Assembly: GCF_027531815.1 (NCBI RefSeq)
Contig: NZ_JAPZSK010000002.1
Span: 124,001 to 188,000, forward strand
Length of the DNA: 64,000 nucleotides
Reading direction: 5' to 3'
DNA from: Gemmatimonas sp.
GTDB lineage: Bacteria; Gemmatimonadota; Gemmatimonadetes; Gemmatimonadales; Gemmatimonadaceae
The stretch's first letter is position 1. Each line of letters begins with the position of its first letter. Shown in pieces: positions 1-64,000 of this stretch. The notes beneath the pieces are model-generated. The model had not been told where the DNA came from and did no database searches. It saw nothing but the letters and a program-made list of their open reading frames with translations. Both the position numbers and the translations under genes were made by a program.

Positions 1-1276
1 ACAGCCCGGCGTTCGGCCCGTCATTGCGGGTGGCGGGGCTGCCCAGCAGGGCGCCGCCGATCCAGCCGAAGATGTTGTTGTCGTTGTCCGGAAGGCGCGT
101 GGCCGTTTGCACGAGGCCAAGACCGATGTCGAAGTTGAGCTTCGAGTTGGCGATATAGTTGGCGTTCGTGCGGAGGTTGTAGCGGTTGAAGCTTTCGTTG
201 GGGAGCGTGCCCGACGAGTTGTCCGACCCGTAGTTGAGGGCAAAGCCGTAGTTCTGGCCGCCACCCCGGATGCCGTAGTTCACGAGCCGCTCCGTGCCGT
301 CGCGGAAGGCGCCGACGCGCTCGAGCGGGTTGTCGCTCACCAAGTCACCAACCGCGCGACCGCGGCAGAGCGGGTTGGTGCTCGTGGGGGCCACGGTCGC
401 CGCCGTGCAATTGGCGTAGTTGTCGGGGATGTCCCAGTACGACACGCTCGACGTGCCCTGCTCGGCGCGCAGCGTCTGCTGGAAGCTGCCCGAACCCGCC
501 TTGCCCTTCTTGGTGATGATCTGGATCACGCCGGCTGAGGCGTCGGCACCGTAGAGCGTCGCCGCCGCGGGGCCCTTCACCACCTCGATGCTTTCGATTT
601 CATCGGGGTTGAGGTCGTTGAAGCGGTCGTAGGCCTGCCCCGACTGCCCGGACCCGATGATGCCTTCGTTCACGCGCACGCCATCGATGAAGACAAGCGG
701 CTGGTTCGACAGGTTGATCGAGGAAGCACCACGGATGCGGATCTGCGTGGCCGTGCCCTTCGTGCCCGACTGCGAGCTGAGCGCCACACCGGGCACGCGC
801 GACTGCAGCAGGTTGGCCACGTTCGTGACGGGCGCGTCCTTGATGATGTCCGCCGCCGTAACGGAGGCGACGAGCGCCGACTGCGCCTTGCGCTCCTGGT
901 TGCCGGCGGTGCCGGTCACGACCACTTCGGACAGGTTGATGGCCGACGTGGACATCTCGAAGTTGAGACTGGTCGTCGTGCCGGCGGTGACGGTGGCTGT
1001 CTGCGTGACCGACTTGTAGCCGATGCGCAGGGCGGCGACGCTGACGCTACCCGCCCGAACGTTCAGCAGGCGGTACTCACCATCCTTGTTGGTGGGAGCG
1101 GCCAGCATGGTTCCTACGAGAGAAATCCGAACATCCGAAATTGGCAGCTTGGTGGCGGCGTCGATCACCTTGCCGCTGATGGTACCGGTGGGCGCCTGCT
1201 GCGCGCCCAACGATCCCGCCAGGACCAGGGAGGTTACCGCTGCTGCCCAACGGGTAATGCTCAACCGATGGGACAT
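1..1276 (-). CDS. SusC/RagA-family TonB-linked outer-membrane receptor, N-terminal part (runs off window)
   Basis: Reading the minus strand from ATG at 1276 gives about 425 residues with no stop before the window edge. A signal peptide (about residues 1-25, ending in GAQQ) is followed by a carboxypeptidase-regulatory-like beta-sandwich (about 30-105, with GTISGKVIDAATKLPISDV). A TonB plug domain follows (about 115-235), showing SEVVVTGTA, VANLLQSRVPGV, IRIRGASSINL, PLVFIDGVR, VVKGPAAATLYGADASAGVI and IQIITKKG. These are hallmarks of SusC/RagA receptors, which import oligomeric nutrients across the outer membrane using TonB energy. A GGAG Shine-Dalgarno lies 6 nt before the ATG. The barrel and any SusD partner lie outside the window, so the substrate cannot be told. 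Confidence 0.93.
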   Translation of the reverse strand, partial: MSHRLSITRWAAAVTSLVLAGSLGAQQAPTGTISGKVIDAATKLPISDVRISLVGTMLAAPTNKDGEYRLLNVRAGSVSVAALRIGYKSVTQTATVTAGTTTSLNFEMSTSAINLSEVVVTGTAGNQERKAQSALVASVTAADIIKDAPVTNVANLLQSRVPGVALSSQSGTKGTATQIRIRGASSINLSNQPLVFIDGVRVNEGIIGSGQSGQAYDRFNDLNPDEIESIEVVKGPAAATLYGADASAGVIQIITKKGKAGSGSFQQTLRAEQGTSSVSYWDIPDNYANCTAATVAPTSTNPLCRGRAVGDLVSDNPLERVGAFRDGTERLVNYGIRGGGQNYGFALNYGSDNSSGTLPNESFNRYNLRTNANYIANSKLNFDIGLGLVQTATRLPDNDNNIFGWIGGALLGSPATRNDGPNAGL

Positions 1277-1704
1277 CAACTTCTCCAGAGAGTGGAACAG
1301 AGGAGGAGGGCCCCGCAGCGAAACGGGCGGGGCGAGGAGGGGAACGCGCCGTGAGCGACGACGGGCCGGTTGGGGGGCCAGTCGCGCCGACACGGGACGA
1401 AGATAGATGCTAACCGATAAGTTCTCAAAGAGTAGACAGCGGGCGCGGATCGGCCCATCCAACGTCTGGCCTGGCAGGGCTGAATGGTGTGAGGCAACCG
1501 GCCACGGTTGCGTATGTTCCTGTGTCTGGAACGGCGGGGCCTCGATGGTGATGGCGCCTTGACGGGGGCTGGTACCGGGGTTCACGTTCGCGGATCCGGC
1601 AAGGTGTGTGGATCAGCCTGCCGGATGCTCCCCGCCGGGGGCAGCGTCGTGCCCAGTCCCGCCCCCCAGTCTCCACACAGGCTGCACTCCCCAGTGCCTG
1701 CTCG
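1277..1704. other. Divergent intergenic region between TonB receptor and nuoA
   Basis: 428 nt without a convincing gene. It holds the receptor promoter (1400-1428) and should hold the nuo promoter. TTGACG at 1559-1564 is a possible nuo -35 element, but the hexamer 17 nt further on (TCACGT) is a poor -10, so I do not call it. Short open frames here have no protein-like composition. Confidence 0.5.
1400..1428 (-). promoter_or_regulatory. Sigma70-like promoter of the TonB receptor
   Basis: On the minus strand a -35 element TTGAGA (1428-1423, 5/6 to consensus) and a -10 element TATCTT (1405-1400, 4/6) are separated by exactly 17 nt. The stretch is AT-rich against a GC-rich background. Transcription would start near 1393, giving a leader of about 115 nt before the receptor ATG. 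No operator was recognised. Confidence 0.55.
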
Positions 1705-2070
1705 ATGACGCCGTATCTCACATTTCTGCTCTATCTGACCGCCATTGTCGGCTTTGTCGGCCTGGCGCTGTCGTTGAACGCTCTGCTGGGCCCCAAACCG
1801 GCAGGCACGTCCACCAAGCTGGAGCCCTTCGAGTGCGGCGCCACGCCCGTGGATGTCATCAATGTGAAGGCCGTCCCCATCAAGTATTACGCGGTGGCCA
1901 TCGCGTTCCTGCTGTTCGACCTCGAAACCATGTTCCTGTTCATCTGGGCCCTCGGAGCACGCCCGCTCTCCGGGTTCATGGTGTTCACGTTCTTCCTGTT
2001 TGCCGCACTGCTGGTGCTCTGCCTGCTGTACGTCTACAAGGCGCGCATCCTCGAAGCGGTGACGGAGTAG
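1705..2070 (+). CDS. nuoA: NADH-quinone oxidoreductase subunit A
   Basis: 121-residue membrane subunit of complex I, first gene of the nuo operon. Three hydrophobic helices are visible. The conserved loop reads KLEPFECGATP, with the Cys that sits near the quinone site, followed by KYYAVAIAFLLFDLETMFLFIWA, where the acidic residues D and E are conserved. The open frame extends upstream, but ATG 1705 starts directly before the first helix and gives the normal family length. The stop is 3 nt before nuoB. Confidence 0.96.
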   Translation: MTPYLTFLLYLTAIVGFVGLALSLNALLGPKPAGTSTKLEPFECGATPVDVINVKAVPIKYYAVAIAFLLFDLETMFLFIWALGARPLSGFMVFTFFLFAALLVLCLLYVYKARILEAVTE

Positions 2071-2073
2071 GCG

Positions 2074-2628
2074 ATGTACGGCAAGCGACTTCCCATTCTC
2101 GACGGCACGGGTGCCGCGGCCTCCGCCGGCACGGGCGTCGAGGCGCACAGCAAGCCCGCCACCTTCGAGTACCTCACCACCCGCAAGGACGAACTGGTCG
2201 GCTGGGCGCGCAAGTTCTCGCTCTTTCCGTACCCCTTCGTCACGGCCTGCTGTGCCATGGAGTTCATGGCCGTCAGCGCATCCAATTACGACACGGACCG
2301 CTTCGGTGCCGCACTGCCGCGCTTCTCCCCGCGGCAGGCCGACCTGCTCATGGTCGTCGGTACCGTGACGCAGAAGCAGGCTCCCATTCTGCTCAAGGTC
2401 TACGAGCAGATGTGCGAACCCAAGTGGGTCATGGCCTTCGGCGTCTGCGCGAGCACGGGGGGCTTCTATCAGAACTACGCGTCGCTCCCCGGCATCGACC
2501 GCATCATTCCCGTGGACATCTACGTGCCGGGGTGTCCGCCTCGTCCCGAGATGGTCATCGACGGCATCATGCGCCTGCAGGAAAAGATCGCGCAGGGGCG
2601 ACATCCCATCATCAACGACCGATTCTGA
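2074..2628 (+). CDS. nuoB: NADH-quinone oxidoreductase subunit B (cluster N2)
   Basis: 184 residues, peripheral-arm subunit carrying the terminal [4Fe-4S] cluster N2 that passes electrons to quinone. The ligands are visible as the tandem cysteines in TACCAME (C59, C60), C125 in FGVCAS and C154 in PGCPPRPE. The spacing is that expected of the family. The N-terminal 30 residues are low-complexity and variable. It follows nuoA by 3 nt and precedes nuoC by 1 nt. Confidence 0.97.
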   Translation: MYGKRLPILDGTGAAASAGTGVEAHSKPATFEYLTTRKDELVGWARKFSLFPYPFVTACCAMEFMAVSASNYDTDRFGAALPRFSPRQADLLMVVGTVTQKQAPILLKVYEQMCEPKWVMAFGVCASTGGFYQNYASLPGIDRIIPVDIYVPGCPPRPEMVIDGIMRLQEKIAQGRHPIINDRF

Positions 2629-2629
2629 C

Positions 2630-3163
2630 GTGACCGCCCCACTCTTCGACCGGCTGCGCGAGCAGCTTTCCCCCGGCGAAGCGGGGTCGGGAGGACAGGT
2701 CAGTGCTGAGACCCCCGTCGTCTGCCTCGGGGTGCAGCACAAGGTCCTCGTCTTCGCCCTCACCCCCGATCAGCTGCTGCCGATGGCGCGTCGACTCCGC
2801 GACGAGTTCGGCTTCGATCTCTTCCTTGATGTGACCGCGGTGGACTGGCCTGGCGCGCCGCTCCGCTTCGAGGTGGTCTGGCATTTCTACTCGACCGCCG
2901 CGCACGTGCGCGTGCGCCTCAAGGCGCGCGTGCCCGACCCGGACCCCACCGTGGATTCGCTCACGCCGCTCTATGGCGCCGCCGGCTACATGGAGCGCGA
3001 GTGCCACGATATGTACGGGATCGTCTTCCGGGGGAACCCGGACTTGCGCCCGATCCTGCTGTACGAAGGCTTCGTCGGTCATCCGCTGCGCAAGGACTAC
3101 CCGAAGCAGAAGGAGCAGCCGCTCGTGCCGTATCTTCCTCCGCAGGGTGCCCTTGTCCGCTGA
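2630..3163 (+). CDS. nuoC: NADH-quinone oxidoreductase subunit C
   Basis: 177 residues, the 30-kDa subunit of the complex I connecting arm. The family signature is clear: WHFYSTAAHVRVRLKARV, then YGAAGYMERECHDMYGI and GNPDLRPILLYEGFVGHPLRKDYP. It starts with GTG at 2630, one base after the nuoB stop. nuoC is separate from nuoD here, unlike the fused nuoCD of enterobacteria. The C-terminus ends shortly after the LRKDYP motif. Confidence 0.95.
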   Translation: MTAPLFDRLREQLSPGEAGSGGQVSAETPVVCLGVQHKVLVFALTPDQLLPMARRLRDEFGFDLFLDVTAVDWPGAPLRFEVVWHFYSTAAHVRVRLKARVPDPDPTVDSLTPLYGAAGYMERECHDMYGIVFRGNPDLRPILLYEGFVGHPLRKDYPKQKEQPLVPYLPPQGALVR

Positions 3164-4385
3164 CCCCGTGCTCCGCCCGCCCATTGCGAACCCGGTGCAT
3201 CCGGTGTTCGCGGCCAGTCGCGACGACACCACCGTGGTCAGCATCGGCCCGTCGCACCCCGCCACGCACGGTACGGTGCAGATCATCGCCGAGATGGATG
3301 CGGAAAAGGTGGTGCGTACCGACGTGCACTGTGGCTATCTCCACCGCGGATTCGAGAAGGAGTGCGAGGATCACACCTGGCACAACCTCATGCCGTACGT
3401 GGACCGGCTGAACTACTGCTCGGCGCTGATCAACAACTTCGCGTATTGCGACGCGGTCGAGCAGCTCATGGGCATCGAGATCACGCCCCGCACCAAGTAC
3501 CTGCGCACGCTGCTCGCCGAGTACAGCCGCGTGGCCGACCACCTCACGTGCGTGGCGGCCCAGCTCATGGAGCTGGGCGCCATGACCGGGTTTCTGTACC
3601 TGGTCACCGCCCGCGACAGCATGTATGAGCATCTCGCGGCGCTCACCGGCGCGCGGGTCACCTATTCGTACGGTCGCATAGGTGGACTGGCCTTCGACGT
3701 GCCCCCGGGCTGGTTCCGGCGGCTCGAGGAGATCCTCGCGGACTACGAGCGGTACGTGGGCATGGTGCACGGCCTCGTCGACCGCAATCGCATCTTCATC
3801 GACCGCATGCGCAACGTGGGCGTCATCGACACGGCGCGCGCCGTTCATTGGGGGTTCACCGGACCCATCCTGCGCAGCACCGGCGCCCCGCGTGACCTGC
3901 GCAAGGACACGCCGTACCTGGCGTACGGAGAACTCGATTTCGACGTGCCCGTGGGGATCAAGGGCGACAACTACGACCGGTACTACGTGCGCATGCGCGA
4001 GATGGACGAGTCGGTGTACATGATGCGCCAGCTGCTCGACATGATCCCCGAGGGGCCCATCATGGTCGATGACCGCCGCTGCGTGTTTCCCGAGAAGGAA
4101 CTCGTGTACACGGAGATCGAGTCGCTCATCAATCACTTCAAGCTCGTCATGGAAGGGCCCGTCGTGCCGGCCGGCGACATCTACGTGGCCCACGAAGGGG
4201 CCAACGGTGAGCTCGGCTTCTACTGCGTCAGCAACGGCGAGGGCCAGCCGTACAAGGTGCATGTGCGCGCCCCCAGTTTCGTCCACATGGGGGGGGTGCA
4301 CACCATACTCGATGGGTACCAGTTGGCCGACATCGTGACCACCTTCGGGTCGGTCAACATGATTGGCGGCGAGTGCGATCGATGA
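3147..4385 (+). CDS. nuoD: NADH-quinone oxidoreductase subunit D
   Basis: About 412 residues, the 49-kDa subunit that forms the quinone pocket with NuoB. Recognised by SIGPSHPATHGTVQI near the N-terminus, HCGYLHRGFEK, the YCSALINN segment and the C-terminal IGGECDR. No ATG is available. GTG 3147, TTG 3153 and GTG 3168 are all in frame and none has a clear Shine-Dalgarno. I use 3147, which overlaps nuoC by 17 nt; the true start may be up to 7 codons later. The stop overlaps the nuoE ATG (ATGA). Confidence 0.94.
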   Translation: MPLSADPVLRPPIANPVHPVFAASRDDTTVVSIGPSHPATHGTVQIIAEMDAEKVVRTDVHCGYLHRGFEKECEDHTWHNLMPYVDRLNYCSALINNFAYCDAVEQLMGIEITPRTKYLRTLLAEYSRVADHLTCVAAQLMELGAMTGFLYLVTARDSMYEHLAALTGARVTYSYGRIGGLAFDVPPGWFRRLEEILADYERYVGMVHGLVDRNRIFIDRMRNVGVIDTARAVHWGFTGPILRSTGAPRDLRKDTPYLAYGELDFDVPVGIKGDNYDRYYVRMREMDESVYMMRQLLDMIPEGPIMVDDRRCVFPEKELVYTEIESLINHFKLVMEGPVVPAGDIYVAHEGANGELGFYCVSNGEGQPYKVHVRAPSFVHMGGVHTILDGYQLADIVTTFGSVNMIGGECDR

Positions 4386-4870
4386 CCGACCCCATGAAGA
4401 ACATTCAGCATCTGATCCCCGAGTTCGAGCGCTGGAAGGAACGCTACCCCGCCGGGTTCGAGGGGTCGCTCACCATTCCCTGCCTGCGACGCATTCAGGA
4501 GGAACGCGGCTACATCGCCGACAGCGATATCGACGAACTGGTGGCGTACCTCGGCGTGCCCCGCACGCAGGTCGATGAAGTCCTCGGCTTCTACACCATG
4601 TTCACTCGGACGCCGCTGGGCACCCACCACCTGCAGGTGTGCCACAACGCCTCCTGTTCGCTGCGTGGGGCTGAGGGGCTCATCAGCTACCTGTGCGGTC
4701 GGCTGGGCATCCGGCCCGGCGAAACGACGCCGGACGGCCGGTTCACCCTGTCCACGGCGGAGTGTCTCGCCTCCTGCGGCACGGCGCCCATGATGATGGT
4801 GAACGAGGGCTACCACGAGGATCTCACGCCGGCCAAGGTCGACGCTCTGCTCGAGGAGCTGGCCCGGTGA
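4382..4870 (+). CDS. nuoE: NADH-quinone oxidoreductase subunit E ([2Fe-2S] N1a)
   Basis: 162 residues, the 24-kDa thioredoxin-like subunit of the NADH dehydrogenase module. The [2Fe-2S] ligands follow the family pattern: C87 and C92 in VCHNASC, C128 and C132 in ECLASC. An upstream GTG exists at 4373, but ATG 4382 forms an ATGA overlap with the nuoD stop, the arrangement used throughout this operon. A second ATG at 4394 is less likely. Confidence 0.95.
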   Translation: MTDPMKNIQHLIPEFERWKERYPAGFEGSLTIPCLRRIQEERGYIADSDIDELVAYLGVPRTQVDEVLGFYTMFTRTPLGTHHLQVCHNASCSLRGAEGLISYLCGRLGIRPGETTPDGRFTLSTAECLASCGTAPMMMVNEGYHEDLTPAKVDALLEELAR

Positions 4871-6237
4871 GTGACGCCTATCCCTCGCCCACGCTCTCCG
4901 GGCGGAAGTTCTTCATGAACTTCCCGGTCACCGACACATCGCACGACCTGGCGGCCTATCGCGTGCGCGGCGGCTACCAGGCCCTCGAGAAGGTACTGCG
5001 CGAGCTGCAGCCCGCCGACGTCATCAAGGAAGTGAGCGCGGCCGGCCTGCTGGGGCACGGTGGCGCCGCCTTCCCCGCCGGACGCAAGTGGGGCGTCATT
5101 CGCCCCGATGATGGCGAACCGCACTACGTGTGCATGAACGCCGATGAGGGCGAGCCCGGGACCTTCAAGGATCGCTGGCTGCTGGAGTGCGTGCCGCACA
5201 TGTCGCTCGAGGGGCTCATCCTCGCGTCGTATGCCATCGGCGGACGCCACGCGTTCATCTACATTCGCGGGGAGTTTGATCTCGCGTGGCGACGCATTCA
5301 GGGGGCTGTCGATGAAGCGTACGCCGCCGGGCTGCTGGGGAAGAACATTCTCGGGACGTCGTACTCGCTCGATGTGGTGGTGTACCGCGGCGCGGGGTCG
5401 TACGTGTGCGGTGAGGCATCCGCCATGCTCGCCTCGCTCGAGGGGAAGAAGGGCTGGCCGCGCAACCGGCCGCCACGGCTCACGGTGAAGGGGCTGTACC
5501 AGAAACCCACTGTGGTGAACAACGTCGAGACGCTGGCCAACGTGCCGGTCATCATGAGCCTCGGTGCCGAAGACTTCCGGCGCACGGGTACGCCCAAGAG
5601 TCCGGGCACGCAGATGATCTCCATCTCGGGGCACATCGTGCGGCCGGGGGTATACGAGGTCGAGTACGGATACTCGTGGGAGCGGTTTCTCTTCGAGGAC
5701 TGCGGCGGCATGCTCGGCGGGCGCGAACTCAAGTGCGTGATCCCCGGTGGGGTCTCCACCAAGATCCTCAATCGCGACGAGATTCGGGGCGTCACGCTCG
5801 ACCACAACAGCGCCGTGGCAGCCGGTTCGCAGCTGGGGTCCGGCGGCATGATCGCCGTGGCGGAGGGCACATGCATGGTGCGTCTGGCGCGCGTCATCCA
5901 GCGCTTCTACCACCACGAATCCTGCGGGCAGTGCACCCCGTGTCGTGAGGGGATGGGGTGGATGGAGCGGGTGCTCGACCGCATCGTGCGCGGCGAGGGA
6001 CGACTCGACGATATCGACCGGCTGTATCACATCTCCAATGCGAACGATGGCACCACCATCTGCAGCCTGGGCGATTCCGCCGGCTACGCCTGTACCGCCA
6101 TCCTCGATCACTATCGCGAGGAGTTCGAGTACTACATCAAGAACGGCCACTCCATGATGGGCGGGGTGCTCGCCATCGACGACCCGTTCGCCGGTGCGGT
6201 GCCCACGCCGCTTCACGCCACTGCGGGGGCACGATGA
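4867..6237 (+). CDS. nuoF: NADH-quinone oxidoreductase subunit F (NADH/FMN site, cluster N3)
   Basis: 456 residues, the 51-kDa subunit that oxidises NADH through FMN. The FMN/NADH glycine-rich motif GLLGHGGAAFPAGRKW and NADEGEPGTFKDR are present. Cluster N3 ligands are C353, C356 and C359 (SCGQCTPCREG) and C399 (ICSLGD). It begins at GTG 4867, overlapping the nuoE TGA as GTGA, and its stop overlaps the nuoG ATG. Compare fdsB in this window, a paralogue from the formate dehydrogenase. Confidence 0.97.
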   Translation: MSDAYPSPTLSGRKFFMNFPVTDTSHDLAAYRVRGGYQALEKVLRELQPADVIKEVSAAGLLGHGGAAFPAGRKWGVIRPDDGEPHYVCMNADEGEPGTFKDRWLLECVPHMSLEGLILASYAIGGRHAFIYIRGEFDLAWRRIQGAVDEAYAAGLLGKNILGTSYSLDVVVYRGAGSYVCGEASAMLASLEGKKGWPRNRPPRLTVKGLYQKPTVVNNVETLANVPVIMSLGAEDFRRTGTPKSPGTQMISISGHIVRPGVYEVEYGYSWERFLFEDCGGMLGGRELKCVIPGGVSTKILNRDEIRGVTLDHNSAVAAGSQLGSGGMIAVAEGTCMVRLARVIQRFYHHESCGQCTPCREGMGWMERVLDRIVRGEGRLDDIDRLYHISNANDGTTICSLGDSAGYACTAILDHYREEFEYYIKNGHSMMGGVLAIDDPFAGAVPTPLHATAGAR

Positions 6238-7769
6238 GCCACGCCGACCGCAAGCGCGGCAACAACGAGCCGGTGGACACCGGCAAGACGATCGCGTTCA
6301 GCATCAACGGCGTTCCGTGCACGGCGTTCAAGGGCGAGACCGTGATTCAGGCGGCACGGCGCGCGGGCATGGACATCCCGCACTTCTGCTGGCACCCGGA
6401 TCTCTCGGTGCCGGGCAACTGCCGCATCTGCATGGTGGAGGTCGAACAGGACAAGGGCGACCCCTGGTTCGACATCGGCTGCAACATGCCGGTGACCGAG
6501 GGGATGCGGGTACTCACCGAATCCGACACGGTGAAGAAACTGCGTCGTGAAACGATGCAGTTCATCACCCTCAATCATCCGGTGGACTGCGGTATCTGCA
6601 ACAAGGCTGGCGAGTGCATCCTGCAGGACTACCACTACGAGCACAACGGGCGCGCCTCGCTCTCCATCGACCGCAAGAACCACGCAACCAAGTTCTACCC
6701 GTTGTCCGACCGCATCATGCTGGACAACGAGCGGTGCATCATGTGCACGCGCTGCGTGCGCTTTACGCACGAGGTCTCGGAGTCGCACGCCCTCGCCGCC
6801 GTCCATCGCGGTGATCACGCGCTCATCCGCCCCGCGGAGGATGCGAACTTCAACGAGGACGCCTACTCCGACAATGTGATCGACATCTGTCCGGTGGGCG
6901 CCTTGCTGTCGCGGCAGAACCTCGATCATGCGCGTGTGTGGTATACCAGGGCCACACCGAGCGTCTGTCCGGGGTGCTCACGCGGGTGCAGCATCAACAT
7001 CTGGCATCGCAAGCCCGAGTGGGCGCTCAAGGCGCTCGACCCGCAGCTCAATACGCGCATCGAGCGCGTGACCCCGCTGGAGAATCCGGCGGTGAACGAT
7101 ATGTGGATCTGCAACAAGGGACGTGACCTGGCGCAGCTCTTCGAGCGACCGCGTGCCATGCAGGCGCTGGTGCAGGGCATGCCGGTGGAACTGGACGTCG
7201 CCATCGACCGCGCCTCAGCGCTCCTGCGCGGCGCGCGCCGTGTCGTAGCCTTGGTCTCGAGTTGGGGATCCAACGAGGAACTCGCCGCTTTCCATGGTGC
7301 TTTCGCCGATCGGCTCGGCGCGTCGATGGGGGCGTACGCGAAGCCCGATCAGCTGCCGCTCCCGGGCGAAGTGCTCGAGGATGCGCTGCTCATCAAGGCC
7401 GACAAGAATCCCAATCTCACGGCCGCGACGGCCCGCTTCCCGCTGTTGCCCGCCGACGCGGCGGCGGCGCTCACGGACAGCGACGTGGTGCTCGTGTGGG
7501 GCGAAGGGGTGGCGGACGACGTGCTGCCGCCCGGCGCCACGGTCATCCGACTCGACGGCTATGCCTTCGCGCACAATGCCACCGCCCACGTGTTCATTCC
7601 GCTCAGCATTCAGACGGAGCGCAGCGGTCACTACACCAATTTTGCCGGCACGGTGACCCCGTTCACGGCCTGCTTCCCCCCCAAGGCACCGGTGGCGCAC
7701 GCCGAGCAGCTCTTCGCGCGTCTGGCCGGTCACCCGGCGCCGCGCGCGCTGGCCGGAGCCGGCGCATGA
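6234..7769 (+). CDS. nuoG: NADH-quinone oxidoreductase subunit G, short form retaining cluster N7
   Basis: 511 residues, the Fe-S electron wire of the peripheral arm. Ligand sets read in order: [2Fe-2S] N1b C52, C63, C66, C83; His-ligated N5 H115, C119, C122, C128; N4 C168, C171, C174, C219; and N7 C245, C248, C252, C293. The molybdopterin-oxidoreductase-like C-terminal region is only about 210 residues, much shorter than the several hundred in most NuoG proteins (about 680-910 in total). It ends with a recognisable but trimmed QTERSGHYTNFAGTVTPF segment. Start ATG overlaps the nuoF stop; the stop overlaps the nuoH ATG. Confidence 0.95.
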   Translation: MSHADRKRGNNEPVDTGKTIAFSINGVPCTAFKGETVIQAARRAGMDIPHFCWHPDLSVPGNCRICMVEVEQDKGDPWFDIGCNMPVTEGMRVLTESDTVKKLRRETMQFITLNHPVDCGICNKAGECILQDYHYEHNGRASLSIDRKNHATKFYPLSDRIMLDNERCIMCTRCVRFTHEVSESHALAAVHRGDHALIRPAEDANFNEDAYSDNVIDICPVGALLSRQNLDHARVWYTRATPSVCPGCSRGCSINIWHRKPEWALKALDPQLNTRIERVTPLENPAVNDMWICNKGRDLAQLFERPRAMQALVQGMPVELDVAIDRASALLRGARRVVALVSSWGSNEELAAFHGAFADRLGASMGAYAKPDQLPLPGEVLEDALLIKADKNPNLTAATARFPLLPADAAAALTDSDVVLVWGEGVADDVLPPGATVIRLDGYAFAHNATAHVFIPLSIQTERSGHYTNFAGTVTPFTACFPPKAPVAHAEQLFARLAGHPAPRALAGAGA

Positions 7770-8926
7770 GCGGCACCGGGATGCTCCCCGATCTGGTGGT
7801 GACGCTGGTCTTCATCGGCTATGCGATGGTGATGCTGCTCAGCTTCGGCGGGCTGCTCACCTGGGTGGAACGCAAGCAGTCGGCGGTGATGGCGGACCGG
7901 GTGGGGGCCAATCGCGCCTACATCCGCATCCCGTTCACCAACGTGAAGCTGGTGTGGCTGGGGCTGTTCCATGGCATGGCTGACGGTCTCAAGATGCTGC
8001 TCAAGGAGAACTTCAAGCCGCGGACACACGATGCGGTGGGCTACTTCCTGGCGCCCTTCCTCGTGTTCACGCCGGTGCTGCTGGTCTTCGCGGTGATCCC
8101 GTTTGGCGGTACGGTGGTGCCGGGGCAACTCATTCCGGCGCTCTCCTCGTGGTTCGGGGACCGCGCCTACCCCATGCAGATCGCCAATCTCGATGCGGGG
8201 CTGCTGGTGGTGTTTGCCTTCAGCAGCCTCGGCATCATCGGCGCCATGCTTGCCGGCTGGGCCTCCGACAACAAGTTCTCGCTGCTGGGGGGGCTGCGGG
8301 CGGGGTCGCAGATGATCAGCTACGAGCTCGTCATGGGGCTGACGGTACTGGGACTCATCCTGGTGTACGGTACCGTGAACCTCGGCGACATCGTGCGCCA
8401 GCAGTCGGGCACCATCGGCGGCGTTCTACCGGCATGGGGTATCGTCTACCAGCCCTTCGCGGCGTTCCTCTTCCTCACGGCGGCCATCGCCGAGAACAAG
8501 CGCATTCCGTTCGATCTCCCCGAAGCCGAGTCCGAGCTCATCGCCGGCTACTTCACCGAGTACAGCGCGATGAAGCTCGGGCTCTTCATGTTCTCGGAGT
8601 TCATCCAGATCGCCGTGGTGGGCGCCCTGTTCGCCACGCTGTTTCTGGGCGGCTACAACCTGCCGTTCATGACCGACGCCGGGTTCTCGTTGCCGTGGGG
8701 CACCGAGATCGCGCTCAGCCAGGCGGTACGGGTTCCGCTGCAGCTCGTCACCTTCCTCGGCAAGGTCGCGCTGCTGTGCGTCATCCAGATCCAGATTCGC
8801 TGGACGCTGCCGCGGTTCCGGTACGATCAGATGCTTGGCCTGTCGTGGAAGATGTTGCTGCCGCTGTCGCTGGCGAATCTCGCCGTGACCGTGGTGTGGA
8901 TGTGGCTCGCCGGAGGTGGCCAGTGA
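7766..8926 (+). CDS. nuoH: NADH-quinone oxidoreductase subunit H
   Basis: 386 residues, membrane subunit linking the quinone cavity to the proton-pumping arm. About eight to nine hydrophobic helices. Signatures include LLTWVERKQSAVMADRVG near the N-terminus, the acidic loop AENKRIPFDLPEAESELIAG, and a C-terminal RWTLPRFRYDQM. ATG 7766 overlaps the nuoG TGA (ATGA), and the gene end overlaps the nuoI GTG. Confidence 0.96.
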   Translation: MSGTGMLPDLVVTLVFIGYAMVMLLSFGGLLTWVERKQSAVMADRVGANRAYIRIPFTNVKLVWLGLFHGMADGLKMLLKENFKPRTHDAVGYFLAPFLVFTPVLLVFAVIPFGGTVVPGQLIPALSSWFGDRAYPMQIANLDAGLLVVFAFSSLGIIGAMLAGWASDNKFSLLGGLRAGSQMISYELVMGLTVLGLILVYGTVNLGDIVRQQSGTIGGVLPAWGIVYQPFAAFLFLTAAIAENKRIPFDLPEAESELIAGYFTEYSAMKLGLFMFSEFIQIAVVGALFATLFLGGYNLPFMTDAGFSLPWGTEIALSQAVRVPLQLVTFLGKVALLCVIQIQIRWTLPRFRYDQMLGLSWKMLLPLSLANLAVTVVWMWLAGGGQ

Positions 8927-9663
8927 ATCCGATGCTGAAGGACCCTGTGGTGTCACCGCCCGCCGCCGGGGTCACGGGCGTGGCGTTCGGCGACAACGAA
9001 CGGCTGGCGGCGCAGAAGGCGACGCGAGAGCGGCCGTCGCCGGCGTCCCCGCCGGCGGTACGCAAGGCGCCCGTGCGCTACGCGCGCAAGCAGTACTGGA
9101 ACGAGCCGACGATGACCTGGTGGGAGAAGGCGTATCTCCCGGAGGTGCTGCGTGGACTGGCCATTACCACCGGAATCTTTCTGCGGAACATGGGAAAGTG
9201 GCTGACCGGTCGAAAGGGCGCGGTCACGACCTACTATCCCGAAGAGAAGCGCGTCGATTTCGCGCCGCGGAACCGAGGCAAGCACATTCTCACGCAGCGC
9301 CCTGACGGATCGCCGCAGTGCATCGCGTGCAACATGTGCGCCACCGTGTGTCCGGCCAAGGTAATCGAGATCGAGGCCGGTTTCGATCCCAACGATCCCG
9401 CGCACCCCAAGTACCCGGTGCGCTTCGAGATCGACTACTCGCGCTGCGTGTTTTGCGGCATGTGCGTGGAGGCGTGCCCGGAGGATGCCATCCGCATGCA
9501 GGAGGATGTGCCCGATCTCGTGTCGGACAACCGTTACGAGATGTGGATGACGATGGATGAGATGCTGACCTGGAGGCCGCAGCAGGACGTGGCGAAACCC
9601 TATCCGCCCAAGCCCGTGCCGTTGACACTCGGGGAAAGCGTGAAGCGAGGACGCGGACAATAG
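8923..9663 (+). CDS. nuoI: NADH-quinone oxidoreductase subunit I (clusters N6a/N6b) with N-terminal extension
   Basis: 246 residues carrying two ferredoxin-type [4Fe-4S] clusters. Motif one is C133, C136, C139, C143 (CIACNMCATVCP). Motif two is C175, C178, C181, C185 (CVFCGMCVEACP). The start is GTG 8923, backed by a strong GGAGG 6 nt upstream and a GTGA overlap with nuoH. The protein has roughly 60 extra N-terminal residues, basic and Pro/Ala-rich, compared with the usual ~180-residue NuoI. Confidence 0.95.
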   Translation: MNPMLKDPVVSPPAAGVTGVAFGDNERLAAQKATRERPSPASPPAVRKAPVRYARKQYWNEPTMTWWEKAYLPEVLRGLAITTGIFLRNMGKWLTGRKGAVTTYYPEEKRVDFAPRNRGKHILTQRPDGSPQCIACNMCATVCPAKVIEIEAGFDPNDPAHPKYPVRFEIDYSRCVFCGMCVEACPEDAIRMQEDVPDLVSDNRYEMWMTMDEMLTWRPQQDVAKPYPPKPVPLTLGESVKRGRGQ

Positions 9664-9668
9664 ACGCC

Positions 9669-10163
9669 GTGGCCCTTGCCCTGTTCGGGCTCGTCTCGTT
9701 GGGGGCGGCGGCGTCGATGTTGTTCCTGCGCGAACCGATGCGCGTGGCGCTCGCCCTCATTACGTCCATGACGGCGCTCGGCGCCGTGTACGGACTCATG
9801 GGTGTCCACTTCATCGCGGCCTTCCAGGTGCTCATCTACGTCGGCGCGGTGATGGTGTTCATGGTGTACGTCATCATGCTGCTTGAGGTCAAGGAAGCGC
9901 CCGGCAGCAGGCGCTTCTCGTCGCTGGCCGTCCCGGGCGCCGTGGTGGGTGTCCTGCTGGCTGCGGCGCTTGGCGTGGTCATGCTGCGTGGCGTCAGCGC
10001 GGCCTCGCCGGCGCGAGGCGGCGAAACGTTCAACCTCGTGCAGTTCTCCTCGGTCTTCTTGTCGCAGTACTGGCTGGTGTTCGAACTCACCACGGTGTTT
10101 CTCGTGGGAGCCATCGTGGCCGCCCTCGCGGTGGTGAATGTCAGTCGTCGGCGACAGGGGTGA
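9669..10163 (+). CDS. nuoJ: NADH-quinone oxidoreductase subunit J
   Basis: 164 residues with five hydrophobic helices. Family motif: AAFQVLIYVGAVMVFMVYVIMLLE, the helix with the pi-bulge implicated in proton-path gating. GTG start at 9669, 5 nt after nuoI. The C-terminal helix ends in VVNVSRRRQG, and its stop overlaps the start region of nuoK. Confidence 0.94.
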   Translation: MALALFGLVSLGAAASMLFLREPMRVALALITSMTALGAVYGLMGVHFIAAFQVLIYVGAVMVFMVYVIMLLEVKEAPGSRRFSSLAVPGAVVGVLLAAALGVVMLRGVSAASPARGGETFNLVQFSSVFLSQYWLVFELTTVFLVGAIVAALAVVNVSRRRQG

Positions 10164-10165
10164 GC

Positions 10166-10468
10166 ATGGACCAGTCGTCGTTTCTCCTCGCCATTGCCGG
10201 CGGATTGTTCACGATCGGGCTGCTCGGGGTCGTGATTCGTCGCAATGCGCTGGTGATGCTCATGTGCATGGAACTCATGCTCAACGGCGTCAACCTGACC
10301 CTCGTGACCTTCTCGCAGCAGCGCGGCGATGCCGCGGGCGCGGTCATGGTGTTTCTCACTTTCGTGGTCGCCACCGCCGAGGTGGCCCTCGCCATTCCCA
10401 TCGTGTTGCTGCTGGTGAAACACGCCCGGTCGCTCGACGTGGACCGCTACTCCGAGCTCAAGGGCTAG
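10166..10468 (+). CDS. nuoK: NADH-quinone oxidoreductase subunit K
   Basis: 100-residue three-helix membrane subunit. The conserved intramembrane Glu residues lie in CMELMLNGVNL and VATAEVALAI. ATG 10166 has AGGGG 5 nt upstream. GTG 10160, two codons earlier, would give a GTGA overlap with nuoJ and cannot be excluded. It is followed 6 nt later by nuoL. Confidence 0.94.
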   Translation: MDQSSFLLAIAGGLFTIGLLGVVIRRNALVMLMCMELMLNGVNLTLVTFSQQRGDAAGAVMVFLTFVVATAEVALAIPIVLLLVKHARSLDVDRYSELKG

Positions 10469-10474
10469 CCGCGC

Positions 10475-12370
10475 ATGACCAACCCGTTGGCGCTCATCGC
10501 GCTCCTCCCCCTCCTGGGTTTCCTGCTCAACGGCACCTTCGCCACCGCCCTCGGCGGCAACCGCTTTTCCCACAAGATTGCTGCCGCCATCGGGTGTGCC
10601 ATGCCGATCGCGGCCTTTGCCCTCACCATCCAGGCCTTCCTCACGCTGCAGGGCGGAGGCTACGAGCCCCTGGTGGCACCGCTCTACCGCTGGGCGCTGG
10701 TGGGCGATCACCATTTCGACATCACGTTCTACTTCGATCGTCTGTCGGCGATCATGACGCTCGTCGTCACGGGTGTGGGATCGGTCATCCACATCTATTC
10801 CACGGGTTACATGCACGACGACAAGAGCTTCGGGCGCTTCATGGCGTACCTGAATCTCTTCCTGTTCTTCATGCTGCTGCTGGTCCTCGGGCGTTCCCTG
10901 CTGGTGCTGTTCGTCGGGTGGGAGGGCGTTGGCCTCGCGTCCTATCTGCTCATCGGGTTCTGGTTCGACGAAGCGGCGAATGCCGCGGCCGGTCGCAAGG
11001 CGTTCATCACCAATCGCATCGGCGACGCCGGCTTCCTGCTTGGCATGTTCCTGCTGTATCGCGCCTTCGGCACGCTCGACATGGACACCATCACCATGGC
11101 GTTGGCGGCGGGGCAGGGGGCCATGGTGCCGGTGGGGCTCGTGGGGCTCTTTCTGTTCATCGGCGCCACCGGCAAGTCGGCCCAGATTCCACTGTACGTG
11201 TGGCTTCCGGACGCCATGGCCGGCCCCACACCCGTCTCGGCGCTCATTCACGCCGCCACGATGGTCACGGCCGGGGTCTACCTCGTGGCCCGCATGTCGG
11301 GGCTGTACCTGATGGCCCCCGATGTCTCGCAGCTCATGGCGGTGGTCGGCGTGCTCACGGCGTTCTTTGCCGCCACGATCGCTCTGGTACAGACCGACAT
11401 CAAGAAGGTGCTCGCCTACTCCACCGTGTCGCAGCTGGGCTTCATGTTCGTGGCCCTCGGGGTCGGGGCATACGGCGTGGCCATCTTCCACGTGGTCACG
11501 CACGCCTTCTTCAAGGCCTGCCTCTTTCTCGGGGCCGGTAGCGTCATTCATGCCCTCGGTGGCGAACAGGACATCCGCAAGATGGGCGGTCTGCGCACGC
11601 GCATCCCGATCACCTTCTGGACGTTCCTCATCGCTACCGCCGCCATAGCCGGCGTTCCGGGGCTCGCCGGGTTCTTCTCCAAGGATGAAATCCTCTGGTT
11701 TGCCCTGGCGAGCAAGCGCGGTGGTGCGCCGTGGCTGTGGGGCATGGGCGCTGTCACAGCGTTTCTTACCGCATTCTACATGACCCGCCTGCTGTGGCTC
11801 ACCTTCTTCGGCGCGTCACGCATGAGCCATGAGGTGGAGCATCACGTTCATGAATCGCCCCTGTCCATGACGGGCGTGCTGGGCGTGCTCGCGCTGCTGT
11901 CGATCGGGGGCGGCTACATCGGCATCCCCCACTTCCTCGAGCCCATCATTCCCCTCCCGCCCGTCGCGGCCTCGCTGGCGCAGTACCACACCCCGCTGCT
12001 GTACGGATCCGCCGTGATTGCCTTTGCCGGCGTCGGGCTGGCGGTCTGGCTGTACGGCGGGCCGGCGTCTCGCGCGGACCGGCTGGCCCGCAGCGCCGGG
12101 CCCGTGTACCGGGTGCTCGAGGGCAAGTACTTCGTCGATGAACTCTACGCTGCTCTATTCGTGCGACCGCTCGCGTGGGTGTCCGAACATGTCTTCCTGC
12201 GGATTGGCGACCGGATGATCATTGACGGCACACTCAATGGGCTCGCCGCGTTCGCCCAGCGATCCGCGGGGTGGTTGGGGCGCGTCCAAACCGGAAGCCT
12301 GCAGCTGTACGCGCTGCTGGTGATGCTGGGCATGGTGGGCGCCCTGCTCTGGAGCTGGCGTCATGTCTGA
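10475..12370 (+). CDS. nuoL: NADH-quinone oxidoreductase subunit L (antiporter-like)
   Basis: 631 residues, the distal Mrp antiporter-like proton-pumping subunit with the long lateral helix at the C-terminus. Seen: FYFDRLSAIMTLVV, LFVGWEGVGLASYLLIGFW (pump-site Glu), KSAQIPLYVWLPDAMAGPTPVSALIHAATMVTAGVYL (essential Lys and His), DIKKVLAYSTVSQLGFM and GFFSKDEIL. About 16 hydrophobic segments. The stop overlaps the nuoM start by 8 nt. Confidence 0.97.
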   Translation: MTNPLALIALLPLLGFLLNGTFATALGGNRFSHKIAAAIGCAMPIAAFALTIQAFLTLQGGGYEPLVAPLYRWALVGDHHFDITFYFDRLSAIMTLVVTGVGSVIHIYSTGYMHDDKSFGRFMAYLNLFLFFMLLLVLGRSLLVLFVGWEGVGLASYLLIGFWFDEAANAAAGRKAFITNRIGDAGFLLGMFLLYRAFGTLDMDTITMALAAGQGAMVPVGLVGLFLFIGATGKSAQIPLYVWLPDAMAGPTPVSALIHAATMVTAGVYLVARMSGLYLMAPDVSQLMAVVGVLTAFFAATIALVQTDIKKVLAYSTVSQLGFMFVALGVGAYGVAIFHVVTHAFFKACLFLGAGSVIHALGGEQDIRKMGGLRTRIPITFWTFLIATAAIAGVPGLAGFFSKDEILWFALASKRGGAPWLWGMGAVTAFLTAFYMTRLLWLTFFGASRMSHEVEHHVHESPLSMTGVLGVLALLSIGGGYIGIPHFLEPIIPLPPVAASLAQYHTPLLYGSAVIAFAGVGLAVWLYGGPASRADRLARSAGPVYRVLEGKYFVDELYAALFVRPLAWVSEHVFLRIGDRMIIDGTLNGLAAFAQRSAGWLGRVQTGSLQLYALLVMLGMVGALLWSWRHV

Positions 12371-13898
12371 TGCCGTGCTGCTCAACCTGGTGCTCGTCCT
12401 GCCGGTCGTGGGCGCGGCGCTACTGACGCTGGTGCGCCGCAACGCCGAGGCCGTGCGCGTCACCACCACGGCCATCATGACCGTGCAGTTCGCGCTGGCG
12501 GCCGTGCTGTACCTGCATTTCGACGGCACGATGGCCGGCCTTCAGGCCGGGACGAGCATCCCGTGGATTCCGCAGTGGGGGGTCTCGTACGCCGTGGGGC
12601 TCGACGGGGTCAACATTCTGCTCGTGCTGCTCACGGCGTTTCTCGGCCCGCTTGTCGTTCTCGGTGCCTGGACCGCCATCAAGAAGGACGTGGCACTGTT
12701 CCACGTGAATGTGCTGCTGCTGCAGTTCGCCATGATGGGAGCCTTCCTGGCGCAGGATCTCTTCCTGTTCTATCTGTTCTGGGAAGCGATGCTCATCCCC
12801 ATGTTCCTCATCATTGGGATCTGGGGTGGTGCCCGGCGCAGTTACGCCACGGTGAAGTTCGTGCTGTACACGGCCTTCGGCTCCATCCTCATGCTGGCGG
12901 CGGTGATTTACCTCGTGTGGTCGCTGCAGCAGGCCGGGGCCGCGCCTTCCTTTGCCTTCGCCGATCTGGTGCAGGCGCGTCTGCCGCTCGAGGTGCAGAC
13001 CACGTTGCTCGCTGCGTTCGCGCTCAGCTTCGCGATCAAGGTGCCCATGGTGCCGCTTCACACCTGGTTGCCAGACGCGCACGTCGAGGCGCCCACGCCC
13101 GGCTCGGTGATCCTCGCCGGCGTGCTGCTCAAGATGGGCACGTACGGCTTCATGAAGCTCGGCTTCCCGCTGTTCCCTGACGCCACGCGGGTGTTCACGC
13201 CGGTGCTCATGACACTCTCCGTGGTGAGCATCGTGTACGGCGCGTGTCTGGCGCTCGTGCAGCAGGACATCAAGAAGATCATTGCCTACTCGTCCATCAG
13301 TCACCTGGGGTATGTGATGCTCGGGCTGCTCAGCCTCGATTTGGCGGGTATTCAAGGCGCGGTGGTGCAGATGGTGAGTCACGGGCTGGTGGCTGCCGGC
13401 CTCTTCCTGCTCGTGGGCATGATCTACGAGCGTGGCCACACGCGGGAACTCTCCGCCTACGGTGGTCTGGCGCGACAGCTGCCGGTGTTCGGCGTCTTCT
13501 TCATCATCTTCACGCTGGCGTCGGTGGGGCTCCCCACCACCAGCGGGTTTACCGGCGAGTTCCTGGTGCTGCTGGGGGCCTTCACGGCGGCCTGGCCGCA
13601 GCATCTCGACGGCAACAACCTGCCGCTCGTGCTGTCCATGACGGCCGTGACCGGCGTCGTGCTTGGTGCGCTCTACATGCTGCGCTTCGCCCTCACCTTC
13701 GTCTTCGGTCCGGTGAAGGCACCGCACGGCGAACTCGCCGCGCTCACACTGCGCGAGAAGACCGTCCTCGGCATCCTCACGGTCGCGGTCTTCGCGCTTG
13801 GACTCTTCCCCGACGGACCGCTGCGCAAGACTGAGCTGGCCGCGCGGACCTTCCAGCAACTGGTCTCCACCTCCCGCCTGCCCGCCGATGCCCGGTAG
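12363..13898 (+). CDS. nuoM: NADH-quinone oxidoreductase subunit M (antiporter-like)
   Basis: 511 residues, second antiporter-like pump subunit, about 14 helices. Characteristic pieces: GLDGVNILLVLLTA, FYLFWEAMLIPMFLIIGIWGG (pump Glu), FAIKVPMVPLHTWLPDAHVEAPT and DIKKIIAYSSISHLGYVMLG. The ATG lies inside the last codons of nuoL, so the two are probably translationally coupled. It overlaps nuoN by 11 nt if nuoN starts at 13888. Confidence 0.97.
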   Translation: MSDAVLLNLVLVLPVVGAALLTLVRRNAEAVRVTTTAIMTVQFALAAVLYLHFDGTMAGLQAGTSIPWIPQWGVSYAVGLDGVNILLVLLTAFLGPLVVLGAWTAIKKDVALFHVNVLLLQFAMMGAFLAQDLFLFYLFWEAMLIPMFLIIGIWGGARRSYATVKFVLYTAFGSILMLAAVIYLVWSLQQAGAAPSFAFADLVQARLPLEVQTTLLAAFALSFAIKVPMVPLHTWLPDAHVEAPTPGSVILAGVLLKMGTYGFMKLGFPLFPDATRVFTPVLMTLSVVSIVYGACLALVQQDIKKIIAYSSISHLGYVMLGLLSLDLAGIQGAVVQMVSHGLVAAGLFLLVGMIYERGHTRELSAYGGLARQLPVFGVFFIIFTLASVGLPTTSGFTGEFLVLLGAFTAAWPQHLDGNNLPLVLSMTAVTGVVLGALYMLRFALTFVFGPVKAPHGELAALTLREKTVLGILTVAVFALGLFPDGPLRKTELAARTFQQLVSTSRLPADAR

Positions 13899-15288
13899 TG
13901 AGGCGCTTCGTGCCATGCTCCCCGAGCACCTGCTGCTCGGCGGGCTTGTTCTGCTCATCGTGGTGTCCATGGTGCGCGGCGCGCGCACCCTTGCGCGGCC
14001 ATTGGCCATTGGCGCAGTTGGTGCTGCCGCGGCGGCCGCGTTCTGGCTTGCGGCATCGGGGCTCACATCCGAACCCTTCCCCGGGCACTTTCTCGTTTCG
14101 CCGGTCGTGCTGGTCATCAAGGGCGCCCTCCTGGCCCTCGCGCTCCCGGTGCTGCTCATGGGGCGGTACGACTTCGCCGATGACAACGCAGGGGCCGTGG
14201 AGTTTCCCATGCTCCTGGTGGCCTCGCTGTACGGGCTGAGTCTGCTGCCGTCGGCGACGAGCTTTCTGGTGCTCTTCCTCGGATTGGAGATGATGTCCAT
14301 TCCGGTGTATGCGCTCATCGTGTTGGCATTCCGCCGCCCGCAGTCGGCCGAATCGGCACTTAAGTATCTGGTGCTCAGTGGTGCGGCCACGGCCACGCTG
14401 CTCATGGGGCTGTCGCTGGTCTACGGGGCCACGGGCGCCATGTCGCTGTCGGCGTTTGCGCTGGCGGCCGGCCAGACCGATCTGCTGGCCAAAACTGGCG
14501 TCGTGCTCGTGCTGCTGGCCCTGTTCCTCAAGGCCGCCGTCGTCCCGTTTCATGCATGGGCACCGGACACGTACGAAGGCGCGAGCGTGACCGTGACCGC
14601 CTACATGGCGACGCTGTCCAAGGCCGCAGTGCTGCTGGTCGCGGTGCAGCTCTTCGCCGGCGTTGAGGTGGGCGGTGCCCTCGTCGACGTGCTGGCCGTA
14701 CTGCCGCTGCTATCCATCGTGTGGGGCAACATTGCGGCCATTCGGCAAGGCAACCTGCGGCGCATGATTGCCTACTCGTCCATCGCGCACGCGGGATACC
14801 TCTTCTATGCGTTCCTGGGCAACAGCGAGGGGCGGCTCGAGGCCGTGACGTTCTATCTGGTCGTGTATGCGGCCGCCAACCTGCTCGCGTTTGCCGTCCT
14901 GCCCCCGGCCGCGGACGATGCCGCGCGTGACCAGATGGAAACGCTCGACGGGCTTTTTCATCGCAATCCGTGGGCCGCATCGCTGATGGCCGTGGCCATG
15001 CTGTCACTGGCAGGGCTGCCGCCGTTCCCGGGCTTCACGGCCAAGTTCCTCATCTTCAAGTCGGTCGTGGCCGCCGGCTACAGCACGTACGCGGTGCTGG
15101 GTCTCGTGGGCAGCTTCCTCGGCCTCTATTTCTACCTGCGCGTCATCCAGCGCATGTTCATGCTGCCCAGCACGGCCCCCGCTTCACCCGCAGACGGTGC
15201 GTTCGGCCCGCGAACCGCCGGCGTGCTCTGTCTCGCGGCCACGGCGCTGTTCATGATCGCGCCGGGCTGGGTTCTCGATCGCCTCTGA
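13888..15288 (+). CDS. nuoN: NADH-quinone oxidoreductase subunit N (antiporter-like)
   Basis: 466 residues, third antiporter-like pump subunit and last gene of the complex I operon. Visible: LVLFLGLEMMSIPVYALIVL, LFLKAAVVPFHAWAPDTYEGA (pump Lys), NLRRMIAYSSIAHAGYLFYAF and SLAGLPPFPGFTAKF. Two starts are possible: ATG 13888, overlapping nuoM, or ATG 13915. Neither has a strong Shine-Dalgarno. I use the longer one. The operon ends here with no obvious hairpin in the 72 nt before the malic enzyme. Confidence 0.95.
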   Translation: MPGSEALRAMLPEHLLLGGLVLLIVVSMVRGARTLARPLAIGAVGAAAAAAFWLAASGLTSEPFPGHFLVSPVVLVIKGALLALALPVLLMGRYDFADDNAGAVEFPMLLVASLYGLSLLPSATSFLVLFLGLEMMSIPVYALIVLAFRRPQSAESALKYLVLSGAATATLLMGLSLVYGATGAMSLSAFALAAGQTDLLAKTGVVLVLLALFLKAAVVPFHAWAPDTYEGASVTVTAYMATLSKAAVLLVAVQLFAGVEVGGALVDVLAVLPLLSIVWGNIAAIRQGNLRRMIAYSSIAHAGYLFYAFLGNSEGRLEAVTFYLVVYAAANLLAFAVLPPAADDAARDQMETLDGLFHRNPWAASLMAVAMLSLAGLPPFPGFTAKFLIFKSVVAAGYSTYAVLGLVGSFLGLYFYLRVIQRMFMLPSTAPASPADGAFGPRTAGVLCLAATALFMIAPGWVLDRL

Positions 15289-15360
15289 GCCCTCACGCCC
15301 CCTCGCTGCGTCGAGCGGGCGTCCGCATGGTTCTTCACCACCGATCTTCCGGCACTCCCC

Positions 15361-17001
15361 GTGACCGAACTTCCAGCTGTCAAGCGCGGCGCCGCGCTGC
15401 TCAACGACCCCGAGCTCAACAAGGGAACGGCCTTTACCGAAGCCGAGCGTTCAGCGCTTGGTCTGCGTGGGTTGCTGCCGCCCCGCGTCATGACGCAGCA
15501 CGAACAGCTCGAGCGCTTCCTCCCCGGTGTACGCTCGCGCCCCACGCCGCTCGATCAGTACGCGTATCTCGTCGGCCTGCACGATCGCAACGTCACCCTG
15601 TTCTACCGCCTCGTGATGGATCATCTCGAGGAGATGATGCCCATCCTGTACACCCCGACCGTGGGGCAGGCCTGTCAGGAGTTCGGCCGCATCTTCCGCA
15701 GGAGTCGAGGCCTGTTCGTCACTGCCGACGACGCGGGCCGGGTGCGTGAGGTGCTGGCCAATTGGCCGCACGACGACGTGCGCATGATCGTGGTGACCGA
15801 TGGCGAACGCATTCTTGGTCTTGGTGATCTCGGTGCCAACGGCATGGGCATTCCCATTGGCAAGCTCACGCTCTACACCGCGTGCGCCGGCGTGCCGCCC
15901 AAACAGTGCCTGCCCATCACCATCGACGTGGGCACCGACAACACACACTTGCGCGAGAGCGCGTCGTACATGGGACTCCGCCAGCCGCGGTTGCGCGGCG
16001 CCGCGTATGATGCGCTGCTCGACGAGTTCGTGGAGGCGGTGCAGGAGCGGTTTCCACAAGTCTGCCTGCAGTTCGAGGACTTCGGTAACCACAATGCGTT
16101 CACGCTGCTCGACAAGTGGCGTGACCGCATGTGCACCTTCAACGACGACATCCAGGGAACGGCCTCGGTCACCCTGGCCGGCCTCTACTCGGCGGCGCGC
16201 ATTACCGGCACGCCGATCACCGACATGCGTCTCCTCTTTCTCGGCGCGGGCGAGGCGGGCATCGGCATTGGCGACCTCGTGGTCGAAGCCATGACGGAAG
16301 AGGGGATCTCGTCGGCCGATGCGCACAGCCGGTGCTGGTTCATGGATTCGAAGGGGCTGGTGGTGAAGTCGCGCACCGATCTTGCCGTGCACAAGCAGCC
16401 GTACGCGCACGACCATCCGCCGGTGGCGTCGTTCCTCGAGGCGGTGGAGACGATCAAGCCGCATGCCATCATCGGTGTGTCGGGCATGCCGGGCACCTTC
16501 ACGGCGCCGGTGCTCGCCGCCATGGCGCGACACCACGCGCGTCCCATCGTGATGGCACTCTCCAACCCCACCTCGAAGGCCGAATGCACCGCCCGTGAGG
16601 CCTACGCCACCACGGACGGACGCGCCATCTTTGCCAGTGGCAGCCCGTTCGCTCCGGTGACCCACAAGGGACGCACCCACGTGCCAGGGCAGGGGAACAA
16701 CGCCTACATCTTCCCGGGCGTGGGCCTTGGCGTCATCGTGGCTGACTCGTCTCGCGTCACCGACGAAATGTTCGCGGCTGCCGCACGCACGCTCGCCTCC
16801 ACCGTGACCGAGGATGACCTCGCGATGGGGCGCATCTATCCGAGCTTGTCGCGTATTCGTGAGGTGTCACACGCCATTGCCGTGGAAGTGGCGCGTCTGG
16901 CGTACGAGCGCGGATTGGCCAGGGCCCCCATGCCGGAGAACCTCAGCGAAGCCGTGTCGGCGGCCATGTATCAGCCGGTCTATCCGGTGTACGCCGAGTA
17001 G
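15361..17001 (+). CDS. maeA: NAD-dependent malic enzyme
   Basis: 546 residues, oxidative decarboxylation of malate to pyruvate with NAD(P)H production. Motifs in order: MPILYTPTVGQACQEF (malic N domain), DGERILGLGDLGANGMGIPIGKL, the metal-binding FEDFGNHNAF and CTFNDDIQGTASVTLAGL, the nucleotide-binding GAGEAGIGIG, and the C-terminal MALSNPTSKAECTAREAY. Length and motifs match the large SfcA/MaeA type rather than the short or the fused MaeB type; NAD preference is inferred from that. GTG start at 15361. It may be co-transcribed with nuo. The last 59 nt overlap the 3' end of mobA on the other strand. Confidence 0.93.
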   Translation: MTELPAVKRGAALLNDPELNKGTAFTEAERSALGLRGLLPPRVMTQHEQLERFLPGVRSRPTPLDQYAYLVGLHDRNVTLFYRLVMDHLEEMMPILYTPTVGQACQEFGRIFRRSRGLFVTADDAGRVREVLANWPHDDVRMIVVTDGERILGLGDLGANGMGIPIGKLTLYTACAGVPPKQCLPITIDVGTDNTHLRESASYMGLRQPRLRGAAYDALLDEFVEAVQERFPQVCLQFEDFGNHNAFTLLDKWRDRMCTFNDDIQGTASVTLAGLYSAARITGTPITDMRLLFLGAGEAGIGIGDLVVEAMTEEGISSADAHSRCWFMDSKGLVVKSRTDLAVHKQPYAHDHPPVASFLEAVETIKPHAIIGVSGMPGTFTAPVLAAMARHHARPIVMALSNPTSKAECTAREAYATTDGRAIFASGSPFAPVTHKGRTHVPGQGNNAYIFPGVGLGVIVADSSRVTDEMFAAAARTLASTVTEDDLAMGRIYPSLSRIREVSHAIAVEVARLAYERGLARAPMPENLSEAVSAAMYQPVYPVYAE

Positions 17002-17608
17002 CGCTGCCTTCCGCGTGGAGTCGGGCCAGCTCGTCGAGCGTGTTCACATTGCGGAAGCTGGCCGACAGCTCGGGCGTCGGGAGCTCCTGAACCCGCAACG
17101 TCGTCCGCCAGGCGAGCATCGATCGGTGGCCGGCCGCGAGTTGCGCGTGAATCGTCGTGCAACAGCTGGTTCGTACGAGCAGAAAGAGATGTTGCGCTTG
17201 CGCGCCGTCGTGAGGAAAGGCGCCGTCGTGCTGCGGGCGCAGGGAGGCGGCAAGACGGCGCACGAGTGTGCGATCGAGTAACGGGGCATCGCCAGGGCAG
17301 CAGAAGATCCACGGCGTGCGGACGTGGGCAGCCGCACTGCCGAGTCCCCCCAGCGGCCCCAGCCCCTCGCAGGTATCGCGCACCACGTCGTGCCCGAACG
17401 CCGCATAGCGGTCGCGTTCGTGGTTGGCGCTGATGATCACCCGCCCCACCTGTGGTGCCAGACGATCGCGCACGTGCTGAACGAGCGGCAGGCCGTGCAG
17501 CAGCTGCAGGGGTTTCTCGAGCCCACCCATGCGCCGGGCACTCCCGCCGCAGAGGATGACTCCCGTGATGTCGCCCGCCGCTATTGGCATCGGCTGCGCT
17601 TCCGCCAC
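16943..17608 (-). CDS. mobA: Molybdenum cofactor guanylyltransferase
   Basis: About 221 residues. Attaches GMP to molybdopterin to make the MGD cofactor required by the formate dehydrogenase encoded just upstream. The nucleotidyltransferase signature is clear: GVILCGGSARRMGGLEKPL near residue 15-34, then ISANHERD, GPLGGL and CCPGDAPLLD. Start is GTG 17608 (3 nt after fdsD) or ATG 17590, which has GGAAG about 9 nt upstream. The C-terminus runs 59 nt into the malic enzyme on the opposite strand, so the two genes converge and overlap. Last gene of the fds operon. Confidence 0.9.
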   Translation of the reverse strand: MAEAQPMPIAAGDITGVILCGGSARRMGGLEKPLQLLHGLPLVQHVRDRLAPQVGRVIISANHERDRYAAFGHDVVRDTCEGLGPLGGLGSAAAHVRTPWIFCCPGDAPLLDRTLVRRLAASLRPQHDGAFPHDGAQAQHLFLLVRTSCCTTIHAQLAAGHRSMLAWRTTLRVQELPTPELSASFRNVNTLDELARLHAEGSATRRTPDRPADTWPPTRLR

Positions 17609-17611
17609 CGG

Positions 17612-17857
17612 CTAGCCGTCGTCCCGCCCGGTGGGCCTGAGCTGTGCGGCCGCCTTGATGACCAGTGGATGGAGCGGCACCGCCGACGGCAGCAACCCAT
17701 TCACCACCACCAGCAGGTCCTTCCGCATGGACGGAGGCCAGAACTTCACCAGATGCTCGCGTATGCCCTCCACCGCATCGTCCTCGGGGTACACCGCAAA
17801 GAACTGCGCGATCTGGTTGGCCATGCGCACGATCTCCTCATCCTGCATGCGACTCAT
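17612..17857 (-). CDS. fdsD: Formate dehydrogenase delta subunit
   Basis: 81 residues matching the FdsD family: VRMANQIAQFFAVYP, EGIREHLVKFWPPSMRKDL, then a hydrophobic VVVNGLLPSAVPLHPLV tail. FdsD is a small accessory subunit of the NAD-dependent, Mo-containing formate dehydrogenases. ATG 17857 overlaps the fdhD stop as ATGA. However, the AGGAGG that precedes it is only 1 nt away, so ATG 17848 (spacing 10) may be the real start. Confidence 0.9.
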   Translation of the reverse strand: MSRMQDEEIVRMANQIAQFFAVYPEDDAVEGIREHLVKFWPPSMRKDLLVVVNGLLPSAVPLHPLVIKAAAQLRPTGRDDG

Positions 17858-18684
17858 GCCTCCTGGTGGGACGCGGGCGCCAGACGGATCACGCGCAGGG
17901 CGTCGCCACGCCAGTTGGCGCACGCCAGCGGGAGGGCCAGCGCCGACGCCCAGTGCAGTGCCATGGTCGTGGGAGCACTCACGGTCGCGAGCAGCTGCGC
18001 ATTGGTGACACTGCTCTTGTACACCAGTTCGTAGCTGCATCGACTGCTCATCACGATGAAGCCTTCATCGGCAAGCGAGCCACATGCGGCCAGGGCGCCC
18101 ACCAGCTTGTCGAGCGCGTTGTGGCGCCCCACATCTTCGCGCACCAGCGTGATGCTGCCGGCCATGTCGCACCATGCCGCCGCGTGCACACTACGCGTGG
18201 TGCGGTTGAGCGGCTGGTGCGCAGGCAGCGCGTTCAGCGCGCGGGCCACGGCGCGGTCGTCGACGGCGCGCCGCGAGCGCGCGACGGCCGCGCCGCGCGC
18301 CTGCAACTGCGCCAGGGACTCCATGCCGCATACGCCGCACGCACTATTGCCGAGGACCGTACGCGCCCCCAGCCGTTCCTGACGCAGCGCCTCCGGTGTC
18401 ACCGCCACGTTCACCAGCGTCTCGCCCAGCCAGGTACGCACCTCCACATGCTGGATGGACTGTGCGTTGTCGATCACTTGTTCGGTGAGCAGCAGCCCGC
18501 GCGCCAGATCGTCGAGGTCGGCCGGCGTGGCCAGCGTGATCGTGAAGGGGGTGCCATTCACCGCAATCTGCACCGGCGCTTCCACCGCCAGCATCCAGGC
18601 CGCAGAGGAGGTGTGCCCATGCGCGTCGGTGCTGGTGGCCGTCACGGCAGCGTGCCCTGCCGCGTCGGGTGGCCGTTCAGTCAA
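17854..18684 (-). CDS. fdhD: Formate dehydrogenase sulfurtransferase
   Basis: 276 residues. FdhD delivers sulfur to the molybdenum cofactor, which formate dehydrogenases need for activity. The catalytic C-x2-C lies in NSACGVCGME, and the family motifs REDVGRHNALDKLVG and SSRCSYELVYKS follow. The N-terminal 30 residues are variable and Ala/Thr-rich. It overlaps fdsA by 8 nt upstream and fdsD by 4 nt downstream, so it is inside the operon. Confidence 0.95.
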   Translation of the reverse strand: MTERPPDAAGHAAVTATSTDAHGHTSSAAWMLAVEAPVQIAVNGTPFTITLATPADLDDLARGLLLTEQVIDNAQSIQHVEVRTWLGETLVNVAVTPEALRQERLGARTVLGNSACGVCGMESLAQLQARGAAVARSRRAVDDRAVARALNALPAHQPLNRTTRSVHAAAWCDMAGSITLVREDVGRHNALDKLVGALAACGSLADEGFIVMSSRCSYELVYKSSVTNAQLLATVSAPTTMALHWASALALPLACANWRGDALRVIRLAPASHQEA

Positions 18685-21388
18685 CGGGGTGCACCTCGAC
18701 GGCCGTGACCTTGTACTCGGGACAGTTGGTGGCCCAGTCGGAATACTCCGTGGTCACCACATTGGCGGCATTGTCGGGATGGTGGAAGGTGGTGTACACC
18801 ACGCCCTCCGGCACCCGATCACTGACGCGAGCATGCAGGGTGATGCCGCCCTTGCGGCTCTGGAGCAGCACGCCATCGCCATCGCCAATACCGCGAACCT
18901 CCGCATCGTGCGGGTGAATCTCCAGCACGTCTTCCTGATGCCATACCGTGTTGGCCGTACGTCGCGTGGCGGTGCCCACGTTGTACTGCGACAGGATGCG
19001 CCCGGTGGTGAGCAACAGTGGGTACCGGCGGGTGGAGCGTTCGTCGGTGGGCACGTACTGGGTCACGAGGAAACGTCCCCGACCGCGCACGAACTGCTCC
19101 TCGTGCATGATGCGGGTACCCAGCGGTCGGTCGGCCGTGCAGGGCCACTGCACACTGCCGACTTGGTCGAGGTAGGCGAACGACACGCCGGAGAAGGTGG
19201 GCGTGAGCGCGGCGATTTCGTCCATGATGGCCGCGGCCGAATCGTAGTGCATGGGGTAACCCATGGCCGTCGACAATCGGCACACGGCCTCCCACTCGGC
19301 CAGCCCGGTACGCGGCGGCGTGACCGGTCGCACGCGGTTGATGCGACGCTCGGCGTTGGTGAACGTCCCGTCCTTCTCCAGGAAGGCCGTACCCGGCAGG
19401 AAGACGTGGGCGTACTTGGCCGTTTCGTTGAGAAAGAGGTCCTGCACGACCACGCACTCCATGGCGCTGAGCGCGGCGGTCACGTGTCTCGTATTGGGGT
19501 CCGACTGGGCGAGGTCTTCACCCTGGATGAACATGCCGCGGAACTGACCGGTAAGCGCCAGCGCCAGCATGTTGGGAATGCGCAGCCCCGGCTCCGGGTC
19601 GAGCGCCACGTGCCATGCCTGCTCGAAGAGATGCCGCGTTGCGTCGTCGGAGATGTGCCGGTACCCCGGCAGTTCGTGCGGGAACGAGCCCATGTCACAG
19701 GAGCCCTGCACGTTGTTCTGCCCGCGCAACGGGTTCACGCCGGTCCCGTCACGGCCGATCTGTCCCGCCACCATGGCCAGATTGGCGATGCCCAGCACCA
19801 TGGTGCTACCCTGGCTGTGCTCCGTCACACCGAGACCATAGTAGATGGCCGCGTTGCCACCGGTAGCGTAGAGGCGGGCGGCGGCGCGGACTTCCGCTGC
19901 GGGAACGCCGGTGCACGCTGCGGTGGCTTCCGGCGATTGCTCCGGCTGGGCGATGAAGGCCTTCCACTGCTCGAACGAGCGCGCATCGCAGCGGGCGTCC
20001 ACGAAGGCGCTGTCGACCAGCCCTTCGGTGACGATGACGTGAGCCATGGCGTTGATGACTGCCACGTTGGTGCCTGGCCGCAACTGCAGATGATGCGCCG
20101 CGCGGATGTGCGGTGAACGCACCAGGTCGATGCGACGCGGGTCAATGACGATGAGCTTGGCCCCCTGCCGCAGGCGACGCTTGAGCCGCGAGCCGAAGAC
20201 AGGGTGGGCATCGGTGGGGTTGGCGCCGATCACCACGATCACATCGGCGTGAGCCACCGACTTGAAGTCCTGTGTGCCGGCTGCCGTGCCGAAGGTCTGC
20301 TTGAGCCCGTACCCGGTGGGCGAGTGGCACACTCGCGCACAGGTATCGATGTTGTTCGTGCCGAAGGCGGCGCGGATCATCTTCTGCACCACGTACACTT
20401 CTTCGTTGGTGCACCGTGAGCTGGAGACGCCGCCAATGGCGTCCCGCCCATACCGTCGTTGGAGCTCCGTGAACTTCCCGGCGGTGAAGGCGATGGCCTC
20501 GTCCCACGACACCTCACGCCATGCGTCGGTGATCTGCTCCCGAATCATGGGTCGCAGGATGCGGTCATGGTGCGTGGCGTAGCCCCACGCAAACCGCCCC
20601 TTCACGCACGAGTGCCCCTCATTGGCACCGCCGTCGGCCGAGGGGACCATGCGCACCACCTCGTTCCCCTTGAGCTGTGCCTCGAACGAGCAGCCCACGC
20701 CGCAGTAGGCACAGGTGGTCTTGACCGTGCGCTCCGGCTGGCCGGCGTCCACGACGGTTTTTTCGATGAGCGTGGCGGTGGGGCACGCCTGCACGCAGGC
20801 GCCACAGGAAACGCACTCGCTGGCCAGAAACCCCTCGTCGATCCCCGCCGTGACCTTCGACGCGAACCCGCGGTCGGTGATGCTGAGCGCGAACGTACCC
20901 TGAATTTCGTCGCACGCCCGTACGCACCGCGAGCACACGATGCACTTCGCCGGGTCGAAGGTGAAATAGGGATTGCTCTCGTCCTTCACGGCGGCGAGAT
21001 GGTTGGCGCCGTCCATGCCATAGCGGACTTCGCGCAGCCCTACAGCTCCCGCCATGTCCTGCAGCTCGCAGTCACCGTTGGCGGCGCACGTGAGGCAGTC
21101 GAGCGGGTGATCGGAGATGTACAACTCCATCACGTTGCGCCGAATGCGGGCCACCTGCGGCGTCTGCGTGCGCACGACCATGCCCGACTCCACGGGCGTC
21201 GTGCATGATGCCGGAAGGCCGCGGCGTCCCTCCACCTGTACGATGCACAGGCGGCAGGAGCCGAACGACGTCAGGGAGTCGGTGGCGCACAGTTTGGCGA
21301 TGTCCACGCCAACCGTTCGCGCGGCCTGCATGATGCTCGTCCCCGCGGGAACCGATGCCGCCATGCCATCGATGATAAGTTCGATCAT
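18677..21388 (-). CDS. fdsA: NAD-dependent formate dehydrogenase alpha (catalytic) subunit, cysteine form
   Basis: 903 residues. Oxidises formate to CO2 at a bis-MGD molybdenum site and passes electrons through Fe-S clusters to FdsB. Domains: N-terminal [2Fe-2S] (C34, C45, C48, C62), NuoG-like His-Cys3 segment (HPLDCLTCAANGDC, from H94), two ferredoxin-type motifs (from C149 and C192), and the MGD-proximal [4Fe-4S] motif C226, C229, C233, C261. The catalytic residue is Cys (about C354, in CARVCHSPTG) instead of selenocysteine, so no SECIS is needed. ATG 21388 overlaps the fdsB stop (ATGA), with GGAGG about 8 nt upstream. Confidence 0.96.
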   Translation of the reverse strand: MIELIIDGMAASVPAGTSIMQAARTVGVDIAKLCATDSLTSFGSCRLCIVQVEGRRGLPASCTTPVESGMVVRTQTPQVARIRRNVMELYISDHPLDCLTCAANGDCELQDMAGAVGLREVRYGMDGANHLAAVKDESNPYFTFDPAKCIVCSRCVRACDEIQGTFALSITDRGFASKVTAGIDEGFLASECVSCGACVQACPTATLIEKTVVDAGQPERTVKTTCAYCGVGCSFEAQLKGNEVVRMVPSADGGANEGHSCVKGRFAWGYATHHDRILRPMIREQITDAWREVSWDEAIAFTAGKFTELQRRYGRDAIGGVSSSRCTNEEVYVVQKMIRAAFGTNNIDTCARVCHSPTGYGLKQTFGTAAGTQDFKSVAHADVIVVIGANPTDAHPVFGSRLKRRLRQGAKLIVIDPRRIDLVRSPHIRAAHHLQLRPGTNVAVINAMAHVIVTEGLVDSAFVDARCDARSFEQWKAFIAQPEQSPEATAACTGVPAAEVRAAARLYATGGNAAIYYGLGVTEHSQGSTMVLGIANLAMVAGQIGRDGTGVNPLRGQNNVQGSCDMGSFPHELPGYRHISDDATRHLFEQAWHVALDPEPGLRIPNMLALALTGQFRGMFIQGEDLAQSDPNTRHVTAALSAMECVVVQDLFLNETAKYAHVFLPGTAFLEKDGTFTNAERRINRVRPVTPPRTGLAEWEAVCRLSTAMGYPMHYDSAAAIMDEIAALTPTFSGVSFAYLDQVGSVQWPCTADRPLGTRIMHEEQFVRGRGRFLVTQYVPTDERSTRRYPLLLTTGRILSQYNVGTATRRTANTVWHQEDVLEIHPHDAEVRGIGDGDGVLLQSRKGGITLHARVSDRVPEGVVYTTFHHPDNAANVVTTEYSDWATNCPEYKVTAVEVHPVD

Positions 21389-22935
21389 TGTCCGGTCCCT
21401 CCAACAGGAGTGAGCAGATCGCCTGCGAAATGGGTCATCACGCTGCGTACGGGCAGGGGGGTGAGCCCGCCAAGGGCGCACAGCGAACCGAACTCCATGG
21501 TTTCGCAGAGCTCCTCGAGCAGCTGCCACTGCCGACGGCTCTCTTCGCGCCGCCGCAGGCGCTGAATGACCTCTACCCCGCGGGTAGAGCCGATGCGACA
21601 CGGGGTGCACTTGCCGCACGACTCGTGCGCACAGAACGCCATGGCGAACTCCGCCTGCTCGGCCATGTCCACCGTGTCGTCAAAGCAGACGATGCCGCCG
21701 TGCCCCAGCATGGCGCCCACGGCCGAGAACGACTCGTAGGCGAGTGGCGTCTCCCAGAGATGCTCGGGAAGGTAGGCACCGAGCGGCCCCCCCACCTGGA
21801 TGGCGCGCAGTGGTCGCCCGCTCAGCGATCCGCCGCCGAACTCGTCGAGCACGGAGCGCAGTGATCGGCCGAACGGGAGTTCCACCAGCCCGCCGCACCT
21901 GATGTTGCCGGCCAGCTGAAAGGGCATGGTACCGGTCGAGCGGTCGAGACCGAGGGCGGCGTAGCGTGCGCCGCCGGCGGCCAGCACGTCGGTCGCTGCA
22001 GCCAGGGTGAGCACGTTGTTGATGACGGTGGGACGGCCGAAGAGCCCACGCATGGCCGGCAGCGGCGGCTTGGCGCGCACGACGCCGCGCTTTCCCTCGA
22101 GGCTCTCCAGCAGGGCTGTCTCCTCGCCGCAGATGTACGCGCCCGCGCCCACACGCACCTCCACGTCGAAGCGCGGTCCGATGCCCAGCACGTGTGTTCC
22201 CAGCAGTCCGGCAGCGTAGGCGCGGGCAACAGCCTCACGCAGGACGGTGATGGCCCACGGATACTCGGACCGCAGGTAGACGTAGCCACGCTCGGCACCC
22301 ACCGCGAGTCCGGCGATGATCATGCCTTCGAGGAGCTGGTACGGATCGGCCTCGATGAGCAGCCGGTCCGCGAAGGTACCGGAATCGCCCTCGTCGGCGT
22401 TGCACACGATGTACTTGGTGGTGTCGGTAGCCTGACGCACCGTGTTCCACTTGATGCCTGCCGGGAACGCAGCTCCGCCACGGCCCCGCAACCCGGAGGT
22501 GGTTATGTCGGCCACGATCTCCGCGGCGGACAGCGTGAGCGCCCGCCGGACGCCCGCCAACCCGCCGTGCTGCTCGTAGTCAGCCAGCGAGAGCGGGTCG
22601 ATGACGCCAGCGCGACGGAACGTGATGCGTTGCTGCGCGGCAAACCACGGGTGTGACTCGACGGTACCCAGGCACCGGTCATGGGCCAGGTTGACCTGAC
22701 CATGAACAAACAGGGTGTCCACCTCATTGGGCATCACATTGCCAAACCCCACGCGCCCCGCGGTGGTCTCGACCTCCACCAGGGGCTCCAGCCAGGCCGC
22801 TCCGCGCGATCCATTGCGCACGATCGTGAGATCGAGCCCCATGCGCTCGCCGTACACGGCGATGGCGTGTGCCACGTCATCGGCGCCCATCGAGCGGGCG
22901 GCCGTGTCGTTGGGGATGAACACACGGGTGCTCAT
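21385..22935 (-). CDS. fdsB: NAD-dependent formate dehydrogenase beta subunit (NADH/FMN module)
   Basis: 516 residues, NuoF-like diaphorase subunit that reduces NAD+ with electrons from FdsA. The first ~130 residues form an N-terminal NuoE/thioredoxin-like extension lacking cysteine clusters, as usual for FdsB. The FMN/NAD motif is GLRGRGGAAFPAGIKWNTV, then NADEGDSGTFADR and the [4Fe-4S] motif ESCGKCTPCRIG. ATG 22935 overlaps the fdsG stop. The subunit is paralogous to nuoF (4867-6237) but clearly distinct. Confidence 0.95.
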   Translation of the reverse strand: MSTRVFIPNDTAARSMGADDVAHAIAVYGERMGLDLTIVRNGSRGAAWLEPLVEVETTAGRVGFGNVMPNEVDTLFVHGQVNLAHDRCLGTVESHPWFAAQQRITFRRAGVIDPLSLADYEQHGGLAGVRRALTLSAAEIVADITTSGLRGRGGAAFPAGIKWNTVRQATDTTKYIVCNADEGDSGTFADRLLIEADPYQLLEGMIIAGLAVGAERGYVYLRSEYPWAITVLREAVARAYAAGLLGTHVLGIGPRFDVEVRVGAGAYICGEETALLESLEGKRGVVRAKPPLPAMRGLFGRPTVINNVLTLAAATDVLAAGGARYAALGLDRSTGTMPFQLAGNIRCGGLVELPFGRSLRSVLDEFGGGSLSGRPLRAIQVGGPLGAYLPEHLWETPLAYESFSAVGAMLGHGGIVCFDDTVDMAEQAEFAMAFCAHESCGKCTPCRIGSTRGVEVIQRLRRREESRRQWQLLEELCETMEFGSLCALGGLTPLPVRSVMTHFAGDLLTPVGGTGQ

Positions 22936-23429
22936 GAGCGAGACCGGTCGATGGCGCGCAGCTCCAGCAGGGTATCGAAGCGGCTGGGCGAAACCCGGCC
23001 ATGCACCGCGTCCTTCACGCGGATTGACGGGCCGAGTGCGCAATTGCCCAGGCAGTAGACCGCCTCCAGATGATGCGTGCCATCGGCCGTGCTGCTGCCG
23101 AGCGGGACGCCCAATCGCTGTTCGGCGTGAGCGGCGAGTGCACGGGCGCCCACTGCCTGACACGCCTCCGCCATACACAGCTGGACGACGGTGTCGCCCA
23201 CCGGGGCCTCGCGGAAGTCACCGTAGAACGTCACCACGCCGTATACGTCGGCGCGGGACAGGTTGAATGCGTGGGCGGCAAAGCGCATCGCGGCAGGCGA
23301 CACATGGCCGAGCCGTTCCTGCACGCGGTGCAGGAACGGGAGGAGTTGGTCCGCCTGGGGAGGGAGGTCGGCGATGAGTTCGTCGAGACAGGCGAGCTCG
23401 TCGGCGTCCGGCATGGGGGGGTGGGACAT
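22932..23429 (-). CDS. fdsG: NAD-dependent formate dehydrogenase gamma subunit
   Basis: 165 residues, NuoE-like [2Fe-2S] subunit of the soluble formate dehydrogenase. Ligands follow the C-x4-C plus C-x3-C pattern in LCMAEACQ and YCLGNCALGP; VYGVVTFYGDFRE is the family segment before them. Start could be ATG 23429 or ATG 23414; neither has a good Shine-Dalgarno. A strong hairpin (23443-23473) ends 13 nt before ATG 23429. First gene of fdsG-fdsB-fdsA-fdhD-fdsD-mobA. Confidence 0.93.
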   Translation of the reverse strand: MSHPPMPDADELACLDELIADLPPQADQLLPFLHRVQERLGHVSPAAMRFAAHAFNLSRADVYGVVTFYGDFREAPVGDTVVQLCMAEACQAVGARALAAHAEQRLGVPLGSSTADGTHHLEAVYCLGNCALGPSIRVKDAVHGRVSPSRFDTLLELRAIDRSRS

Positions 23430-23442
23430 GCACACCGATGTG

Positions 23443-23473
23443 GGCGCGGAGCCGGGGTGGAGGGCTCCGCGCC
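23443..23473 (-). terminator. Perfect 11-bp hairpin between korB and fdsG
   Basis: GGCGCGGAGCC (23443-23453) pairs perfectly with GGCTCCGCGCC (23463-23473) around a 9-nt loop. It lies 14 nt after the korB stop and 13 nt before the fdsG start on the minus strand. There is no U-tract after it, so it is not a standard intrinsic terminator. It could be a partial terminator, an mRNA-stabilising or processing stem, or a structure that limits fdsG translation. Confidence 0.6.
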
Positions 23474-23487
23474 GGGGGGAAGGAACC

Positions 23488-24543
23488 TTAGCGGTACCGA
23501 TCCATGAGCTTGTCGAGGGCGCTCTTGCCAGGGCAGAGCTTCTCGAAGGGCAGGTCAACCAGCGGCGTCTGCGGTGTGCGCAGATAGTCGTGCATATCGC
23601 GGCCGTTCTCGTCCACGAAGAGCAGCCCCGTGGCGATTTCGCCGCGCGCCTGACAGGCGCGCACGTGCGCGTACGCCGACTCGCGGTTGGTGGGATCGTA
23701 CTCGGCGGCCGTCGAGCGCAGTCGCACCGCGGCCCCGTCGTGCATCACGACCGTGCGCACTTCCTCGTCGGTGTCAGCCACGGTGATCTCGCGCTGCAGC
23801 GGGACGAAGTCGGCATGCACCGCTTCCACCTCGTGCTCACGGGTGAACGCATAGCTCTTGGTGGAGCCCTCATGGTCGTTGAAGCTCACGCACGGTGAGA
23901 TCACGTCGATGATCGCAAACCCCTTGTGGGCCAGCCCCGCCTTGATGATGGGCACCAGCTGCTTCTTGTCCCCCGAGAACGACCGCGCCACGAACGTGGC
24001 GCCCAGCGTGAGCGCCAGGAGCACCGGGTCGATGGGCGACTGCTCGTTGGCTTCGCCCTTCTTGCTCTTCGACCCCACGTCGGCGGAGGCGGAGAACTGC
24101 CCCTTGGTGAGTCCGTACACGCCGTTGTTCTCCAGCATGTACAGCATGTTCACGTTGCGCCGGATGGCGTGGGACAGCTGGCCGAGGCCGATGGACAGGG
24201 AGTCCCCGTCGCCGGAAACGCCGATGTAGGTGAGCCCGCGGTTGGCCGCGGAGGCTCCCGACGTGACCGACGGCATGCGACCGTGCACGGAGTTGAAGCC
24301 GTGCGACTGCTTCATGAAGTACGCGGTGGTCTTCGATGAGCAGCCGATGCCGCTCATCTTGCCCACGCGGTGCGGTTCGAGGTTGAGCTCCCACCCCGCC
24401 TGCACGATGGCCGCCGTGACGGAGTCGTGGCCGCACCCCGCGCACAGGGTGGACATGGCGCCTTCGTAGTCACGGATGGTGAGGCCGAGGTCGTTGGTGC
24501 GCGAGCTCGGGTGTCGAACCGGTGGCTTGGCAATGGAGGTCAT
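23488..24543 (-). CDS. korB: 2-oxoacid:ferredoxin oxidoreductase beta subunit (KorB-like)
   Basis: 351 residues, thiamine-diphosphate subunit of a 2-oxoacid (probably 2-oxoglutarate) ferredoxin oxidoreductase. The ThDP motif is GVSGDGDSLSIG with the closing asparagines in LENNGVYGLTKGQ. The [4Fe-4S] cysteines are in LCAGCGHD, GIGCSSKT and ISPCVSF. ATG 24543 overlaps the korA stop (ATGA). It is the last gene of the gltD-like/korA/korB operon. Confidence 0.93.
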   Translation of the reverse strand: MTSIAKPPVRHPSSRTNDLGLTIRDYEGAMSTLCAGCGHDSVTAAIVQAGWELNLEPHRVGKMSGIGCSSKTTAYFMKQSHGFNSVHGRMPSVTSGASAANRGLTYIGVSGDGDSLSIGLGQLSHAIRRNVNMLYMLENNGVYGLTKGQFSASADVGSKSKKGEANEQSPIDPVLLALTLGATFVARSFSGDKKQLVPIIKAGLAHKGFAIIDVISPCVSFNDHEGSTKSYAFTREHEVEAVHADFVPLQREITVADTDEEVRTVVMHDGAAVRLRSTAAEYDPTNRESAYAHVRACQARGEIATGLLFVDENGRDMHDYLRTPQTPLVDLPFEKLCPGKSALDKLMDRYR

Positions 24544-26348
24544 GCAGTCACCTTGGCCGGGCTGGAGACGTGAGCCTGCACGGCGTCCACCACGACCTTG
24601 GCCGTGAGGGGCATGCCGCCGTAATCGAGAATGGAGTGCATGGCATCGCGAGGAATGCCGAGTTCGATGGCGAGCAGCGAGCGCAGCTGTGCGTCGCGGT
24701 TCTGCTCGATCACGAAATTCCGCTCGTGGCGATCGAAGAAGTCCTTCACCTCGGCGCCGAACGGGAACGCGCGGATGCGCATGATATCCACGATGATCCC
24801 TTGCGCGCGCAGCCTGTCGGCCGCCTCACGTACGGCGGCGTCGCAGCCGCCAATGGTGACCAGTCCGATCTCTGCCCCCTCCTGCAGCGTGTACACCGGC
24901 TTGGGCATTACCGTGGCCGCGTACGCGAACTTGCGCTTGAGGCGGTCTACCAGTTCCTGGTAGGCGTCGGAATCCTCGGTGTAGGCTGCATGCTTGTCAT
25001 GGCCGGAGCCGCGCACGAAGTAAGCCCCCTTGCCCCCCACGCCGGGGAGCGTGCGCGCCGCAATGCCGTCGCCGTCCACGTCGAGGTAGCGGGAGAACTT
25101 CTGGACCTTCTCCAGCGCCGCTGCATCCAGCACCTTGCCGCGATCCGGGCGGTAGTGCTCGTCCCAGGTGAACCGCTTCACCATCCAGTCGTTCATGCCG
25201 ATGTCGAGGTCGGTGGCCACGAAGACGGGTGTCTGGAAGCGCTCCGCGATGTCGAAGCTCTGCACCGACAGCTCGAACGCCTCGCCGGGGTTGGCGGGAA
25301 ACAGAATGAGGTGCTTGGTATCGCCGTGCGACGCGTACGCGAGCGACATGAGGTCGGCCTGCTGCGTGCGCGTGGGCATGCCGGTGGCCGGCCCGCACCG
25401 CTGGATGTCGAAGAAGACGGCCGGAATGTCGGTGTAGTACGCCAGTCCGATGAACTCCTGCATGAGCGAAATGCCCGGCCCCGACGTGTTCGTGAAGGCC
25501 CGCGCACCTGCCCAGCCGGCGCCAATGATGATGCCGGCGGCCGACAGCTCGTCTTCGGCCTGCAGAATGGCGTAGTTGTGCGCGCCGGTTTCCGGATCCA
25601 CCCGGAACTTCTCACAGAACGCCTTGAACTGCTCCATGAGCGCGGTCGCCGGCGTGATGGGGTACCACGCGCCCACCGTGGCACCGGCGTAGACGGCGCC
25701 CAGCGCGCATGCGGTGTTGCCGTCGATGAGGATGGAGTCGCCCGTGGCGTCCATCTTCTCCAGATGAAACGGGAGCGGACAGGCGAAGTTGGCCTTCGCG
25801 TAGTCGTAGCCCAGGCGGATGGCCTTGTGGTTGCTGTCGAGCAGCTTGGGCTTCTTGCCGTACTTCTCCGCCAGCATGCCGCTCACGACGTCCATGTCAA
25901 TGTTGAGCAGGGCGGCGAGCGAGCCGGCGTAGACGATGTTGCGCAGCAGGGTGCGGTCGCGATCCCCCTGGAAGTTCTCCACGCACATCTTGCCGAAGGG
26001 GATGCCGAGGATGGTAATCCCCTCGCGCACCAGGTCGGGTTCGAGCGGCCAGGACGAGTCGTACACCAGGTAGCCACCTGGGCGCACCGTGGCCACATCC
26101 TTGGCATAGGTGGCCGGGTTGAGTGCTACCACCAGGTCCACCTCGCTGGGCCGTGCGGTGTAGCCGTCCTTGCTGACGCGGATCTCATACCACGTGGGCA
26201 GCCCCTGGATGTTGGACGGGAAGATGTTCTTCCCCGTGACCGGGATCCCCATGCGGAAGATGGCCTGCATGAGCAACCCGTTGGCACTGGCGGAACCGGT
26301 GCCGTTCACGGTGCCCATCTTGAACGAAAAGTCGTTGGTGCCGCTCAT
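24540..26348 (-). CDS. korA: 2-oxoacid:ferredoxin oxidoreductase, fused gamma-alpha subunit (KorA-like)
   Basis: 602 residues. An N-terminal gamma domain (about 1-190, with GNGTGSASANGLLMQ-type nucleotide loop and MGIPVTGKNIFPSNIQGLP) is fused to the alpha pyrimidine-binding domain (about 200-400, DGNTACALGAVYAGA and YPITPATALMEQF). A C-terminal VFVATDLDIGMNDW region follows. This fused architecture with a separate short beta subunit is typical of 2-oxoglutarate:ferredoxin oxidoreductases. ATG 26348 overlaps the upstream stop as ATGA. Confidence 0.93.
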   Translation of the reverse strand: MSGTNDFSFKMGTVNGTGSASANGLLMQAIFRMGIPVTGKNIFPSNIQGLPTWYEIRVSKDGYTARPSEVDLVVALNPATYAKDVATVRPGGYLVYDSSWPLEPDLVREGITILGIPFGKMCVENFQGDRDRTLLRNIVYAGSLAALLNIDMDVVSGMLAEKYGKKPKLLDSNHKAIRLGYDYAKANFACPLPFHLEKMDATGDSILIDGNTACALGAVYAGATVGAWYPITPATALMEQFKAFCEKFRVDPETGAHNYAILQAEDELSAAGIIIGAGWAGARAFTNTSGPGISLMQEFIGLAYYTDIPAVFFDIQRCGPATGMPTRTQQADLMSLAYASHGDTKHLILFPANPGEAFELSVQSFDIAERFQTPVFVATDLDIGMNDWMVKRFTWDEHYRPDRGKVLDAAALEKVQKFSRYLDVDGDGIAARTLPGVGGKGAYFVRGSGHDKHAAYTEDSDAYQELVDRLKRKFAYAATVMPKPVYTLQEGAEIGLVTIGGCDAAVREAADRLRAQGIIVDIMRIRAFPFGAEVKDFFDRHERNFVIEQNRDAQLRSLLAIELGIPRDAMHSILDYGGMPLTAKVVVDAVQAHVSSPAKVTA

Positions 26349-28141
26349 ATGCTGGCTACTCCGGCGAGCATGCCCGCCACCGGCTTCTTGAGGTCGAATA
26401 CGCGCATGTCCCAGGCCGCCGTGGGGCAGCGTTCGGCACAGAGGCCGCAATGGAGGCAGACATCCTCGTCCTTCACCATGATGCGCTTGGTTTGCGGCAG
26501 CGATTCCGAGACGTAGATGTCCTGCGAGAGGTTGAGCGCCGGCGCCGACAGTCGCTGACGCAGCTCGTCGACGGGCGTCCCGTTGGTGGTGATGGTCAGA
26601 CAGTTGGTGGGGCAGATGTCCACGCAGGCGTCGCACTCGATGCACTGCGAGGCCGTGAAGTGCGTCTGGATGTCGCAGTTGAGACAGCGCCCCACCTCCG
26701 ACACGATCTGTTCCGGGGTGAAGCCCAGCTCCACCTCCGTCACGAGATCCTTGAAGCGCTTCGTGAGATCCTCGTGCTGCATCTTGGCGCGCTTCGCCGT
26801 TTCGTAGTCGTTGTCGTACGCCCACGAATGCATGCCCATCTTGGCGCTCACGAGCGACATGCCGTACGGCGGCCGATCCGCCACCGGGTCGCGCCCCTGA
26901 CAGGCGAGGTCCATGGAAATGGCAGCCGCGTGGCCATGCGCCACGGCCCAGATGATGTTTTCCGGGCCCCAGGCGGCGTCGCCCCCGAAGAACACCTTGG
27001 GGTGGGTGCTCTGATGCGTGGACTTGTTCACGATGGGCATCCCCTTCGCGTCGAAGTCCACGCCGATGTCACGCTCGATGAACTCGAAGGCGTTGTCCTG
27101 CCCGATGGCCAGGATGACCTGGTCGCAGGGGATGATGGTGGTGCCCACCACCGTGCTGGACTGCCTGCCGGTGGCATCCTCGGTCCACTGCAGGATCTCG
27201 AATTCCATTCCGACCAGCGTGCCGTTCTCGATCACCATGCGCTTGGGTGCGTGGTTCTCGATGATCTCCACCAGCTCTTCCTCGGCGTCCTCGAGCTCCC
27301 ACGGCGAGGCCTTGAAGTGCTTGCGGCCGCGGCGCGCCACCACCTTCACGTCGGTGGCACCGAGCCGCTTGGAGGTGCGGCAGCAGTCCATGGCCGTGTT
27401 GCCCACGCCAATGATGATCACCCGCGGGCCCATCTGCTCGATGTGCTTGAAGTGCACGTTGGCCAGGAAGTCGATGCCGATGTGCACCTGCGACGGCGCC
27501 TCCCAGCGCCCGGGAATGTCGAGTTCCTTCCCCTTGGGGGCGCCCGATCCCACGAACACGGCGTCGTACCCCTCGTCCAGCAGCGCCTGCAGGCTCGTCA
27601 CCGGCGTGCCGTAGCGCATGTCCGCGCCCATGTCGATGATGTAGCCGCACTCCTCATCGAGCACGTTCGCGGGGAGCCGGAACGACGGGATGTTGATGCG
27701 CATGAGGCCGCCAGGCGTCACGTTTCTCTCGAAGATCGTGACGTCGTACCCCAGCGGCAGCAGATCGTTGGCCACCGTAAGCGACGCGGGGCCGGCCCCG
27801 ATGAGCGCCACCCGCTTGCCGTTCTTCACCTCCGGTGCCTTGGGGAGGAACGGAGTGATGTCGTCGCGGTGATCGGCGGCCACGCGCTTGAGGCGGCAGA
27901 TCGCCACCGGCTTCTCCTCAACCCGGCTCCGGCGACAGGCCGGTTCACACGGGCGGTCGCACACGCGTCCCAGAATGCCGGGAAACACGTTGGACTCGCG
28001 ATTGAGGAGATAGCTCTCGGTGTACCGCCCCTGCGCGATGAGGCGGATGTAGCCGGGCACGTTGGTGTGGGCCGGACAGGCCCATTGGCAATCGACGACC
28101 TTGTGGTAGTACTGCGGGTCGTTGACGTTGGTCACTGCCAT
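26345..28141 (-). CDS. GltD-like FAD/NAD(P) oxidoreductase with C-terminal ferredoxin domain
   Basis: 598 residues. N-terminal GltD-type cysteine segment (DCQWACPAHTNVPGYI, GRVCDRPCEPACRR), FAD loop LIGAGPASLTVA, NAD(P) loop IGVGNTAMDCCRTSKRLG, then FGGDAAWGP. The C-terminal third adds [4Fe-4S] motifs: RCLNCDIQTHF, CIECDACVDICPTNC and CLHCGLCAERCP. First gene of the operon with korA and korB, so it probably moves electrons between the ferredoxin or Fe-S of KorAB and NAD(P)H. It is not glutamate synthase small subunit, since no gltB is nearby. ATG 28141 has AGGAG 10 nt upstream. Confidence 0.9.
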   Translation of the reverse strand: MAVTNVNDPQYYHKVVDCQWACPAHTNVPGYIRLIAQGRYTESYLLNRESNVFPGILGRVCDRPCEPACRRSRVEEKPVAICRLKRVAADHRDDITPFLPKAPEVKNGKRVALIGAGPASLTVANDLLPLGYDVTIFERNVTPGGLMRINIPSFRLPANVLDEECGYIIDMGADMRYGTPVTSLQALLDEGYDAVFVGSGAPKGKELDIPGRWEAPSQVHIGIDFLANVHFKHIEQMGPRVIIIGVGNTAMDCCRTSKRLGATDVKVVARRGRKHFKASPWELEDAEEELVEIIENHAPKRMVIENGTLVGMEFEILQWTEDATGRQSSTVVGTTIIPCDQVILAIGQDNAFEFIERDIGVDFDAKGMPIVNKSTHQSTHPKVFFGGDAAWGPENIIWAVAHGHAAAISMDLACQGRDPVADRPPYGMSLVSAKMGMHSWAYDNDYETAKRAKMQHEDLTKRFKDLVTEVELGFTPEQIVSEVGRCLNCDIQTHFTASQCIECDACVDICPTNCLTITTNGTPVDELRQRLSAPALNLSQDIYVSESLPQTKRIMVKDEDVCLHCGLCAERCPTAAWDMRVFDLKKPVAGMLAGVASI

Positions 28142-28274
28142 GTGGCGATGCTCCTGGGGAGGGATAAGCTGGCAATCGCTAGCATGGCTCAGGGACCACA
28201 CAACGGCAAGCAGGGAGGCCCTGAAATTCACGCCGCCGATCGATGGACGTTCCTCCCACCGTCAGAGGGAAACG

Positions 28275-28600
28275 ACGCCGAGGCCGTTTGATGGGATCGT
28301 GGTGGGGCTGGGCGGGCTGGGGAGCGCCGCCCAGGACCCCGTTTCCCCTCTGCGGCGCCGTGCCGTTGCCCCTGGCGCGGCCTCGGGCAGGGGCTTGACG
28401 AGCCGCTGCTCCACGTGACTGGCGGCCTCATCGTGGGGACGGCCGGTGGCGCGGCGTTCGCAGGAAGCCTCAGGCGCTGCCAGGTGCACGACCTGCCGCA
28501 CGCGCTCCTCGACGCCCGGGCGCTGCCCGCGTGGGCCCCGGCCTGGCGCCTCCCGTGCGCCGTCGTGTGGCGGTTACCCCCGGGTGGCTGCCGTGAGTGC
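28275..28600 (+). pseudogene. Decayed monomeric sarcosine oxidase / N-methyl amino acid oxidase fragment
   Basis: Two frames on the plus strand translate to pieces of one family. Frame one (28284-28395) gives PFDGIVVGLGGLGSAA, the FAD-binding N-terminus, then DPVSPLRRRAV, which resembles the YVPLLRRA segment normally some 50 residues later. After a frameshift near 28396, frame two gives DEPLLHVTGGLIVGT, AFAGSLRRCQVHDLPHALLD, APAWRLP and VVWRLPPGGC. So there is an internal deletion plus a frameshift, and the C-terminal two thirds are missing. An AGAGGGAA ribosome-site-like stretch precedes ACG codons at 28272-28277 that may replace the old ATG. The 3' end runs under the GNAT gene. Recognised by eye against the MSOX family; not searched. 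Confidence 0.7.
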
Positions 28601-29146
28601 GTCGGGCGACGACCACGCCACGCGATATTCCGGGAGCCAGCGACCGTCAGCCGCGGCGCGATCGGTCCGTTCCACCTCGCGTCCACCCACCCGCTGGTAG
28701 AACCCACGGGCGGCAACGTTGTCGGCGAAGACCCACAGGTGCACACCAACGTCGGGCGTGTGCACCGCCGTCCAGCCGCCTACGGTGTGCAGCAGGCGGC
28801 GTCCGAGCCCGTGCCCCTGATGCGCGGCCTGCACGTGCAGGTTGTCGACGAGGGTGCCCCACTGCGCATCCTCGCGCGGGCGCACGAAGACGAACCCCGC
28901 CGGTACGTCCTGCACGAAGGCAATCCACCCGAGGCTGCCGTCGGCCACCGACAGCTTCGTGGTCCACACCGAGCGACGCTCGCCTTCCAGATCGCTGTCG
29001 AGATAGGCGTGCGTGAGAATTTCCCGGTAGGCACGTCGCCAACTGGCGGCGTGCAGCGCCGCCACCGTGCTGGCGTCCTCCGCCTGCATGGCGCGGATGC
29101 GCACCGCCGGTGCGTCCGCGGCCCTGTGGGTATCCGGTGTCTGCAT
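28574..29146 (-). CDS. GNAT-family N-acetyltransferase
   Basis: 190 residues. Beta-strand and acetyl-CoA loop typical of GNAT: WIAFVQDVPAGFVFVRP, then LHVQAAHQGHGLGRRLLHTV (the Q/R-x-x-G-x-G/A pyrophosphate loop), and VFADNVAARGFYQRVGGREV. The substrate is unknown. Start ATG 29146, 17 nt after the zinc-ribbon SDR gene; no clear Shine-Dalgarno. The last codons overlap the sarcosine oxidase remnant on the plus strand, so the C-terminal tail may have been acquired from read-through into it. Confidence 0.85.
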   Translation of the reverse strand: MQTPDTHRAADAPAVRIRAMQAEDASTVAALHAASWRRAYREILTHAYLDSDLEGERRSVWTTKLSVADGSLGWIAFVQDVPAGFVFVRPREDAQWGTLVDNLHVQAAHQGHGLGRRLLHTVGGWTAVHTPDVGVHLWVFADNVAARGFYQRVGGREVERTDRAAADGRWLPEYRVAWSSPDALTAATRG

Positions 29147-29163
29147 CGGGGCTGCGTCTGTCG

Positions 29164-30780
29164 CTACCAGTCGGTGGGCGCGTAATCCTTGAGGAACTGC
29201 CCCCATTGATGACGGCCCGTGGCGACGCCGTCGATGATGGGGTCGACGATGCGGGCGGCACCGTCCACGATGTCGAGCGGTGGGTGAAACCGGTGGTTCT
29301 CCACCTTGCGCTGTGCGATCTCGGCCACGTCCTCGTCGGTGATCCAGCCGGTATCCACACTGTTCATGTGGATGCCGTCCTGCTGATAGTCGGCTGCCGA
29401 CGTGCGGGTCATCATGTTGAGCGCCGCTTTCGCCATGTTCGTGTGCGGGTGCCGCGTCGTCTTGTTGTGGCGATAGAACTGTCCCTCCATGGCCGAGACG
29501 TTGACGATGTGCTTGTCGCGGTTGTCCGTGCGGAGCATGAGGGGCTTGAGCCGCGCGTTGAGCAGGAACGGCGCGACCGCATTCACCAGTTGCACCTCGA
29601 GCAGCTCCACGCTGGGCACCTCGTCCAGCAGCAGGCGCCACGAATTGCGCGAACGCCGGTCGATCTGCTGCAGGTCCTGGTCGAGCTGTCCCGCAGGAAA
29701 GAGCTGCGCCGACGCGTCATGATCCTCGGGGAGCAGCGGTACCTGCGACAGCGCCGCCGCCTGCGTGAGTCCCAACGCCTCGAGCGCCCCCGTTTCCGCC
29801 GGGCCGACCGCGCGCAGCGACGTCCCCTGAGACGGCGAGGAGGCACGCAGCTCCTCGTACCGCTGCAGGACGCGTCGCGCCGCGGGCGGGAGCGTATGCG
29901 CCGACGCCTGTTCGTGCTGCATCATGTGGGCGTAAAACGCCGGGGGGCGTCGAACCGTCTGACACGCGTTGTTCACGATGAAGTCGAGTCGGGCTTCCGA
30001 CTGCAGCAGCTGCGCGCAGAACGTTTCCACGCTCGGCGTGTGGCGCAAGTCGAGTCCGAAGATTTCGAGGCGGTCCCGCCATACCTCGAAGTCCGGCTCC
30101 TGCGCGTAGCGCATGGCGGAATCCCGCGGGAATCGCGTGGTGACCAGCAGCCGTGCGCCGCACCGGAGCAGCTTGAGACCGGCCTGATAGCCGATCTTCA
30201 CGCGGCCCCCGGTCAGCAGGGCGGTGCGCCCGCTCAGGTCCACCAGCTCCGTGCGCTTGTGATAGTTGAAATCGGCGCACGCGGTGCACATCTGGTCGTA
30301 GAAGTGATGGACCGTGACGAACTTCTGCTTGCAGATGTAGCAGTGCTGCGGCACGACGGTTTCCGGGGGCGACACCGCTGTGCCCCCGCGTGGCTCCACC
30401 GCGTCGTCGTCAGCCCCGCCCGGCGCGATCGAGGAGGTGCCGGCGCCGGCCTCGCCCAGCAGATACACGTTGGGTGTCGTGAACACCGGTCGCCGACGCA
30501 ACACGCGGATGCCCGTGTCCTGCAGTCGTTCTTCGTCACGCCGCGCCGCGGCGAGCTTCCGCTCGCGCGCGGTCGCCTTCACCATCGATCGTCGGGCACG
30601 GGCATCGGGCTGGAAGACGTTGGCCACGGCCTCGTCGAAGCGGCGTCGGTCCTCCTGCGCGGCGAGCAGCAGCAGGCTGCGATCGGCCACCACCTGCTCC
30701 AGCAGCAGGGTGGCCTTTCGCAAGTCATCAAGGAACTGCTGGGCAACATCGGGAGCGTGTGGGGCGCGTGCCTGGGTCAT
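29164..30780 (-). CDS. SDR-family oxidoreductase with N-terminal zinc ribbon and atypical catalytic site
   Basis: 538 residues. A predicted helical, charged N-terminus (1-95) is followed by a linker and a four-cysteine zinc-ribbon-like motif, C147, C150, C165, C168 (CYICKQ and CTACADF). A Rossmann SDR domain comes next: TALLTGGRVKIGYQAGLKLL, IVNNACQTVRRPP and NVSAMEGQFYR. Where most SDRs have Y-x3-K this one reads HTNMAKAAL, so the catalytic Tyr seems replaced while Lys and the upstream Ser remain. The region about 280-380 is an insertion compared with a classical 250-residue SDR. It is 13 nt after the S9 peptidase and 17 nt before the GNAT gene. Substrate unknown. Confidence 0.85.
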   Translation of the reverse strand: MTQARAPHAPDVAQQFLDDLRKATLLLEQVVADRSLLLLAAQEDRRRFDEAVANVFQPDARARRSMVKATARERKLAAARRDEERLQDTGIRVLRRRPVFTTPNVYLLGEAGAGTSSIAPGGADDDAVEPRGGTAVSPPETVVPQHCYICKQKFVTVHHFYDQMCTACADFNYHKRTELVDLSGRTALLTGGRVKIGYQAGLKLLRCGARLLVTTRFPRDSAMRYAQEPDFEVWRDRLEIFGLDLRHTPSVETFCAQLLQSEARLDFIVNNACQTVRRPPAFYAHMMQHEQASAHTLPPAARRVLQRYEELRASSPSQGTSLRAVGPAETGALEALGLTQAAALSQVPLLPEDHDASAQLFPAGQLDQDLQQIDRRSRNSWRLLLDEVPSVELLEVQLVNAVAPFLLNARLKPLMLRTDNRDKHIVNVSAMEGQFYRHNKTTRHPHTNMAKAALNMMTRTSAADYQQDGIHMNSVDTGWITDEDVAEIAQRKVENHRFHPPLDIVDGAARIVDPIIDGVATGRHQWGQFLKDYAPTDW

Positions 30781-30793
30781 GCGTCAAGCATAG

Positions 30794-33052
30794 TCACGGC
30801 AGGGTCGGCGCGCTCTTGAGGTGCTTGGCGTACCACGCCAGCAGCCGCTCATGGAAGTCGGTCCAGTCGTCCAGCGACGACAGCGGGGTGCCGTGCCCCC
30901 CCTGGCTGTAGGTGACCCAGGTGACCGGCTTGTTGAGGCGGCGAAGCGCGTAGTACATCTCGCGCGTGTTGAGCGCCGGCACGTTGGCGTCGAGCTCACC
31001 GGTCATCAGCAGCAGGGGCGTCGTGATGCGGTCGGCAAACATCACCGCCGAATGCGCCACGTACTTCTGCGGCTGCTGCCAGAGCGTGGCGCCGAGGCGG
31101 TCCTGGCTCTTCTCCGCCGCGTGCACGTTGCGCACGCCAAGGCGGGGCGAATCGGTGTAGAAGCTGATCATGTCCACCTTGCCGCTGATGTTCACGGCCG
31201 CCTTGAACCGATTGGTTTGCGTGATCAGCAGGTTGGTGGCGTAGCCACCGTAGCTGGTGCCGTGCACGCCCAGCCGGGTGCTGTCGGCCACGCCCATCTC
31301 GATGAGCTTGTTGGCGGCGGCGGTCACCCCCTTGACCCAGGCTTCGCCGGGGTAGCCAATGTCGAAGCGCACCGACGGCTTCACCACCACGTAGCCGTGC
31401 GCATTGAGCAGATTCGCCATGGCGTCCCAGGTATCGGCGAAGAAGTCCTCGTAGATGATGAAAATGGTGGGATACGGGCGCCCCGTGGTGAAGCCGGCGG
31501 GGTAGTGCACCACCCCGTATTCGGTGCGGCCATCGGCGTCGAGATAGCTGAGCAGCTCCGTACGTCCCAGGGCGCGCGCAGCGAGGGTGGGGTTGGCGTC
31601 GGTCAGGCGGGTGAGCGCCGTGTACGGCGCGTGCAGCGCCCACAGGTCGAACGGCCGGTTGCCGTCACCACCGCTCACGATGGCGGTACTGCCATCGGCC
31701 GACATGGTGAACGGTGCGAGATTGCGTGAGTCGGCCAGGAGCGTGTCCGCCTGCAGGGTGGCGCGATCCACGCGCACGATGGCGCGTTGCCACGCCGTTT
31801 TCGATTGCAGGGCGAAGAGCAGCTGCTGGCCATTGGCCACGGCACCAATGAACTGCGCCCGTGGCAGCGAGGGGAGGGAATCGACGGCGCGCAGCACCAG
31901 ACGACGCGCGCGCGTGACCGGGTCCAGCAGCCAGAGTCCTTCCACGTTGCTGGCAAGCAGCGCCGGCGCGTCCCCTTCGATCCAGCTCACGGGAGTGAAG
32001 CGTTCGCGCTGCCGACGGGCCCGCGCGTCGGCGGTGGTATCGCCGCGGGCCGTCGTGTCGCCGGCCAGTCGCGTGCGCGCACTGTCGCCCACCGTGCCCA
32101 CCCACAGCTGGTCGTCGCGGGTGTAGGCGTGCCGGCGGCCGTCGCGCGCCCACACCAGCCGGATGTTGCGGAGCGCCGGAAAGATCACGGTTTCCGCGCC
32201 CCCGGCCACGTCCCGCGCCATGAGCCGCAGGTCGGTCCCGCCGATTACGTCGTAGTCGGTCCTGCGCGTGATGTCATCGGCGTACACGATCGTGCGGCCG
32301 TCGCGGGTCACCGCCCACTGCGGGCGCATCGCCTCGGCCAGCACGTCGGTGGAGCTGCCCGTACGGCGGTCGATTGCCACCACCGATTCCATGCTGCCGA
32401 GGCGCTGCAGCCCGTTCCAGGCAAGGAAGGGCTCCTCACTCGATTGCACGATGCGCGGGCCCGTGGTGAGGCGCGCGAACTCTGCTTTGGCGGTGCCCCG
32501 CCACGCCGTGCTGCGCAGGGAGAGATACAGCCGGCGCCCGTCGCTGCTCCATTGCAGGCGGCTGCGCTCGAAGGCATAGCGATTGGCCGGAAGCCGCAGC
32601 GCCGTTTGCCGGCGCGTGGCCCGGTCGATGAGCAGCACCTCGAATCGGTCGTCGGCCGCCGGGTCGCTGGCATGCACCAGCACCGCCAGGGTGCTGCCAT
32701 CGGGGGTCCAGGCGCTGCCGGCGATGACGCGCGGGGTGGGGAAGAGGGGCGATCGCTCCCCGGTGCGGGTATCCACGATGAACGATTCGCGCCGCGCGGG
32801 CGCAACGTAGGTGGGATCGCCGAAGCTGCGGTTGTAGTCGATCCCGAGACTGGTGCGCGGTCGGGTCATGGTGGCCACCAGCCAGCGCCCATCCTCGGAC
32901 AGGGCCCCGGCCGACGTGGCGCGCACGTCGAGCAGGTCGGTGAGCGCGAGGGGGGCGGGTTGGGCGACGAGGGGGGCAGCGAGCGCGGAAACGCCGGACA
33001 CGCCAGCACTCAACGCGAGGGCCCACGAAGTGAGTCTTTGGATGGGGAGCAT
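30794..33052 (-). CDS. Secreted S9-family prolyl oligopeptidase-type peptidase
   Basis: 752 residues with a signal peptide (about 1-31, ending LAAPLVAQ), a beta-propeller-like N-terminal region containing WD40/PD40-type repeats (DGRWLVAT, WTPDGSTLAVLV, WSSDGRRLYLS), and a C-terminal alpha/beta hydrolase. The nucleophile is in GVHGTSYGGYATN; the acid lies in GELDANVPALNT; the His in QGGHGTP. This organisation is that of S9 acylaminoacyl/prolyl peptidases acting on short peptides outside the cytoplasm. ATG 33052 was chosen because it starts the signal peptide; the frame is open further upstream. Confidence 0.9.
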   Translation of the reverse strand: MLPIQRLTSWALALSAGVSGVSALAAPLVAQPAPLALTDLLDVRATSAGALSEDGRWLVATMTRPRTSLGIDYNRSFGDPTYVAPARRESFIVDTRTGERSPLFPTPRVIAGSAWTPDGSTLAVLVHASDPAADDRFEVLLIDRATRRQTALRLPANRYAFERSRLQWSSDGRRLYLSLRSTAWRGTAKAEFARLTTGPRIVQSSEEPFLAWNGLQRLGSMESVVAIDRRTGSSTDVLAEAMRPQWAVTRDGRTIVYADDITRRTDYDVIGGTDLRLMARDVAGGAETVIFPALRNIRLVWARDGRRHAYTRDDQLWVGTVGDSARTRLAGDTTARGDTTADARARRQRERFTPVSWIEGDAPALLASNVEGLWLLDPVTRARRLVLRAVDSLPSLPRAQFIGAVANGQQLLFALQSKTAWQRAIVRVDRATLQADTLLADSRNLAPFTMSADGSTAIVSGGDGNRPFDLWALHAPYTALTRLTDANPTLAARALGRTELLSYLDADGRTEYGVVHYPAGFTTGRPYPTIFIIYEDFFADTWDAMANLLNAHGYVVVKPSVRFDIGYPGEAWVKGVTAAANKLIEMGVADSTRLGVHGTSYGGYATNLLITQTNRFKAAVNISGKVDMISFYTDSPRLGVRNVHAAEKSQDRLGATLWQQPQKYVAHSAVMFADRITTPLLLMTGELDANVPALNTREMYYALRRLNKPVTWVTYSQGGHGTPLSSLDDWTDFHERLLAWYAKHLKSAPTLP

Positions 33053-33242
33053 GGTGGCGATCCTACGGTGCGGCGTCTGGCCCCGCAACGACCGGACGTC
33101 ACCTGGCACGCTGGCCGTGCGCAGGGCATACCGTTCTCACGCCGCGTGTGCGGGCGCGGGACGGTGGGCCGAGCCCTCGTGACCCGCGCCCGGCCGCACA
33201 GCGGCAAGCGGCGGCGGGCAGCAAACCGTCAGCGAACCGTCG

Positions 33243-34382
33243 TCACGGTGACGCCACCGTGGCTGCCACGCCTACCAGCGCGCCGGCGATGAGGGTCACC
33301 GGTGCCGGGTTCTCGTTCGCGATCAACACCACCGTAAATCGCCGCGTCGTGTCGAACGCGGCCACCGACGAAAAGCCGCGGATCTCCCCGGTGTGCGACC
33401 ACACGGGGCGTCCGACGAGCTGCCGACGCACGATGCCCAACCCGTACCCCTCGGGTCCCGCCGTGGTCATCATGGCGGCGAGCGACGCAGGGCCCACCAG
33501 CCGACCGGTCAGCAGGCTCTGCCACCAGCGCGCCAGTGCCTCCGGTGTGGAGAAGTACGCGCCGGCCGCCCACGCGGCGCTATACGTGGACACCCGGGTG
33601 GCCATCACGTTGTTCACTCCGCCTGTCCAGCCACCCGGCAGTGGGCCCGTGGGTGTTTCGTACTGATCGAGGAACGGGGCGGTCACCCCGATCGGTGCCA
33701 GCAGGGCTTCGCGCACGAGCTGGTGCAACGGGCGACCGCCAACGGCTTCGGCCACCAGTCCCGCCAGCTGGTAGTTGGTGTTGGCGTAGCTCCACCCCGC
33801 TCCCCGCTGGAAGAGCGGCGGGCGCAGCAGCCCGAGCAGCCGTTGCGGGGTCCAGCGCGCGTTTACGTCGGCGAGGATGGAATCGCGGTAGCCGGGTGCA
33901 TCGGTGACGTCGAAGACGCCGCTGGTGTGATTGAGCAGCTGACGCACGGTAATGGCGGGGTCCACGTGCCGGATGGGCGGGAGCCAGCGGCCAATGGAAT
34001 CGTCCAGCGACAGGCGTCCCTGTTCGGCGAGACGGACCAGCAGGGTGGCCGTAATGCTCTTGGTGATGCTGCCAATGCCGAGCCGCATGGCGGTATCCAT
34101 GGGCACACCGGGGACGGAGAAACCGGCCACGCCCCGCCAGATGCGCCCGTCGGCGAGGACCACGGCCGCCGACGCCCCGCGCAAGGGGACGGCCCGCACG
34201 GCACTGTCGAGTGTGCGTTGCAGCTGGGCCATCCAGATGGCGTCACCGGTGCCGGCCGGAGGGGTAGGCACCGACGGTGCCGCCGCCGCCGCCGTCGGCG
34301 CTGCCTCGGAACACGCAATGGGCCCGAGGCCGGCGGCCACCAGCAGCGCGCCCATTACCAGGGGAAAGGAACGAGCAGGCAT
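33243..34382 (-). CDS. Serine beta-lactamase-like hydrolase (class C family), exported
   Basis: 379 residues. Hydrophobic N-terminus ending IACSEA suggests a lipoprotein, although the residue three before Cys is Pro, which is unusual for a lipobox. The catalytic motifs of class C/DD-peptidase enzymes are all present: S-x-x-K in GSITKSITA, Y-x-N in WSYANTNYQ, and HTG in WSHTGEIRGFSS. Such proteins include esterases and D-aminopeptidases as well as beta-lactamases, so antibiotic resistance should not be assumed. It lies 190 nt upstream of the S9 gene, same strand. Confidence 0.88.
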   Translation of the reverse strand: MPARSFPLVMGALLVAAGLGPIACSEAAPTAAAAAPSVPTPPAGTGDAIWMAQLQRTLDSAVRAVPLRGASAAVVLADGRIWRGVAGFSVPGVPMDTAMRLGIGSITKSITATLLVRLAEQGRLSLDDSIGRWLPPIRHVDPAITVRQLLNHTSGVFDVTDAPGYRDSILADVNARWTPQRLLGLLRPPLFQRGAGWSYANTNYQLAGLVAEAVGGRPLHQLVREALLAPIGVTAPFLDQYETPTGPLPGGWTGGVNNVMATRVSTYSAAWAAGAYFSTPEALARWWQSLLTGRLVGPASLAAMMTTAGPEGYGLGIVRRQLVGRPVWSHTGEIRGFSSVAAFDTTRRFTVVLIANENPAPVTLIAGALVGVAATVASP

Positions 34383-34783
34383 GGGGCCGGACTCCGAAGC
34401 AGGAAGGGAATGGCGACGCGCTGCGACACCGTGCGCGCTGCCGTACCCTGAGACAGACGTGCCAGGGACAAGCGCGTTAACTGGAGCGGGCACTGTCGTT
34501 CACCCGCCGTTCACCCTTGGCGCGATGCGTTACGGCCCCGGCTTGCCGGAGCCGACATGGGCCCTGTCCCGTATCGCGACGGCACGTTGGGGCAACGTCG
34601 CCACGCACGGGACCGCGCGCCACCGCGCGCTCCGGCGGTCTTCCCTTTCACGTGCCCCTGCCCGCGGGACCCCTGGGCAACCGCTGACGCAAGGCCAGGA
34701 CGCGGCGACCGGCAGCCCTCCTCGCTACCTGCATGCCCGGGACATCTGGGCGGTCCCTGATGGACGCGCCACGGGTCGCACCG
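34383..34783. other. Gap between patatin and beta-lactamase-like genes
   Basis: 401 nt with no convincing gene. Short open frames here have Arg/Pro-rich, non-protein-like translations. It should hold the promoter of the beta-lactamase-like gene; no clear -35/-10 pair was found. Confidence 0.4.
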
Positions 34784-35971
34784 CTAAGCCGGTGCCGGCA
34801 CCCCGATGCCCCCGCGTGGCCCCCGCTCGAGGAACGCCTGAATGCGCTCCCACTGGTGGTGGACATCCTCCTCGCCCAGCTCGATCAGGCGTCGCAAGTA
34901 GTCCTGCTGGAACATGACGAGCGACAGGATGTCGGGGCTGGCGGTCTTGCGGGTGCCCAGCCCGCGGGTGAGGAAGCGGAACACCCGCGGCAGGCGCGGT
35001 TCGTAATCACCGGCGAGGCGCCCGAGGTCGCGTGATGGGCGCAGGACCAGCATGTCCACCACCCGCAGCCCGTGACGATGCTCGGGGGGCAGTCGTTCGA
35101 CGAGCCGGTTGGTGCGCTGCAGCCGCAGGACGTCCTGATCGATGAGGTCGAGAAACACCGCGTTGTACAGCACGCCCAGCACCTGCGCCGGCGGCGGATA
35201 GCCGGACACCTGCGGCTGGGCCGCCTCGGTGCCGCTGCGATCGTAGCGTGTGGCAATGGTGATGATGCGCGAGGCGCCGAGGTGCAGCGCCGGCGAGAGC
35301 GGGGACGTGAGGCGAATGCCGCCGTCGCCGAACCACTCGTTCCCCACGCGCGTGGCCGGGAAGAGCAGCGGCAGCGCCGTGGAGGCGAGCACATGATCGA
35401 CCTGCAGGTGTGTCTGCTCACTGCGCCGCTGCGGGCGTTCCCAGAGGGCGATGTCGCGCCCCTGCACCCAGGTCACGCTCTGTGACGTCGTGTAGCTGGT
35501 GCCGCAGAGCGCGAGGGCCCGCAGCCGCCCGCGGTCGAGGTTGTGCGCAATGCCGGGCAGCGTACCATCCGGGTTGCGTTCCAGGACCCGCTCGAGGAAT
35601 TCGCGCAGCGGGGCGGTGTCGACCATCCCCTGAAATTGCTCGGGGTGCCCCTGCCCGCCGGCGACCAGCCGGAAACCGCTGCGCATCACGTTGGCGGCGA
35701 GCGACGACGCATCCACGCGAAACACCTGATCGGGGGTGAGCGACAACCAGTGCTGCACCAGCGCGTCCATCGCCTCGGCGAACGTGCCGCGGTGGGCCGC
35801 CAGATGGGTGGCATTCACCGCCCCGGCCGACACCCCAACGAGGATGGGCACCTGGAGCGTCGGGTAGCGGGCCGCGATGGCATGGAGGACCCCCACCTGG
35901 TACGCGCCGCGCGCGCCGCCCCCGCCGAGGACCATGCCGAGATCAGATGTGACAGGCGCCGGAGGAAGCAT
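34784..35971 (-). CDS. Patatin-like phospholipase
   Basis: 395 residues, no signal peptide. The patatin Ser-Asp dyad is clear: oxyanion loop MVLGGGGARGAYQVG (about residues 13-27), nucleophile elbow GVSAGAVNA, and Asp in WFGDGGIRL. The C-terminal region resembles bacterial patatins of the RssA type and ends Gly/Pro-rich. It probably hydrolyses membrane lipid acyl esters. ATG 35971 has no good Shine-Dalgarno and the frame is open upstream, so the start is uncertain. Confidence 0.9.
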   Translation of the reverse strand: MLPPAPVTSDLGMVLGGGGARGAYQVGVLHAIAARYPTLQVPILVGVSAGAVNATHLAAHRGTFAEAMDALVQHWLSLTPDQVFRVDASSLAANVMRSGFRLVAGGQGHPEQFQGMVDTAPLREFLERVLERNPDGTLPGIAHNLDRGRLRALALCGTSYTTSQSVTWVQGRDIALWERPQRRSEQTHLQVDHVLASTALPLLFPATRVGNEWFGDGGIRLTSPLSPALHLGASRIITIATRYDRSGTEAAQPQVSGYPPPAQVLGVLYNAVFLDLIDQDVLRLQRTNRLVERLPPEHRHGLRVVDMLVLRPSRDLGRLAGDYEPRLPRVFRFLTRGLGTRKTASPDILSLVMFQQDYLRRLIELGEEDVHHQWERIQAFLERGPRGGIGVPAPA

Positions 35972-36246
35972 AGGGGCGGGGAGGGAGTGGTTGGGCACAC
36001 GGCGTTGTCCGCGCAACGCGGTAACATAACTGCGCCGTGTTGGCCCGTGACACGCAACCTCGCTCGGCGTGCGGAACACGACCGGAACTGCCCCGGCGTT
36101 GATGGAGGCTCCCAGCGTGGTGAGACGTGAGCGCATGATCAACGCCGCCCGGACGGGTTGGAAGCCACGCAAGCCATGTTCGCCGGACATTCAGGAGCGG
36201 GCTGTTCGGATCGCGCCGAAGATGCGGGCGGTGGCACCGCTGCCGC

Positions 36247-37449
36247 CTACCCCCGCACGCACCGCACGAAGTTGGTGATGCGCACCTCGTCGCCCTGCGG
36301 CCCGAAGCCCCGCGGGAATTGCGCCGGATTCCCGCGCTTGAAGTCGGCGCGCTGCGCACCGGCGCCATGCACGTCGATCAGTTGGACGAGCCCCGAGCCG
36401 GGGGGCATCTCCATCCAGCCGAGGGCGCGCCCGAATGCGAAGTAGACGGCCTTGCCATACCGGTCGTCGGACGGCCCATCGGCGATCGTGGTCCCGCTCC
36501 AGTAGTACGACTCCATCGAGCTGGCGCGCAGCGGCGGTGCGAGGGCGGCCGTGCCGGTGACGGTCGGCGCTCGGGTGTAATCCACGATGGTGTGCAACTC
36601 CTTCGCGTTCGGCAGGCGCCATCCGGTCTGCCCCCCCACGTCCAGCGCGGCGCAGTACGCCAGGGCGTCCCGCCAATTCCGTGGTGTCCCGTCATCGACT
36701 TGCTGCCAGGTCAAGCCCGTGGTGGCATCCCGCACCGTACCGTTGCCCTGATCGATATAGCGGTTCTCGCCGTAGGCGGGTCCGCGCACATAGCGGACGC
36801 GCATCAACTGCGGAACGCGACCGTTGCTTCCGGGCTCGAAGCGCGGATACCCCTTGATGCGCCCGTCCGCGAAGTTGACGCCGAACACCGTGGCGTCGTT
36901 GTTCATGGTGGTGGCCACGTAGGCGGTGGCGGACCACAGCTGAACGTCGAAGAACCGCTCCCCGGTGGCGTAGGCGAACGCGAAGCGCGTGGTGTCGAGA
37001 AACGGCACTGACGTCGCGGCGACCGTGGAGAAGTAGCCGCGACCGAAATCGATGAGCGTATACAGCTCCTTGATGGTGGGCACGCGCCAATCGGTCTGGC
37101 CGGCGGTCCGCAGCGCCGCGGCGCGCATCCTGGCCTCGTCCCAGCTGAGTGGGCCGGACACCGCCCGGGTCCAGATGAGGCCAGTGACGAGATCCGTGAC
37201 CGTGCTGTCGGCGTTCGCTTGCAGCGAGAGCGCCCGCCTATCGGCGTTGCCGTCCTGCCCGAAGAACGGTTGGCCAGCAGACGGGCAGGGGATTGGCGAC
37301 ACCTCGTTGAAGCAGGCGAGCTGGCCGGTGCCTGGTACCTTCCGTGCCGCCGCGGCCGGGGGCTCGGTGGGAACCGTTCGTCCGGAGCCAACGCAGGCCA
37401 ACAGACCCATCATCGTGAACGCGGCGATCGGGGCATGGCTACGGAACAT
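36247..37449 (-). CDS. DUF1566-repeat lipoprotein
   Basis: 400 residues. Signal peptide with lipobox LLAC (about residue 19), then two copies of the DUF1566/Lcl C-terminal fold. Copy one: DLVTGLIWTRAV, SWDEARMRAA, DWRVPTIKELYTLID and WSATAYV. Copy two: DATTGLTWQQVD, NWRDALAYCAALD, GWRLPNAKELHTIVDY and YWSGTTIAD. These domains are common in outer-surface bacterial proteins; the function is not established. GGAG lies 7 nt before ATG 37449. It is downstream of the unknown lipoprotein 37612-38325 on the same strand. Confidence 0.85.
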   Translation of the reverse strand: MFRSHAPIAAFTMMGLLACVGSGRTVPTEPPAAAARKVPGTGQLACFNEVSPIPCPSAGQPFFGQDGNADRRALSLQANADSTVTDLVTGLIWTRAVSGPLSWDEARMRAAALRTAGQTDWRVPTIKELYTLIDFGRGYFSTVAATSVPFLDTTRFAFAYATGERFFDVQLWSATAYVATTMNNDATVFGVNFADGRIKGYPRFEPGSNGRVPQLMRVRYVRGPAYGENRYIDQGNGTVRDATTGLTWQQVDDGTPRNWRDALAYCAALDVGGQTGWRLPNAKELHTIVDYTRAPTVTGTAALAPPLRASSMESYYWSGTTIADGPSDDRYGKAVYFAFGRALGWMEMPPGSGLVQLIDVHGAGAQRADFKRGNPAQFPRGFGPQGDEVRITNFVRCVRG

Positions 37450-37574
37450 GGGAGTTCTCCGTTGACGGGACAAACAAGGGGCCGTGGCCGCCCAGCTCAT
37501 GGCGAGTGGCGACCAGCATCGCCTGCAACGCCTTGCGGTCGCCGCGCGGTACGCTGGCCTGCAATTCACGCTCC

Positions 37575-37606
37575 ACCCTGCGCCGACCCGGCGGGTGTCG
37601 CAGGGT
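37575..37606 (-). terminator. Hairpin just after the 37612-38325 lipoprotein gene
   Basis: ACCCTGCG (37575-37582) pairs with CGCAGGGT (37599-37606). Inside the loop a second inverted repeat ACCCG-g-CGGGT can extend the structure. It begins 5 nt after the lipoprotein stop on the minus strand. No T-run follows, so terminator function is inferred from position and stem strength. Confidence 0.4.
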
Positions 37607-37611
37607 CGGGG

Positions 37612-38325
37612 CTAGCGGGCGGTCGACGTGAGCGTGACCGCGACGCGCTGCAGGTAGATGCGGCTCAGGGATTCGAAGCCCGAGTCCATGCCCACCAGCA
37701 GCCAGGCCGTGCCCTGCTGGTCCGCGGTCACGGTGACGGAGGACGCGTTCGGCGAGGCGAGCTGCTTGGTCTCCCACCGCCGGGGTCCGCAGTTCGGTAC
37801 TGTATTGCCGATCGTTCCCAGAGGGCCGCCCTGCGGCCCCCCGGCCGACTGGTTCCCTCGCTGCAGGTTCACCCGGTATTCGCGGCCGTCGAAGACGGTG
37901 CGTGGCTCCCCCGTCGCGGCGCCGACAATGAGCCAGACGCTCTCCCCGGGCGAGCCCCCAACGCCCGCGCAGCCCGTGGGCACGTCGGTGGCGAAGGCCA
38001 CGGTGGCCGTGACCCGATACGTTGCCCCCGGGGCGAGGTCCGACACCCGCGTCGTGGCATAGAGGAAGAGATCATCACTGCGGTTGGTGCCGCTGAGCAA
38101 CAGGCCGCTCCCCGTCAACGGCGCCGGGAGCGGCCGCGCCTCGCCAATCACATCGGTCGGGGCCGTGGCCGGCGCGTAGTCTGCCTGCCCAATGGTCCAG
38201 CCGGCGATGCCTTGCCCGAAGTCGAATGTCCGTGTGGTGATGCCCGGGACCGATACGGGGGCATCAGCTCGGCAGCTGGCAAGCGCGAGCACGGCCGTGA
38301 GCGAAACAGCGGAGCGCCATGTCAT
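37612..38325 (-). CDS. Lipoprotein of unknown function
   Basis: 237 residues. Clear lipoprotein signal (ALASC, Cys about residue 18). The body is beta-rich, begins with TFDFGQGIAGWTIG and contains TYRVTATVAFATDVP, resembling carbohydrate-binding-module-like jelly rolls in style, but no family was recognised. Two cysteines (in PTGCAG and PNCGPR) could form a disulfide. It faces the divergent hydrolase gene at 38433 across 107 nt. Confidence 0.75.
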   Translation of the reverse strand: MTWRSAVSLTAVLALASCRADAPVSVPGITTRTFDFGQGIAGWTIGQADYAPATAPTDVIGEARPLPAPLTGSGLLLSGTNRSDDLFLYATTRVSDLAPGATYRVTATVAFATDVPTGCAGVGGSPGESVWLIVGAATGEPRTVFDGREYRVNLQRGNQSAGGPQGGPLGTIGNTVPNCGPRRWETKQLASPNASSVTVTADQQGTAWLLVGMDSGFESLSRIYLQRVAVTLTSTAR

Positions 38326-38400
38326 GGGTGCGGGTCCCGTGGTGTCATCGATGCACCTCTAACTTAACGTTTCCAATTTCCTTCGCGTCCGACAGTCGAG

Positions 38401-38406
38401 TATGAT
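38401..38406 (+). promoter_or_regulatory. Possible -10 element TATGAT for the 38433 hydrolase
   Basis: TATGAT stands out in a GC-rich background 27 nt before the ATG at 38433. The -35 position (38378-38383, TTCCTT) is weak. The surrounding 38360-38390 stretch is the most AT-rich part of this divergent spacer. An identical hexamer occurs upstream of the S9 gene at 48291. Confidence 0.35.
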
Positions 38407-38432
38407 CGCGTCGAACACGAACGAGTGAGATC

Positions 38433-39440
38433 ATGAGCGAATGTGGATGGCGCAGCCGGCGGCGCACGCACCTGTGGACTGTCCTGCTGGCGGCATGTGG
38501 TGGCACCGTGTCCCCGGGGCTGACGGAGCCTCCGACCGGACCCACGGGACCGACTGGCCCTACGCCACCGACGCGTGCCGTCGCGTGCGGGGGGGTGGGG
38601 GGCCCGATCCGCTCCGCGGCGGTGACGGTCACCGAACGCGGCACCGGGGCTTCACTCCCGGCGCGGGCGTTTGCGCCGGCCCCGGCGCTGCTGACCGGGC
38701 CCTGTCCGATCGTGTCCCTGCTGCCGGGCGGCGGCGCCGATATCACGAGCGTGAGCTGGGCCGCCGAGCGGCTGGCGGCAAGCGGGTACGTGGTCGTGGT
38801 GACGCTGCCGTCGTCGGGCGCCAGCACGGCGGCCTACCACTCGGCGGCCGTCAGCGGCATCGACTTCCTCCTATCCACGGCCAATCCGTATCGCGCAGAC
38901 AGCGACACGGGCCGAGTCGGCGTCGCGGGCTGGTCGCTCGGCGCGCGAAGCCTGACGCGCACGCAGGAGGAGGACGCGCGGGTCGACGCGCTGGTGGCGT
39001 GGGACAACCTGGCCGTTCGTGAGTCGGGGGACGAGGGGTCGCCAGCGTGCACGTTCACCGGCACGGCGGTCCGCACGCCGCGGGTACCGGCGCTGGGGCA
39101 GGCGTCGGAGACGTGTCCCGGCGAGGCGCCCGACGTCAAACTGCGGGCCTTCGAGCACTGGCGCGCCGCCGGTGTGGCCACGATGCAGGTGGTCTTCCGG
39201 GACGCGACGCACTTCTGGTGGGGCGGCCCCGGCACCGAGACGCAGCGCGCGCTCAGCCACGCGTACACGCGCGCGTGGTTCGATCGGTGGCTCAAGGGCG
39301 ATTCGACGATGACGGCGGCGTTGCTGGGCCCCACGGTGCCCTTCATGGGCACCTCAGCGGCGAGCGTTCTCAGCCCGCGCTTCCGGTCGGCGGCGGCGTT
39401 CGACGGACGGCGGTGTACCGACGTGCGCCTCGGTTGCTGA
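38433..39440 (+). CDS. Alpha/beta hydrolase lipoprotein (dienelactone-hydrolase-like)
   Basis: 335 residues. Lipobox LAAC follows WTVLLA. A flexible Gly-Pro-Thr repeat linker (about residues 35-47, GPTGPTGPT) comes next. The hydrolase domain has SLLPGGGADITSVSWAAERL, GYVVVVTLPSSG, the nucleophile elbow GVAGWSLGARS (G-x-S-x-G) and a late DATHFWWGG that probably supplies the His. Substrate unknown. Convergent with the outer-membrane barrel gene at 39481. Confidence 0.8.
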   Translation: MSECGWRSRRRTHLWTVLLAACGGTVSPGLTEPPTGPTGPTGPTPPTRAVACGGVGGPIRSAAVTVTERGTGASLPARAFAPAPALLTGPCPIVSLLPGGGADITSVSWAAERLAASGYVVVVTLPSSGASTAAYHSAAVSGIDFLLSTANPYRADSDTGRVGVAGWSLGARSLTRTQEEDARVDALVAWDNLAVRESGDEGSPACTFTGTAVRTPRVPALGQASETCPGEAPDVKLRAFEHWRAAGVATMQVVFRDATHFWWGGPGTETQRALSHAYTRAWFDRWLKGDSTMTAALLGPTVPFMGTSAASVLSPRFRSAAAFDGRRCTDVRLGC

Positions 39441-39480
39441 GTGGCGGGTTCGCGGCGACTTCGGGTGGCGCCGGGCCGCC

Positions 39481-41868
39481 TCAGAAGCGGATGGGCGCGT
39501 AGAGGTTGACCTGCCACCGGGAGGCCGGTTCGAGCGCGCGCGCCGCGTCGAGGCGAATGGGGAGACCGAACATCCCCACGCCGCCCCCCACGCTGAGCCG
39601 CGCGCCGTCGCTTCGCGACAGATCGCGGCGCGCGCCGGCCCAGCCGGCGTCGGCGAAGAGGCCCGGCTGCCACCAGCCGGTCCGCGCCCAGGTGAGCTCG
39701 GCGCGTGACATCCAGTACGCCTCGCCGCGCAGCGAGCCGGCGCGCACCCCTCGCACGGTCTGCCACCCGCCGAGGTTCCACAGTCGGTGCGTGGGGAGGC
39801 CGCCGGAGCTGGTGCCGCCGCTTACGGTGGTGGTGACCCGCACCCGGCCGGGCAGCGCCCGCTGCAGCGACAGGTCCGCCGCCGCCCGCACGTAGCGCCA
39901 CGTCCCGGCCACCCCCTCCAGACGCCACGCCGATCCGAGGCGCCAGCCCTCCTCCTCGGCGCCCCGCGCCGCGAGCAGCCGCAGCGACCCGCCGAAGGCA
40001 CGACCCGCCAGGTGGGGCAGCGTGTCCCCCACCCCGCGGTCGAAGGTGCGCGACCGGTTCACGAGCCACGGCAGGGAGAGCGCCGCTTGGGTGCCCACCC
40101 CCTCCTGCCATTCGCCGAAAAGGCGCGTCTCGAGCCGCAGCGCCCCCGCGCCGCGGCCGCTGTAGCGACGGGTGAGCTCGCCCCCCGCCGCGCGGTAGTA
40201 GAACTGCTCGTCGAGCGCGCGCACGATACTCTGCAGCGACGCGGCCGCCCCGAACGCCAGCCCGTAGTCGTCGGCCTGCACGAGGCGGCGGTAGCCCGTC
40301 ACCGTGAGGTCGCCACCGCCGTTGGTGCGCGTCGCGAGCAGTTCGCCGTTGACCTGCTGGTCGCCCAGCGACCCGCGCGCATTGGCCTCCCAGCTCCACC
40401 CGGCACCCAGCTGCTGGCGCAGCGCCGCCCCCACCGAGAGCGCCTCCACCCGGTTGTAGCGCAGGTATTCGAGTCCCGTATGCCACGTGATCCGCTGGGG
40501 GGCGAAGGCCGCCTGCACATCGAGCCCCAGCGCCTCGCGGGTGGCCTCATCCATGGTGCTGGCGTACACCGGCGCACGCTCGGCAAAGAGCCCACTCCCG
40601 AACTCCGGCGCGTTGGCCAGTTTCACCGAATCGCATGGCACCGCGACGCGTGTGGTCAGCCGCGTGCCGAGGCGGGTCGAGGTCAGGTAGCGCACCCCGG
40701 TTGCCTGACAGTCTGCATTGCGCTGCGCCGTCGCGCGGGCGCTGTATTGTGCCCAGGCACTGTCGAGCATCACGCGGCGGGCGTCCCATGCCGCCGTGTC
40801 GTCGCGCGTGCGGAGCGCACGCCGGTCACGCCAGAGCTGTCGCCAGAGGCCATCCAGCGAGTCGAACGAGGCCCGCAGCGCGAGATTGGCCGCAGGGATG
40901 GTGGGCACGTCTGCCACGGCATTCACATCGGTGTACCGGAACCCCTGCTCGATGGTGACCGCCAGCTGCAGCGGCCCGGCCTTCACGGAGCCATCTACCC
41001 GACGCACCCGCGGCAGCCAAAACCGGTTTTCGTACAGCCCGTACTCGAGCGTGACCGCCTGCAGCTCACCCTTGAGCGGCTGCGCCAGGAACTTGAGGTA
41101 CCAGGGCGGCCCCTGCTCCCCGGCGACCAGCGTGTTGTCCACCTCGGTCCACACATCGTAAGGCACCGACAGGCGATAGACGGCGCGCACCAGCTGCACG
41201 CGTTCGGTGTCGAACCAGTAGGAGCCGACCGACAGATTCCACCGGGGCTGCCGCGGCCGCGTGCGCAGTTCGCGCAGCACGAGACGGCGGGTGTCGGGGA
41301 GCGTGATGACCGCGCTGTCCCCGAGCGCGAAGGTGTAGTAGCTCTCGCTGCCCACCGCGAGCGGGTGCACGAGGTCGGTGGTATCGGCCTGCGCCTCGCC
41401 GCCGCTGGACGCGGGGGCGCCGGTTGGCGAGGGGAGCCAGAGCGCATCCATGCCGGGATACCAGGGAATTGGCGCGAGCTGATCGCCCACCGGATTCGGC
41501 AGCGCGACGCGGCTGTTCTGCACCCCCCGACGCCCCAGCAGGGCCAGGTGGGCCCCGTCGCGCCGCGACCAGCTGACCTGCCCCACGGTTTCCCGGCGCC
41601 CGAGGAGCCGCTCGCGCCCGCCGGCGCCCGCACTGCCCCCCACGCTCCCCCCCAGGGTGAGGCGCTCGTACGACGTGGCACGGTAGGCGTTGAGCGTGGA
41701 ATCAACGCGCAGGCGTTCCGCGCGGGCGCGGGCCACGAACGAGCGCGTTGCCGCATCGGGGTAGGCCGACGCACGCTCCGCCTCGGTGGGCGGACGGTGA
41801 CGCAACCGCGGCGGCTGCGTGACGGCGTCCTGTGACGCCAGCACCAGAAGGAGGGCGGTGGTCCACAT
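39481..41868 (-). CDS. Outer-membrane beta-barrel protein, surface-antigen type
   Basis: 795 residues. Short signal sequence, a helical and charged N-terminal stretch (DAATRSFVARARAERLRVD), a long soluble region to about 400, then alternating amphipathic strands to the end. The last residues LYAPIRF end in Phe, the usual beta-barrel assembly signal. Late GGLPTHRLWNLGGWQTVRG and RLSVGGGVGMFGLPIRLD segments resemble the C-terminal strands of Omp85/ShlB-like or DUF5686-like barrels. The exact family could not be fixed by eye. Confidence 0.75.
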   Translation of the reverse strand: MWTTALLLVLASQDAVTQPPRLRHRPPTEAERASAYPDAATRSFVARARAERLRVDSTLNAYRATSYERLTLGGSVGGSAGAGGRERLLGRRETVGQVSWSRRDGAHLALLGRRGVQNSRVALPNPVGDQLAPIPWYPGMDALWLPSPTGAPASSGGEAQADTTDLVHPLAVGSESYYTFALGDSAVITLPDTRRLVLRELRTRPRQPRWNLSVGSYWFDTERVQLVRAVYRLSVPYDVWTEVDNTLVAGEQGPPWYLKFLAQPLKGELQAVTLEYGLYENRFWLPRVRRVDGSVKAGPLQLAVTIEQGFRYTDVNAVADVPTIPAANLALRASFDSLDGLWRQLWRDRRALRTRDDTAAWDARRVMLDSAWAQYSARATAQRNADCQATGVRYLTSTRLGTRLTTRVAVPCDSVKLANAPEFGSGLFAERAPVYASTMDEATREALGLDVQAAFAPQRITWHTGLEYLRYNRVEALSVGAALRQQLGAGWSWEANARGSLGDQQVNGELLATRTNGGGDLTVTGYRRLVQADDYGLAFGAAASLQSIVRALDEQFYYRAAGGELTRRYSGRGAGALRLETRLFGEWQEGVGTQAALSLPWLVNRSRTFDRGVGDTLPHLAGRAFGGSLRLLAARGAEEEGWRLGSAWRLEGVAGTWRYVRAAADLSLQRALPGRVRVTTTVSGGTSSGGLPTHRLWNLGGWQTVRGVRAGSLRGEAYWMSRAELTWARTGWWQPGLFADAGWAGARRDLSRSDGARLSVGGGVGMFGLPIRLDAARALEPASRWQVNLYAPIRF

Positions 41869-42206
41869 GCGACCGCCTTACGACTCGGGGGCCGGGCAGG
41901 TTTCGTCGGGCGCGTGGCCACGACTCCCCAAGGGCCGGGTCGCTCGTGGTCCGGCGCCGTGGGCCACCTCGGCGTCCGCGAGAAGACCGGCTCGGCGCAT
42001 GTCGTGCGTGGAACAGCGCGCAGCCGGCGCCCCCAGCCCTCTCCACCTGCTTCGGCAACTGCCGCAACAGCACGCCGGCCACGTTCGCGAGCGTCGTGAC
42101 GCGGCTCGACGACACGCTGCTGCTCGTCGCCAACACCGTGACCGCGAGTGCGGACGACAACGTGCGCTGGGTACGCGAGGCGATCGACGCGGATGCCGTC
42201 GTGCCG
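41869..42206. other. Gap upstream of the membrane-segment remnant
   Basis: 338 nt without a supported gene. From about 42050 the plus frame that leads into the remnant at 42207 is open, and its translation (NTVTASADDNVRWVREA) has protein-like composition, so the original gene may have extended into this stretch. Confidence 0.3.
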
Positions 42207-42584
42207 ATGCTCGAGCTCGCCAATGAGCCCTCTGTGGCACAATCTGGTGCGGAGGCCGGCGGCGTCCGGCGCTATCTGCTGGTCGTGGGATTGGTGTTTC
42301 CCGCGCTCGTGATGGCCTTGACCCCCGACGTGGGCTTCACCGCGCCGCCCACCGGGCGGCTGCTCTTCTGGACGCTGCAAACTGGGGTCGGGCTGCTGGT
42401 CCTCCCGTCCGTGCTGCACGGGATCACGCGCCTGCTGGGCGCGACCCGCGTTTCGAGTTGGGTTCTGGTCGTGCTGACCGGTTTGCTCGGCTCCATCCCG
42501 CTTGCTCCCGTTTACTGGACGATCGGCGAGGGCAAACAGGGTGGCGAACAGGCCGGTGACGCGCGAAGTCATGACGATCGATGA
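42207..42584 (+). pseudogene. Probable truncated membrane-bound regulator (N-terminal helices only)
   Basis: 125 codons with three hydrophobic helices: RRYLLVVGLVFPALVMAL, LLFWTLQTGVGLLVLPSV and SSWVLVVLTGLLGSIPLAPVYW. It then stops in a charged tail after YWTIGEG. The three-helix unit resembles, from memory, the N-terminal membrane part of LytTR-type regulators in this phylum, but no DNA-binding domain follows. Either a small membrane protein or a truncated regulator; I favour the latter with low certainty. Confidence 0.4.
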
Positions 42585-42648
42585 CCGAAGATGGGGGAAC
42601 GGTGTGCCATCGCGGCATGCCGTCGCGGTCTGCGAAACTCGGCGACCG

Positions 42649-44085
42649 CTACCGCCCGGGGAACGGCGATACGAAGCGCGGATCGGCGAGGAAGGTCTCG
42701 TCGGTGAGCGTGTGGAGAAAGGCGATCAACGCCTCACGCTCGGCGGCGGTGAGCCCGAGCCGGACCGGCTGCCTGCCAGGGCCCAGCAGGCGCTGGTCGG
42801 TATTCGGTCCCGCTCGCACCCCGCTGTCGTAGAACGCCACCACCTCCTCCAGCGTACGGAAGCGCCCATCGTGCATGTACGGTGGACGCACGGCGACGTT
42901 CCGCAACGAAGGGGACTTGAAGCGCCCCCGTCCTGCGCCGGAGTCGGCTGGTTGCGCGTCCAGACCATTGTTGGCTGGCGCCACCATCACATGCGTCGCC
43001 TGCCCGTGGCAGCGCCCGCACCCGGCCCGCCCGGAGAACAGCTGCTGCCCCAGCTGCTCCTGCGCGGTGAGTCCTCCCGCCGGCACGGCGCGGTCGAACC
43101 GGGAATTGGTGGGCACCAGCGCGCGAACGAACTGCGCCAACGCCCGCGCGATCCGGTCGCTGGTTATCTCGGACGAGCCGAAAGCGGCCTCGAAGAGTGG
43201 CCCGTAGAAGGGGGTCACCCGCAGCTTGGGGATCAGGTCGTCCAGCCGCATGCCCATTTCGTTGTCGTCCTGAATGGGGAGCAGCACCTGCGCTTCAAGG
43301 CTTGGCGCCCGTTCGTCCCAGAAGAACCGGCCATTGGGATAGATGCGGGCATTGGCGAGCGCCATGCTGTGGCGTGCCGTGCGCCGTCCGAAGATGCCGC
43401 GGCTGAACTGCGCCGTATCGGAGAAACCGAAGGCCGGCAGGTGGCAGGAGGCACAGGCCACCTGGTCGTTGACCGAGAGGCGGCGATCGTGGAACAGCAC
43501 GCGCCCCAGGGTGGCCCCGGCGTCGGTGATCGGGTTGTTGGCGGGGGTGTTGTCGCCCACCAGCGTGCCGGGGGCGTTTGGCGGCAGCTGGCGGATGTGC
43601 GCCGGCAATGTCAGTCGCGCGTCGGCATACGCCAGCGCCGTGGTCGGGAGGCCGGGCGCGGTGAGCCCCGCCGCGAAGGCCACCACTACCACGGTATCCG
43701 TGGCCGTGCGCCCCTGCGCGTCGCGCACCTCGATGGCCGCGCGAATCGTCCCCGGCTGCGGTGGGGCGCCCACCAGCCGTGTTTCGACCAGGGACAACCC
43801 GTTGGCGTCGGTCAGGAACCGCGCGGTGTAGGTGACAGGCGCGGTGCCGCCGCTGAACGTGGTGCCGCCCTGCGTCACGTCGTGGCTGACGGTCATGCCC
43901 ACGGTGGCGGCCACCGGGACGTTGGCCCGCTGGCGCACCGGGGCCGTTGCGGCGGGCGGGACCGCCGGGTCGTCGGCGGGGCGCGGCGGTGCCGACGGCG
44001 CACCCGCGTCCTGGCAGCTCGCCAGCAGTGGAAGCAGGAGGAGGAGCGGGCGCCACAGCGGGCGCCACAGCGGGCCGAGCTCCAT
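42649..44085 (-). CDS. Di-heme cytochrome c peroxidase / MauG-family lipoprotein with Ig-like domain
   Basis: 478 residues. Signal peptide with lipobox LASC (Cys 24). Residues about 50-140 look like an immunoglobulin/putative-Ig beta domain (TVGMTVSHDVTQGG, IRAAIEVRDAQGRTATDT). The peroxidase part follows with two heme c motifs, CASCH (211-215) and CGRCH (356-360), plus GRVLFHDRRLSVND and NEMGMRLDDL. Family function: reduction of H2O2 or protein-modifying oxidation in the periplasm. The Ig-like insert between anchor and peroxidase is not part of the classical CcpA architecture. The signal peptide contains a 12-bp duplication. Confidence 0.9.
   Translation of the reverse strand: MELGPLWRPLWRPLLLLLPLLASCQDAGAPSAPPRPADDPAVPPAATAPVRQRANVPVAATVGMTVSHDVTQGGTTFSGGTAPVTYTARFLTDANGLSLVETRLVGAPPQPGTIRAAIEVRDAQGRTATDTVVVVAFAAGLTAPGLPTTALAYADARLTLPAHIRQLPPNAPGTLVGDNTPANNPITDAGATLGRVLFHDRRLSVNDQVACASCHLPAFGFSDTAQFSRGIFGRRTARHSMALANARIYPNGRFFWDERAPSLEAQVLLPIQDDNEMGMRLDDLIPKLRVTPFYGPLFEAAFGSSEITSDRIARALAQFVRALVPTNSRFDRAVPAGGLTAQEQLGQQLFSGRAGCGRCHGQATHVMVAPANNGLDAQPADSGAGRGRFKSPSLRNVAVRPPYMHDGRFRTLEEVVAFYDSGVRAGPNTDQRLLGPGRQPVRLGLTAAEREALIAFLHTLTDETFLADPRFVSPFPGR
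44047..44070. repeat. 12-bp tandem duplication in the peroxidase signal peptide
   Basis: Two identical units CGGGCGCCACAG at 44047-44058 and 44059-44070. On the minus strand they encode the repeated LWRP in the signal peptide of the di-heme peroxidase. The length is a multiple of three, so copy-number change keeps the frame. Confidence 0.85.
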
Positions 44086-44497
44086 GCGCACGAAACGATG
44101 GCCGGATCGACGCCAAGGGGCAGCGGTGCGGACGGAGTGGTTGGCGTTGGAGCAGCGACGCACCGGACCTCCAGCAAGAGCGACTGACCCGCGCGGCAGG
44201 GGCGTCTGCTGAGCGGGGCATTCACGACGATGTCTTTGGGGAAACACGGCAGCGCGCCGGTCCCCCACTACGCCCGGGCGGCGCCCGGCCGGCTCCGCAC
44301 TCTGCGGCGTGGCCGACGCGCGCGCAGCCGGTCTGGCGCCAGCTCACTGCCGCGCGCACCTCCTCGGCACTCCGCACATGCACCACGCTGGCGCCGGCGG
44401 CTGGCCCGGCCTCCGCATGGCGAACGGGGCAGGGGGAAACGGGAACCCCGCCCGCTCACGCTACCGCCAGGGCCGCCGCTGCGCGGTTCGTCGCCCG
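44086..44497. other. Gap between the peroxidase and the small membrane protein
   Basis: 412 nt with no supported gene. A minus-strand stretch near 44350-44410 translates to ASVVHVRSAEEVRAAVSW, which looks protein-like and could be a decayed gene, but it is too short to assign. Confidence 0.3.
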
Positions 44498-44917
44498 TTA
44501 CGGGTCGCCCCGCCGCAGCAAGCCAACTCCGGTGAGCAGCACCGTGGTGACGAGGGACCCCGCCCCCAGCCACAACAGCGATGCGAAGGTTGGGTGGAAG
44601 GCGAGCCCGAAGAAGCCGCCCGACAGCAGCACCGCCCCCGCCACCGCGAGCACGCGAGCGGCCCAGCGGGCGCCCTCGGGGAGGGTCGCCGAGTCCAGCA
44701 GCCCCTGCAGGACAAGGGAGAGGAGGACCAGGACCCCGGCGTGGGCGTGCCCTGCGCGGAACAGCGCCTGCTGCGTCGGCGTCAGCTCGAAGCCCGGGGG
44801 CAATCCGTGGGCACTGCCGGTCACGATGCCCAGCAGGGTGAGGCCGCCGTAGACGATGGTCGGGACGGTGAGCAGCGTGAGGCCCGCCATGAGGCGGGCG
44901 GGACGGGAGAGGGTCAT
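44498..44917 (-). CDS. Small four-helix membrane protein
   Basis: 139 residues, four predicted transmembrane helices (LLTVPTIVYGGLTLLGIV, AGVLVLLSLVLQGLLDS, VLAVAGAVLLSGGFFGLAF and LVTTVLLTGVGLL). Family not recognised. A conserved-looking RAGHAHAG motif follows the first helix. ATG 44917 overlaps the stop of the SDR gene as ATGA, so it is the last gene of the operon controlled by the TetR-type operator region. Confidence 0.8.
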   Translation of the reverse strand: MTLSRPARLMAGLTLLTVPTIVYGGLTLLGIVTGSAHGLPPGFELTPTQQALFRAGHAHAGVLVLLSLVLQGLLDSATLPEGARWAARVLAVAGAVLLSGGFFGLAFHPTFASLLWLGAGSLVTTVLLTGVGLLRRGDP

Positions 44918-45744
44918 GGGAGGCGTCCGGTTGGGGATTGTGTGGCCCTGGTGCCGACCGGCGCGAGCAGCGCCGCGCTGATGCGGGCCGTGAGAGCACG
45001 GGGCGAGAAGCGGGCCGACTGCGCCATGAGCTGGTTCAGCCGGCCGACGATCCGCGTCGGGCCGCGCGACTCGAGCGCCGCCAGCGCCGCGTCGACCACG
45101 TCGGCGACGGTGAGCAACCGACGGAAGACCGCCGTGGAACGGACGCCGGGTCCGGCCGCATCGAGGAACGGCGTCTCGACGGGGCCGGGACAGAGCGCCG
45201 CCACGTGCAGCCCGCGCCCGTGGTACTCCGCCCAGAGGGCCTCCGAGAGCGACAGCACATACGCCTTGGTCGCACCATAGGCCGCCATGAACGGGGCCGG
45301 CTGAAAGGCCACCGTCGACGCGATGTTGAGCACCGTGCCCCGACGGGCGAGCAGGGCGGGGACGAACTGGTGGGTCAGCTCCGTGAGCGCCACGACATTC
45401 ACCTGGAGCATGTCGCTCACGTGGGCGGGGGCCTCGGTCTCGAAGCCCCCGTGGAACCCGAAGCCCGCGTTGTTCACCAGCAGGTCCACCGGCAGGGCGA
45501 GGCGCTCGACGTCGTCGAACAGGCGTCGGGCCGCCCCTGGGGCCGCGAGGTCGGCCGGCACCACCGTGGCGCGGCCGCCGGCCGCCTCGATGCGGCCGCG
45601 CAGGGCCTCGAGGCGCGGCACCGAACGCGCCGTGAGCAGGACGTGCGTGCCCTGGGCGGCCAGCGCAGCGGCGAGTGCTTCGCCAATGCCCGACGACGCG
45701 CCGGTCAGCAGGGCGACGCGAGGGCGCGGATGGCGGGGGCTCAT
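44914..45744 (-). CDS. Short-chain dehydrogenase/reductase
   Basis: 276 residues, classical SDR. Cofactor loop LLTGASSGIGEALA (about 12-25), NNAGFGFHGG, catalytic Ser in NIASTVAFQPA, and Y-x3-K in AYGATKAYVLS, followed by CPGPVETPF. It resembles the DltE/YdfG-like SDRs that act on lipid-like or small carbonyl substrates, but the substrate is unknown. ATG 45744 overlaps the DUF2147 gene stop, and its end overlaps the membrane protein start. Confidence 0.9.
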   Translation of the reverse strand: MSPRHPRPRVALLTGASSGIGEALAAALAAQGTHVLLTARSVPRLEALRGRIEAAGGRATVVPADLAAPGAARRLFDDVERLALPVDLLVNNAGFGFHGGFETEAPAHVSDMLQVNVVALTELTHQFVPALLARRGTVLNIASTVAFQPAPFMAAYGATKAYVLSLSEALWAEYHGRGLHVAALCPGPVETPFLDAAGPGVRSTAVFRRLLTVADVVDAALAALESRGPTRIVGRLNQLMAQSARFSPRALTARISAALLAPVGTRATQSPTGRLP

Positions 45745-46307
45745 GGTGCGCGCCGCCAGGTCTGGGTGCGGCCGAGCAGGGAGATGCCGATGAAGCCGCG
45801 GACCTGCAGGGTACGGCCGTCCGGGCTCGGGGTGAGCTTAATGCGATACGTCTTGCCGTTGTCGGGATCGAGGAGTTCGCCGCCGCCCCACGTGTCGCCG
45901 GCGCGGCGTACGTTGCGAATGATTTCGAGGCCGGTGACTGGCTGGTTGCGCCGGTCACCGGGGCACTTGTCGCAGAGGCTCTCGGGTTCCCCCGGCACGA
46001 GGGAGCCGCGGATGATGCCAGTCAGGACGCCGTTGCGCTCGACGATCTCGACGATGCCGCGCGGCTTGCCCGTGTCTTCATCGACCGTGTGCCAGGTGCC
46101 CACGGGGGTGGCGGAGGCCTGGGCGTGCAGTGGGGCGGACAGGGCGGCGAGCAGGGCGGCGGGGGCCGCGGCGAGCGTGGCGACGAACAGGCGCGGGAGC
46201 AGGCGCGGGAGCAGGCGCGGGAGCAGGCGCGGGAGCAGGCGCGGGAACAGGCGCGGGAACAGGCGCGGGAACAGGCGCGGGAGCAGGCGGAAGACGGTAC
46301 GGCGCAT
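45741..46307 (-). CDS. DUF2147 exported protein with repeat-expanded signal peptide
   Basis: 188 residues. The C-terminal ~120 residues are a DUF2147 domain: VGTWHTVDEDTGKPRGIVEI, LCDKCPGDRRNQPVTGLEII, GGGELLDPDNGKTYRIKL and LQVRGFIGISLLGRTQTW. The signal peptide is odd: MRRTVF is followed by eight or nine (L/F)PRL units encoded by a 12-bp tandem repeat, before a normal hydrophobic core ending LHAQ. ATG 46307 is preferred over the upstream in-frame GTG 46343, which lies in the operator region. First gene of the TetR-controlled operon. Confidence 0.85.
   Translation of the reverse strand: MRRTVFRLLPRLFPRLFPRLFPRLLPRLLPRLLPRLLPRLFVATLAAAPAALLAALSAPLHAQASATPVGTWHTVDEDTGKPRGIVEIVERNGVLTGIIRGSLVPGEPESLCDKCPGDRRNQPVTGLEIIRNVRRAGDTWGGGELLDPDNGKTYRIKLTPSPDGRTLQVRGFIGISLLGRTQTWRRAP
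46188..46283. repeat. Eight 12-bp tandem repeats inside the DUF2147 signal peptide
   Basis: Eight consecutive copies of CAGGCGCGGGAG or CAGGCGCGGGAA (46188-46283) plus a degenerate ninth unit at 46284-46295. Copies 5-7 carry the A variant. On the minus strand each unit encodes four residues, PRL plus L or F. Because the unit is 12 bp, gain or loss of copies does not shift frame. Confidence 0.95.
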
Positions 46308-46331
46308 GGCGAGAGCCTCGAAGTGGAAGGT

Positions 46332-46391
46332 AGACAACGTCACCTGACAGTGTCATGTGACAATGTCTACTTCGCAGGGTTGACAATGTCA
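46332..46391. promoter_or_regulatory. Cluster of four TetR-type operators, TGACA-N-TGTCA
   Basis: Four related palindromes lie between divergent genes: A 46332-46342 (8/10 to TGACA-N-TGTCA), B 46345-46355 (perfect), C 46358-46368 (9/10), D 46381-46391 (perfect, extended to TTGACAATGTCAA at 46380-46392). Centres are 13, 13 and 23 bp apart. Site D contains TTGACA, a perfect -35 hexamer, on both strands, so a bound repressor would block both promoters. If plus-strand TTGACA (46380) is used with a 17-nt spacer, the tetR message would start at about its ATG. The palindrome form suits a TetR-family dimer. Confidence 0.75.
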
Positions 46392-46413
46392 AGCCCCCTC
46401 GGCATGCTTCGAG

Positions 46414-46986
46414 ATGACCGCCGACCTCAAGCAGCGCGTCCTCGACGCCAGCGTGCAGTTGATCGACGACGCCGGGCTGACCGGCCTGTCCATGCGCGAG
46501 GTCGCCCGGCGCGCCGGCGTGAGCCACCAGGCGCCCTACCACCACTTCGCGGACAAGGCCTCCATCGTCGCGGCGCTGGTCGAGCGCGGCTTCACCTTGC
46601 TCGCTGAACGGATGGAGGCGGCGGAGCGCACGGGCCCCCCCGCCCAGCGGATGCGGCGCGTGGGGCGCGCCTACGTGGACTTCGCCCTCGAGCAGCCGGT
46701 GTACTTCCGGCTCATGTTCCGCCCCGAACTCTCGGACCCTGCGCGCTTTCCGGCGGCCGACGCCGCGGGCGGCCGAGCCTTTGCCGTGCTTGAGCGCCTC
46801 GTGGGCGACCTCGCCGGGCCACGGGCCAGCCGCTCACGAAAGGACGCGCTGCTCTCCATGCATTGGTCGCTCGTTCACGGACTGGCCACCTTGTTGCTCG
46901 ACGGGCCGCTGGCGGCGGAACTCGGGCAAGGCGTCGCCCGGGGACGCCACGTGGACGACGTGCTGACGCTCTTCCTCGCACGGTGA
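46414..46986 (+). CDS. TetR/AcrR-family transcriptional regulator
   Basis: 190 residues. N-terminal helix-turn-helix of TetR type (about 1-60): RVLDASVQLIDDAGLTGLS, MREVARRAGVSHQAPYHHF and DKASIVAALVERGF. The C-terminal ligand domain shows PVYFRLMFRPEL and LSMHWSLVHGLATLLLDG, the WHG-type TetR C-terminal domain. It is divergent from the DUF2147-SDR-membrane operon and directly beside the four-operator cluster, so it most likely represses both that operon and itself. The ligand is unknown. Confidence 0.93.
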   Translation: MTADLKQRVLDASVQLIDDAGLTGLSMREVARRAGVSHQAPYHHFADKASIVAALVERGFTLLAERMEAAERTGPPAQRMRRVGRAYVDFALEQPVYFRLMFRPELSDPARFPAADAAGGRAFAVLERLVGDLAGPRASRSRKDALLSMHWSLVHGLATLLLDGPLAAELGQGVARGRHVDDVLTLFLAR

Positions 46987-46990
46987 ACCG

Positions 46991-47386
46991 GTGACCCTCA
47001 CTCCCGCCGACTCCCTGACGATGTTGGGTGTCCTCGCGACGGCGGTCCTGCTCCTCCTCGGCCCCTCCGTAGCCGTTTGGCGCGCCCGCCTCGCACCGGG
47101 GGGCGGATGGCGCCGCTGGTCCGCCCTGCTGGTGCGGCTCATCGCACCGGCCGCGCTGGCGTACCTCCTCGTGGTGACGGCCTGGCTCCCCGCGTACAAC
47201 GGACAGTGCGGCGGCTGGTTGGGCGAGACCCAACCGTGCCTCGGTTTCGGTCAATACGCGCGCGAAGCGCTGTACTGGGCGGCGATGAGCATGGGGCTGC
47301 CGGCCCTGTTCGGTCTGTTTCTGGGCATCGCTGTCCTCTTGCTCCGCCTCCTGCGCCGCCGCGGCGCCGGGCCAGCGTCCCGGTAA
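46991..47386 (+). CDS. Small membrane protein of unknown function
   Basis: 131 residues with three hydrophobic helices (LTMLGVLATAVLLLLGPSV, LIAPAALAYLLVVTAWL and GLPALFGLFLGIAVLLLRLL). A short loop has two cysteines (QCGGWLGETQPC) that may pair outside the membrane. GTG 46991 is 4 nt after the tetR stop, so it is probably co-transcribed with tetR and under the same control. No family recognised. Confidence 0.7.
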   Translation: MTLTPADSLTMLGVLATAVLLLLGPSVAVWRARLAPGGGWRRWSALLVRLIAPAALAYLLVVTAWLPAYNGQCGGWLGETQPCLGFGQYAREALYWAAMSMGLPALFGLFLGIAVLLLRLLRRRGAGPASR

Positions 47387-47520
47387 ACACCTTCGGCGGC
47401 GCGGTCGCGACGGCGCCACGGCATTGCGCCGACGCGTTTCCACCGCGAGGATGATGGGCGCGCGCGCCACGTCTGGTCGCCCACCCCTGTTCACCAAGCG
47501 CTCGAGACCGGTCTCCACCC

Positions 47521-48252
47521 ATGCCCCTCCCCGTAGCCTTCCGGCGTATCGCCTCCCCCATCGCCCCGCTCGGTGCCGCCCTCGCGCTGCTCGCCGCCGG
47601 CTGTTCCGACGACCCCGCAGCGCCACCCCCCGTTGTCACGGTCCAGGCCGCCCCAGCCACGCTGTCCGTGCTTCCCGGCGGGACCGGGCAGGCGACCGTG
47701 ACCGTGAGCCGCAGCGCCCCGTCGGCGGGCACCGTCACCCTCGACGCGGCAGCGCTTCCGGCAGGCGTCACTGCGGCCTTCGCCCCCGCAGTGCTCGCGG
47801 CAAGTCAGACCACCAGTACCCTCACCTTCACGGTGGCGGCCGGCGCGACGGCCGGACAGTTCCCGGTCACGGTCCGAGCGACAAGCGCCACGGCCACCGC
47901 CGGGAGCGCCACCATTCCGCTGACCGTCCTGCCGCCGGCGACCCTCGGGCTTGCGGCCACCGTGCCAACCGCGGCGATCGCGGGCCTGGCCACGGTCGCC
48001 GGCACCTCGAGCGTCGTCACGATCACGCGCAGCACCGGCTATTCGGCGCCGGTGGATCTCACGGTGCTGAACGCGCCGGCCGGCTGGACCATCGCGGTGG
48101 CCCCGACGACGGTCCCGACCGGGGCGACCACGGCATCGGTGACCATCAGCATCCCCGCCCGCACGGCCGCAGGGAGCTACACCTTCACCGTGCGCGGACG
48201 GGCGGCCGGTGCGCCGGACGCGACGGTCGTCATCACCCAAGCCGTGAACTGA
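47521..48252 (+). CDS. Ig-like repeat lipoprotein
   Basis: 243 residues. Lipobox LAAGC (Cys about 28), short acidic/proline linker, then two immunoglobulin-like beta-sandwich repeats of about 100 residues. Repeat pairs: TVTLDAAALPAGVTAAFAP and PVDLTVLNAPAGWTIAVAP; GQFPVTVRATSA and GSYTFTVRGRAA. Such domains usually mediate adhesion or assembly on the cell surface. Strongly Ala/Thr/Val-rich. No catalytic motif. Confidence 0.8.
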   Translation: MPLPVAFRRIASPIAPLGAALALLAAGCSDDPAAPPPVVTVQAAPATLSVLPGGTGQATVTVSRSAPSAGTVTLDAAALPAGVTAAFAPAVLAASQTTSTLTFTVAAGATAGQFPVTVRATSATATAGSATIPLTVLPPATLGLAATVPTAAIAGLATVAGTSSVVTITRSTGYSAPVDLTVLNAPAGWTIAVAPTTVPTGATTASVTISIPARTAAGSYTFTVRGRAAGAPDATVVITQAVN

Positions 48253-48290
48253 CGCCGCTACAGGTACCGCCACGGGGCGCCACGCCGAGT

Positions 48291-48296
48291 TATGAT
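48291..48296 (+). promoter_or_regulatory. Possible -10 element TATGAT for the S9 peptidase
   Basis: TATGAT at 48291-48296 lies about 70 nt before ATG 48367 and 38 nt after the preceding stop. No good -35 is seen 17 nt upstream. If it is used, the in-frame ATG inside it (48292) cannot be the start, which supports ATG 48367. Confidence 0.35.
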
Positions 48297-48366
48297 AGGG
48301 CGCGGCGAGGCCGGTGGTGCTTCGGCCGTGAACGGTCGCGTTTCCCTCTCCAGGACGGATGCCGCC

Positions 48367-50817
48367 ATGTCCTCTCTCGTCTTGCTCAGCCGCCTCCTTC
48401 GCGTGACCGCCGGTGGCGGTGTCGCCGGATTGCTGGTGTGGCCCGCGCTTGCTCTCGCCCAATATCAGCAGCCGCCCGCGCCGATCTCGCAGATTCTGGA
48501 TCAGCCGGCCACCCCAGCCGTGCTGTTGAGTCCCGACCGCACCACGCTGGCCGTGTTGTCGTGGCCGGGCCTTCCCTCCATCCGCACGGTCGCGGGCGTC
48601 GAGTACCGCCTCGCCGGACGACGGTTCGACCCGGCGACCAGTGGCCCCTCGCGCGGCACCGGTTACACGGGGCTGGCCCTGCAGTCGGTCGCCGGTGGAG
48701 CGGCGCGCCCCATCGCCATGCCCCTCCCGGCGGGCGCGACGATGGGCGACGTGATGTGGTCGCCAGACGGCCGGCGCCTCGCGTTCACCATGACGGCTGA
48801 CTCGACGATCACGCTGTGGACCGCCGACGTCGCGACGGCGAACGCCACGCGCGTGACCGGGCAGCGGCTCAATGCGGTCCTCGGCCGGCCCTGCACGTGG
48901 GTGAGCGGGGAGCGGCTGGCGTGCACCTTCGTGCCGATCAGTCGCGGGGCGCAACCGCAGGCGCCCACCACGCCCGATGGCCCCATCGTGCAGGAAGCGC
49001 TGAGTGGTCGGGCCGAACGGGCCGCGACCTATCAGGATCTGCTCAAGAGTCCGTACGACGAGCGGGTCTTCGAGCACTTCGCCACGAGCCAGCTGGCCCT
49101 CGTTGCGCTCGACGGAACGGTGACGCCCCTCGGCCCACCGGCCATGCGCACCGGCGTCGATCCGTCGCCCGACGGGCGCTTCCTGCTGGTGAGCACCGTC
49201 TCGCGCCCGTTTTCGTACACGGTGCCCCTGGAGTACTTCCCCACCCGCACCGACGTGTGGGCCGTGGACGGTCGGGTGGTGAAGACCGTGGCCGACCGCC
49301 CGCTCATCGAACGGGTCCCGTGGGGTGGCGGCTCAGCGCTCACCGGGCCACGTACCATCGGGTGGCGCAGCGACGCCGACGCGACCCTCGCGTGGATCGA
49401 GGCCCTCGATGGCGGCGATCCCGCCGCGAAGGTCGCGAAGCGGGACCGCGTGCTGCTGCTGCCGGCGCCCTTCGCGAGCGGAGCGACGACGCTGGTGGAG
49501 ACGGAATACCGCGCGACCAGCATCACGTGGGACTCGCCGACCCGGGCGATCGCTCGCGAGCTCGACGCGCGTACGCGCCGGACCCGCACCTGGCTCATTG
49601 ACCCGTCGGGTGCGGCCGCGCCGCGCCAGCTGTGGGAGCGCAGCAGCGAAGACCGGTACGGCGATCCCGGTGAGTTCCTCACCACCCGCGATGCGCGTGG
49701 CCGGGTGCGACTGCTCACCACACCGGACGGACGCCACGCCTTCCTGACCGGACCCGGGGCCAGCCCCGCGGGCGACCAACCGTTCCTCGATCGGTATGAG
49801 CTCGCCAACGGGCAATCCACGCGCCTCTTCCGCAGTGCGGCGCCGTACTTCGAGCAGGTGACCAGCGTGCTGGACGCGACCGGCACGCGCGTGGTCACGC
49901 GGCGGGAGTCCAAGTCGGAGCCGCCCAACTACTTCGTGCGCGAACTCGGGCGGAAGGGGGCGCCGCGCGCGCTCACGGCGTTCACCGATCCGGCGCCGCA
50001 GTTCGCCGGCGTCACGAGCCAGCGCATCACGTACAAGCGCAAGGATGGCGTGCAGCTGTCGGCCACCGTGCACCTCCCGCCGGGCTACGACAAGGCAAAG
50101 GACGGGGCGTTGCCATTCCTGCTGTGGGCGTACCCCCTCGAATTCCGTTCCGCCGAGGCGGCCTCGCAGGTCACGGGGTCGCCCTATCGCTTCACGCGTC
50201 CCGCCGGGATGTCGCACTTGTTCATGCTGACCCAGGGGTACGGCGTGATGGACGATCCGACGATGCCGATCGTGGCCTTCGACGGAAAGGAGCCCAACGA
50301 CACGTACGTGGAGCAGCTCACCGCGAGTGCGCAGGCCGCCGTGGATACGCTCGTGGCCATGGGGGTGGCCGATCGTGATCGCATCGCCGTGGGCGGACAC
50401 TCCTACGGCGCCTTCATGACGGCCAACCTGCTGGCGCACACGCGGCTGTTCAAGGCCGGCATCGCGCGCAGCGGGGCCTACAATCGTACCCTCACGCCGT
50501 TTGGCTTCCAGGGCGAGGAGCGTTCGTACTGGGAGGCGCCAGAGCTGTACGAGCGCATGTCGCCGTTCACGTATGCCAACCGGATCAAGGATCCGATCCT
50601 GCTCATTCACGGCATGGCCGACAACAACACCGGCACGTTCCCCATGCAGAGCGAGCGCATGTACCAGGCGCTCAAGGGGAACGGGGCCACCGTGCGCTAT
50701 GTGCAACTCCCCGCTGAATCGCACGGCTACCTCGCGCGCGAGAGTGTGGGGCACACGCTGGCCGAGATGGCGGCGTGGCTCGACCGCTATTTGAAGAAGT
50801 CGAAGACGGCGATGTAG
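48367..50817 (+). CDS. Secreted S9-family peptidase (glutamyl/prolyl oligopeptidase type)
   Basis: 816 residues. Signal peptide (about 1-30, GLLVWPALALAQ), propeller region with PD40-like repeats (MWSPDGRRLAFTM, DPSPDGRFLLVST), and a C-terminal alpha/beta hydrolase. The nucleophile is in AVGGHSYGAFMTANLL, Asp in LIHGMADNNTGTFP, His in PAESHGYLARES. GFQGEERSYWEAPELY is typical of the glutamyl-endopeptidase-like S9 group. ATG 48367 begins the signal peptide; the earlier ATG 48292 overlaps a probable -10 element. Confidence 0.92.
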   Translation: MSSLVLLSRLLRVTAGGGVAGLLVWPALALAQYQQPPAPISQILDQPATPAVLLSPDRTTLAVLSWPGLPSIRTVAGVEYRLAGRRFDPATSGPSRGTGYTGLALQSVAGGAARPIAMPLPAGATMGDVMWSPDGRRLAFTMTADSTITLWTADVATANATRVTGQRLNAVLGRPCTWVSGERLACTFVPISRGAQPQAPTTPDGPIVQEALSGRAERAATYQDLLKSPYDERVFEHFATSQLALVALDGTVTPLGPPAMRTGVDPSPDGRFLLVSTVSRPFSYTVPLEYFPTRTDVWAVDGRVVKTVADRPLIERVPWGGGSALTGPRTIGWRSDADATLAWIEALDGGDPAAKVAKRDRVLLLPAPFASGATTLVETEYRATSITWDSPTRAIARELDARTRRTRTWLIDPSGAAAPRQLWERSSEDRYGDPGEFLTTRDARGRVRLLTTPDGRHAFLTGPGASPAGDQPFLDRYELANGQSTRLFRSAAPYFEQVTSVLDATGTRVVTRRESKSEPPNYFVRELGRKGAPRALTAFTDPAPQFAGVTSQRITYKRKDGVQLSATVHLPPGYDKAKDGALPFLLWAYPLEFRSAEAASQVTGSPYRFTRPAGMSHLFMLTQGYGVMDDPTMPIVAFDGKEPNDTYVEQLTASAQAAVDTLVAMGVADRDRIAVGGHSYGAFMTANLLAHTRLFKAGIARSGAYNRTLTPFGFQGEERSYWEAPELYERMSPFTYANRIKDPILLIHGMADNNTGTFPMQSERMYQALKGNGATVRYVQLPAESHGYLARESVGHTLAEMAAWLDRYLKKSKTAM

Positions 50818-50909
50818 CCGGGTGCGTGGCGCAGCGGCGGCCCGTGCCGTATTCTCGCCGGCGTGATCTGCGCGGCCTGCCCGCGCGGTTTCCCCTCTTC
50901 CCTGCGCCA

Positions 50910-52154
50910 ATGCCCGCCTCCGATTCCCCGCCGTCCTCGCGCCGCGTCGTCTGGTTGCTGGCCCTCATGGGGCTCGTGGCCTACGCGCTGCGCACCAACA
51001 TCGCCATCGCGCAGGAGTACATGGCCCCGGAGCTGGGGCTCACCATGGTGCAGATGGGGGTGATCTCCGCGTGGGGATTCCAACTGGCCTACACGATTGG
51101 GCAAGTCCCCGGCGGCGCCATGGGCGATCGCCACGGGGCGCGGCTGGTGTTGGCGGTGGCGGGGGTGGGCTGGGCCGTGGCGTCGCTGGCGTCGGGCGCA
51201 GTCGTGGGGTCGGGTATGGTGGCATTCACGGGGCTCTTTGCCGCCCGGCTGTTGCTTGGTGCGTCGCAGGCGGCCACCTACCCGGTGTCGGCCGTGGCCG
51301 TGGCGCGCCACGTCCCCGAGGGCGGTCGCACCGCCGCCAGCGCGATCTATCTGGCGGCCTCCACGCTGGGGGCTGCGCTGGCCCCGCTGACCCTCACGCC
51401 GCTCATGGCGAAGGCCGGCTGGCGGGCGGTGTTCCTCGTCAGCGCCGCGGTCGGCATGGGAGCGGCGGGCGTGTGGTACCTGCTTGCCCCACGGGACCGG
51501 GTCATTCCGTTGGGCGTCACGGCCACGGACCACGCCCCGTCGCTCTGGCAGCAGACAGGGCGACTCCTGCAGAATCCAGCGCTCCGACGGCTGTGCGCCG
51601 CGTATCTCCTGCACTCGGCCGTGCTGTACGTGTTCTTCTTCTGGTTCTTCCGCTACCTCATCGAGGCGCGCGGCTTCACGCTGCTCGAGACTGGCGTGTG
51701 GGCCAGTCTGCCGTATCTGCTGGCCACCGTCGCGGCCCCCCTCGCCGGCATGCTGGCCGACCGGCTGGCCCGGCAGGTCGGGCTGGCCACCGCGCGCCGT
51801 CGGGTGGCCATCAGCGGGCTCACCCTCGCGTCCCTGCTGGTCCTCACGGGGGCGTGGATTCCCACCCCCACGTTGGCCATCGTCGCGCTCAGTCTGTCGG
51901 CGGCGTGCCTGATCAGCTGTGAAGCGCCCTTCTGGACCACGGCGGCGGCACTGGGGCGTGAAGGGGAAGGGGCCGCCACCGGCGTCCTCAATCTCATGGG
52001 GAACGTGGGGGGCATCCTCTCCATCTGGCTGGTGCCGCTGATGAAGGACGCCTGGGGGTGGTTCGCCATGCTGGCCTTCTGGGCGGCGGTGGCGCTCGTG
52101 GCCGCCGCCCTCTTCGCCTCCACGGGACGGGACGAACGCATGCGCTCGACCTGA
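50910..52154 (+). CDS. Major facilitator superfamily transporter (anion:cation symporter type)
   Basis: 414 residues, about 12 transmembrane helices. MFS signatures: AYALRTNIAIAQEYMAPELG in helix 1, GGAMGDRHGARLVL (the helix 2-3 loop motif), YPVSAVAVARHVPEGGRTAASA and the central cytoplasmic loop near 200. It resembles ACS-type importers for organic anions such as sugar acids. It converges with soxG and lies beside the peptidase-sox run, so the imported compound might be a product of that pathway; this is only a positional hint. Confidence 0.88.
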   Translation: MPASDSPPSSRRVVWLLALMGLVAYALRTNIAIAQEYMAPELGLTMVQMGVISAWGFQLAYTIGQVPGGAMGDRHGARLVLAVAGVGWAVASLASGAVVGSGMVAFTGLFAARLLLGASQAATYPVSAVAVARHVPEGGRTAASAIYLAASTLGAALAPLTLTPLMAKAGWRAVFLVSAAVGMGAAGVWYLLAPRDRVIPLGVTATDHAPSLWQQTGRLLQNPALRRLCAAYLLHSAVLYVFFFWFFRYLIEARGFTLLETGVWASLPYLLATVAAPLAGMLADRLARQVGLATARRRVAISGLTLASLLVLTGAWIPTPTLAIVALSLSAACLISCEAPFWTTAAALGREGEGAATGVLNLMGNVGGILSIWLVPLMKDAWGWFAMLAFWAAVALVAAALFASTGRDERMRST

Positions 52155-52217
52155 GTCGCCGTCGCACGCGGCGGGCGGGTTCGGCTGCGCCCAGGGGTCA
52201 GCACCCCACAGCTGGGG

Positions 52218-52793
52218 CTATGCCCCCTCCATCGCGTCTGCCAGCCACTCGACCACGTACGATACGAACGACGGGCGTACCAGCAGGCGCCACGTGGGGG
52301 TGGCATCGACCAGCTGCAGCAGCACCGGTGCGCGCGCGAGCAGCGTCTGGGTGGCGTGCCCCACGGGGAAGGTGCGCGGGTGCAGGTCCAGCGTGCACAC
52401 GGCCGCCAACAGGTCGCGTGCGCGCGGGCCCGACAGCTCCAGGACATGCCGGCTGGCCGACAGCTCCACCACGGCGCCGTCGGTATCCGGTGTCCCGTCG
52501 CCCACGGCCTGCGACAGCGCGGTCAGCAGCGCGTCACGCGACGCGGTTGGTGCTTCCACCAGCCACTCGTCGGGCCGGAGCCACGTCACGCGCCCCGCCG
52601 GTGACGACACCATGGGGCCGTGACCAGGCAGCGCCTCCACCGCGAGCGCGGCAGCCACGCGAGAGCAGGCGCCTCCACGGGCGCGCACACTGATCAGCAG
52701 GGTCAACGGCAACGCCCGCAGCGTGGCGGCCGGCGACGACACCGCCGCCATGCGGGCCCGGAGCGCCGGATCGACGGGGATACGGTCACTCAT
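52218..52793 (-). CDS. soxG: Heterotetrameric sarcosine oxidase gamma subunit
   Basis: 191 residues. Typical SoxG segments: VTWLRPDEWLVEAP, VELSASRHVLELSGPRARDLLA, CTLDLHPRTFPVGHATQTLL and WRLLVRPSFVSYVVEWLADAM. The fold is related to the folate-binding half of SoxA/aminomethyltransferases. ATG 52793 overlaps the soxA stop (ATGA). Last gene of the soxBDAG set and of the long minus-strand run. A weak hairpin CCCCA-CAGC-TGGGG (52204-52217) overlaps its end. Confidence 0.92.
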   Translation of the reverse strand: MSDRIPVDPALRARMAAVSSPAATLRALPLTLLISVRARGGACSRVAAALAVEALPGHGPMVSSPAGRVTWLRPDEWLVEAPTASRDALLTALSQAVGDGTPDTDGAVVELSASRHVLELSGPRARDLLAAVCTLDLHPRTFPVGHATQTLLARAPVLLQLVDATPTWRLLVRPSFVSYVVEWLADAMEGA

Positions 52794-55624
52794 TGGTGAT
52801 CTGCGCCATCCCGCCGCGCCCCCTCGGGATCGTAATGCACCGGGTCCACCAGGGTCACCGATGCCACCCGCCCGTCGAGGAGCGGGGCGTGCAGCACCTC
52901 GCCCAGCCGCGCGCGTCCGTCGCGCACCAGCGCGAGCCCGAGGGCACACGCCAGCGTGGGACTGTAGCGACTGCTGGACACATGCCCGTCGATGGGCATT
53001 GGCGGGGCCCCCAGCGCGCTGGTGAGGGCGACGCCTTCGGGAATCACCAGCTGCGGGTCGTTGGCGCGGAAGCCCACCAGCTGCGCCCGCCCGCCCGCCC
53101 GCGGTGCGACACGTTCCAGTGAGCGGCGCCCCACAAACGTTTTGCGCGCGGGCACCATCCACCCGAGCCCCGCGTCGTGCGGTGTGGTAAGTGCCTCGGT
53201 GTCCTGCCCCACAATGAGGTACCCCTTTTCGATGCGCAGCACCTGTAGTGCGTCGAGGCCATACGGCGTCACCCCCAGTGGCGCGCCCGCGGCCAGCAGC
53301 GCCCGCCAGAGGGCGGGCCCGTCGTGCCACGGGACGCTCACTTCGTAGGCCAGCTCGCCCGAGAAGGAGACGCGCGCCACCTGCGCGTTTGCGATGCCGG
53401 CCACCGTGGCGGTGCGCACCGCAAGAAACGGGAACGCGTCACGGTCCACCGCCAGGCCCGGGGCGACATGCGCGAGCAGCGTGCGCGAGGCGGGTCCGAC
53501 CACGGCGACGGTGGTGAACTGTTCGGTGACGGGGGTCACCCAGCAGCGCTTGTCGGGCCACTCCGTCTGCAACCACTCCTCCATCCACTCGGCCACCGCG
53601 GCGGCGTGCCCGGTGGACGTGGTCACGAAGTACCGGTGCGCGCCGGTGCGCATGACCACGCCATCGTCCAGAATGGACCCGTCGAGATGACAGAGGACCG
53701 CGTAGCGCGCCTTCCCCTCGGGGAGCGACGCCAGCGGGGTGACATAGAGCTGGTCCAGCACCCAGGCGGCATCGGGGCCGCGCACGTCCAGCTTGCCCAA
53801 CGTGGAGACATCGGCCAGGGCCACGCCGGTGCGCGCCGCGCGCACCTCGCGCCGCACGGTGTCGTCGATCGATTCGCCTTCGCGCGGATAGCGCGACGCG
53901 CGCAGCCATTGCCCCGCCGGTTCGAAGACGGCGCCCAGCGCCTCGTGTTCCGCATGCAGGGCGGTGGTGCGCACGGGGTCGAACCGCGTGCCCTGCGCGC
54001 GGCCGGCCACCAGGTGAAAGGGGATCGGCTCCACCGGTGGCCGGCTCCCCGATGTGCCCACCACGGCGGCCGCGTGTCCAGCGCGCGCGGCCACCAGCGC
54101 GGCCGCCAGCACCTTCGCGGCGCGTCCCTGCTCCACGCCGGTCCCGACGAGCGTGTAGCGCTTCACGTGCTCCACATGCGTGGCGCCGGCATCCACCGCG
54201 CGCACGATGCCGGCCACGGTCGCATCGCGATGCAAGTCCACGAAGCTGCGCGACTCGTCGCCATCGGGGGCGGGCACCTGCCACGTCAGTCCAGGCGGGT
54301 CCTCGTCCACGTCGTCGGTCGTTGGGGCGGCGGCCTCGCCATCCAGCCCCAACGCCGCGCGCGCCGCGGTCGCTCCCTGGGCGAGCGCATCCGCGAGTGT
54401 CAATCGACCAGTCACGGCGCCGGCGAGCCATTGCCCGGGGAGCGGCGCGGACGGCACGGCCGTGCCCAACCGTTCGTCGTACGTACTCGTGCCACCCAGA
54501 TGCAGATGCAGGTGCAGGTTGGGATCCACGCCGGCGGAGGTGGCAAGCAGGTCGGTCTCGAGCGTGAGTGTGGTGTCGCCGGTCTGTACGTGAACAGCGC
54601 ACAGGGTGCCGTACGCGTCGGCGTCGGTGCCCACCACCTGGGCCTTGTCGAGCACGCGGACGCCCGCCGCACGCACCGCGGACCGCAGCGGACTGGTGCC
54701 GGGAGGGCGCATGTCCACGACAGCGGCGACCGACACGCCGGCCTCGTGCCACGCCAGCGCCGTGCGATAGGCATCATCGTGCGCGGTGAACAGCACGCCG
54801 CGCGCGGGGGCGAGCGCATGCTGCCGCAGGTAGTGGCGCGCGGCGCCCGCCAGCATGATGCCGGGGCGATCGTTGTCGGGGAACACCAGCGGGCGCTCCA
54901 GCGTGCCGGTGGCCAGCACGATGGCCTGCGCGCGCACTTGCCAGAGCCGCTGCTCGGGTAGCGCGCCGCGCGCCGCCTCGGGGAGGGCGCCCCCCACGCG
55001 CTGGGCCAGCCACATGCCGTTTTGGTCGAGGGGCATGACGGCGGTGGTACCGGTGAGCACCGTGACGTCGGGCGCGGCGCGCAGTTCGTGTTCGACGGCC
55101 GCCAGCCACGCCTCGGCGGGAGCGCCATCGATACGACGCGCCTCGCGCCGCAACGCGCCGCCCACCACCGGCGCGCAGTCGGCGAGAAGGACCCGCGCGC
55201 CGGCGCGCGCGCCTTCCAGGGCCGCCGCCAGTCCCGCTGGCCCGGCGCCCACCACCAGCAGGTCGCAGTGGGCGTACCGCCAGTCGAAGCGGGAGGGGTC
55301 ACGTGCGGGGACCAGCGTCCCCTTCACGATGCGACCCTGGGCCGACAGCCCCTCGTACAACGGCAGCGCCGTGGTGCGCACCAGCGGCTCCTCCACCGGC
55401 GCCCTCGCCACCTGGGCGAAACCGGTGGCTTCCTCGAGCCCCGCGCTCATGATGCCGCGCGGGCGCCCCGCCGACACGCTCGTGCCGAGCACCCGCACCC
55501 CGGCTCCGAGCAGCGCCGATGCCAGCGTGTCGCCGGCGAAGCCGCTGAGTCGTGTGCCGTTCCAGGTGAACGCGAGCGGCCGGGTGCGGTCGATGCCGAG
55601 TCCACCCGTAGCGAGGCGCTTCAC
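52790..55624 (-). CDS. soxA: Heterotetrameric sarcosine oxidase alpha subunit
   Basis: 944 residues. N-terminal [2Fe-2S]-like fold without the cysteines (FTWNGTRLSGFAGDTLASALL), NAD/FAD-binding domain with LLVVGAGPAGLAAALEGARAG, and C-terminal aminomethyltransferase-like folate domains (DVSTLGKLDVRGPDAAWVLDQLYV, FSGELAYEVSVPW, LRIEKGYLIVGQDTE). Family reaction: oxidation of sarcosine to glycine with transfer of the methyl carbon to tetrahydrofolate. GTG 55624 overlaps the soxD TGA as GTGA. Length is normal for the family. Confidence 0.95.
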   Translation of the reverse strand: MKRLATGGLGIDRTRPLAFTWNGTRLSGFAGDTLASALLGAGVRVLGTSVSAGRPRGIMSAGLEEATGFAQVARAPVEEPLVRTTALPLYEGLSAQGRIVKGTLVPARDPSRFDWRYAHCDLLVVGAGPAGLAAALEGARAGARVLLADCAPVVGGALRREARRIDGAPAEAWLAAVEHELRAAPDVTVLTGTTAVMPLDQNGMWLAQRVGGALPEAARGALPEQRLWQVRAQAIVLATGTLERPLVFPDNDRPGIMLAGAARHYLRQHALAPARGVLFTAHDDAYRTALAWHEAGVSVAAVVDMRPPGTSPLRSAVRAAGVRVLDKAQVVGTDADAYGTLCAVHVQTGDTTLTLETDLLATSAGVDPNLHLHLHLGGTSTYDERLGTAVPSAPLPGQWLAGAVTGRLTLADALAQGATAARAALGLDGEAAAPTTDDVDEDPPGLTWQVPAPDGDESRSFVDLHRDATVAGIVRAVDAGATHVEHVKRYTLVGTGVEQGRAAKVLAAALVAARAGHAAAVVGTSGSRPPVEPIPFHLVAGRAQGTRFDPVRTTALHAEHEALGAVFEPAGQWLRASRYPREGESIDDTVRREVRAARTGVALADVSTLGKLDVRGPDAAWVLDQLYVTPLASLPEGKARYAVLCHLDGSILDDGVVMRTGAHRYFVTTSTGHAAAVAEWMEEWLQTEWPDKRCWVTPVTEQFTTVAVVGPASRTLLAHVAPGLAVDRDAFPFLAVRTATVAGIANAQVARVSFSGELAYEVSVPWHDGPALWRALLAAGAPLGVTPYGLDALQVLRIEKGYLIVGQDTEALTTPHDAGLGWMVPARKTFVGRRSLERVAPRAGGRAQLVGFRANDPQLVIPEGVALTSALGAPPMPIDGHVSSSRYSPTLACALGLALVRDGRARLGEVLHAPLLDGRVASVTLVDPVHYDPEGARRDGADHQ

Positions 55625-55890
55625 GAGGTCGGCTCCGCCGGCGGCGCGCTCACCGGCCGCGTCGCCACGATCGCGTGTGTGCGGGTATCGCGCACCACGT
55701 GAAGCCATTGCCGACAGCCGTGCACGTGCACCCACTGCTCGGTCAGCGGGCCCAGCGGGGTGTCGCGCAGGTACAGCACGCGTGCCCACTCCTCGTCGGT
55801 GGCGTGCTCGGGGAGAGGCACGCCGGAGCCCGCGTGACGGAACTCCACTTCGTCGCGCGGGCCACAGTGGGGGCAGGGAATGCGCAACAT
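55621..55890 (-). CDS. soxD: Heterotetrameric sarcosine oxidase delta subunit
   Basis: 89 residues, zinc-binding subunit. MLRIPCPHCGPRDEVEF gives the C-x2-C, WARVLYLRDTPLGP is the family centre, and EQWVHVHGCRQWLHVVRDT supplies the further Cys/His ligands. ATG 55890 was chosen at the start of the conserved domain; the frame continues upstream but overlaps soxB. It lies 1 nt after soxB and overlaps soxA. Confidence 0.95.
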   Translation of the reverse strand: MLRIPCPHCGPRDEVEFRHAGSGVPLPEHATDEEWARVLYLRDTPLGPLTEQWVHVHGCRQWLHVVRDTRTHAIVATRPVSAPPAEPTS

Positions 55891-55891
55891 C

Positions 55892-57106
55892 TCAGTGTGC
55901 CACTCCTGCGGCGCCGTGCTCGTCCACGAGGGCGCCGGTGGTGAAGCGTTCGAGACCGAAGGCGGCACTCAACGGGTGCGGCGTGCCCGTGGCGAGTGTG
56001 TGCGCGAAGACCACCCCCGAGCCGGGCGTGGCCTTGAAGCCACCGGTCCCCCAGCCGCAATTGAGGAAGAGTCCGTCACGCGGCGTGGCGCCGATGATGG
56101 GGGCGGCGTCGGGGGAGACATCCACCGTTCCCGCCCACACGCGCAGCAGGTGCGCGCGCGCCATGATCGGGTACAGCTCCATGGCCGCCTGGAGTTGCTG
56201 TTCGAGAATGTGCGACGAGCCGCGCTGTGCGTACGACCGATAGGGATCGCGCGCGGCGCCCATGACCAGCTCCCCCTTGTGTGCCTGGCTCACGTACATG
56301 TGCAGACGCCCCGAGAGCGCCACGCAGGGCAGGAACGGCTCGTGAATATCCGAGACGAGCGCCTGCAGCGGGTAGCTCTGCACGGGCACCTCGATGCCGG
56401 CGAGACGGGCCAGGAGCGGGGTGCGCCCCGCGCTCACGAGCCCGACGCGGCCAGCGCCAATGTCGCCGCGTGTGGTCCGCACGCCGGTGATGCGGTTGCC
56501 GCTGCGCACGAACCCGGTGACCTCGCACCCCTGCAGGAGGTGCACCCCCGCCGCATCGCAGGCGCGCGCAAGGTGGAAGACCACCGCATCGTGACGCGCA
56601 ATCCCGCCGCGCGGCTGCAGCGCCGCGCCGTAGACCGGATAGCGCGGCGCGTCGGAGATATCGAGGATGGGGCAGAGACGGGGCAGGTCCTCCCGCGTGA
56701 CCCAGTCGGCGTCGATGCCGGCCATGCGATTCGCGTACACCACGCGCTGCGCCGCCGCCGCTTCCGCCTGCGAGTGTGCAAGGGTCAGCAGCGAGCGCTG
56801 GTCGAAGAGGATCTCCGGGCCCAGCTCCTCCGGCCATCGCTCCCACCGGCGCACGCAAAACTCGTAGAGCGGCATGCTCTCCTCGCGCAGGTAATTGGAG
56901 CGGATGATCGTGGTGTTGCGCACCGCGTTGCCGTTGCCCAGCCAGCCGCGCTCCACCACGGCCACGTTGGTGAGGCCGTGCTCACGCGCGAGATGGTAGG
57001 CGGTGGAGAGCCCGTGCAGCCCGCCGCCCACCACCACGATGTCGTACTGGGCGCGGGGTTCGGGGTGACGCCACAGGACAGGCGGATTGCGAAAGGCGTG
57101 TTCCAC
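55892..57106 (-). CDS. soxB: Heterotetrameric sarcosine oxidase beta subunit
   Basis: 404 residues. FAD-binding motif YDIVVVGGGLHGLSTAYHLA near residue 21-40, RNTTIIRSNYL, and the C-terminal PIIGATPRDGLFLNCGWGTGGFKATPGSG, all typical of SoxB. The subunit carries the substrate site with FAD and covalent FMN. GTG 57106 gives the normal N-terminus (VEHAFRNPPVLW) and lies 7 nt after the upstream hydrolase. First of the soxBDAG order. Confidence 0.95.
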   Translation of the reverse strand: MEHAFRNPPVLWRHPEPRAQYDIVVVGGGLHGLSTAYHLAREHGLTNVAVVERGWLGNGNAVRNTTIIRSNYLREESMPLYEFCVRRWERWPEELGPEILFDQRSLLTLAHSQAEAAAAQRVVYANRMAGIDADWVTREDLPRLCPILDISDAPRYPVYGAALQPRGGIARHDAVVFHLARACDAAGVHLLQGCEVTGFVRSGNRITGVRTTRGDIGAGRVGLVSAGRTPLLARLAGIEVPVQSYPLQALVSDIHEPFLPCVALSGRLHMYVSQAHKGELVMGAARDPYRSYAQRGSSHILEQQLQAAMELYPIMARAHLLRVWAGTVDVSPDAAPIIGATPRDGLFLNCGWGTGGFKATPGSGVVFAHTLATGTPHPLSAAFGLERFTTGALVDEHGAAGVAH

Positions 57107-57113
57107 GGTGGGG

Positions 57114-58280
57114 CTAGCGGGCGGAGTCGGGCGGCACGGCCACAGCGAGGGCACGGCGCACGGCGCCGAGCACGGTGTCCGGATACTCGTACGGGAAGTT
57201 ATGCGACGCGCCGTCAGGCGGATGGATGAGTTCCGCCCGGTTCGAGACCGCAAGATAGCGCACGCGGGACCGCAGGAAGAAATTCAACGCGCGCCGCTCG
57301 AGCGCCGGCGGCAGCCGCAGCGGCCGGATCTCCGCCTCCGGGCCCCCGCGCGGGATCACCACGAACACCGGCAGGCTGTCCAGCTCCCCGTCGTAGACCA
57401 CCAGATCGGGGGCTTCACGCCCCACGACCGGGGCGGTGAATTCCTCGAAGATCGACGCAGTCGCGAAGCTGTTGGCGGCACGGGCCGCTCCTGCCGACAT
57501 GGCCTCTCGCACCTCGGCTAGCAGCGTATCGCGGGCGCGCACGAAGGGCGGGGCATTGGGGCCAGGGCGCGGCGGCGGCGCCCAGAGGCCGAACGCACTG
57601 CGCAGCCCCAATTCGCGCCCCAACTGCACCAGCCCCTGCGCTGCCGCCGCCCCGAATACGGGGGCGTACACGAAGGCATCGGGGGGTGTGGCGTCCAGCA
57701 GCACGACCGCTGCCGTGCGCGCGGGATAGCGCCGCGCGTAGTTGGCCGCCAACAGGCCCCCGTATGAATGCCCGACGAGCACGAAGGGCCCCGGCTCGCC
57801 CGCACGACGAAGCAGCGTCTCCAGCTCTTCCGCCTCCACCCGCGTGCGCCGCGGAAAGGGGCCGGGGTCGCTCCACCCGGTGCCCGCGCGATCGAACAGA
57901 ATGGACCGGGTCTCGCCGCGCATGGCCCGATGCAGGTGGTACAGTGCGTTCCCCTGCTCGTGCGCGCCGGGGATCCACACCACCGTCGCGCCACCGCGCG
58001 CGTTCCCTTCGGCGAGCAGGTGCAGCCGGTACCCGCCGACATCCACCAGCGTCCCCGGCGCCGGCGCCGCTGCCATGGCGCGCTGCTGGTCGAGTCCCCC
58101 CTTGGTGCCCATGGCGGTGAGCACCACCCCGATCAGCACGGGAGCCAGCGCCACCAGGCGCAGCACCCGCCCGCGGCGACGCGCGGCCAGCGCCACCAGC
58201 CCGCCCAGCACCAGCAGGACGCCGCCCAACAGCGCCCCACCAAACGGCTGCGACAGCAGCGTATAGAGCCCGTTCAGCAT
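57114..58280 (-). CDS. Membrane-anchored alpha/beta hydrolase
   Basis: 388 residues. Two N-terminal hydrophobic helices (GGALLGGVLLVLGGLVALA and VLRLVALAPVLIGVVLTAM) anchor an alpha/beta hydrolase. Visible: VVWIPGAHEQGNALYHLH, LFDRAGTGWSDPGPFP, nucleophile elbow FVLVGHSYGGLLAANYA and a late HPPDGASHNFPYE with the His. Substrate unknown. ATG 58280 shares its A with the dipeptidase stop (TGATG), so the genes are coupled. Confidence 0.88.
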   Translation of the reverse strand: MLNGLYTLLSQPFGGALLGGVLLVLGGLVALAARRRGRVLRLVALAPVLIGVVLTAMGTKGGLDQQRAMAAAPAPGTLVDVGGYRLHLLAEGNARGGATVVWIPGAHEQGNALYHLHRAMRGETRSILFDRAGTGWSDPGPFPRRTRVEAEELETLLRRAGEPGPFVLVGHSYGGLLAANYARRYPARTAAVVLLDATPPDAFVYAPVFGAAAAQGLVQLGRELGLRSAFGLWAPPPRPGPNAPPFVRARDTLLAEVREAMSAGAARAANSFATASIFEEFTAPVVGREAPDLVVYDGELDSLPVFVVIPRGGPEAEIRPLRLPPALERRALNFFLRSRVRYLAVSNRAELIHPPDGASHNFPYEYPDTVLGAVRRALAVAVPPDSAR

Positions 58281-59605
58281 CAGTGGCCTCCCGGCGGTGT
58301 GGCGGGACGTTTCGCCCCGTCCAGCGCCTCGATGGTGGCGGTAGAGGGCTCAAGGGTGCGCTGTAGCCGCGCTGCCACCCGCTCCACCTCGGTGAACACC
58401 CGCAGGACGTTTCCGCCGGCAAGCTTGCGGAGCTCCGCGTCGCTCCAGCCACGGCGAATCAACTCGGCAAAGAGCGCCGGATAGCGCGAGACGTCCTCGA
58501 TCCCCTCCACCACATTCATCGGGCCGGTCGCGCCATAAAAGTCCGCCCCAATCCCCACATGGTCGACGCCCGCCACGCGGCGGATGTGCTCTATGTGGTC
58601 CGCCACGTCCTTGAGAGTGGCGCGCGGCATCGGGCCGTGCGTGGCGGTCCACTCGCGAAGCAGTCGCTCGGCCGCGCTGTCGCTCGTGGCCCGCTGCAAC
58701 CGCGGAATGAGCGCCTCCGACCAGCGCCGCAGCGGCTCGGACACGAACACCGTGACGAAGTTCACCTGCACCACGCCACCGTTGCGCGCCATGCGCTGCA
58801 GAATCGAATCGGGCACGTTGCGCACATGGTCGGTGAGGGCGCGCGCCGACGAGTGCGAAAAAATCACCGGGGCCTCCGACCCATCCAGCACGGCGCTCAT
58901 CGCCGCTGGCGACACATGCGAGATATCCACCATCATGCCGAGGCGGTTCATCTCGCGTACCACCTCGCGGCCGAAGGGGGTGAGGCCTCCGTGGCGCGGC
59001 AGCTCCGTTGCCGCGTCGGCCCAGTCGGTGGAGTGGAAGTGGGTGAGCGTCATGTAGCGCACGCCGAGGTCGTAATACGCCCGCAGCGCTCCCAGGGAGT
59101 TGGCAATGACGTGCCCGCCCTCGATTCCCAGGAGCGAGGCAATCCGTCCACTCGCGCGCACGCGCCGGATGTCGGCCGAACTCGCGGCGAACCCCAGATC
59201 GCGCGGATAGCGCGCGATGAGGCGCCGGGTCAGGTCGATCTGTTCCAGCTGGGCGCGCATGGCGTTCAGCGGTGAGAGGTCACTTGGCACGTAGACCGAC
59301 CAGAACTGCGTCCCCACCCCGCCGTCCCGCAGCTTCGGCAAGTCCGTGTCGCCGGCGCCGCGCGCGCGCAGATCGCGCGCGGTGAGGTCCATGGGATGCG
59401 TGGGGTCGAGGCGCAGCACCCACGGCAGGTCGTTGTGGGTGTCCACCAGCCCCACCTCGCGCAGGAGCGCCCGCGCGCGGCGCAGCGCCGCGTCGTCGGT
59501 GGCTGCCCTCTGCGCCGGCAGGGCGGTGAATGGCGCGCTCCACAGGCCCGCGATGGTCAGACCGGCCGCGGTGATCCGTGACAAGGCGTTGCGTGGGGCG
59601 ATCAT
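58280..59605 (-). CDS. Membrane (renal-type) dipeptidase, peptidase family M19
   Basis: 441 residues with a signal peptide (about 1-31, ending TALPAQ). Binuclear zinc ligands are seen in order: H-x-D in LVDTHNDLPWVL, Glu in LLGIEGGHVIAN, His in MMVDISHVSPAAM, His in IFSHSSARAL, and Asp in GVDHVGIGADFYG. M19 enzymes hydrolyse dipeptides, including ones with D- or non-standard C-terminal residues. ATG 59605 overlaps the preceding hydrolase stop (ATGA). Confidence 0.93.
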   Translation of the reverse strand: MIAPRNALSRITAAGLTIAGLWSAPFTALPAQRAATDDAALRRARALLREVGLVDTHNDLPWVLRLDPTHPMDLTARDLRARGAGDTDLPKLRDGGVGTQFWSVYVPSDLSPLNAMRAQLEQIDLTRRLIARYPRDLGFAASSADIRRVRASGRIASLLGIEGGHVIANSLGALRAYYDLGVRYMTLTHFHSTDWADAATELPRHGGLTPFGREVVREMNRLGMMVDISHVSPAAMSAVLDGSEAPVIFSHSSARALTDHVRNVPDSILQRMARNGGVVQVNFVTVFVSEPLRRWSEALIPRLQRATSDSAAERLLREWTATHGPMPRATLKDVADHIEHIRRVAGVDHVGIGADFYGATGPMNVVEGIEDVSRYPALFAELIRRGWSDAELRKLAGGNVLRVFTEVERVAARLQRTLEPSTATIEALDGAKRPATPPGGH

Positions 59606-61062
59606 GGGGCCTTCGCCGCTGGCGCCCTGGGCACTGCCGCGGCGCCCGTGGGCCAACCGCCGTCGAGGAAGGCGCGCAGCGCCGCGAGCAACTCGGCCGG
59701 GCGTTCATACTGCGGCCAGTGCCCCATGCCGGGCATCACCAGCAGGCGCCCCTGCGCCATGCCGGCTACCCACTCCTCGCTCCCGCCCAGTGGCGGATTG
59801 TCGCGGTCACCATGCACGACCAGCAGGGGCAGCCGAAAGCGGGACAGTCCTTCGCGGAAGTCAAACAGCCCCAGCTTGGCAATGAGCCGAGGCACGAAAT
59901 CGTTGTAGCGCGACCCGACCTCGTTGGGGGAGTCGCACACGTCCGGCGCACGATACCACTGGGTGGAGTCGGGCCAGTTGGTGCGCAGCCCCATCCACGC
60001 CCCGTTCCGACACCGACCCACCTCGTCGCCGGCAAACTCGCCGGCGGCGACGCGGGCGGCCATCCGCTTCTGCAGTGCCGGATCCATGCGGGGCGCCGAG
60101 TTCTTGCGCATGTCTTCCCACCAGGGTGAAAAGCGCGGCCCCACCGGGGTCAGGAGCACCAGCCGCGAGACGCGCGCCGGGAACTGCTCGGCGTAGCGAT
60201 AGGCCGCCAGCGCGCCGCCCGACCACCCCACCATGGTCACCTTGTCCGCGCCTACGGCCTGGCGAATCACCTCCGGGTCGATGGCATCGAATTCGAGAAT
60301 TCCCATCTTGTCCGGTGGCACCGAGTCGGTACGTCCGCGTCCGCGGATGTCGTAGGTCACCACACGCCGCGTGTCGGAGGCCAGGGCGTCCAGACTGGCG
60401 GCGAAGTAGTTGGCCGCGTTCACCAGCACGACGTCGGGGCCACGCCCCACTTCGCGGTACCAGAGCCGCACGCCGTCGGGGGTCGTGGCGTATCCCGTGC
60501 GCTCCGGGGGCCCCGCCTCCACCAGCCGCTTGAGGGCCGCCAGCTCCGCGTCGAAACGCTGCGCCGAGGAGCGCTGTCCCGCCGCGGCGCGCGCCCGCGC
60601 GGTGTCCGCCGCCCCGGGCGTCAGCCCGGCCGGTAGTCGCGTTTCCGCGAAGACATCGTAGCGCACCGTGGTGCGCCCATCGTGCTCCTCGAGCGAATAG
60701 GTCGCGAACCCCATGAGCGTGCCATCCGTACCCACCAGCTTCATGGTGCGACGGCGGTAGGGCACGAGTTCCGCGTTTACCAGGTAGTAGTCCGGCGCGC
60801 CCCCGGCCGCCGGGCGTGCGGCGAATACTTCGCCGGCAGCGCCCCACGGTCCCCCCGCGTGCGTGAGACGGTTCCCTTGCTTCCACGCCGACGGCTCCAC
60901 GATGTGCGGCCACACCGCCATCGCCGTGCGTGCGATGGTGATGCTGCGCTGCGCCACCAGATGGGTGGCGTCGGGCACCTGCCCGGGTGACGAGGAGGGC
61001 GCCATGGTCGCCACCACGGCGACGAACGGAAGCGTGCAACGCACGCGGCGGGCGACGGTCAT
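59602..61062 (-). CDS. SRPBCC-domain / alpha-beta hydrolase fusion, exported
   Basis: 486 residues. After a signal peptide (about 1-28), residues about 35-150 form an SRPBCC/polyketide-cyclase-like domain (VAQRSITIARTAMAVWPHI, NRLTHAGGPWG, TMKLVGTDGTLMGFATY, TTVRYDVFAE). From about 190 an alpha/beta hydrolase follows: GVRLWYREVGRGPDVVLVN, TYDIRGRGRTDSVP, nucleophile in MVGWSGGALAAYRYA, Asp in VVHGDRDNPP and His in PGMGHWPQYE. ATG 61062 is preferred over TTG 61068. It lies 18 nt after the S9 gene. Confidence 0.87.
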   Translation of the reverse strand: MTVARRVRCTLPFVAVVATMAPSSSPGQVPDATHLVAQRSITIARTAMAVWPHIVEPSAWKQGNRLTHAGGPWGAAGEVFAARPAAGGAPDYYLVNAELVPYRRRTMKLVGTDGTLMGFATYSLEEHDGRTTVRYDVFAETRLPAGLTPGAADTARARAAAGQRSSAQRFDAELAALKRLVEAGPPERTGYATTPDGVRLWYREVGRGPDVVLVNAANYFAASLDALASDTRRVVTYDIRGRGRTDSVPPDKMGILEFDAIDPEVIRQAVGADKVTMVGWSGGALAAYRYAEQFPARVSRLVLLTPVGPRFSPWWEDMRKNSAPRMDPALQKRMAARVAAGEFAGDEVGRCRNGAWMGLRTNWPDSTQWYRAPDVCDSPNEVGSRYNDFVPRLIAKLGLFDFREGLSRFRLPLLVVHGDRDNPPLGGSEEWVAGMAQGRLLVMPGMGHWPQYERPAELLAALRAFLDGGWPTGAAAVPRAPAAKAP

Positions 61063-61080
61063 GAACAAGTCAGTAAAGGG

Positions 61081-63414
61081 TCACGGGCGCAGGTGTCGCA
61101 CGAAGAACTGCGTGCGCTGCTCGTCGTTGTAGCGGGCCGTCTGTCCAACCTGACCATGGCCCGAGTTGGCGAAGATCGACAGCTCGTGCTGGAAGCCCAG
61201 CCGCACCAGCTCCTCGGACATGCGCATCGTTTCGGGGAAGGTGGCCACATCGCTGAGGGCGCTCATGAGTCGCAGGTGGCCGCGCACCTTCGGGGCCAGC
61301 AGGATGGCGTTGGCCTGGTCGTACAGCGCTGCGTTCTGCTGCGGCAGCCCGAGATAGGTCTCGTACAGCTGGTTCCCCACGGGATCGAAGCCGGGGACCT
61401 CCACCGAGGCCGCCACGTAGAGGTCGGGGGCCTGCGCCAGCGCGCGCAGCGCGTAGTGCCCGCCCCACGAGCGTCCCCAGATGCCCACGCGGGTGAGATC
61501 CATGAAGGGGAGCCGGGCCCCCAACTGGCGAATGGCGCCCGCATGGTCGGCGATCTCGAACGTACCCCACTTCCGGAACACGACATCGTGGAACGCCTTC
61601 GATCGTCCGGGGGTCCCGCGCGCGTCGAGCGTGACCACTACGAACCCCAGATTGGCAAGTGCGCGGTTGTACTGCGCCGGTCCGGGTTCGGTGAAGGTGG
61701 TGGGGCGCACCGCGATCTGCGGCCCCGCGTAGAGGAACTCCACCACGGGATACGTGCGCGTGCTGTCGAAGTCGAAGGGGAGGTACATGGTGACCCACAG
61801 GTCGGTACTCCCGTCGGCGGCCTTCACGACGTATTCGCGCGGCGGGGTCCACCCCACGCGACGCAGGCGATCGAGGCTGGCCTCCCCCAGCGTCGTGACC
61901 AGTGTGCCGTCGGCCCGCCGCAGCGCCGTGCGCGGCGCACCCGCGGGGGACGACCACGTGTCCACGAAGCAGTCGGCCAGCGGGCACATCGTCACCTCGT
62001 GCATCCCCGACCCCTCGGTGAGGCGCTGGGCCGCGCCGCCGCCCGCGAGCGGCACCCGATACAGATGCCGATCGTACGGACGCGCCGGATCACCCTGCGC
62101 CAGGAAGTACACCCACCCGCGCGGCTGGTCCACGCGCACCACCGCGGTCACAGGAAAGCTGCCCTGCGTGAGGCGCGCCACCACGCGGCCATTCAGGTCG
62201 TAGCGGTACAGGTGGTCCCATCCGTCGCGCTCCGAGCGCCAGAGAAACCCGGTGCCGTCGGGAAGGATCGTCCACGGAAAATCGTCGCCCCACACCACCT
62301 CGTGGTGGTTGGTGAGGAAGGTGGGGGAGCGCTCGCTCATGATGACGCGGGCCTCGCCCGTGGATGGGTCCGCGGCCCATACCTCCACGCTGTGCAGCAG
62401 GCGGTCGTACTTGGCCACCAGCACGCGCGATTCGTCGGGCAGCCACCCCATGACCTCGAGGTAGCTGTCGCGGGTGTCCCCGAGCTGCAACGCCACCGGA
62501 CGCCCCCACACCACATCCAGAACATACAGCGAGGGCACCTGCAGCACGCCGCCCGCCCGCGTCCACCGCGTCTCCAGCGGCTCCACGAACATCTTGAGCC
62601 ATTGCGCGCCGAGCATCTTCTGCATGCCGCGCACATCGTTGCGTTGCGCCACAAAGCGCGTGCCGCTGGGGGACCACGGTTCCCAGCGGCGCGTCTCCAC
62701 GGTCCACAGTGAATCGGCGGTGCCGTCGGTGGTACGCATGAGGGTGCGCCCGTCGGTCGCCGAGCGCAGGGCGATGTCATGCCCCTGCACGCCGAGGTAC
62801 CAGCGGCCGTCGGGCGAGCGGCGCTCGAGATTGCGCGTTTCGCCGCCGCCGGTGAAGGACTCCTGCCAGAAGGGCTGCGGCCGCTGGCGGGTCAGTTCGC
62901 TGGTGGCCAGTCGATCGCCCTCGTTCGCGGTGGGGCGCGGTAGCCGCGTCAGCGCATAGGTGGCGAGCTCCAGCTGCCAGTTGTCCCCCTCCAGCTCGAA
63001 GCGCAGCTGCTGCGGCGCGGTGAACGCCACCTGGGCAAACGGCACCCCACGGCCGGCGGGCTCGTGGCCCAGCCGTTCGACGAGGGCGCGGCGCAGCCGC
63101 TCGGCATCCAGCAGCGGCGTCGTGCGTCCGGTGGCCAGCTCCACGCGCTGCAGCACCCGGTCGTTGGGGCCGCCGTCGGCGTACCAGAGACTCGTGCCCC
63201 CCGGGATCCACCCCGGCACCACCCGCCCGCCCTGAACGAGCTGATCGAAATCGAGGTAGGCGTCGTAGACCGCGCGACGCGCCGGGCTGATCGGGGCCGT
63301 CTGCGCCACCACTGGCGTGGCCAGCGATGATGCAGCCACGAGGGCGCCAACGAACACCGCGGCGGTACGCGCGCGGGGGGCTGCAGGACGATGAGGAGAC
63401 GGTGGCACGGACAC
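61081..63414 (-). CDS. Secreted S9B/DPP4-type dipeptidyl peptidase
   Basis: About 777 residues. Signal segment (VFVGALVAASSLATPVVAQ), eight-bladed-propeller-type N-terminal domain (DPP IV family, with RSPDGRWYLGVQG, TSLWYADGG and FLWRSERDGWDHLYRYD), and a C-terminal hydrolase with GIWGRSWGGHYALRAL as nucleophile elbow and a late NSGHGQ His. DPP4-type enzymes remove N-terminal dipeptides, usually Xaa-Pro. No ATG is available; GTG 63486, 63414 and 63408 are in frame. 63486 would overlap the upstream gene by 31 nt, so I chose 63414. Confidence 0.9.
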   Translation of the reverse strand: MSVPPSPHRPAAPRARTAAVFVGALVAASSLATPVVAQTAPISPARRAVYDAYLDFDQLVQGGRVVPGWIPGGTSLWYADGGPNDRVLQRVELATGRTTPLLDAERLRRALVERLGHEPAGRGVPFAQVAFTAPQQLRFELEGDNWQLELATYALTRLPRPTANEGDRLATSELTRQRPQPFWQESFTGGGETRNLERRSPDGRWYLGVQGHDIALRSATDGRTLMRTTDGTADSLWTVETRRWEPWSPSGTRFVAQRNDVRGMQKMLGAQWLKMFVEPLETRWTRAGGVLQVPSLYVLDVVWGRPVALQLGDTRDSYLEVMGWLPDESRVLVAKYDRLLHSVEVWAADPSTGEARVIMSERSPTFLTNHHEVVWGDDFPWTILPDGTGFLWRSERDGWDHLYRYDLNGRVVARLTQGSFPVTAVVRVDQPRGWVYFLAQGDPARPYDRHLYRVPLAGGGAAQRLTEGSGMHEVTMCPLADCFVDTWSSPAGAPRTALRRADGTLVTTLGEASLDRLRRVGWTPPREYVVKAADGSTDLWVTMYLPFDFDSTRTYPVVEFLYAGPQIAVRPTTFTEPGPAQYNRALANLGFVVVTLDARGTPGRSKAFHDVVFRKWGTFEIADHAGAIRQLGARLPFMDLTRVGIWGRSWGGHYALRALAQAPDLYVAASVEVPGFDPVGNQLYETYLGLPQQNAALYDQANAILLAPKVRGHLRLMSALSDVATFPETMRMSEELVRLGFQHELSIFANSGHGQVGQTARYNDEQRTQFFVRHLRP

Positions 63415-63455
63415 GACCGGTGGTGAGGGTGAGGGCTGGCTGGGCCCCCGGGGAA

Positions 63456-64000
63456 TCAGCGCGCGCCCTGCTGCTGCGCCAGCCACGCGTCTACACGCTG
63501 TTCAAGCGCGAAGAAGGGCAGCGGACCGTCGGCCAGGATTACCCGGTGGAAGGCGCGCGGGTCGAAGCGCGGCCCCAACGCCTGCTCGGCGCGCGTCCGC
63601 AGGCGCTGGAACGTCAGCATGCCCATGCGGTAGCCCAGCGCCTGGCCGGGAATGTCGCAGCAGTAGCGCAACACCTCCGACGCCACTTCGGCGTCGGAGA
63701 TCACCGAGTTGGCGCGCAGGTAGGCCAGCCCGCGCTCGTGGCTCCATCCGAGCAGATTGAGCCCGGTATCGAGCACCAGGCGCGCGGCGCTGTAGAGTTC
63801 CATGATGCGGCGCCCATAGCGGTCGTACGGATCCCGATAGCCCCCCATCAGCTCGGCCAGCGCGGCCGCGTATTCCCCCCACCCCTCGGTGTAGGCGGTG
63901 CTGGCGTAGTTGCGGCGCAGTGGGTGCTTGTTCGCCAGCACCTCCTGCACCAGCGCGAGGTGAAAGTGATGCCCCGGGTGGATCTCGTGGTACGCCAACC
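63456..64000 (-). CDS. DUF885-family protein, C-terminal part (runs off window)
   Basis: About 181 codons are visible; the N-terminus lies beyond 64000. DUF885 hallmarks: AYHEIHPGHHFHLAL (HE-x2-H zinc-protease-like motif), AYTEGWGEYAAALAE, and the late CCDIPGQALGYRMGMLTFQRLR. The family has metallopeptidase-like motifs and is common in this type of bacterium; the exact substrate is unknown. It ends 41 nt before the S9/DPP4 start and seems to be the first visible gene of the long minus-strand run. Confidence 0.9.
   Translation of the reverse strand, partial: LAYHEIHPGHHFHLALVQEVLANKHPLRRNYASTAYTEGWGEYAAALAELMGGYRDPYDRYGRRIMELYSAARLVLDTGLNLLGWSHERGLAYLRANSVISDAEVASEVLRYCCDIPGQALGYRMGMLTFQRLRTRAEQALGPRFDPRAFHRVILADGPLPFFALEQRVDAWLAQQQGAR

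Follow-up and report, generated by a model that had tools for sequence, protein, structure and literature searches.

The 64,000-nucleotide stretch of Gemmatimonas DNA analysed here (the window) contains nine minus-strand genes, from position 52218 to beyond 64000, that form the tail of a run with at least 11 co-directional genes, and this run is very probably an operon with SusCD-led peptide uptake. The complete reading, a SusCD (RagAB-like) peptide-utilisation operon that is probably exchanged horizontally and that feeds a sarcosine oxidase, has about an even chance of being correct along the whole chain, sarcosine included. The layout is unusual and solid, and the food molecule is a guess.

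The order of the nine genes on one strand and their junctions were read from the sequence and agree with the description in the earlier note. The DUF885 gene is cut by the window end, beyond which two extra genes head the run. The features of the locus are the following (those above 64000 are given in extended window coordinates and lie outside the window):

71097-71927, plus strand, IclR regulator, divergent from the susC run
69791-70969, plus strand, P450, divergent from the susC run
about 69674-69688, palindrome TGAGA-N5-TCTCA, upstream of susC
66610-69630, minus strand, SusC/RagA TonB receptor (TIGR04056, 432 bits, cut-off 368)
65312-66601, minus strand, SusD/RagB lipoprotein (PF07980, 28.5 bits, cut-off 23.1)
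63456-65312, of which 63456-64000 within the window, minus strand, DUF885 zinc-metallopeptidase-like secreted protein (PF05960, 380 bits)
61081-63414, minus strand, DPP4-type S9 peptidase carrying a signal sequence (DPPIV_N and Peptidase_S9)
59602-61062, minus strand, secreted protein with an SRPBCC-like domain fused to an alpha/beta hydrolase (PF00561, 66 bits; PF10604, weak)
58280-59605, minus strand, M19 (renal-type) dipeptidase with signal sequence (PF01244, 381 bits)
57114-58280, minus strand, membrane hydrolase, an alpha/beta hydrolase with N-terminal transmembrane segments (PF00561, translation and conservation)
55892-57106, minus strand, soxB, sarcosine oxidase beta subunit (TIGR01373)
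55621-55890, minus strand, soxD, delta subunit (PF04267, 90 bits)
52790-55624, minus strand, soxA, alpha subunit (Fer2, dinucleotide-binding and folate (GCV_T) domains; match to 1vrq_A)
52218-52793, minus strand, soxG, gamma subunit (PF04268)
50910-52154, plus strand, MFS transporter, convergent with soxG (PF07690, 145 bits)

A gap of 8 nt separates SusC and SusD, the SusD and DUF885 genes overlap in TAATG, 41 nt lie between DUF885 and S9, and 12-18 nt, depending on the start, between S9 and the SRPBCC-hydrolase gene. The next junctions are ATGA (SRPBCC-hydrolase/M19) and TGATG (M19/membrane hydrolase), followed by a 7-nt gap before soxB, which starts with GTG, 1 nt between soxB and soxD, GTGA (soxD/soxA) and ATGA (soxA/soxG). 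No promoter- or terminator-like site above shuffles was found inside the run, and none that would give soxB the separate promoter named in the earlier note as an argument against a single pathway; the genes are presumably co-transcribed. Ka/Ks values of 0.06-0.26 in all 11 genes indicate purifying selection throughout.

The same peptidase-sox order, which the earlier note had proposed to seek in relatives, recurs in all three of the other sox-bearing Gemmatimonas genomes with 78-95% identity. Because the order is kept in these genomes and purifying selection acts on all genes of the run, it is no chance alignment. Most Gemmatimonas congeners have no sox genes. The addresses of the locus differ among the four Gemmatimonas genomes and its divergence does not track that of the housekeeping genes, so that the locus probably moves horizontally. 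The MFS gene, separated from soxG by 63 nt from stop to stop, has orthologues in all four sox-bearing Gemmatimonas genomes and in none of the 26 others (30 genomes); it is convergent with soxG also in G249 and in G354, a genome outside the genus, and is retained, though unlinked, in G302. Its product is proposed as the inner-membrane carrier of the pathway. A downstream S9 gene (48292-50817) was rejected as a member of the system because in G055, G249 and G302 no homologue of it was found next to the MFS gene, and an oligopeptide ABC transporter beside the G249 locus was discarded because its orthologue in the source genome (G000) lies elsewhere and the family is widespread.

At the head of the run, a SusC-family receptor adjoins a SusD-family lipoprotein with a lipobox-like TACG sequence. 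In 11 of the 18 readable loci of the closest SusD paralogues (44-49% identity), a gene of peptidase type (S12, M15, S13, S9 or M19) follows directly, and the SusCD pair together with these peptidase-linked paralogues strengthens the peptide-import reading. The SusD protein gave no sequence match in the PDB. Most known SusCD loci for peptide import are from Bacteroidota. As in the RagAB/SusCD importers, of which RagAB takes peptides (PMC11817032), the receptor and the lipoprotein lead degradative enzyme genes, whereas the Gemmatimonadota host, the peptidases and the terminal amino-acid oxidase are differences.

The DUF885 protein carries the motifs HExxPGHH and TEGWGEY, with 3o0y as its best PDB relative. 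The M19 protein has intact metal-ligand motifs (best PDB match 3id7, 381 bits), and the source genome encodes six M19 enzymes. The nucleophile motif of the membrane hydrolase, GHSYGG, is conserved; in profile searches against the PDB this protein had no match and the SRPBCC-hydrolase only weak matches to generic hydrolases. An AlphaFold model of the latter was set aside (mean pLDDT 50). In the family sample, SRPBCC-hydrolase orthologues are confined to sox-bearing genomes; outside the genus they occur only in G354 and in G155, a genome of another genus of the same family, both of which also hold the same sox type and have two adjacent genes in place of the fusion. The S9 protein is closest to bacterial DPP4 (nearest PDB chains 5yp1 and 2ecf), its catalytic Ser-Asp-His triad is kept and its motifs are conserved in the four genomes. 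In the four Gemmatimonas genomes and in G155, V-E stands opposite the Glu pair (E-E) by which DPP4 anchors the N-terminus of its substrate, in a part where the alignment is weak. Since one anchoring Glu aligns with Val, the argument of the earlier note from the preference of DPP4 enzymes for imino residues has lost force. A literature search found nothing relevant on DUF885 or on sarcosine oxidases combined with peptidases.

All four sarcosine oxidase subunits (B, D, A and G) are encoded together. SoxB passes TIGR01373 (530.6 bits, cut-off 529.45), matches 1vrq_B with 531 bits over 398 residues and keeps the equivalents of the covalent-FMN His and of Lys358, and SoxD contains the CxxC...HxxxC zinc-site residues; the roles of these residues we take to be those generally known from the 1vrq/2gag structures. 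SoxA aligns over its whole length with 1vrq_A (716 bits). Since SoxA and SoxD score under the NCBIfam cut-offs (951 against 1164 bits and 89 against 116.5 bits, respectively), the substrate of the oxidase could have drifted. Sarcosine oxidases are associated with the breakdown of betaine, choline or creatine. That their usual context is one-carbon genes is supported by about 70 actinobacterial sox loci, with the glyA cluster in 46 and purU in 19, GntR also being a neighbour, and by the glyA-soxBDAG-purU order of a known operon (PMC3691474). None of the peptidases of the run was found beside these actinobacterial loci. The run shares with the glyA-soxBDAG-purU operon (Corynebacterium, Colwellia, Streptomyces) the four subunits, their order, and the TSOX residues and domains; however, it lacks glyA and purU, and SusCD, DUF885, S9, the two alpha/beta hydrolases and M19 precede sox instead. 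The joining of peptidases to soxBDAG is borne out by gene content and conserved order.

In the 3.19 Mb examined, the palindrome TGAGA-N5-TCTCA was found solely in front of susC, at its promoter, in three Gemmatimonas loci and in G155, and it was found neither at the G155 sox locus nor at the MFS gene. An IclR regulator of the same kind lies within 415 nt of sox in six other genomes. By position, the palindrome upstream of susC is a candidate operator for the divergent IclR regulator.

In the proposed pathway, SusC/SusD (RagAB-like) would bind an oligopeptide or depsipeptide, the putative substrate, at the cell surface, and TonB energy would drive it through the outer membrane. The DUF885, S9 and M19 proteins and the two alpha/beta hydrolases, predicted to be secreted, would cut amide and perhaps ester bonds in the periplasm, yielding dipeptides and amino acids. 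The product would be taken inward by a carrier, for which the linked MFS protein is the probable candidate, and SoxBDAG, predicted to be cytoplasmic, would oxidise sarcosine, the presumed unit released, or another small N-methyl amino acid of this kind; from sarcosine it would form glycine, 5,10-methylene-tetrahydrofolate and H2O2. If true, the SusCD-sarcosine oxidase operon would make peptide a sarcosine source, point to the diet of the poorly cultured Gemmatimonas and supply enzymes that act on N-methylated peptides, a class resistant to ordinary proteases. With a set as small as one operator, one importer and one oxidase, the question of the substrate can be put to a direct test.

The modules of the locus separate elsewhere. 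The SusCD-peptidase part stands by itself in G155, in a cassette similar to that of Gemmatimonas (SusC 68%, SusD 72%, DUF885 52%, S9 59%, SRPBCC 53%, hydrolase 64%, divergent IclR 56%, and the same palindrome) but without M19, membrane hydrolase and sox, and with an erythromycin-esterase-family gene instead. Because the uptake and peptidase part runs there without sox, peptidases and sox need not be coupled. In G155 and a relative, S9 and sox are neighbours; this was rejected as independent support because a tRNA-Gly-like sequence, read by eye, lies between them. Most sox loci outside Gemmatimonas have other neighbours, and in G368, from a third genus, an unrelated SusC-SusD pair lies 89 nt before soxBDAG. 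The earlier note had suggested a pathway for peptides with N-methyl amino acids; the pathway idea holds in outline, its single conserved run and a peptide-import reading stand, and the N-methyl substrate is conjectural, given the weak DPP4 argument, the commonness of M19 enzymes and the G155 cassette. A rather doubtful possibility is a horizontally mobile operon dedicated to the catabolism of sarcosine-containing or otherwise N-methylated peptides and depsipeptides, for example nonribosomal peptides of microbes, in which import through the outer membrane, cleavage of peptide and ester bonds in the periplasm, uptake by a carrier and oxidation of sarcosine would be encoded together.

General scavenging, with the cassette and soxBDAG sharing a promoter for the scavenging of nitrogen and carbon from dead cells and sarcosine coming from elsewhere (glycine betaine, creatinine), would suit the G155 cassette, the sox genes standing alone in most Gemmatimonadota and the four creatininase-family proteins of the source genome. 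However, the exact join is kept in four genomes at different addresses, the MFS gene is retained together with the locus and the SusCD-sox join in G368 is a second, independent one, so that scavenging is a possible explanation on the unlikely side. The two alpha/beta hydrolases could, with the SRPBCC protein, open a non-peptide sarcosine conjugate (N-acyl sarcosine, or a sarcosine ester or amide), to which the divergent P450 and the erythromycin-esterase-family gene of the G155 cassette also point; this is improbable, as DUF885, S9 and M19 in the run and the peptidase-type neighbours of the SusCD paralogues point to peptides. The least probable reading, and a very improbable one, is that the oxidase has a different secondary amino acid as its substrate (such as proline or an N-methyl amino acid larger than sarcosine), released by S9 or M19. 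The DPP4-type, prolyl-oligopeptidase fold of S9, the scores of SoxA and SoxD under the curated cut-offs and the weak use of proline by the Bacillus monomeric enzyme (PMC12582975) are in its favour, but SoxB passes TIGR01373 with the catalytic His and Lys of TSOX kept, and the alpha subunit aligns with 1vrq from end to end.

Direct reading of the sequence of this high-GC, 4.3-Mb genome, whose closest named relatives are Gemmatimonas MAGs, revealed all nine minus-strand genes assigned to one run by the earlier note, from DUF885 through S9, SRPBCC-hydrolase, M19 and membrane hydrolase to soxBDAG, with the order and junctions described. The window occupies positions 124001-188000 of contig C2 in this genome. 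The extent has been revised, since past the window end the run continues into a SusD/RagB gene located 8 nt behind a SusC/RagA gene that exceeds the curated TIGR04056 cut-off, and DUF885 is therefore the third gene and not the first. The observation of the run thus holds and reaches further than described. Judged by eye, DUF885, S9, SRPBCC-hydrolase and M19 carry signal sequences and the second hydrolase has membrane segments. Within the window part of the run, no promoter or terminator pattern rose above shuffles, such scans being weak in this phylum. Flanking genes are the following:

Beyond the window end, divergent from susC: P450 and IclR genes
Convergent with soxG: MFS gene

Of 395 sampled Gemmatimonadota, 52 had SoxD; of the 24 Gemmatimonas genomes listed, 4 had it, one of them the source genome (G000). 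The other three congeners with sox (G055, G249 and G302) all keep the peptidase-sox order and share SusC-SusD-DUF885-S9-SRPBCC/hydrolase-M19-membrane hydrolase-SoxB-D-A as far as their contigs reach, at 78-95% identity; G249 and G302 also retain P450 and IclR. Ka/Ks per gene of the run was 0.06-0.26. Ks values against G000 in G055, G249 and G302, respectively, were 0.32, 0.34 and 0.53 for the operon, 0.12, 0.41 and 0.49 for rpoB, and 0.23, 0.98 and 0.79 for trmD, and in the trmD tree, with an unresolved backbone, G000 groups only with G055. The locus does not keep one address: in G249 it adjoins a solute-binding-protein/permease set, the 92% orthologue of which sits on contig C9 in G000, and in G302 it adjoins rimM-trmD, located in G000 at C2:299.8 kb. 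Judged against these two housekeeping genes, the simplest explanation is horizontal exchange of the locus among members of the genus. Near the G249 locus there is a 2099-residue open frame with GGDEF, HD, AAA and TPR domains (L217 5286-11585, plus strand).

Among 30 Gemmatimonas, MFS orthologues (83-91% identity) were found in exactly the four sox-bearing genomes, the next-best match being 36%. This distribution (4/4 against 0/26) has a chance of 1 in 27,405 if independent, but linked genes travel together, and therefore only G302, which keeps the gene though on a different contig, is independent evidence for the association. G000 and G249 have the MFS gene convergent with soxG, and so does G354, from another genus (54% identity). 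Directly before the MFS gene of the window lies an S9 peptidase (48292-50817, plus strand). Its best NCBIfam match, to the Atxe2 lasso-peptide isopeptidase, scores 71 bits, far under the cut-off of 400; no S9 gene of this type turned up next to MFS in relatives.

Upstream of susC in G000, G249, G302 and G155 (another genus), TGAGA-N5-TCTCA is followed by an extra ATGAGA half-site; the G055 contig begins within susC. The exact palindrome had no other occurrence in the 3.19 Mb of loaded sequence, window included. From its gene position, IclR is the putative binder, and IclR genes of this kind lie at most 415 nt from sox in six further genomes (G026, G104, G307, G041, G238 and G108).

The modules also occur apart. 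The G155 cassette shows identities to G000 of 68% (SusC), 72% (SusD), 52% (DUF885), 59% (S9), 53% (SRPBCC) and 64% (hydrolase), with a divergent IclR (56%) as in G000; unlike the G000 run, it then has an erythromycin-esterase-family gene. M19, membrane hydrolase and sox are absent from this locus, and sox is located on a separate contig. Both G155 and a related MAG have an S9 gene separated from soxB by a sequence resembling tRNA-Gly (L041 ~6620-6735; L137 2050-2380), and soxBDAG may therefore have inserted next to a tRNA. Within the family sample, orthologues of the SRPBCC-hydrolase were restricted to G000, G055, G249, G155 and G354, with G302 added by locus comparison, all with this sox type. 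G368, which belongs to a third genus, has a SusC-SusD pair from another lineage (SusD at 22 bits, just under the Pfam cut-off of 23.1) 89 nt ahead of soxBDAG; genes for an amino-acid permease and IclR lie farther upstream. The joining of SusCD to sox thus probably happened at least twice.

The usual one-carbon setting of sox was borne out in about 70 actinobacterial loci (glyA cluster in 46, GntR in 52, purU in 19), and the 10-kb flanks that were read yielded no homologues of the peptidases or SusCD; in G000 both precede soxBDAG. The glyA-soxBDAG-purU arrangement is known (PMC3691474). No description of a SusCD-peptidase-sox operon was found in the literature searched, whose coverage mostly excludes subscription journals.

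Alignment to the Corynebacterium enzyme covers the full length of SoxB (531 bits) and of SoxA (716 bits), and SoxB retains the flavin-linking His and Lys358. The S9 catalytic triad is intact, but its DPP4 anchoring pair reads V-E. The proposal of a pathway for N-methyl peptides stands in part: the single conserved run links the probable uptake and cleavage of peptides to an enzyme of the sarcosine-oxidase type, and sarcosine in the imported compound is a good hypothesis rather than a result.

A peptidase-type gene (S12, M15-fusion, S13, S9 or M19) follows within ~330 nt in 11 of 18 readable loci of SusD paralogues (44-49% identity), a descriptive count, the reference set being drawn from the same loci. 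M15 and S13 families target D-Ala-D-Ala bonds and M19 enzymes tolerate D-residues, so peptides with unusual residues are a plausible substrate. Behind a recurrent SusC-SusD pair (L115, L116, L117, L118 and L128) comes a protein in which S12 (beta-lactamase fold) is fused to M15 (D-Ala-D-Ala dipeptidase), an arrangement suggesting that these Gemmatimonadota loci serve D-residue peptides or murein fragments. A related pair (L112, L129 and L131; G000, G217 and G055) precedes electron-transfer flavoprotein genes. In class-level relatives, a divergent soxBDAG set is immediately preceded by a second SoxB-like gene, a distant one at 21-22% identity (L063, L064, L065, L067 and L071-L075).
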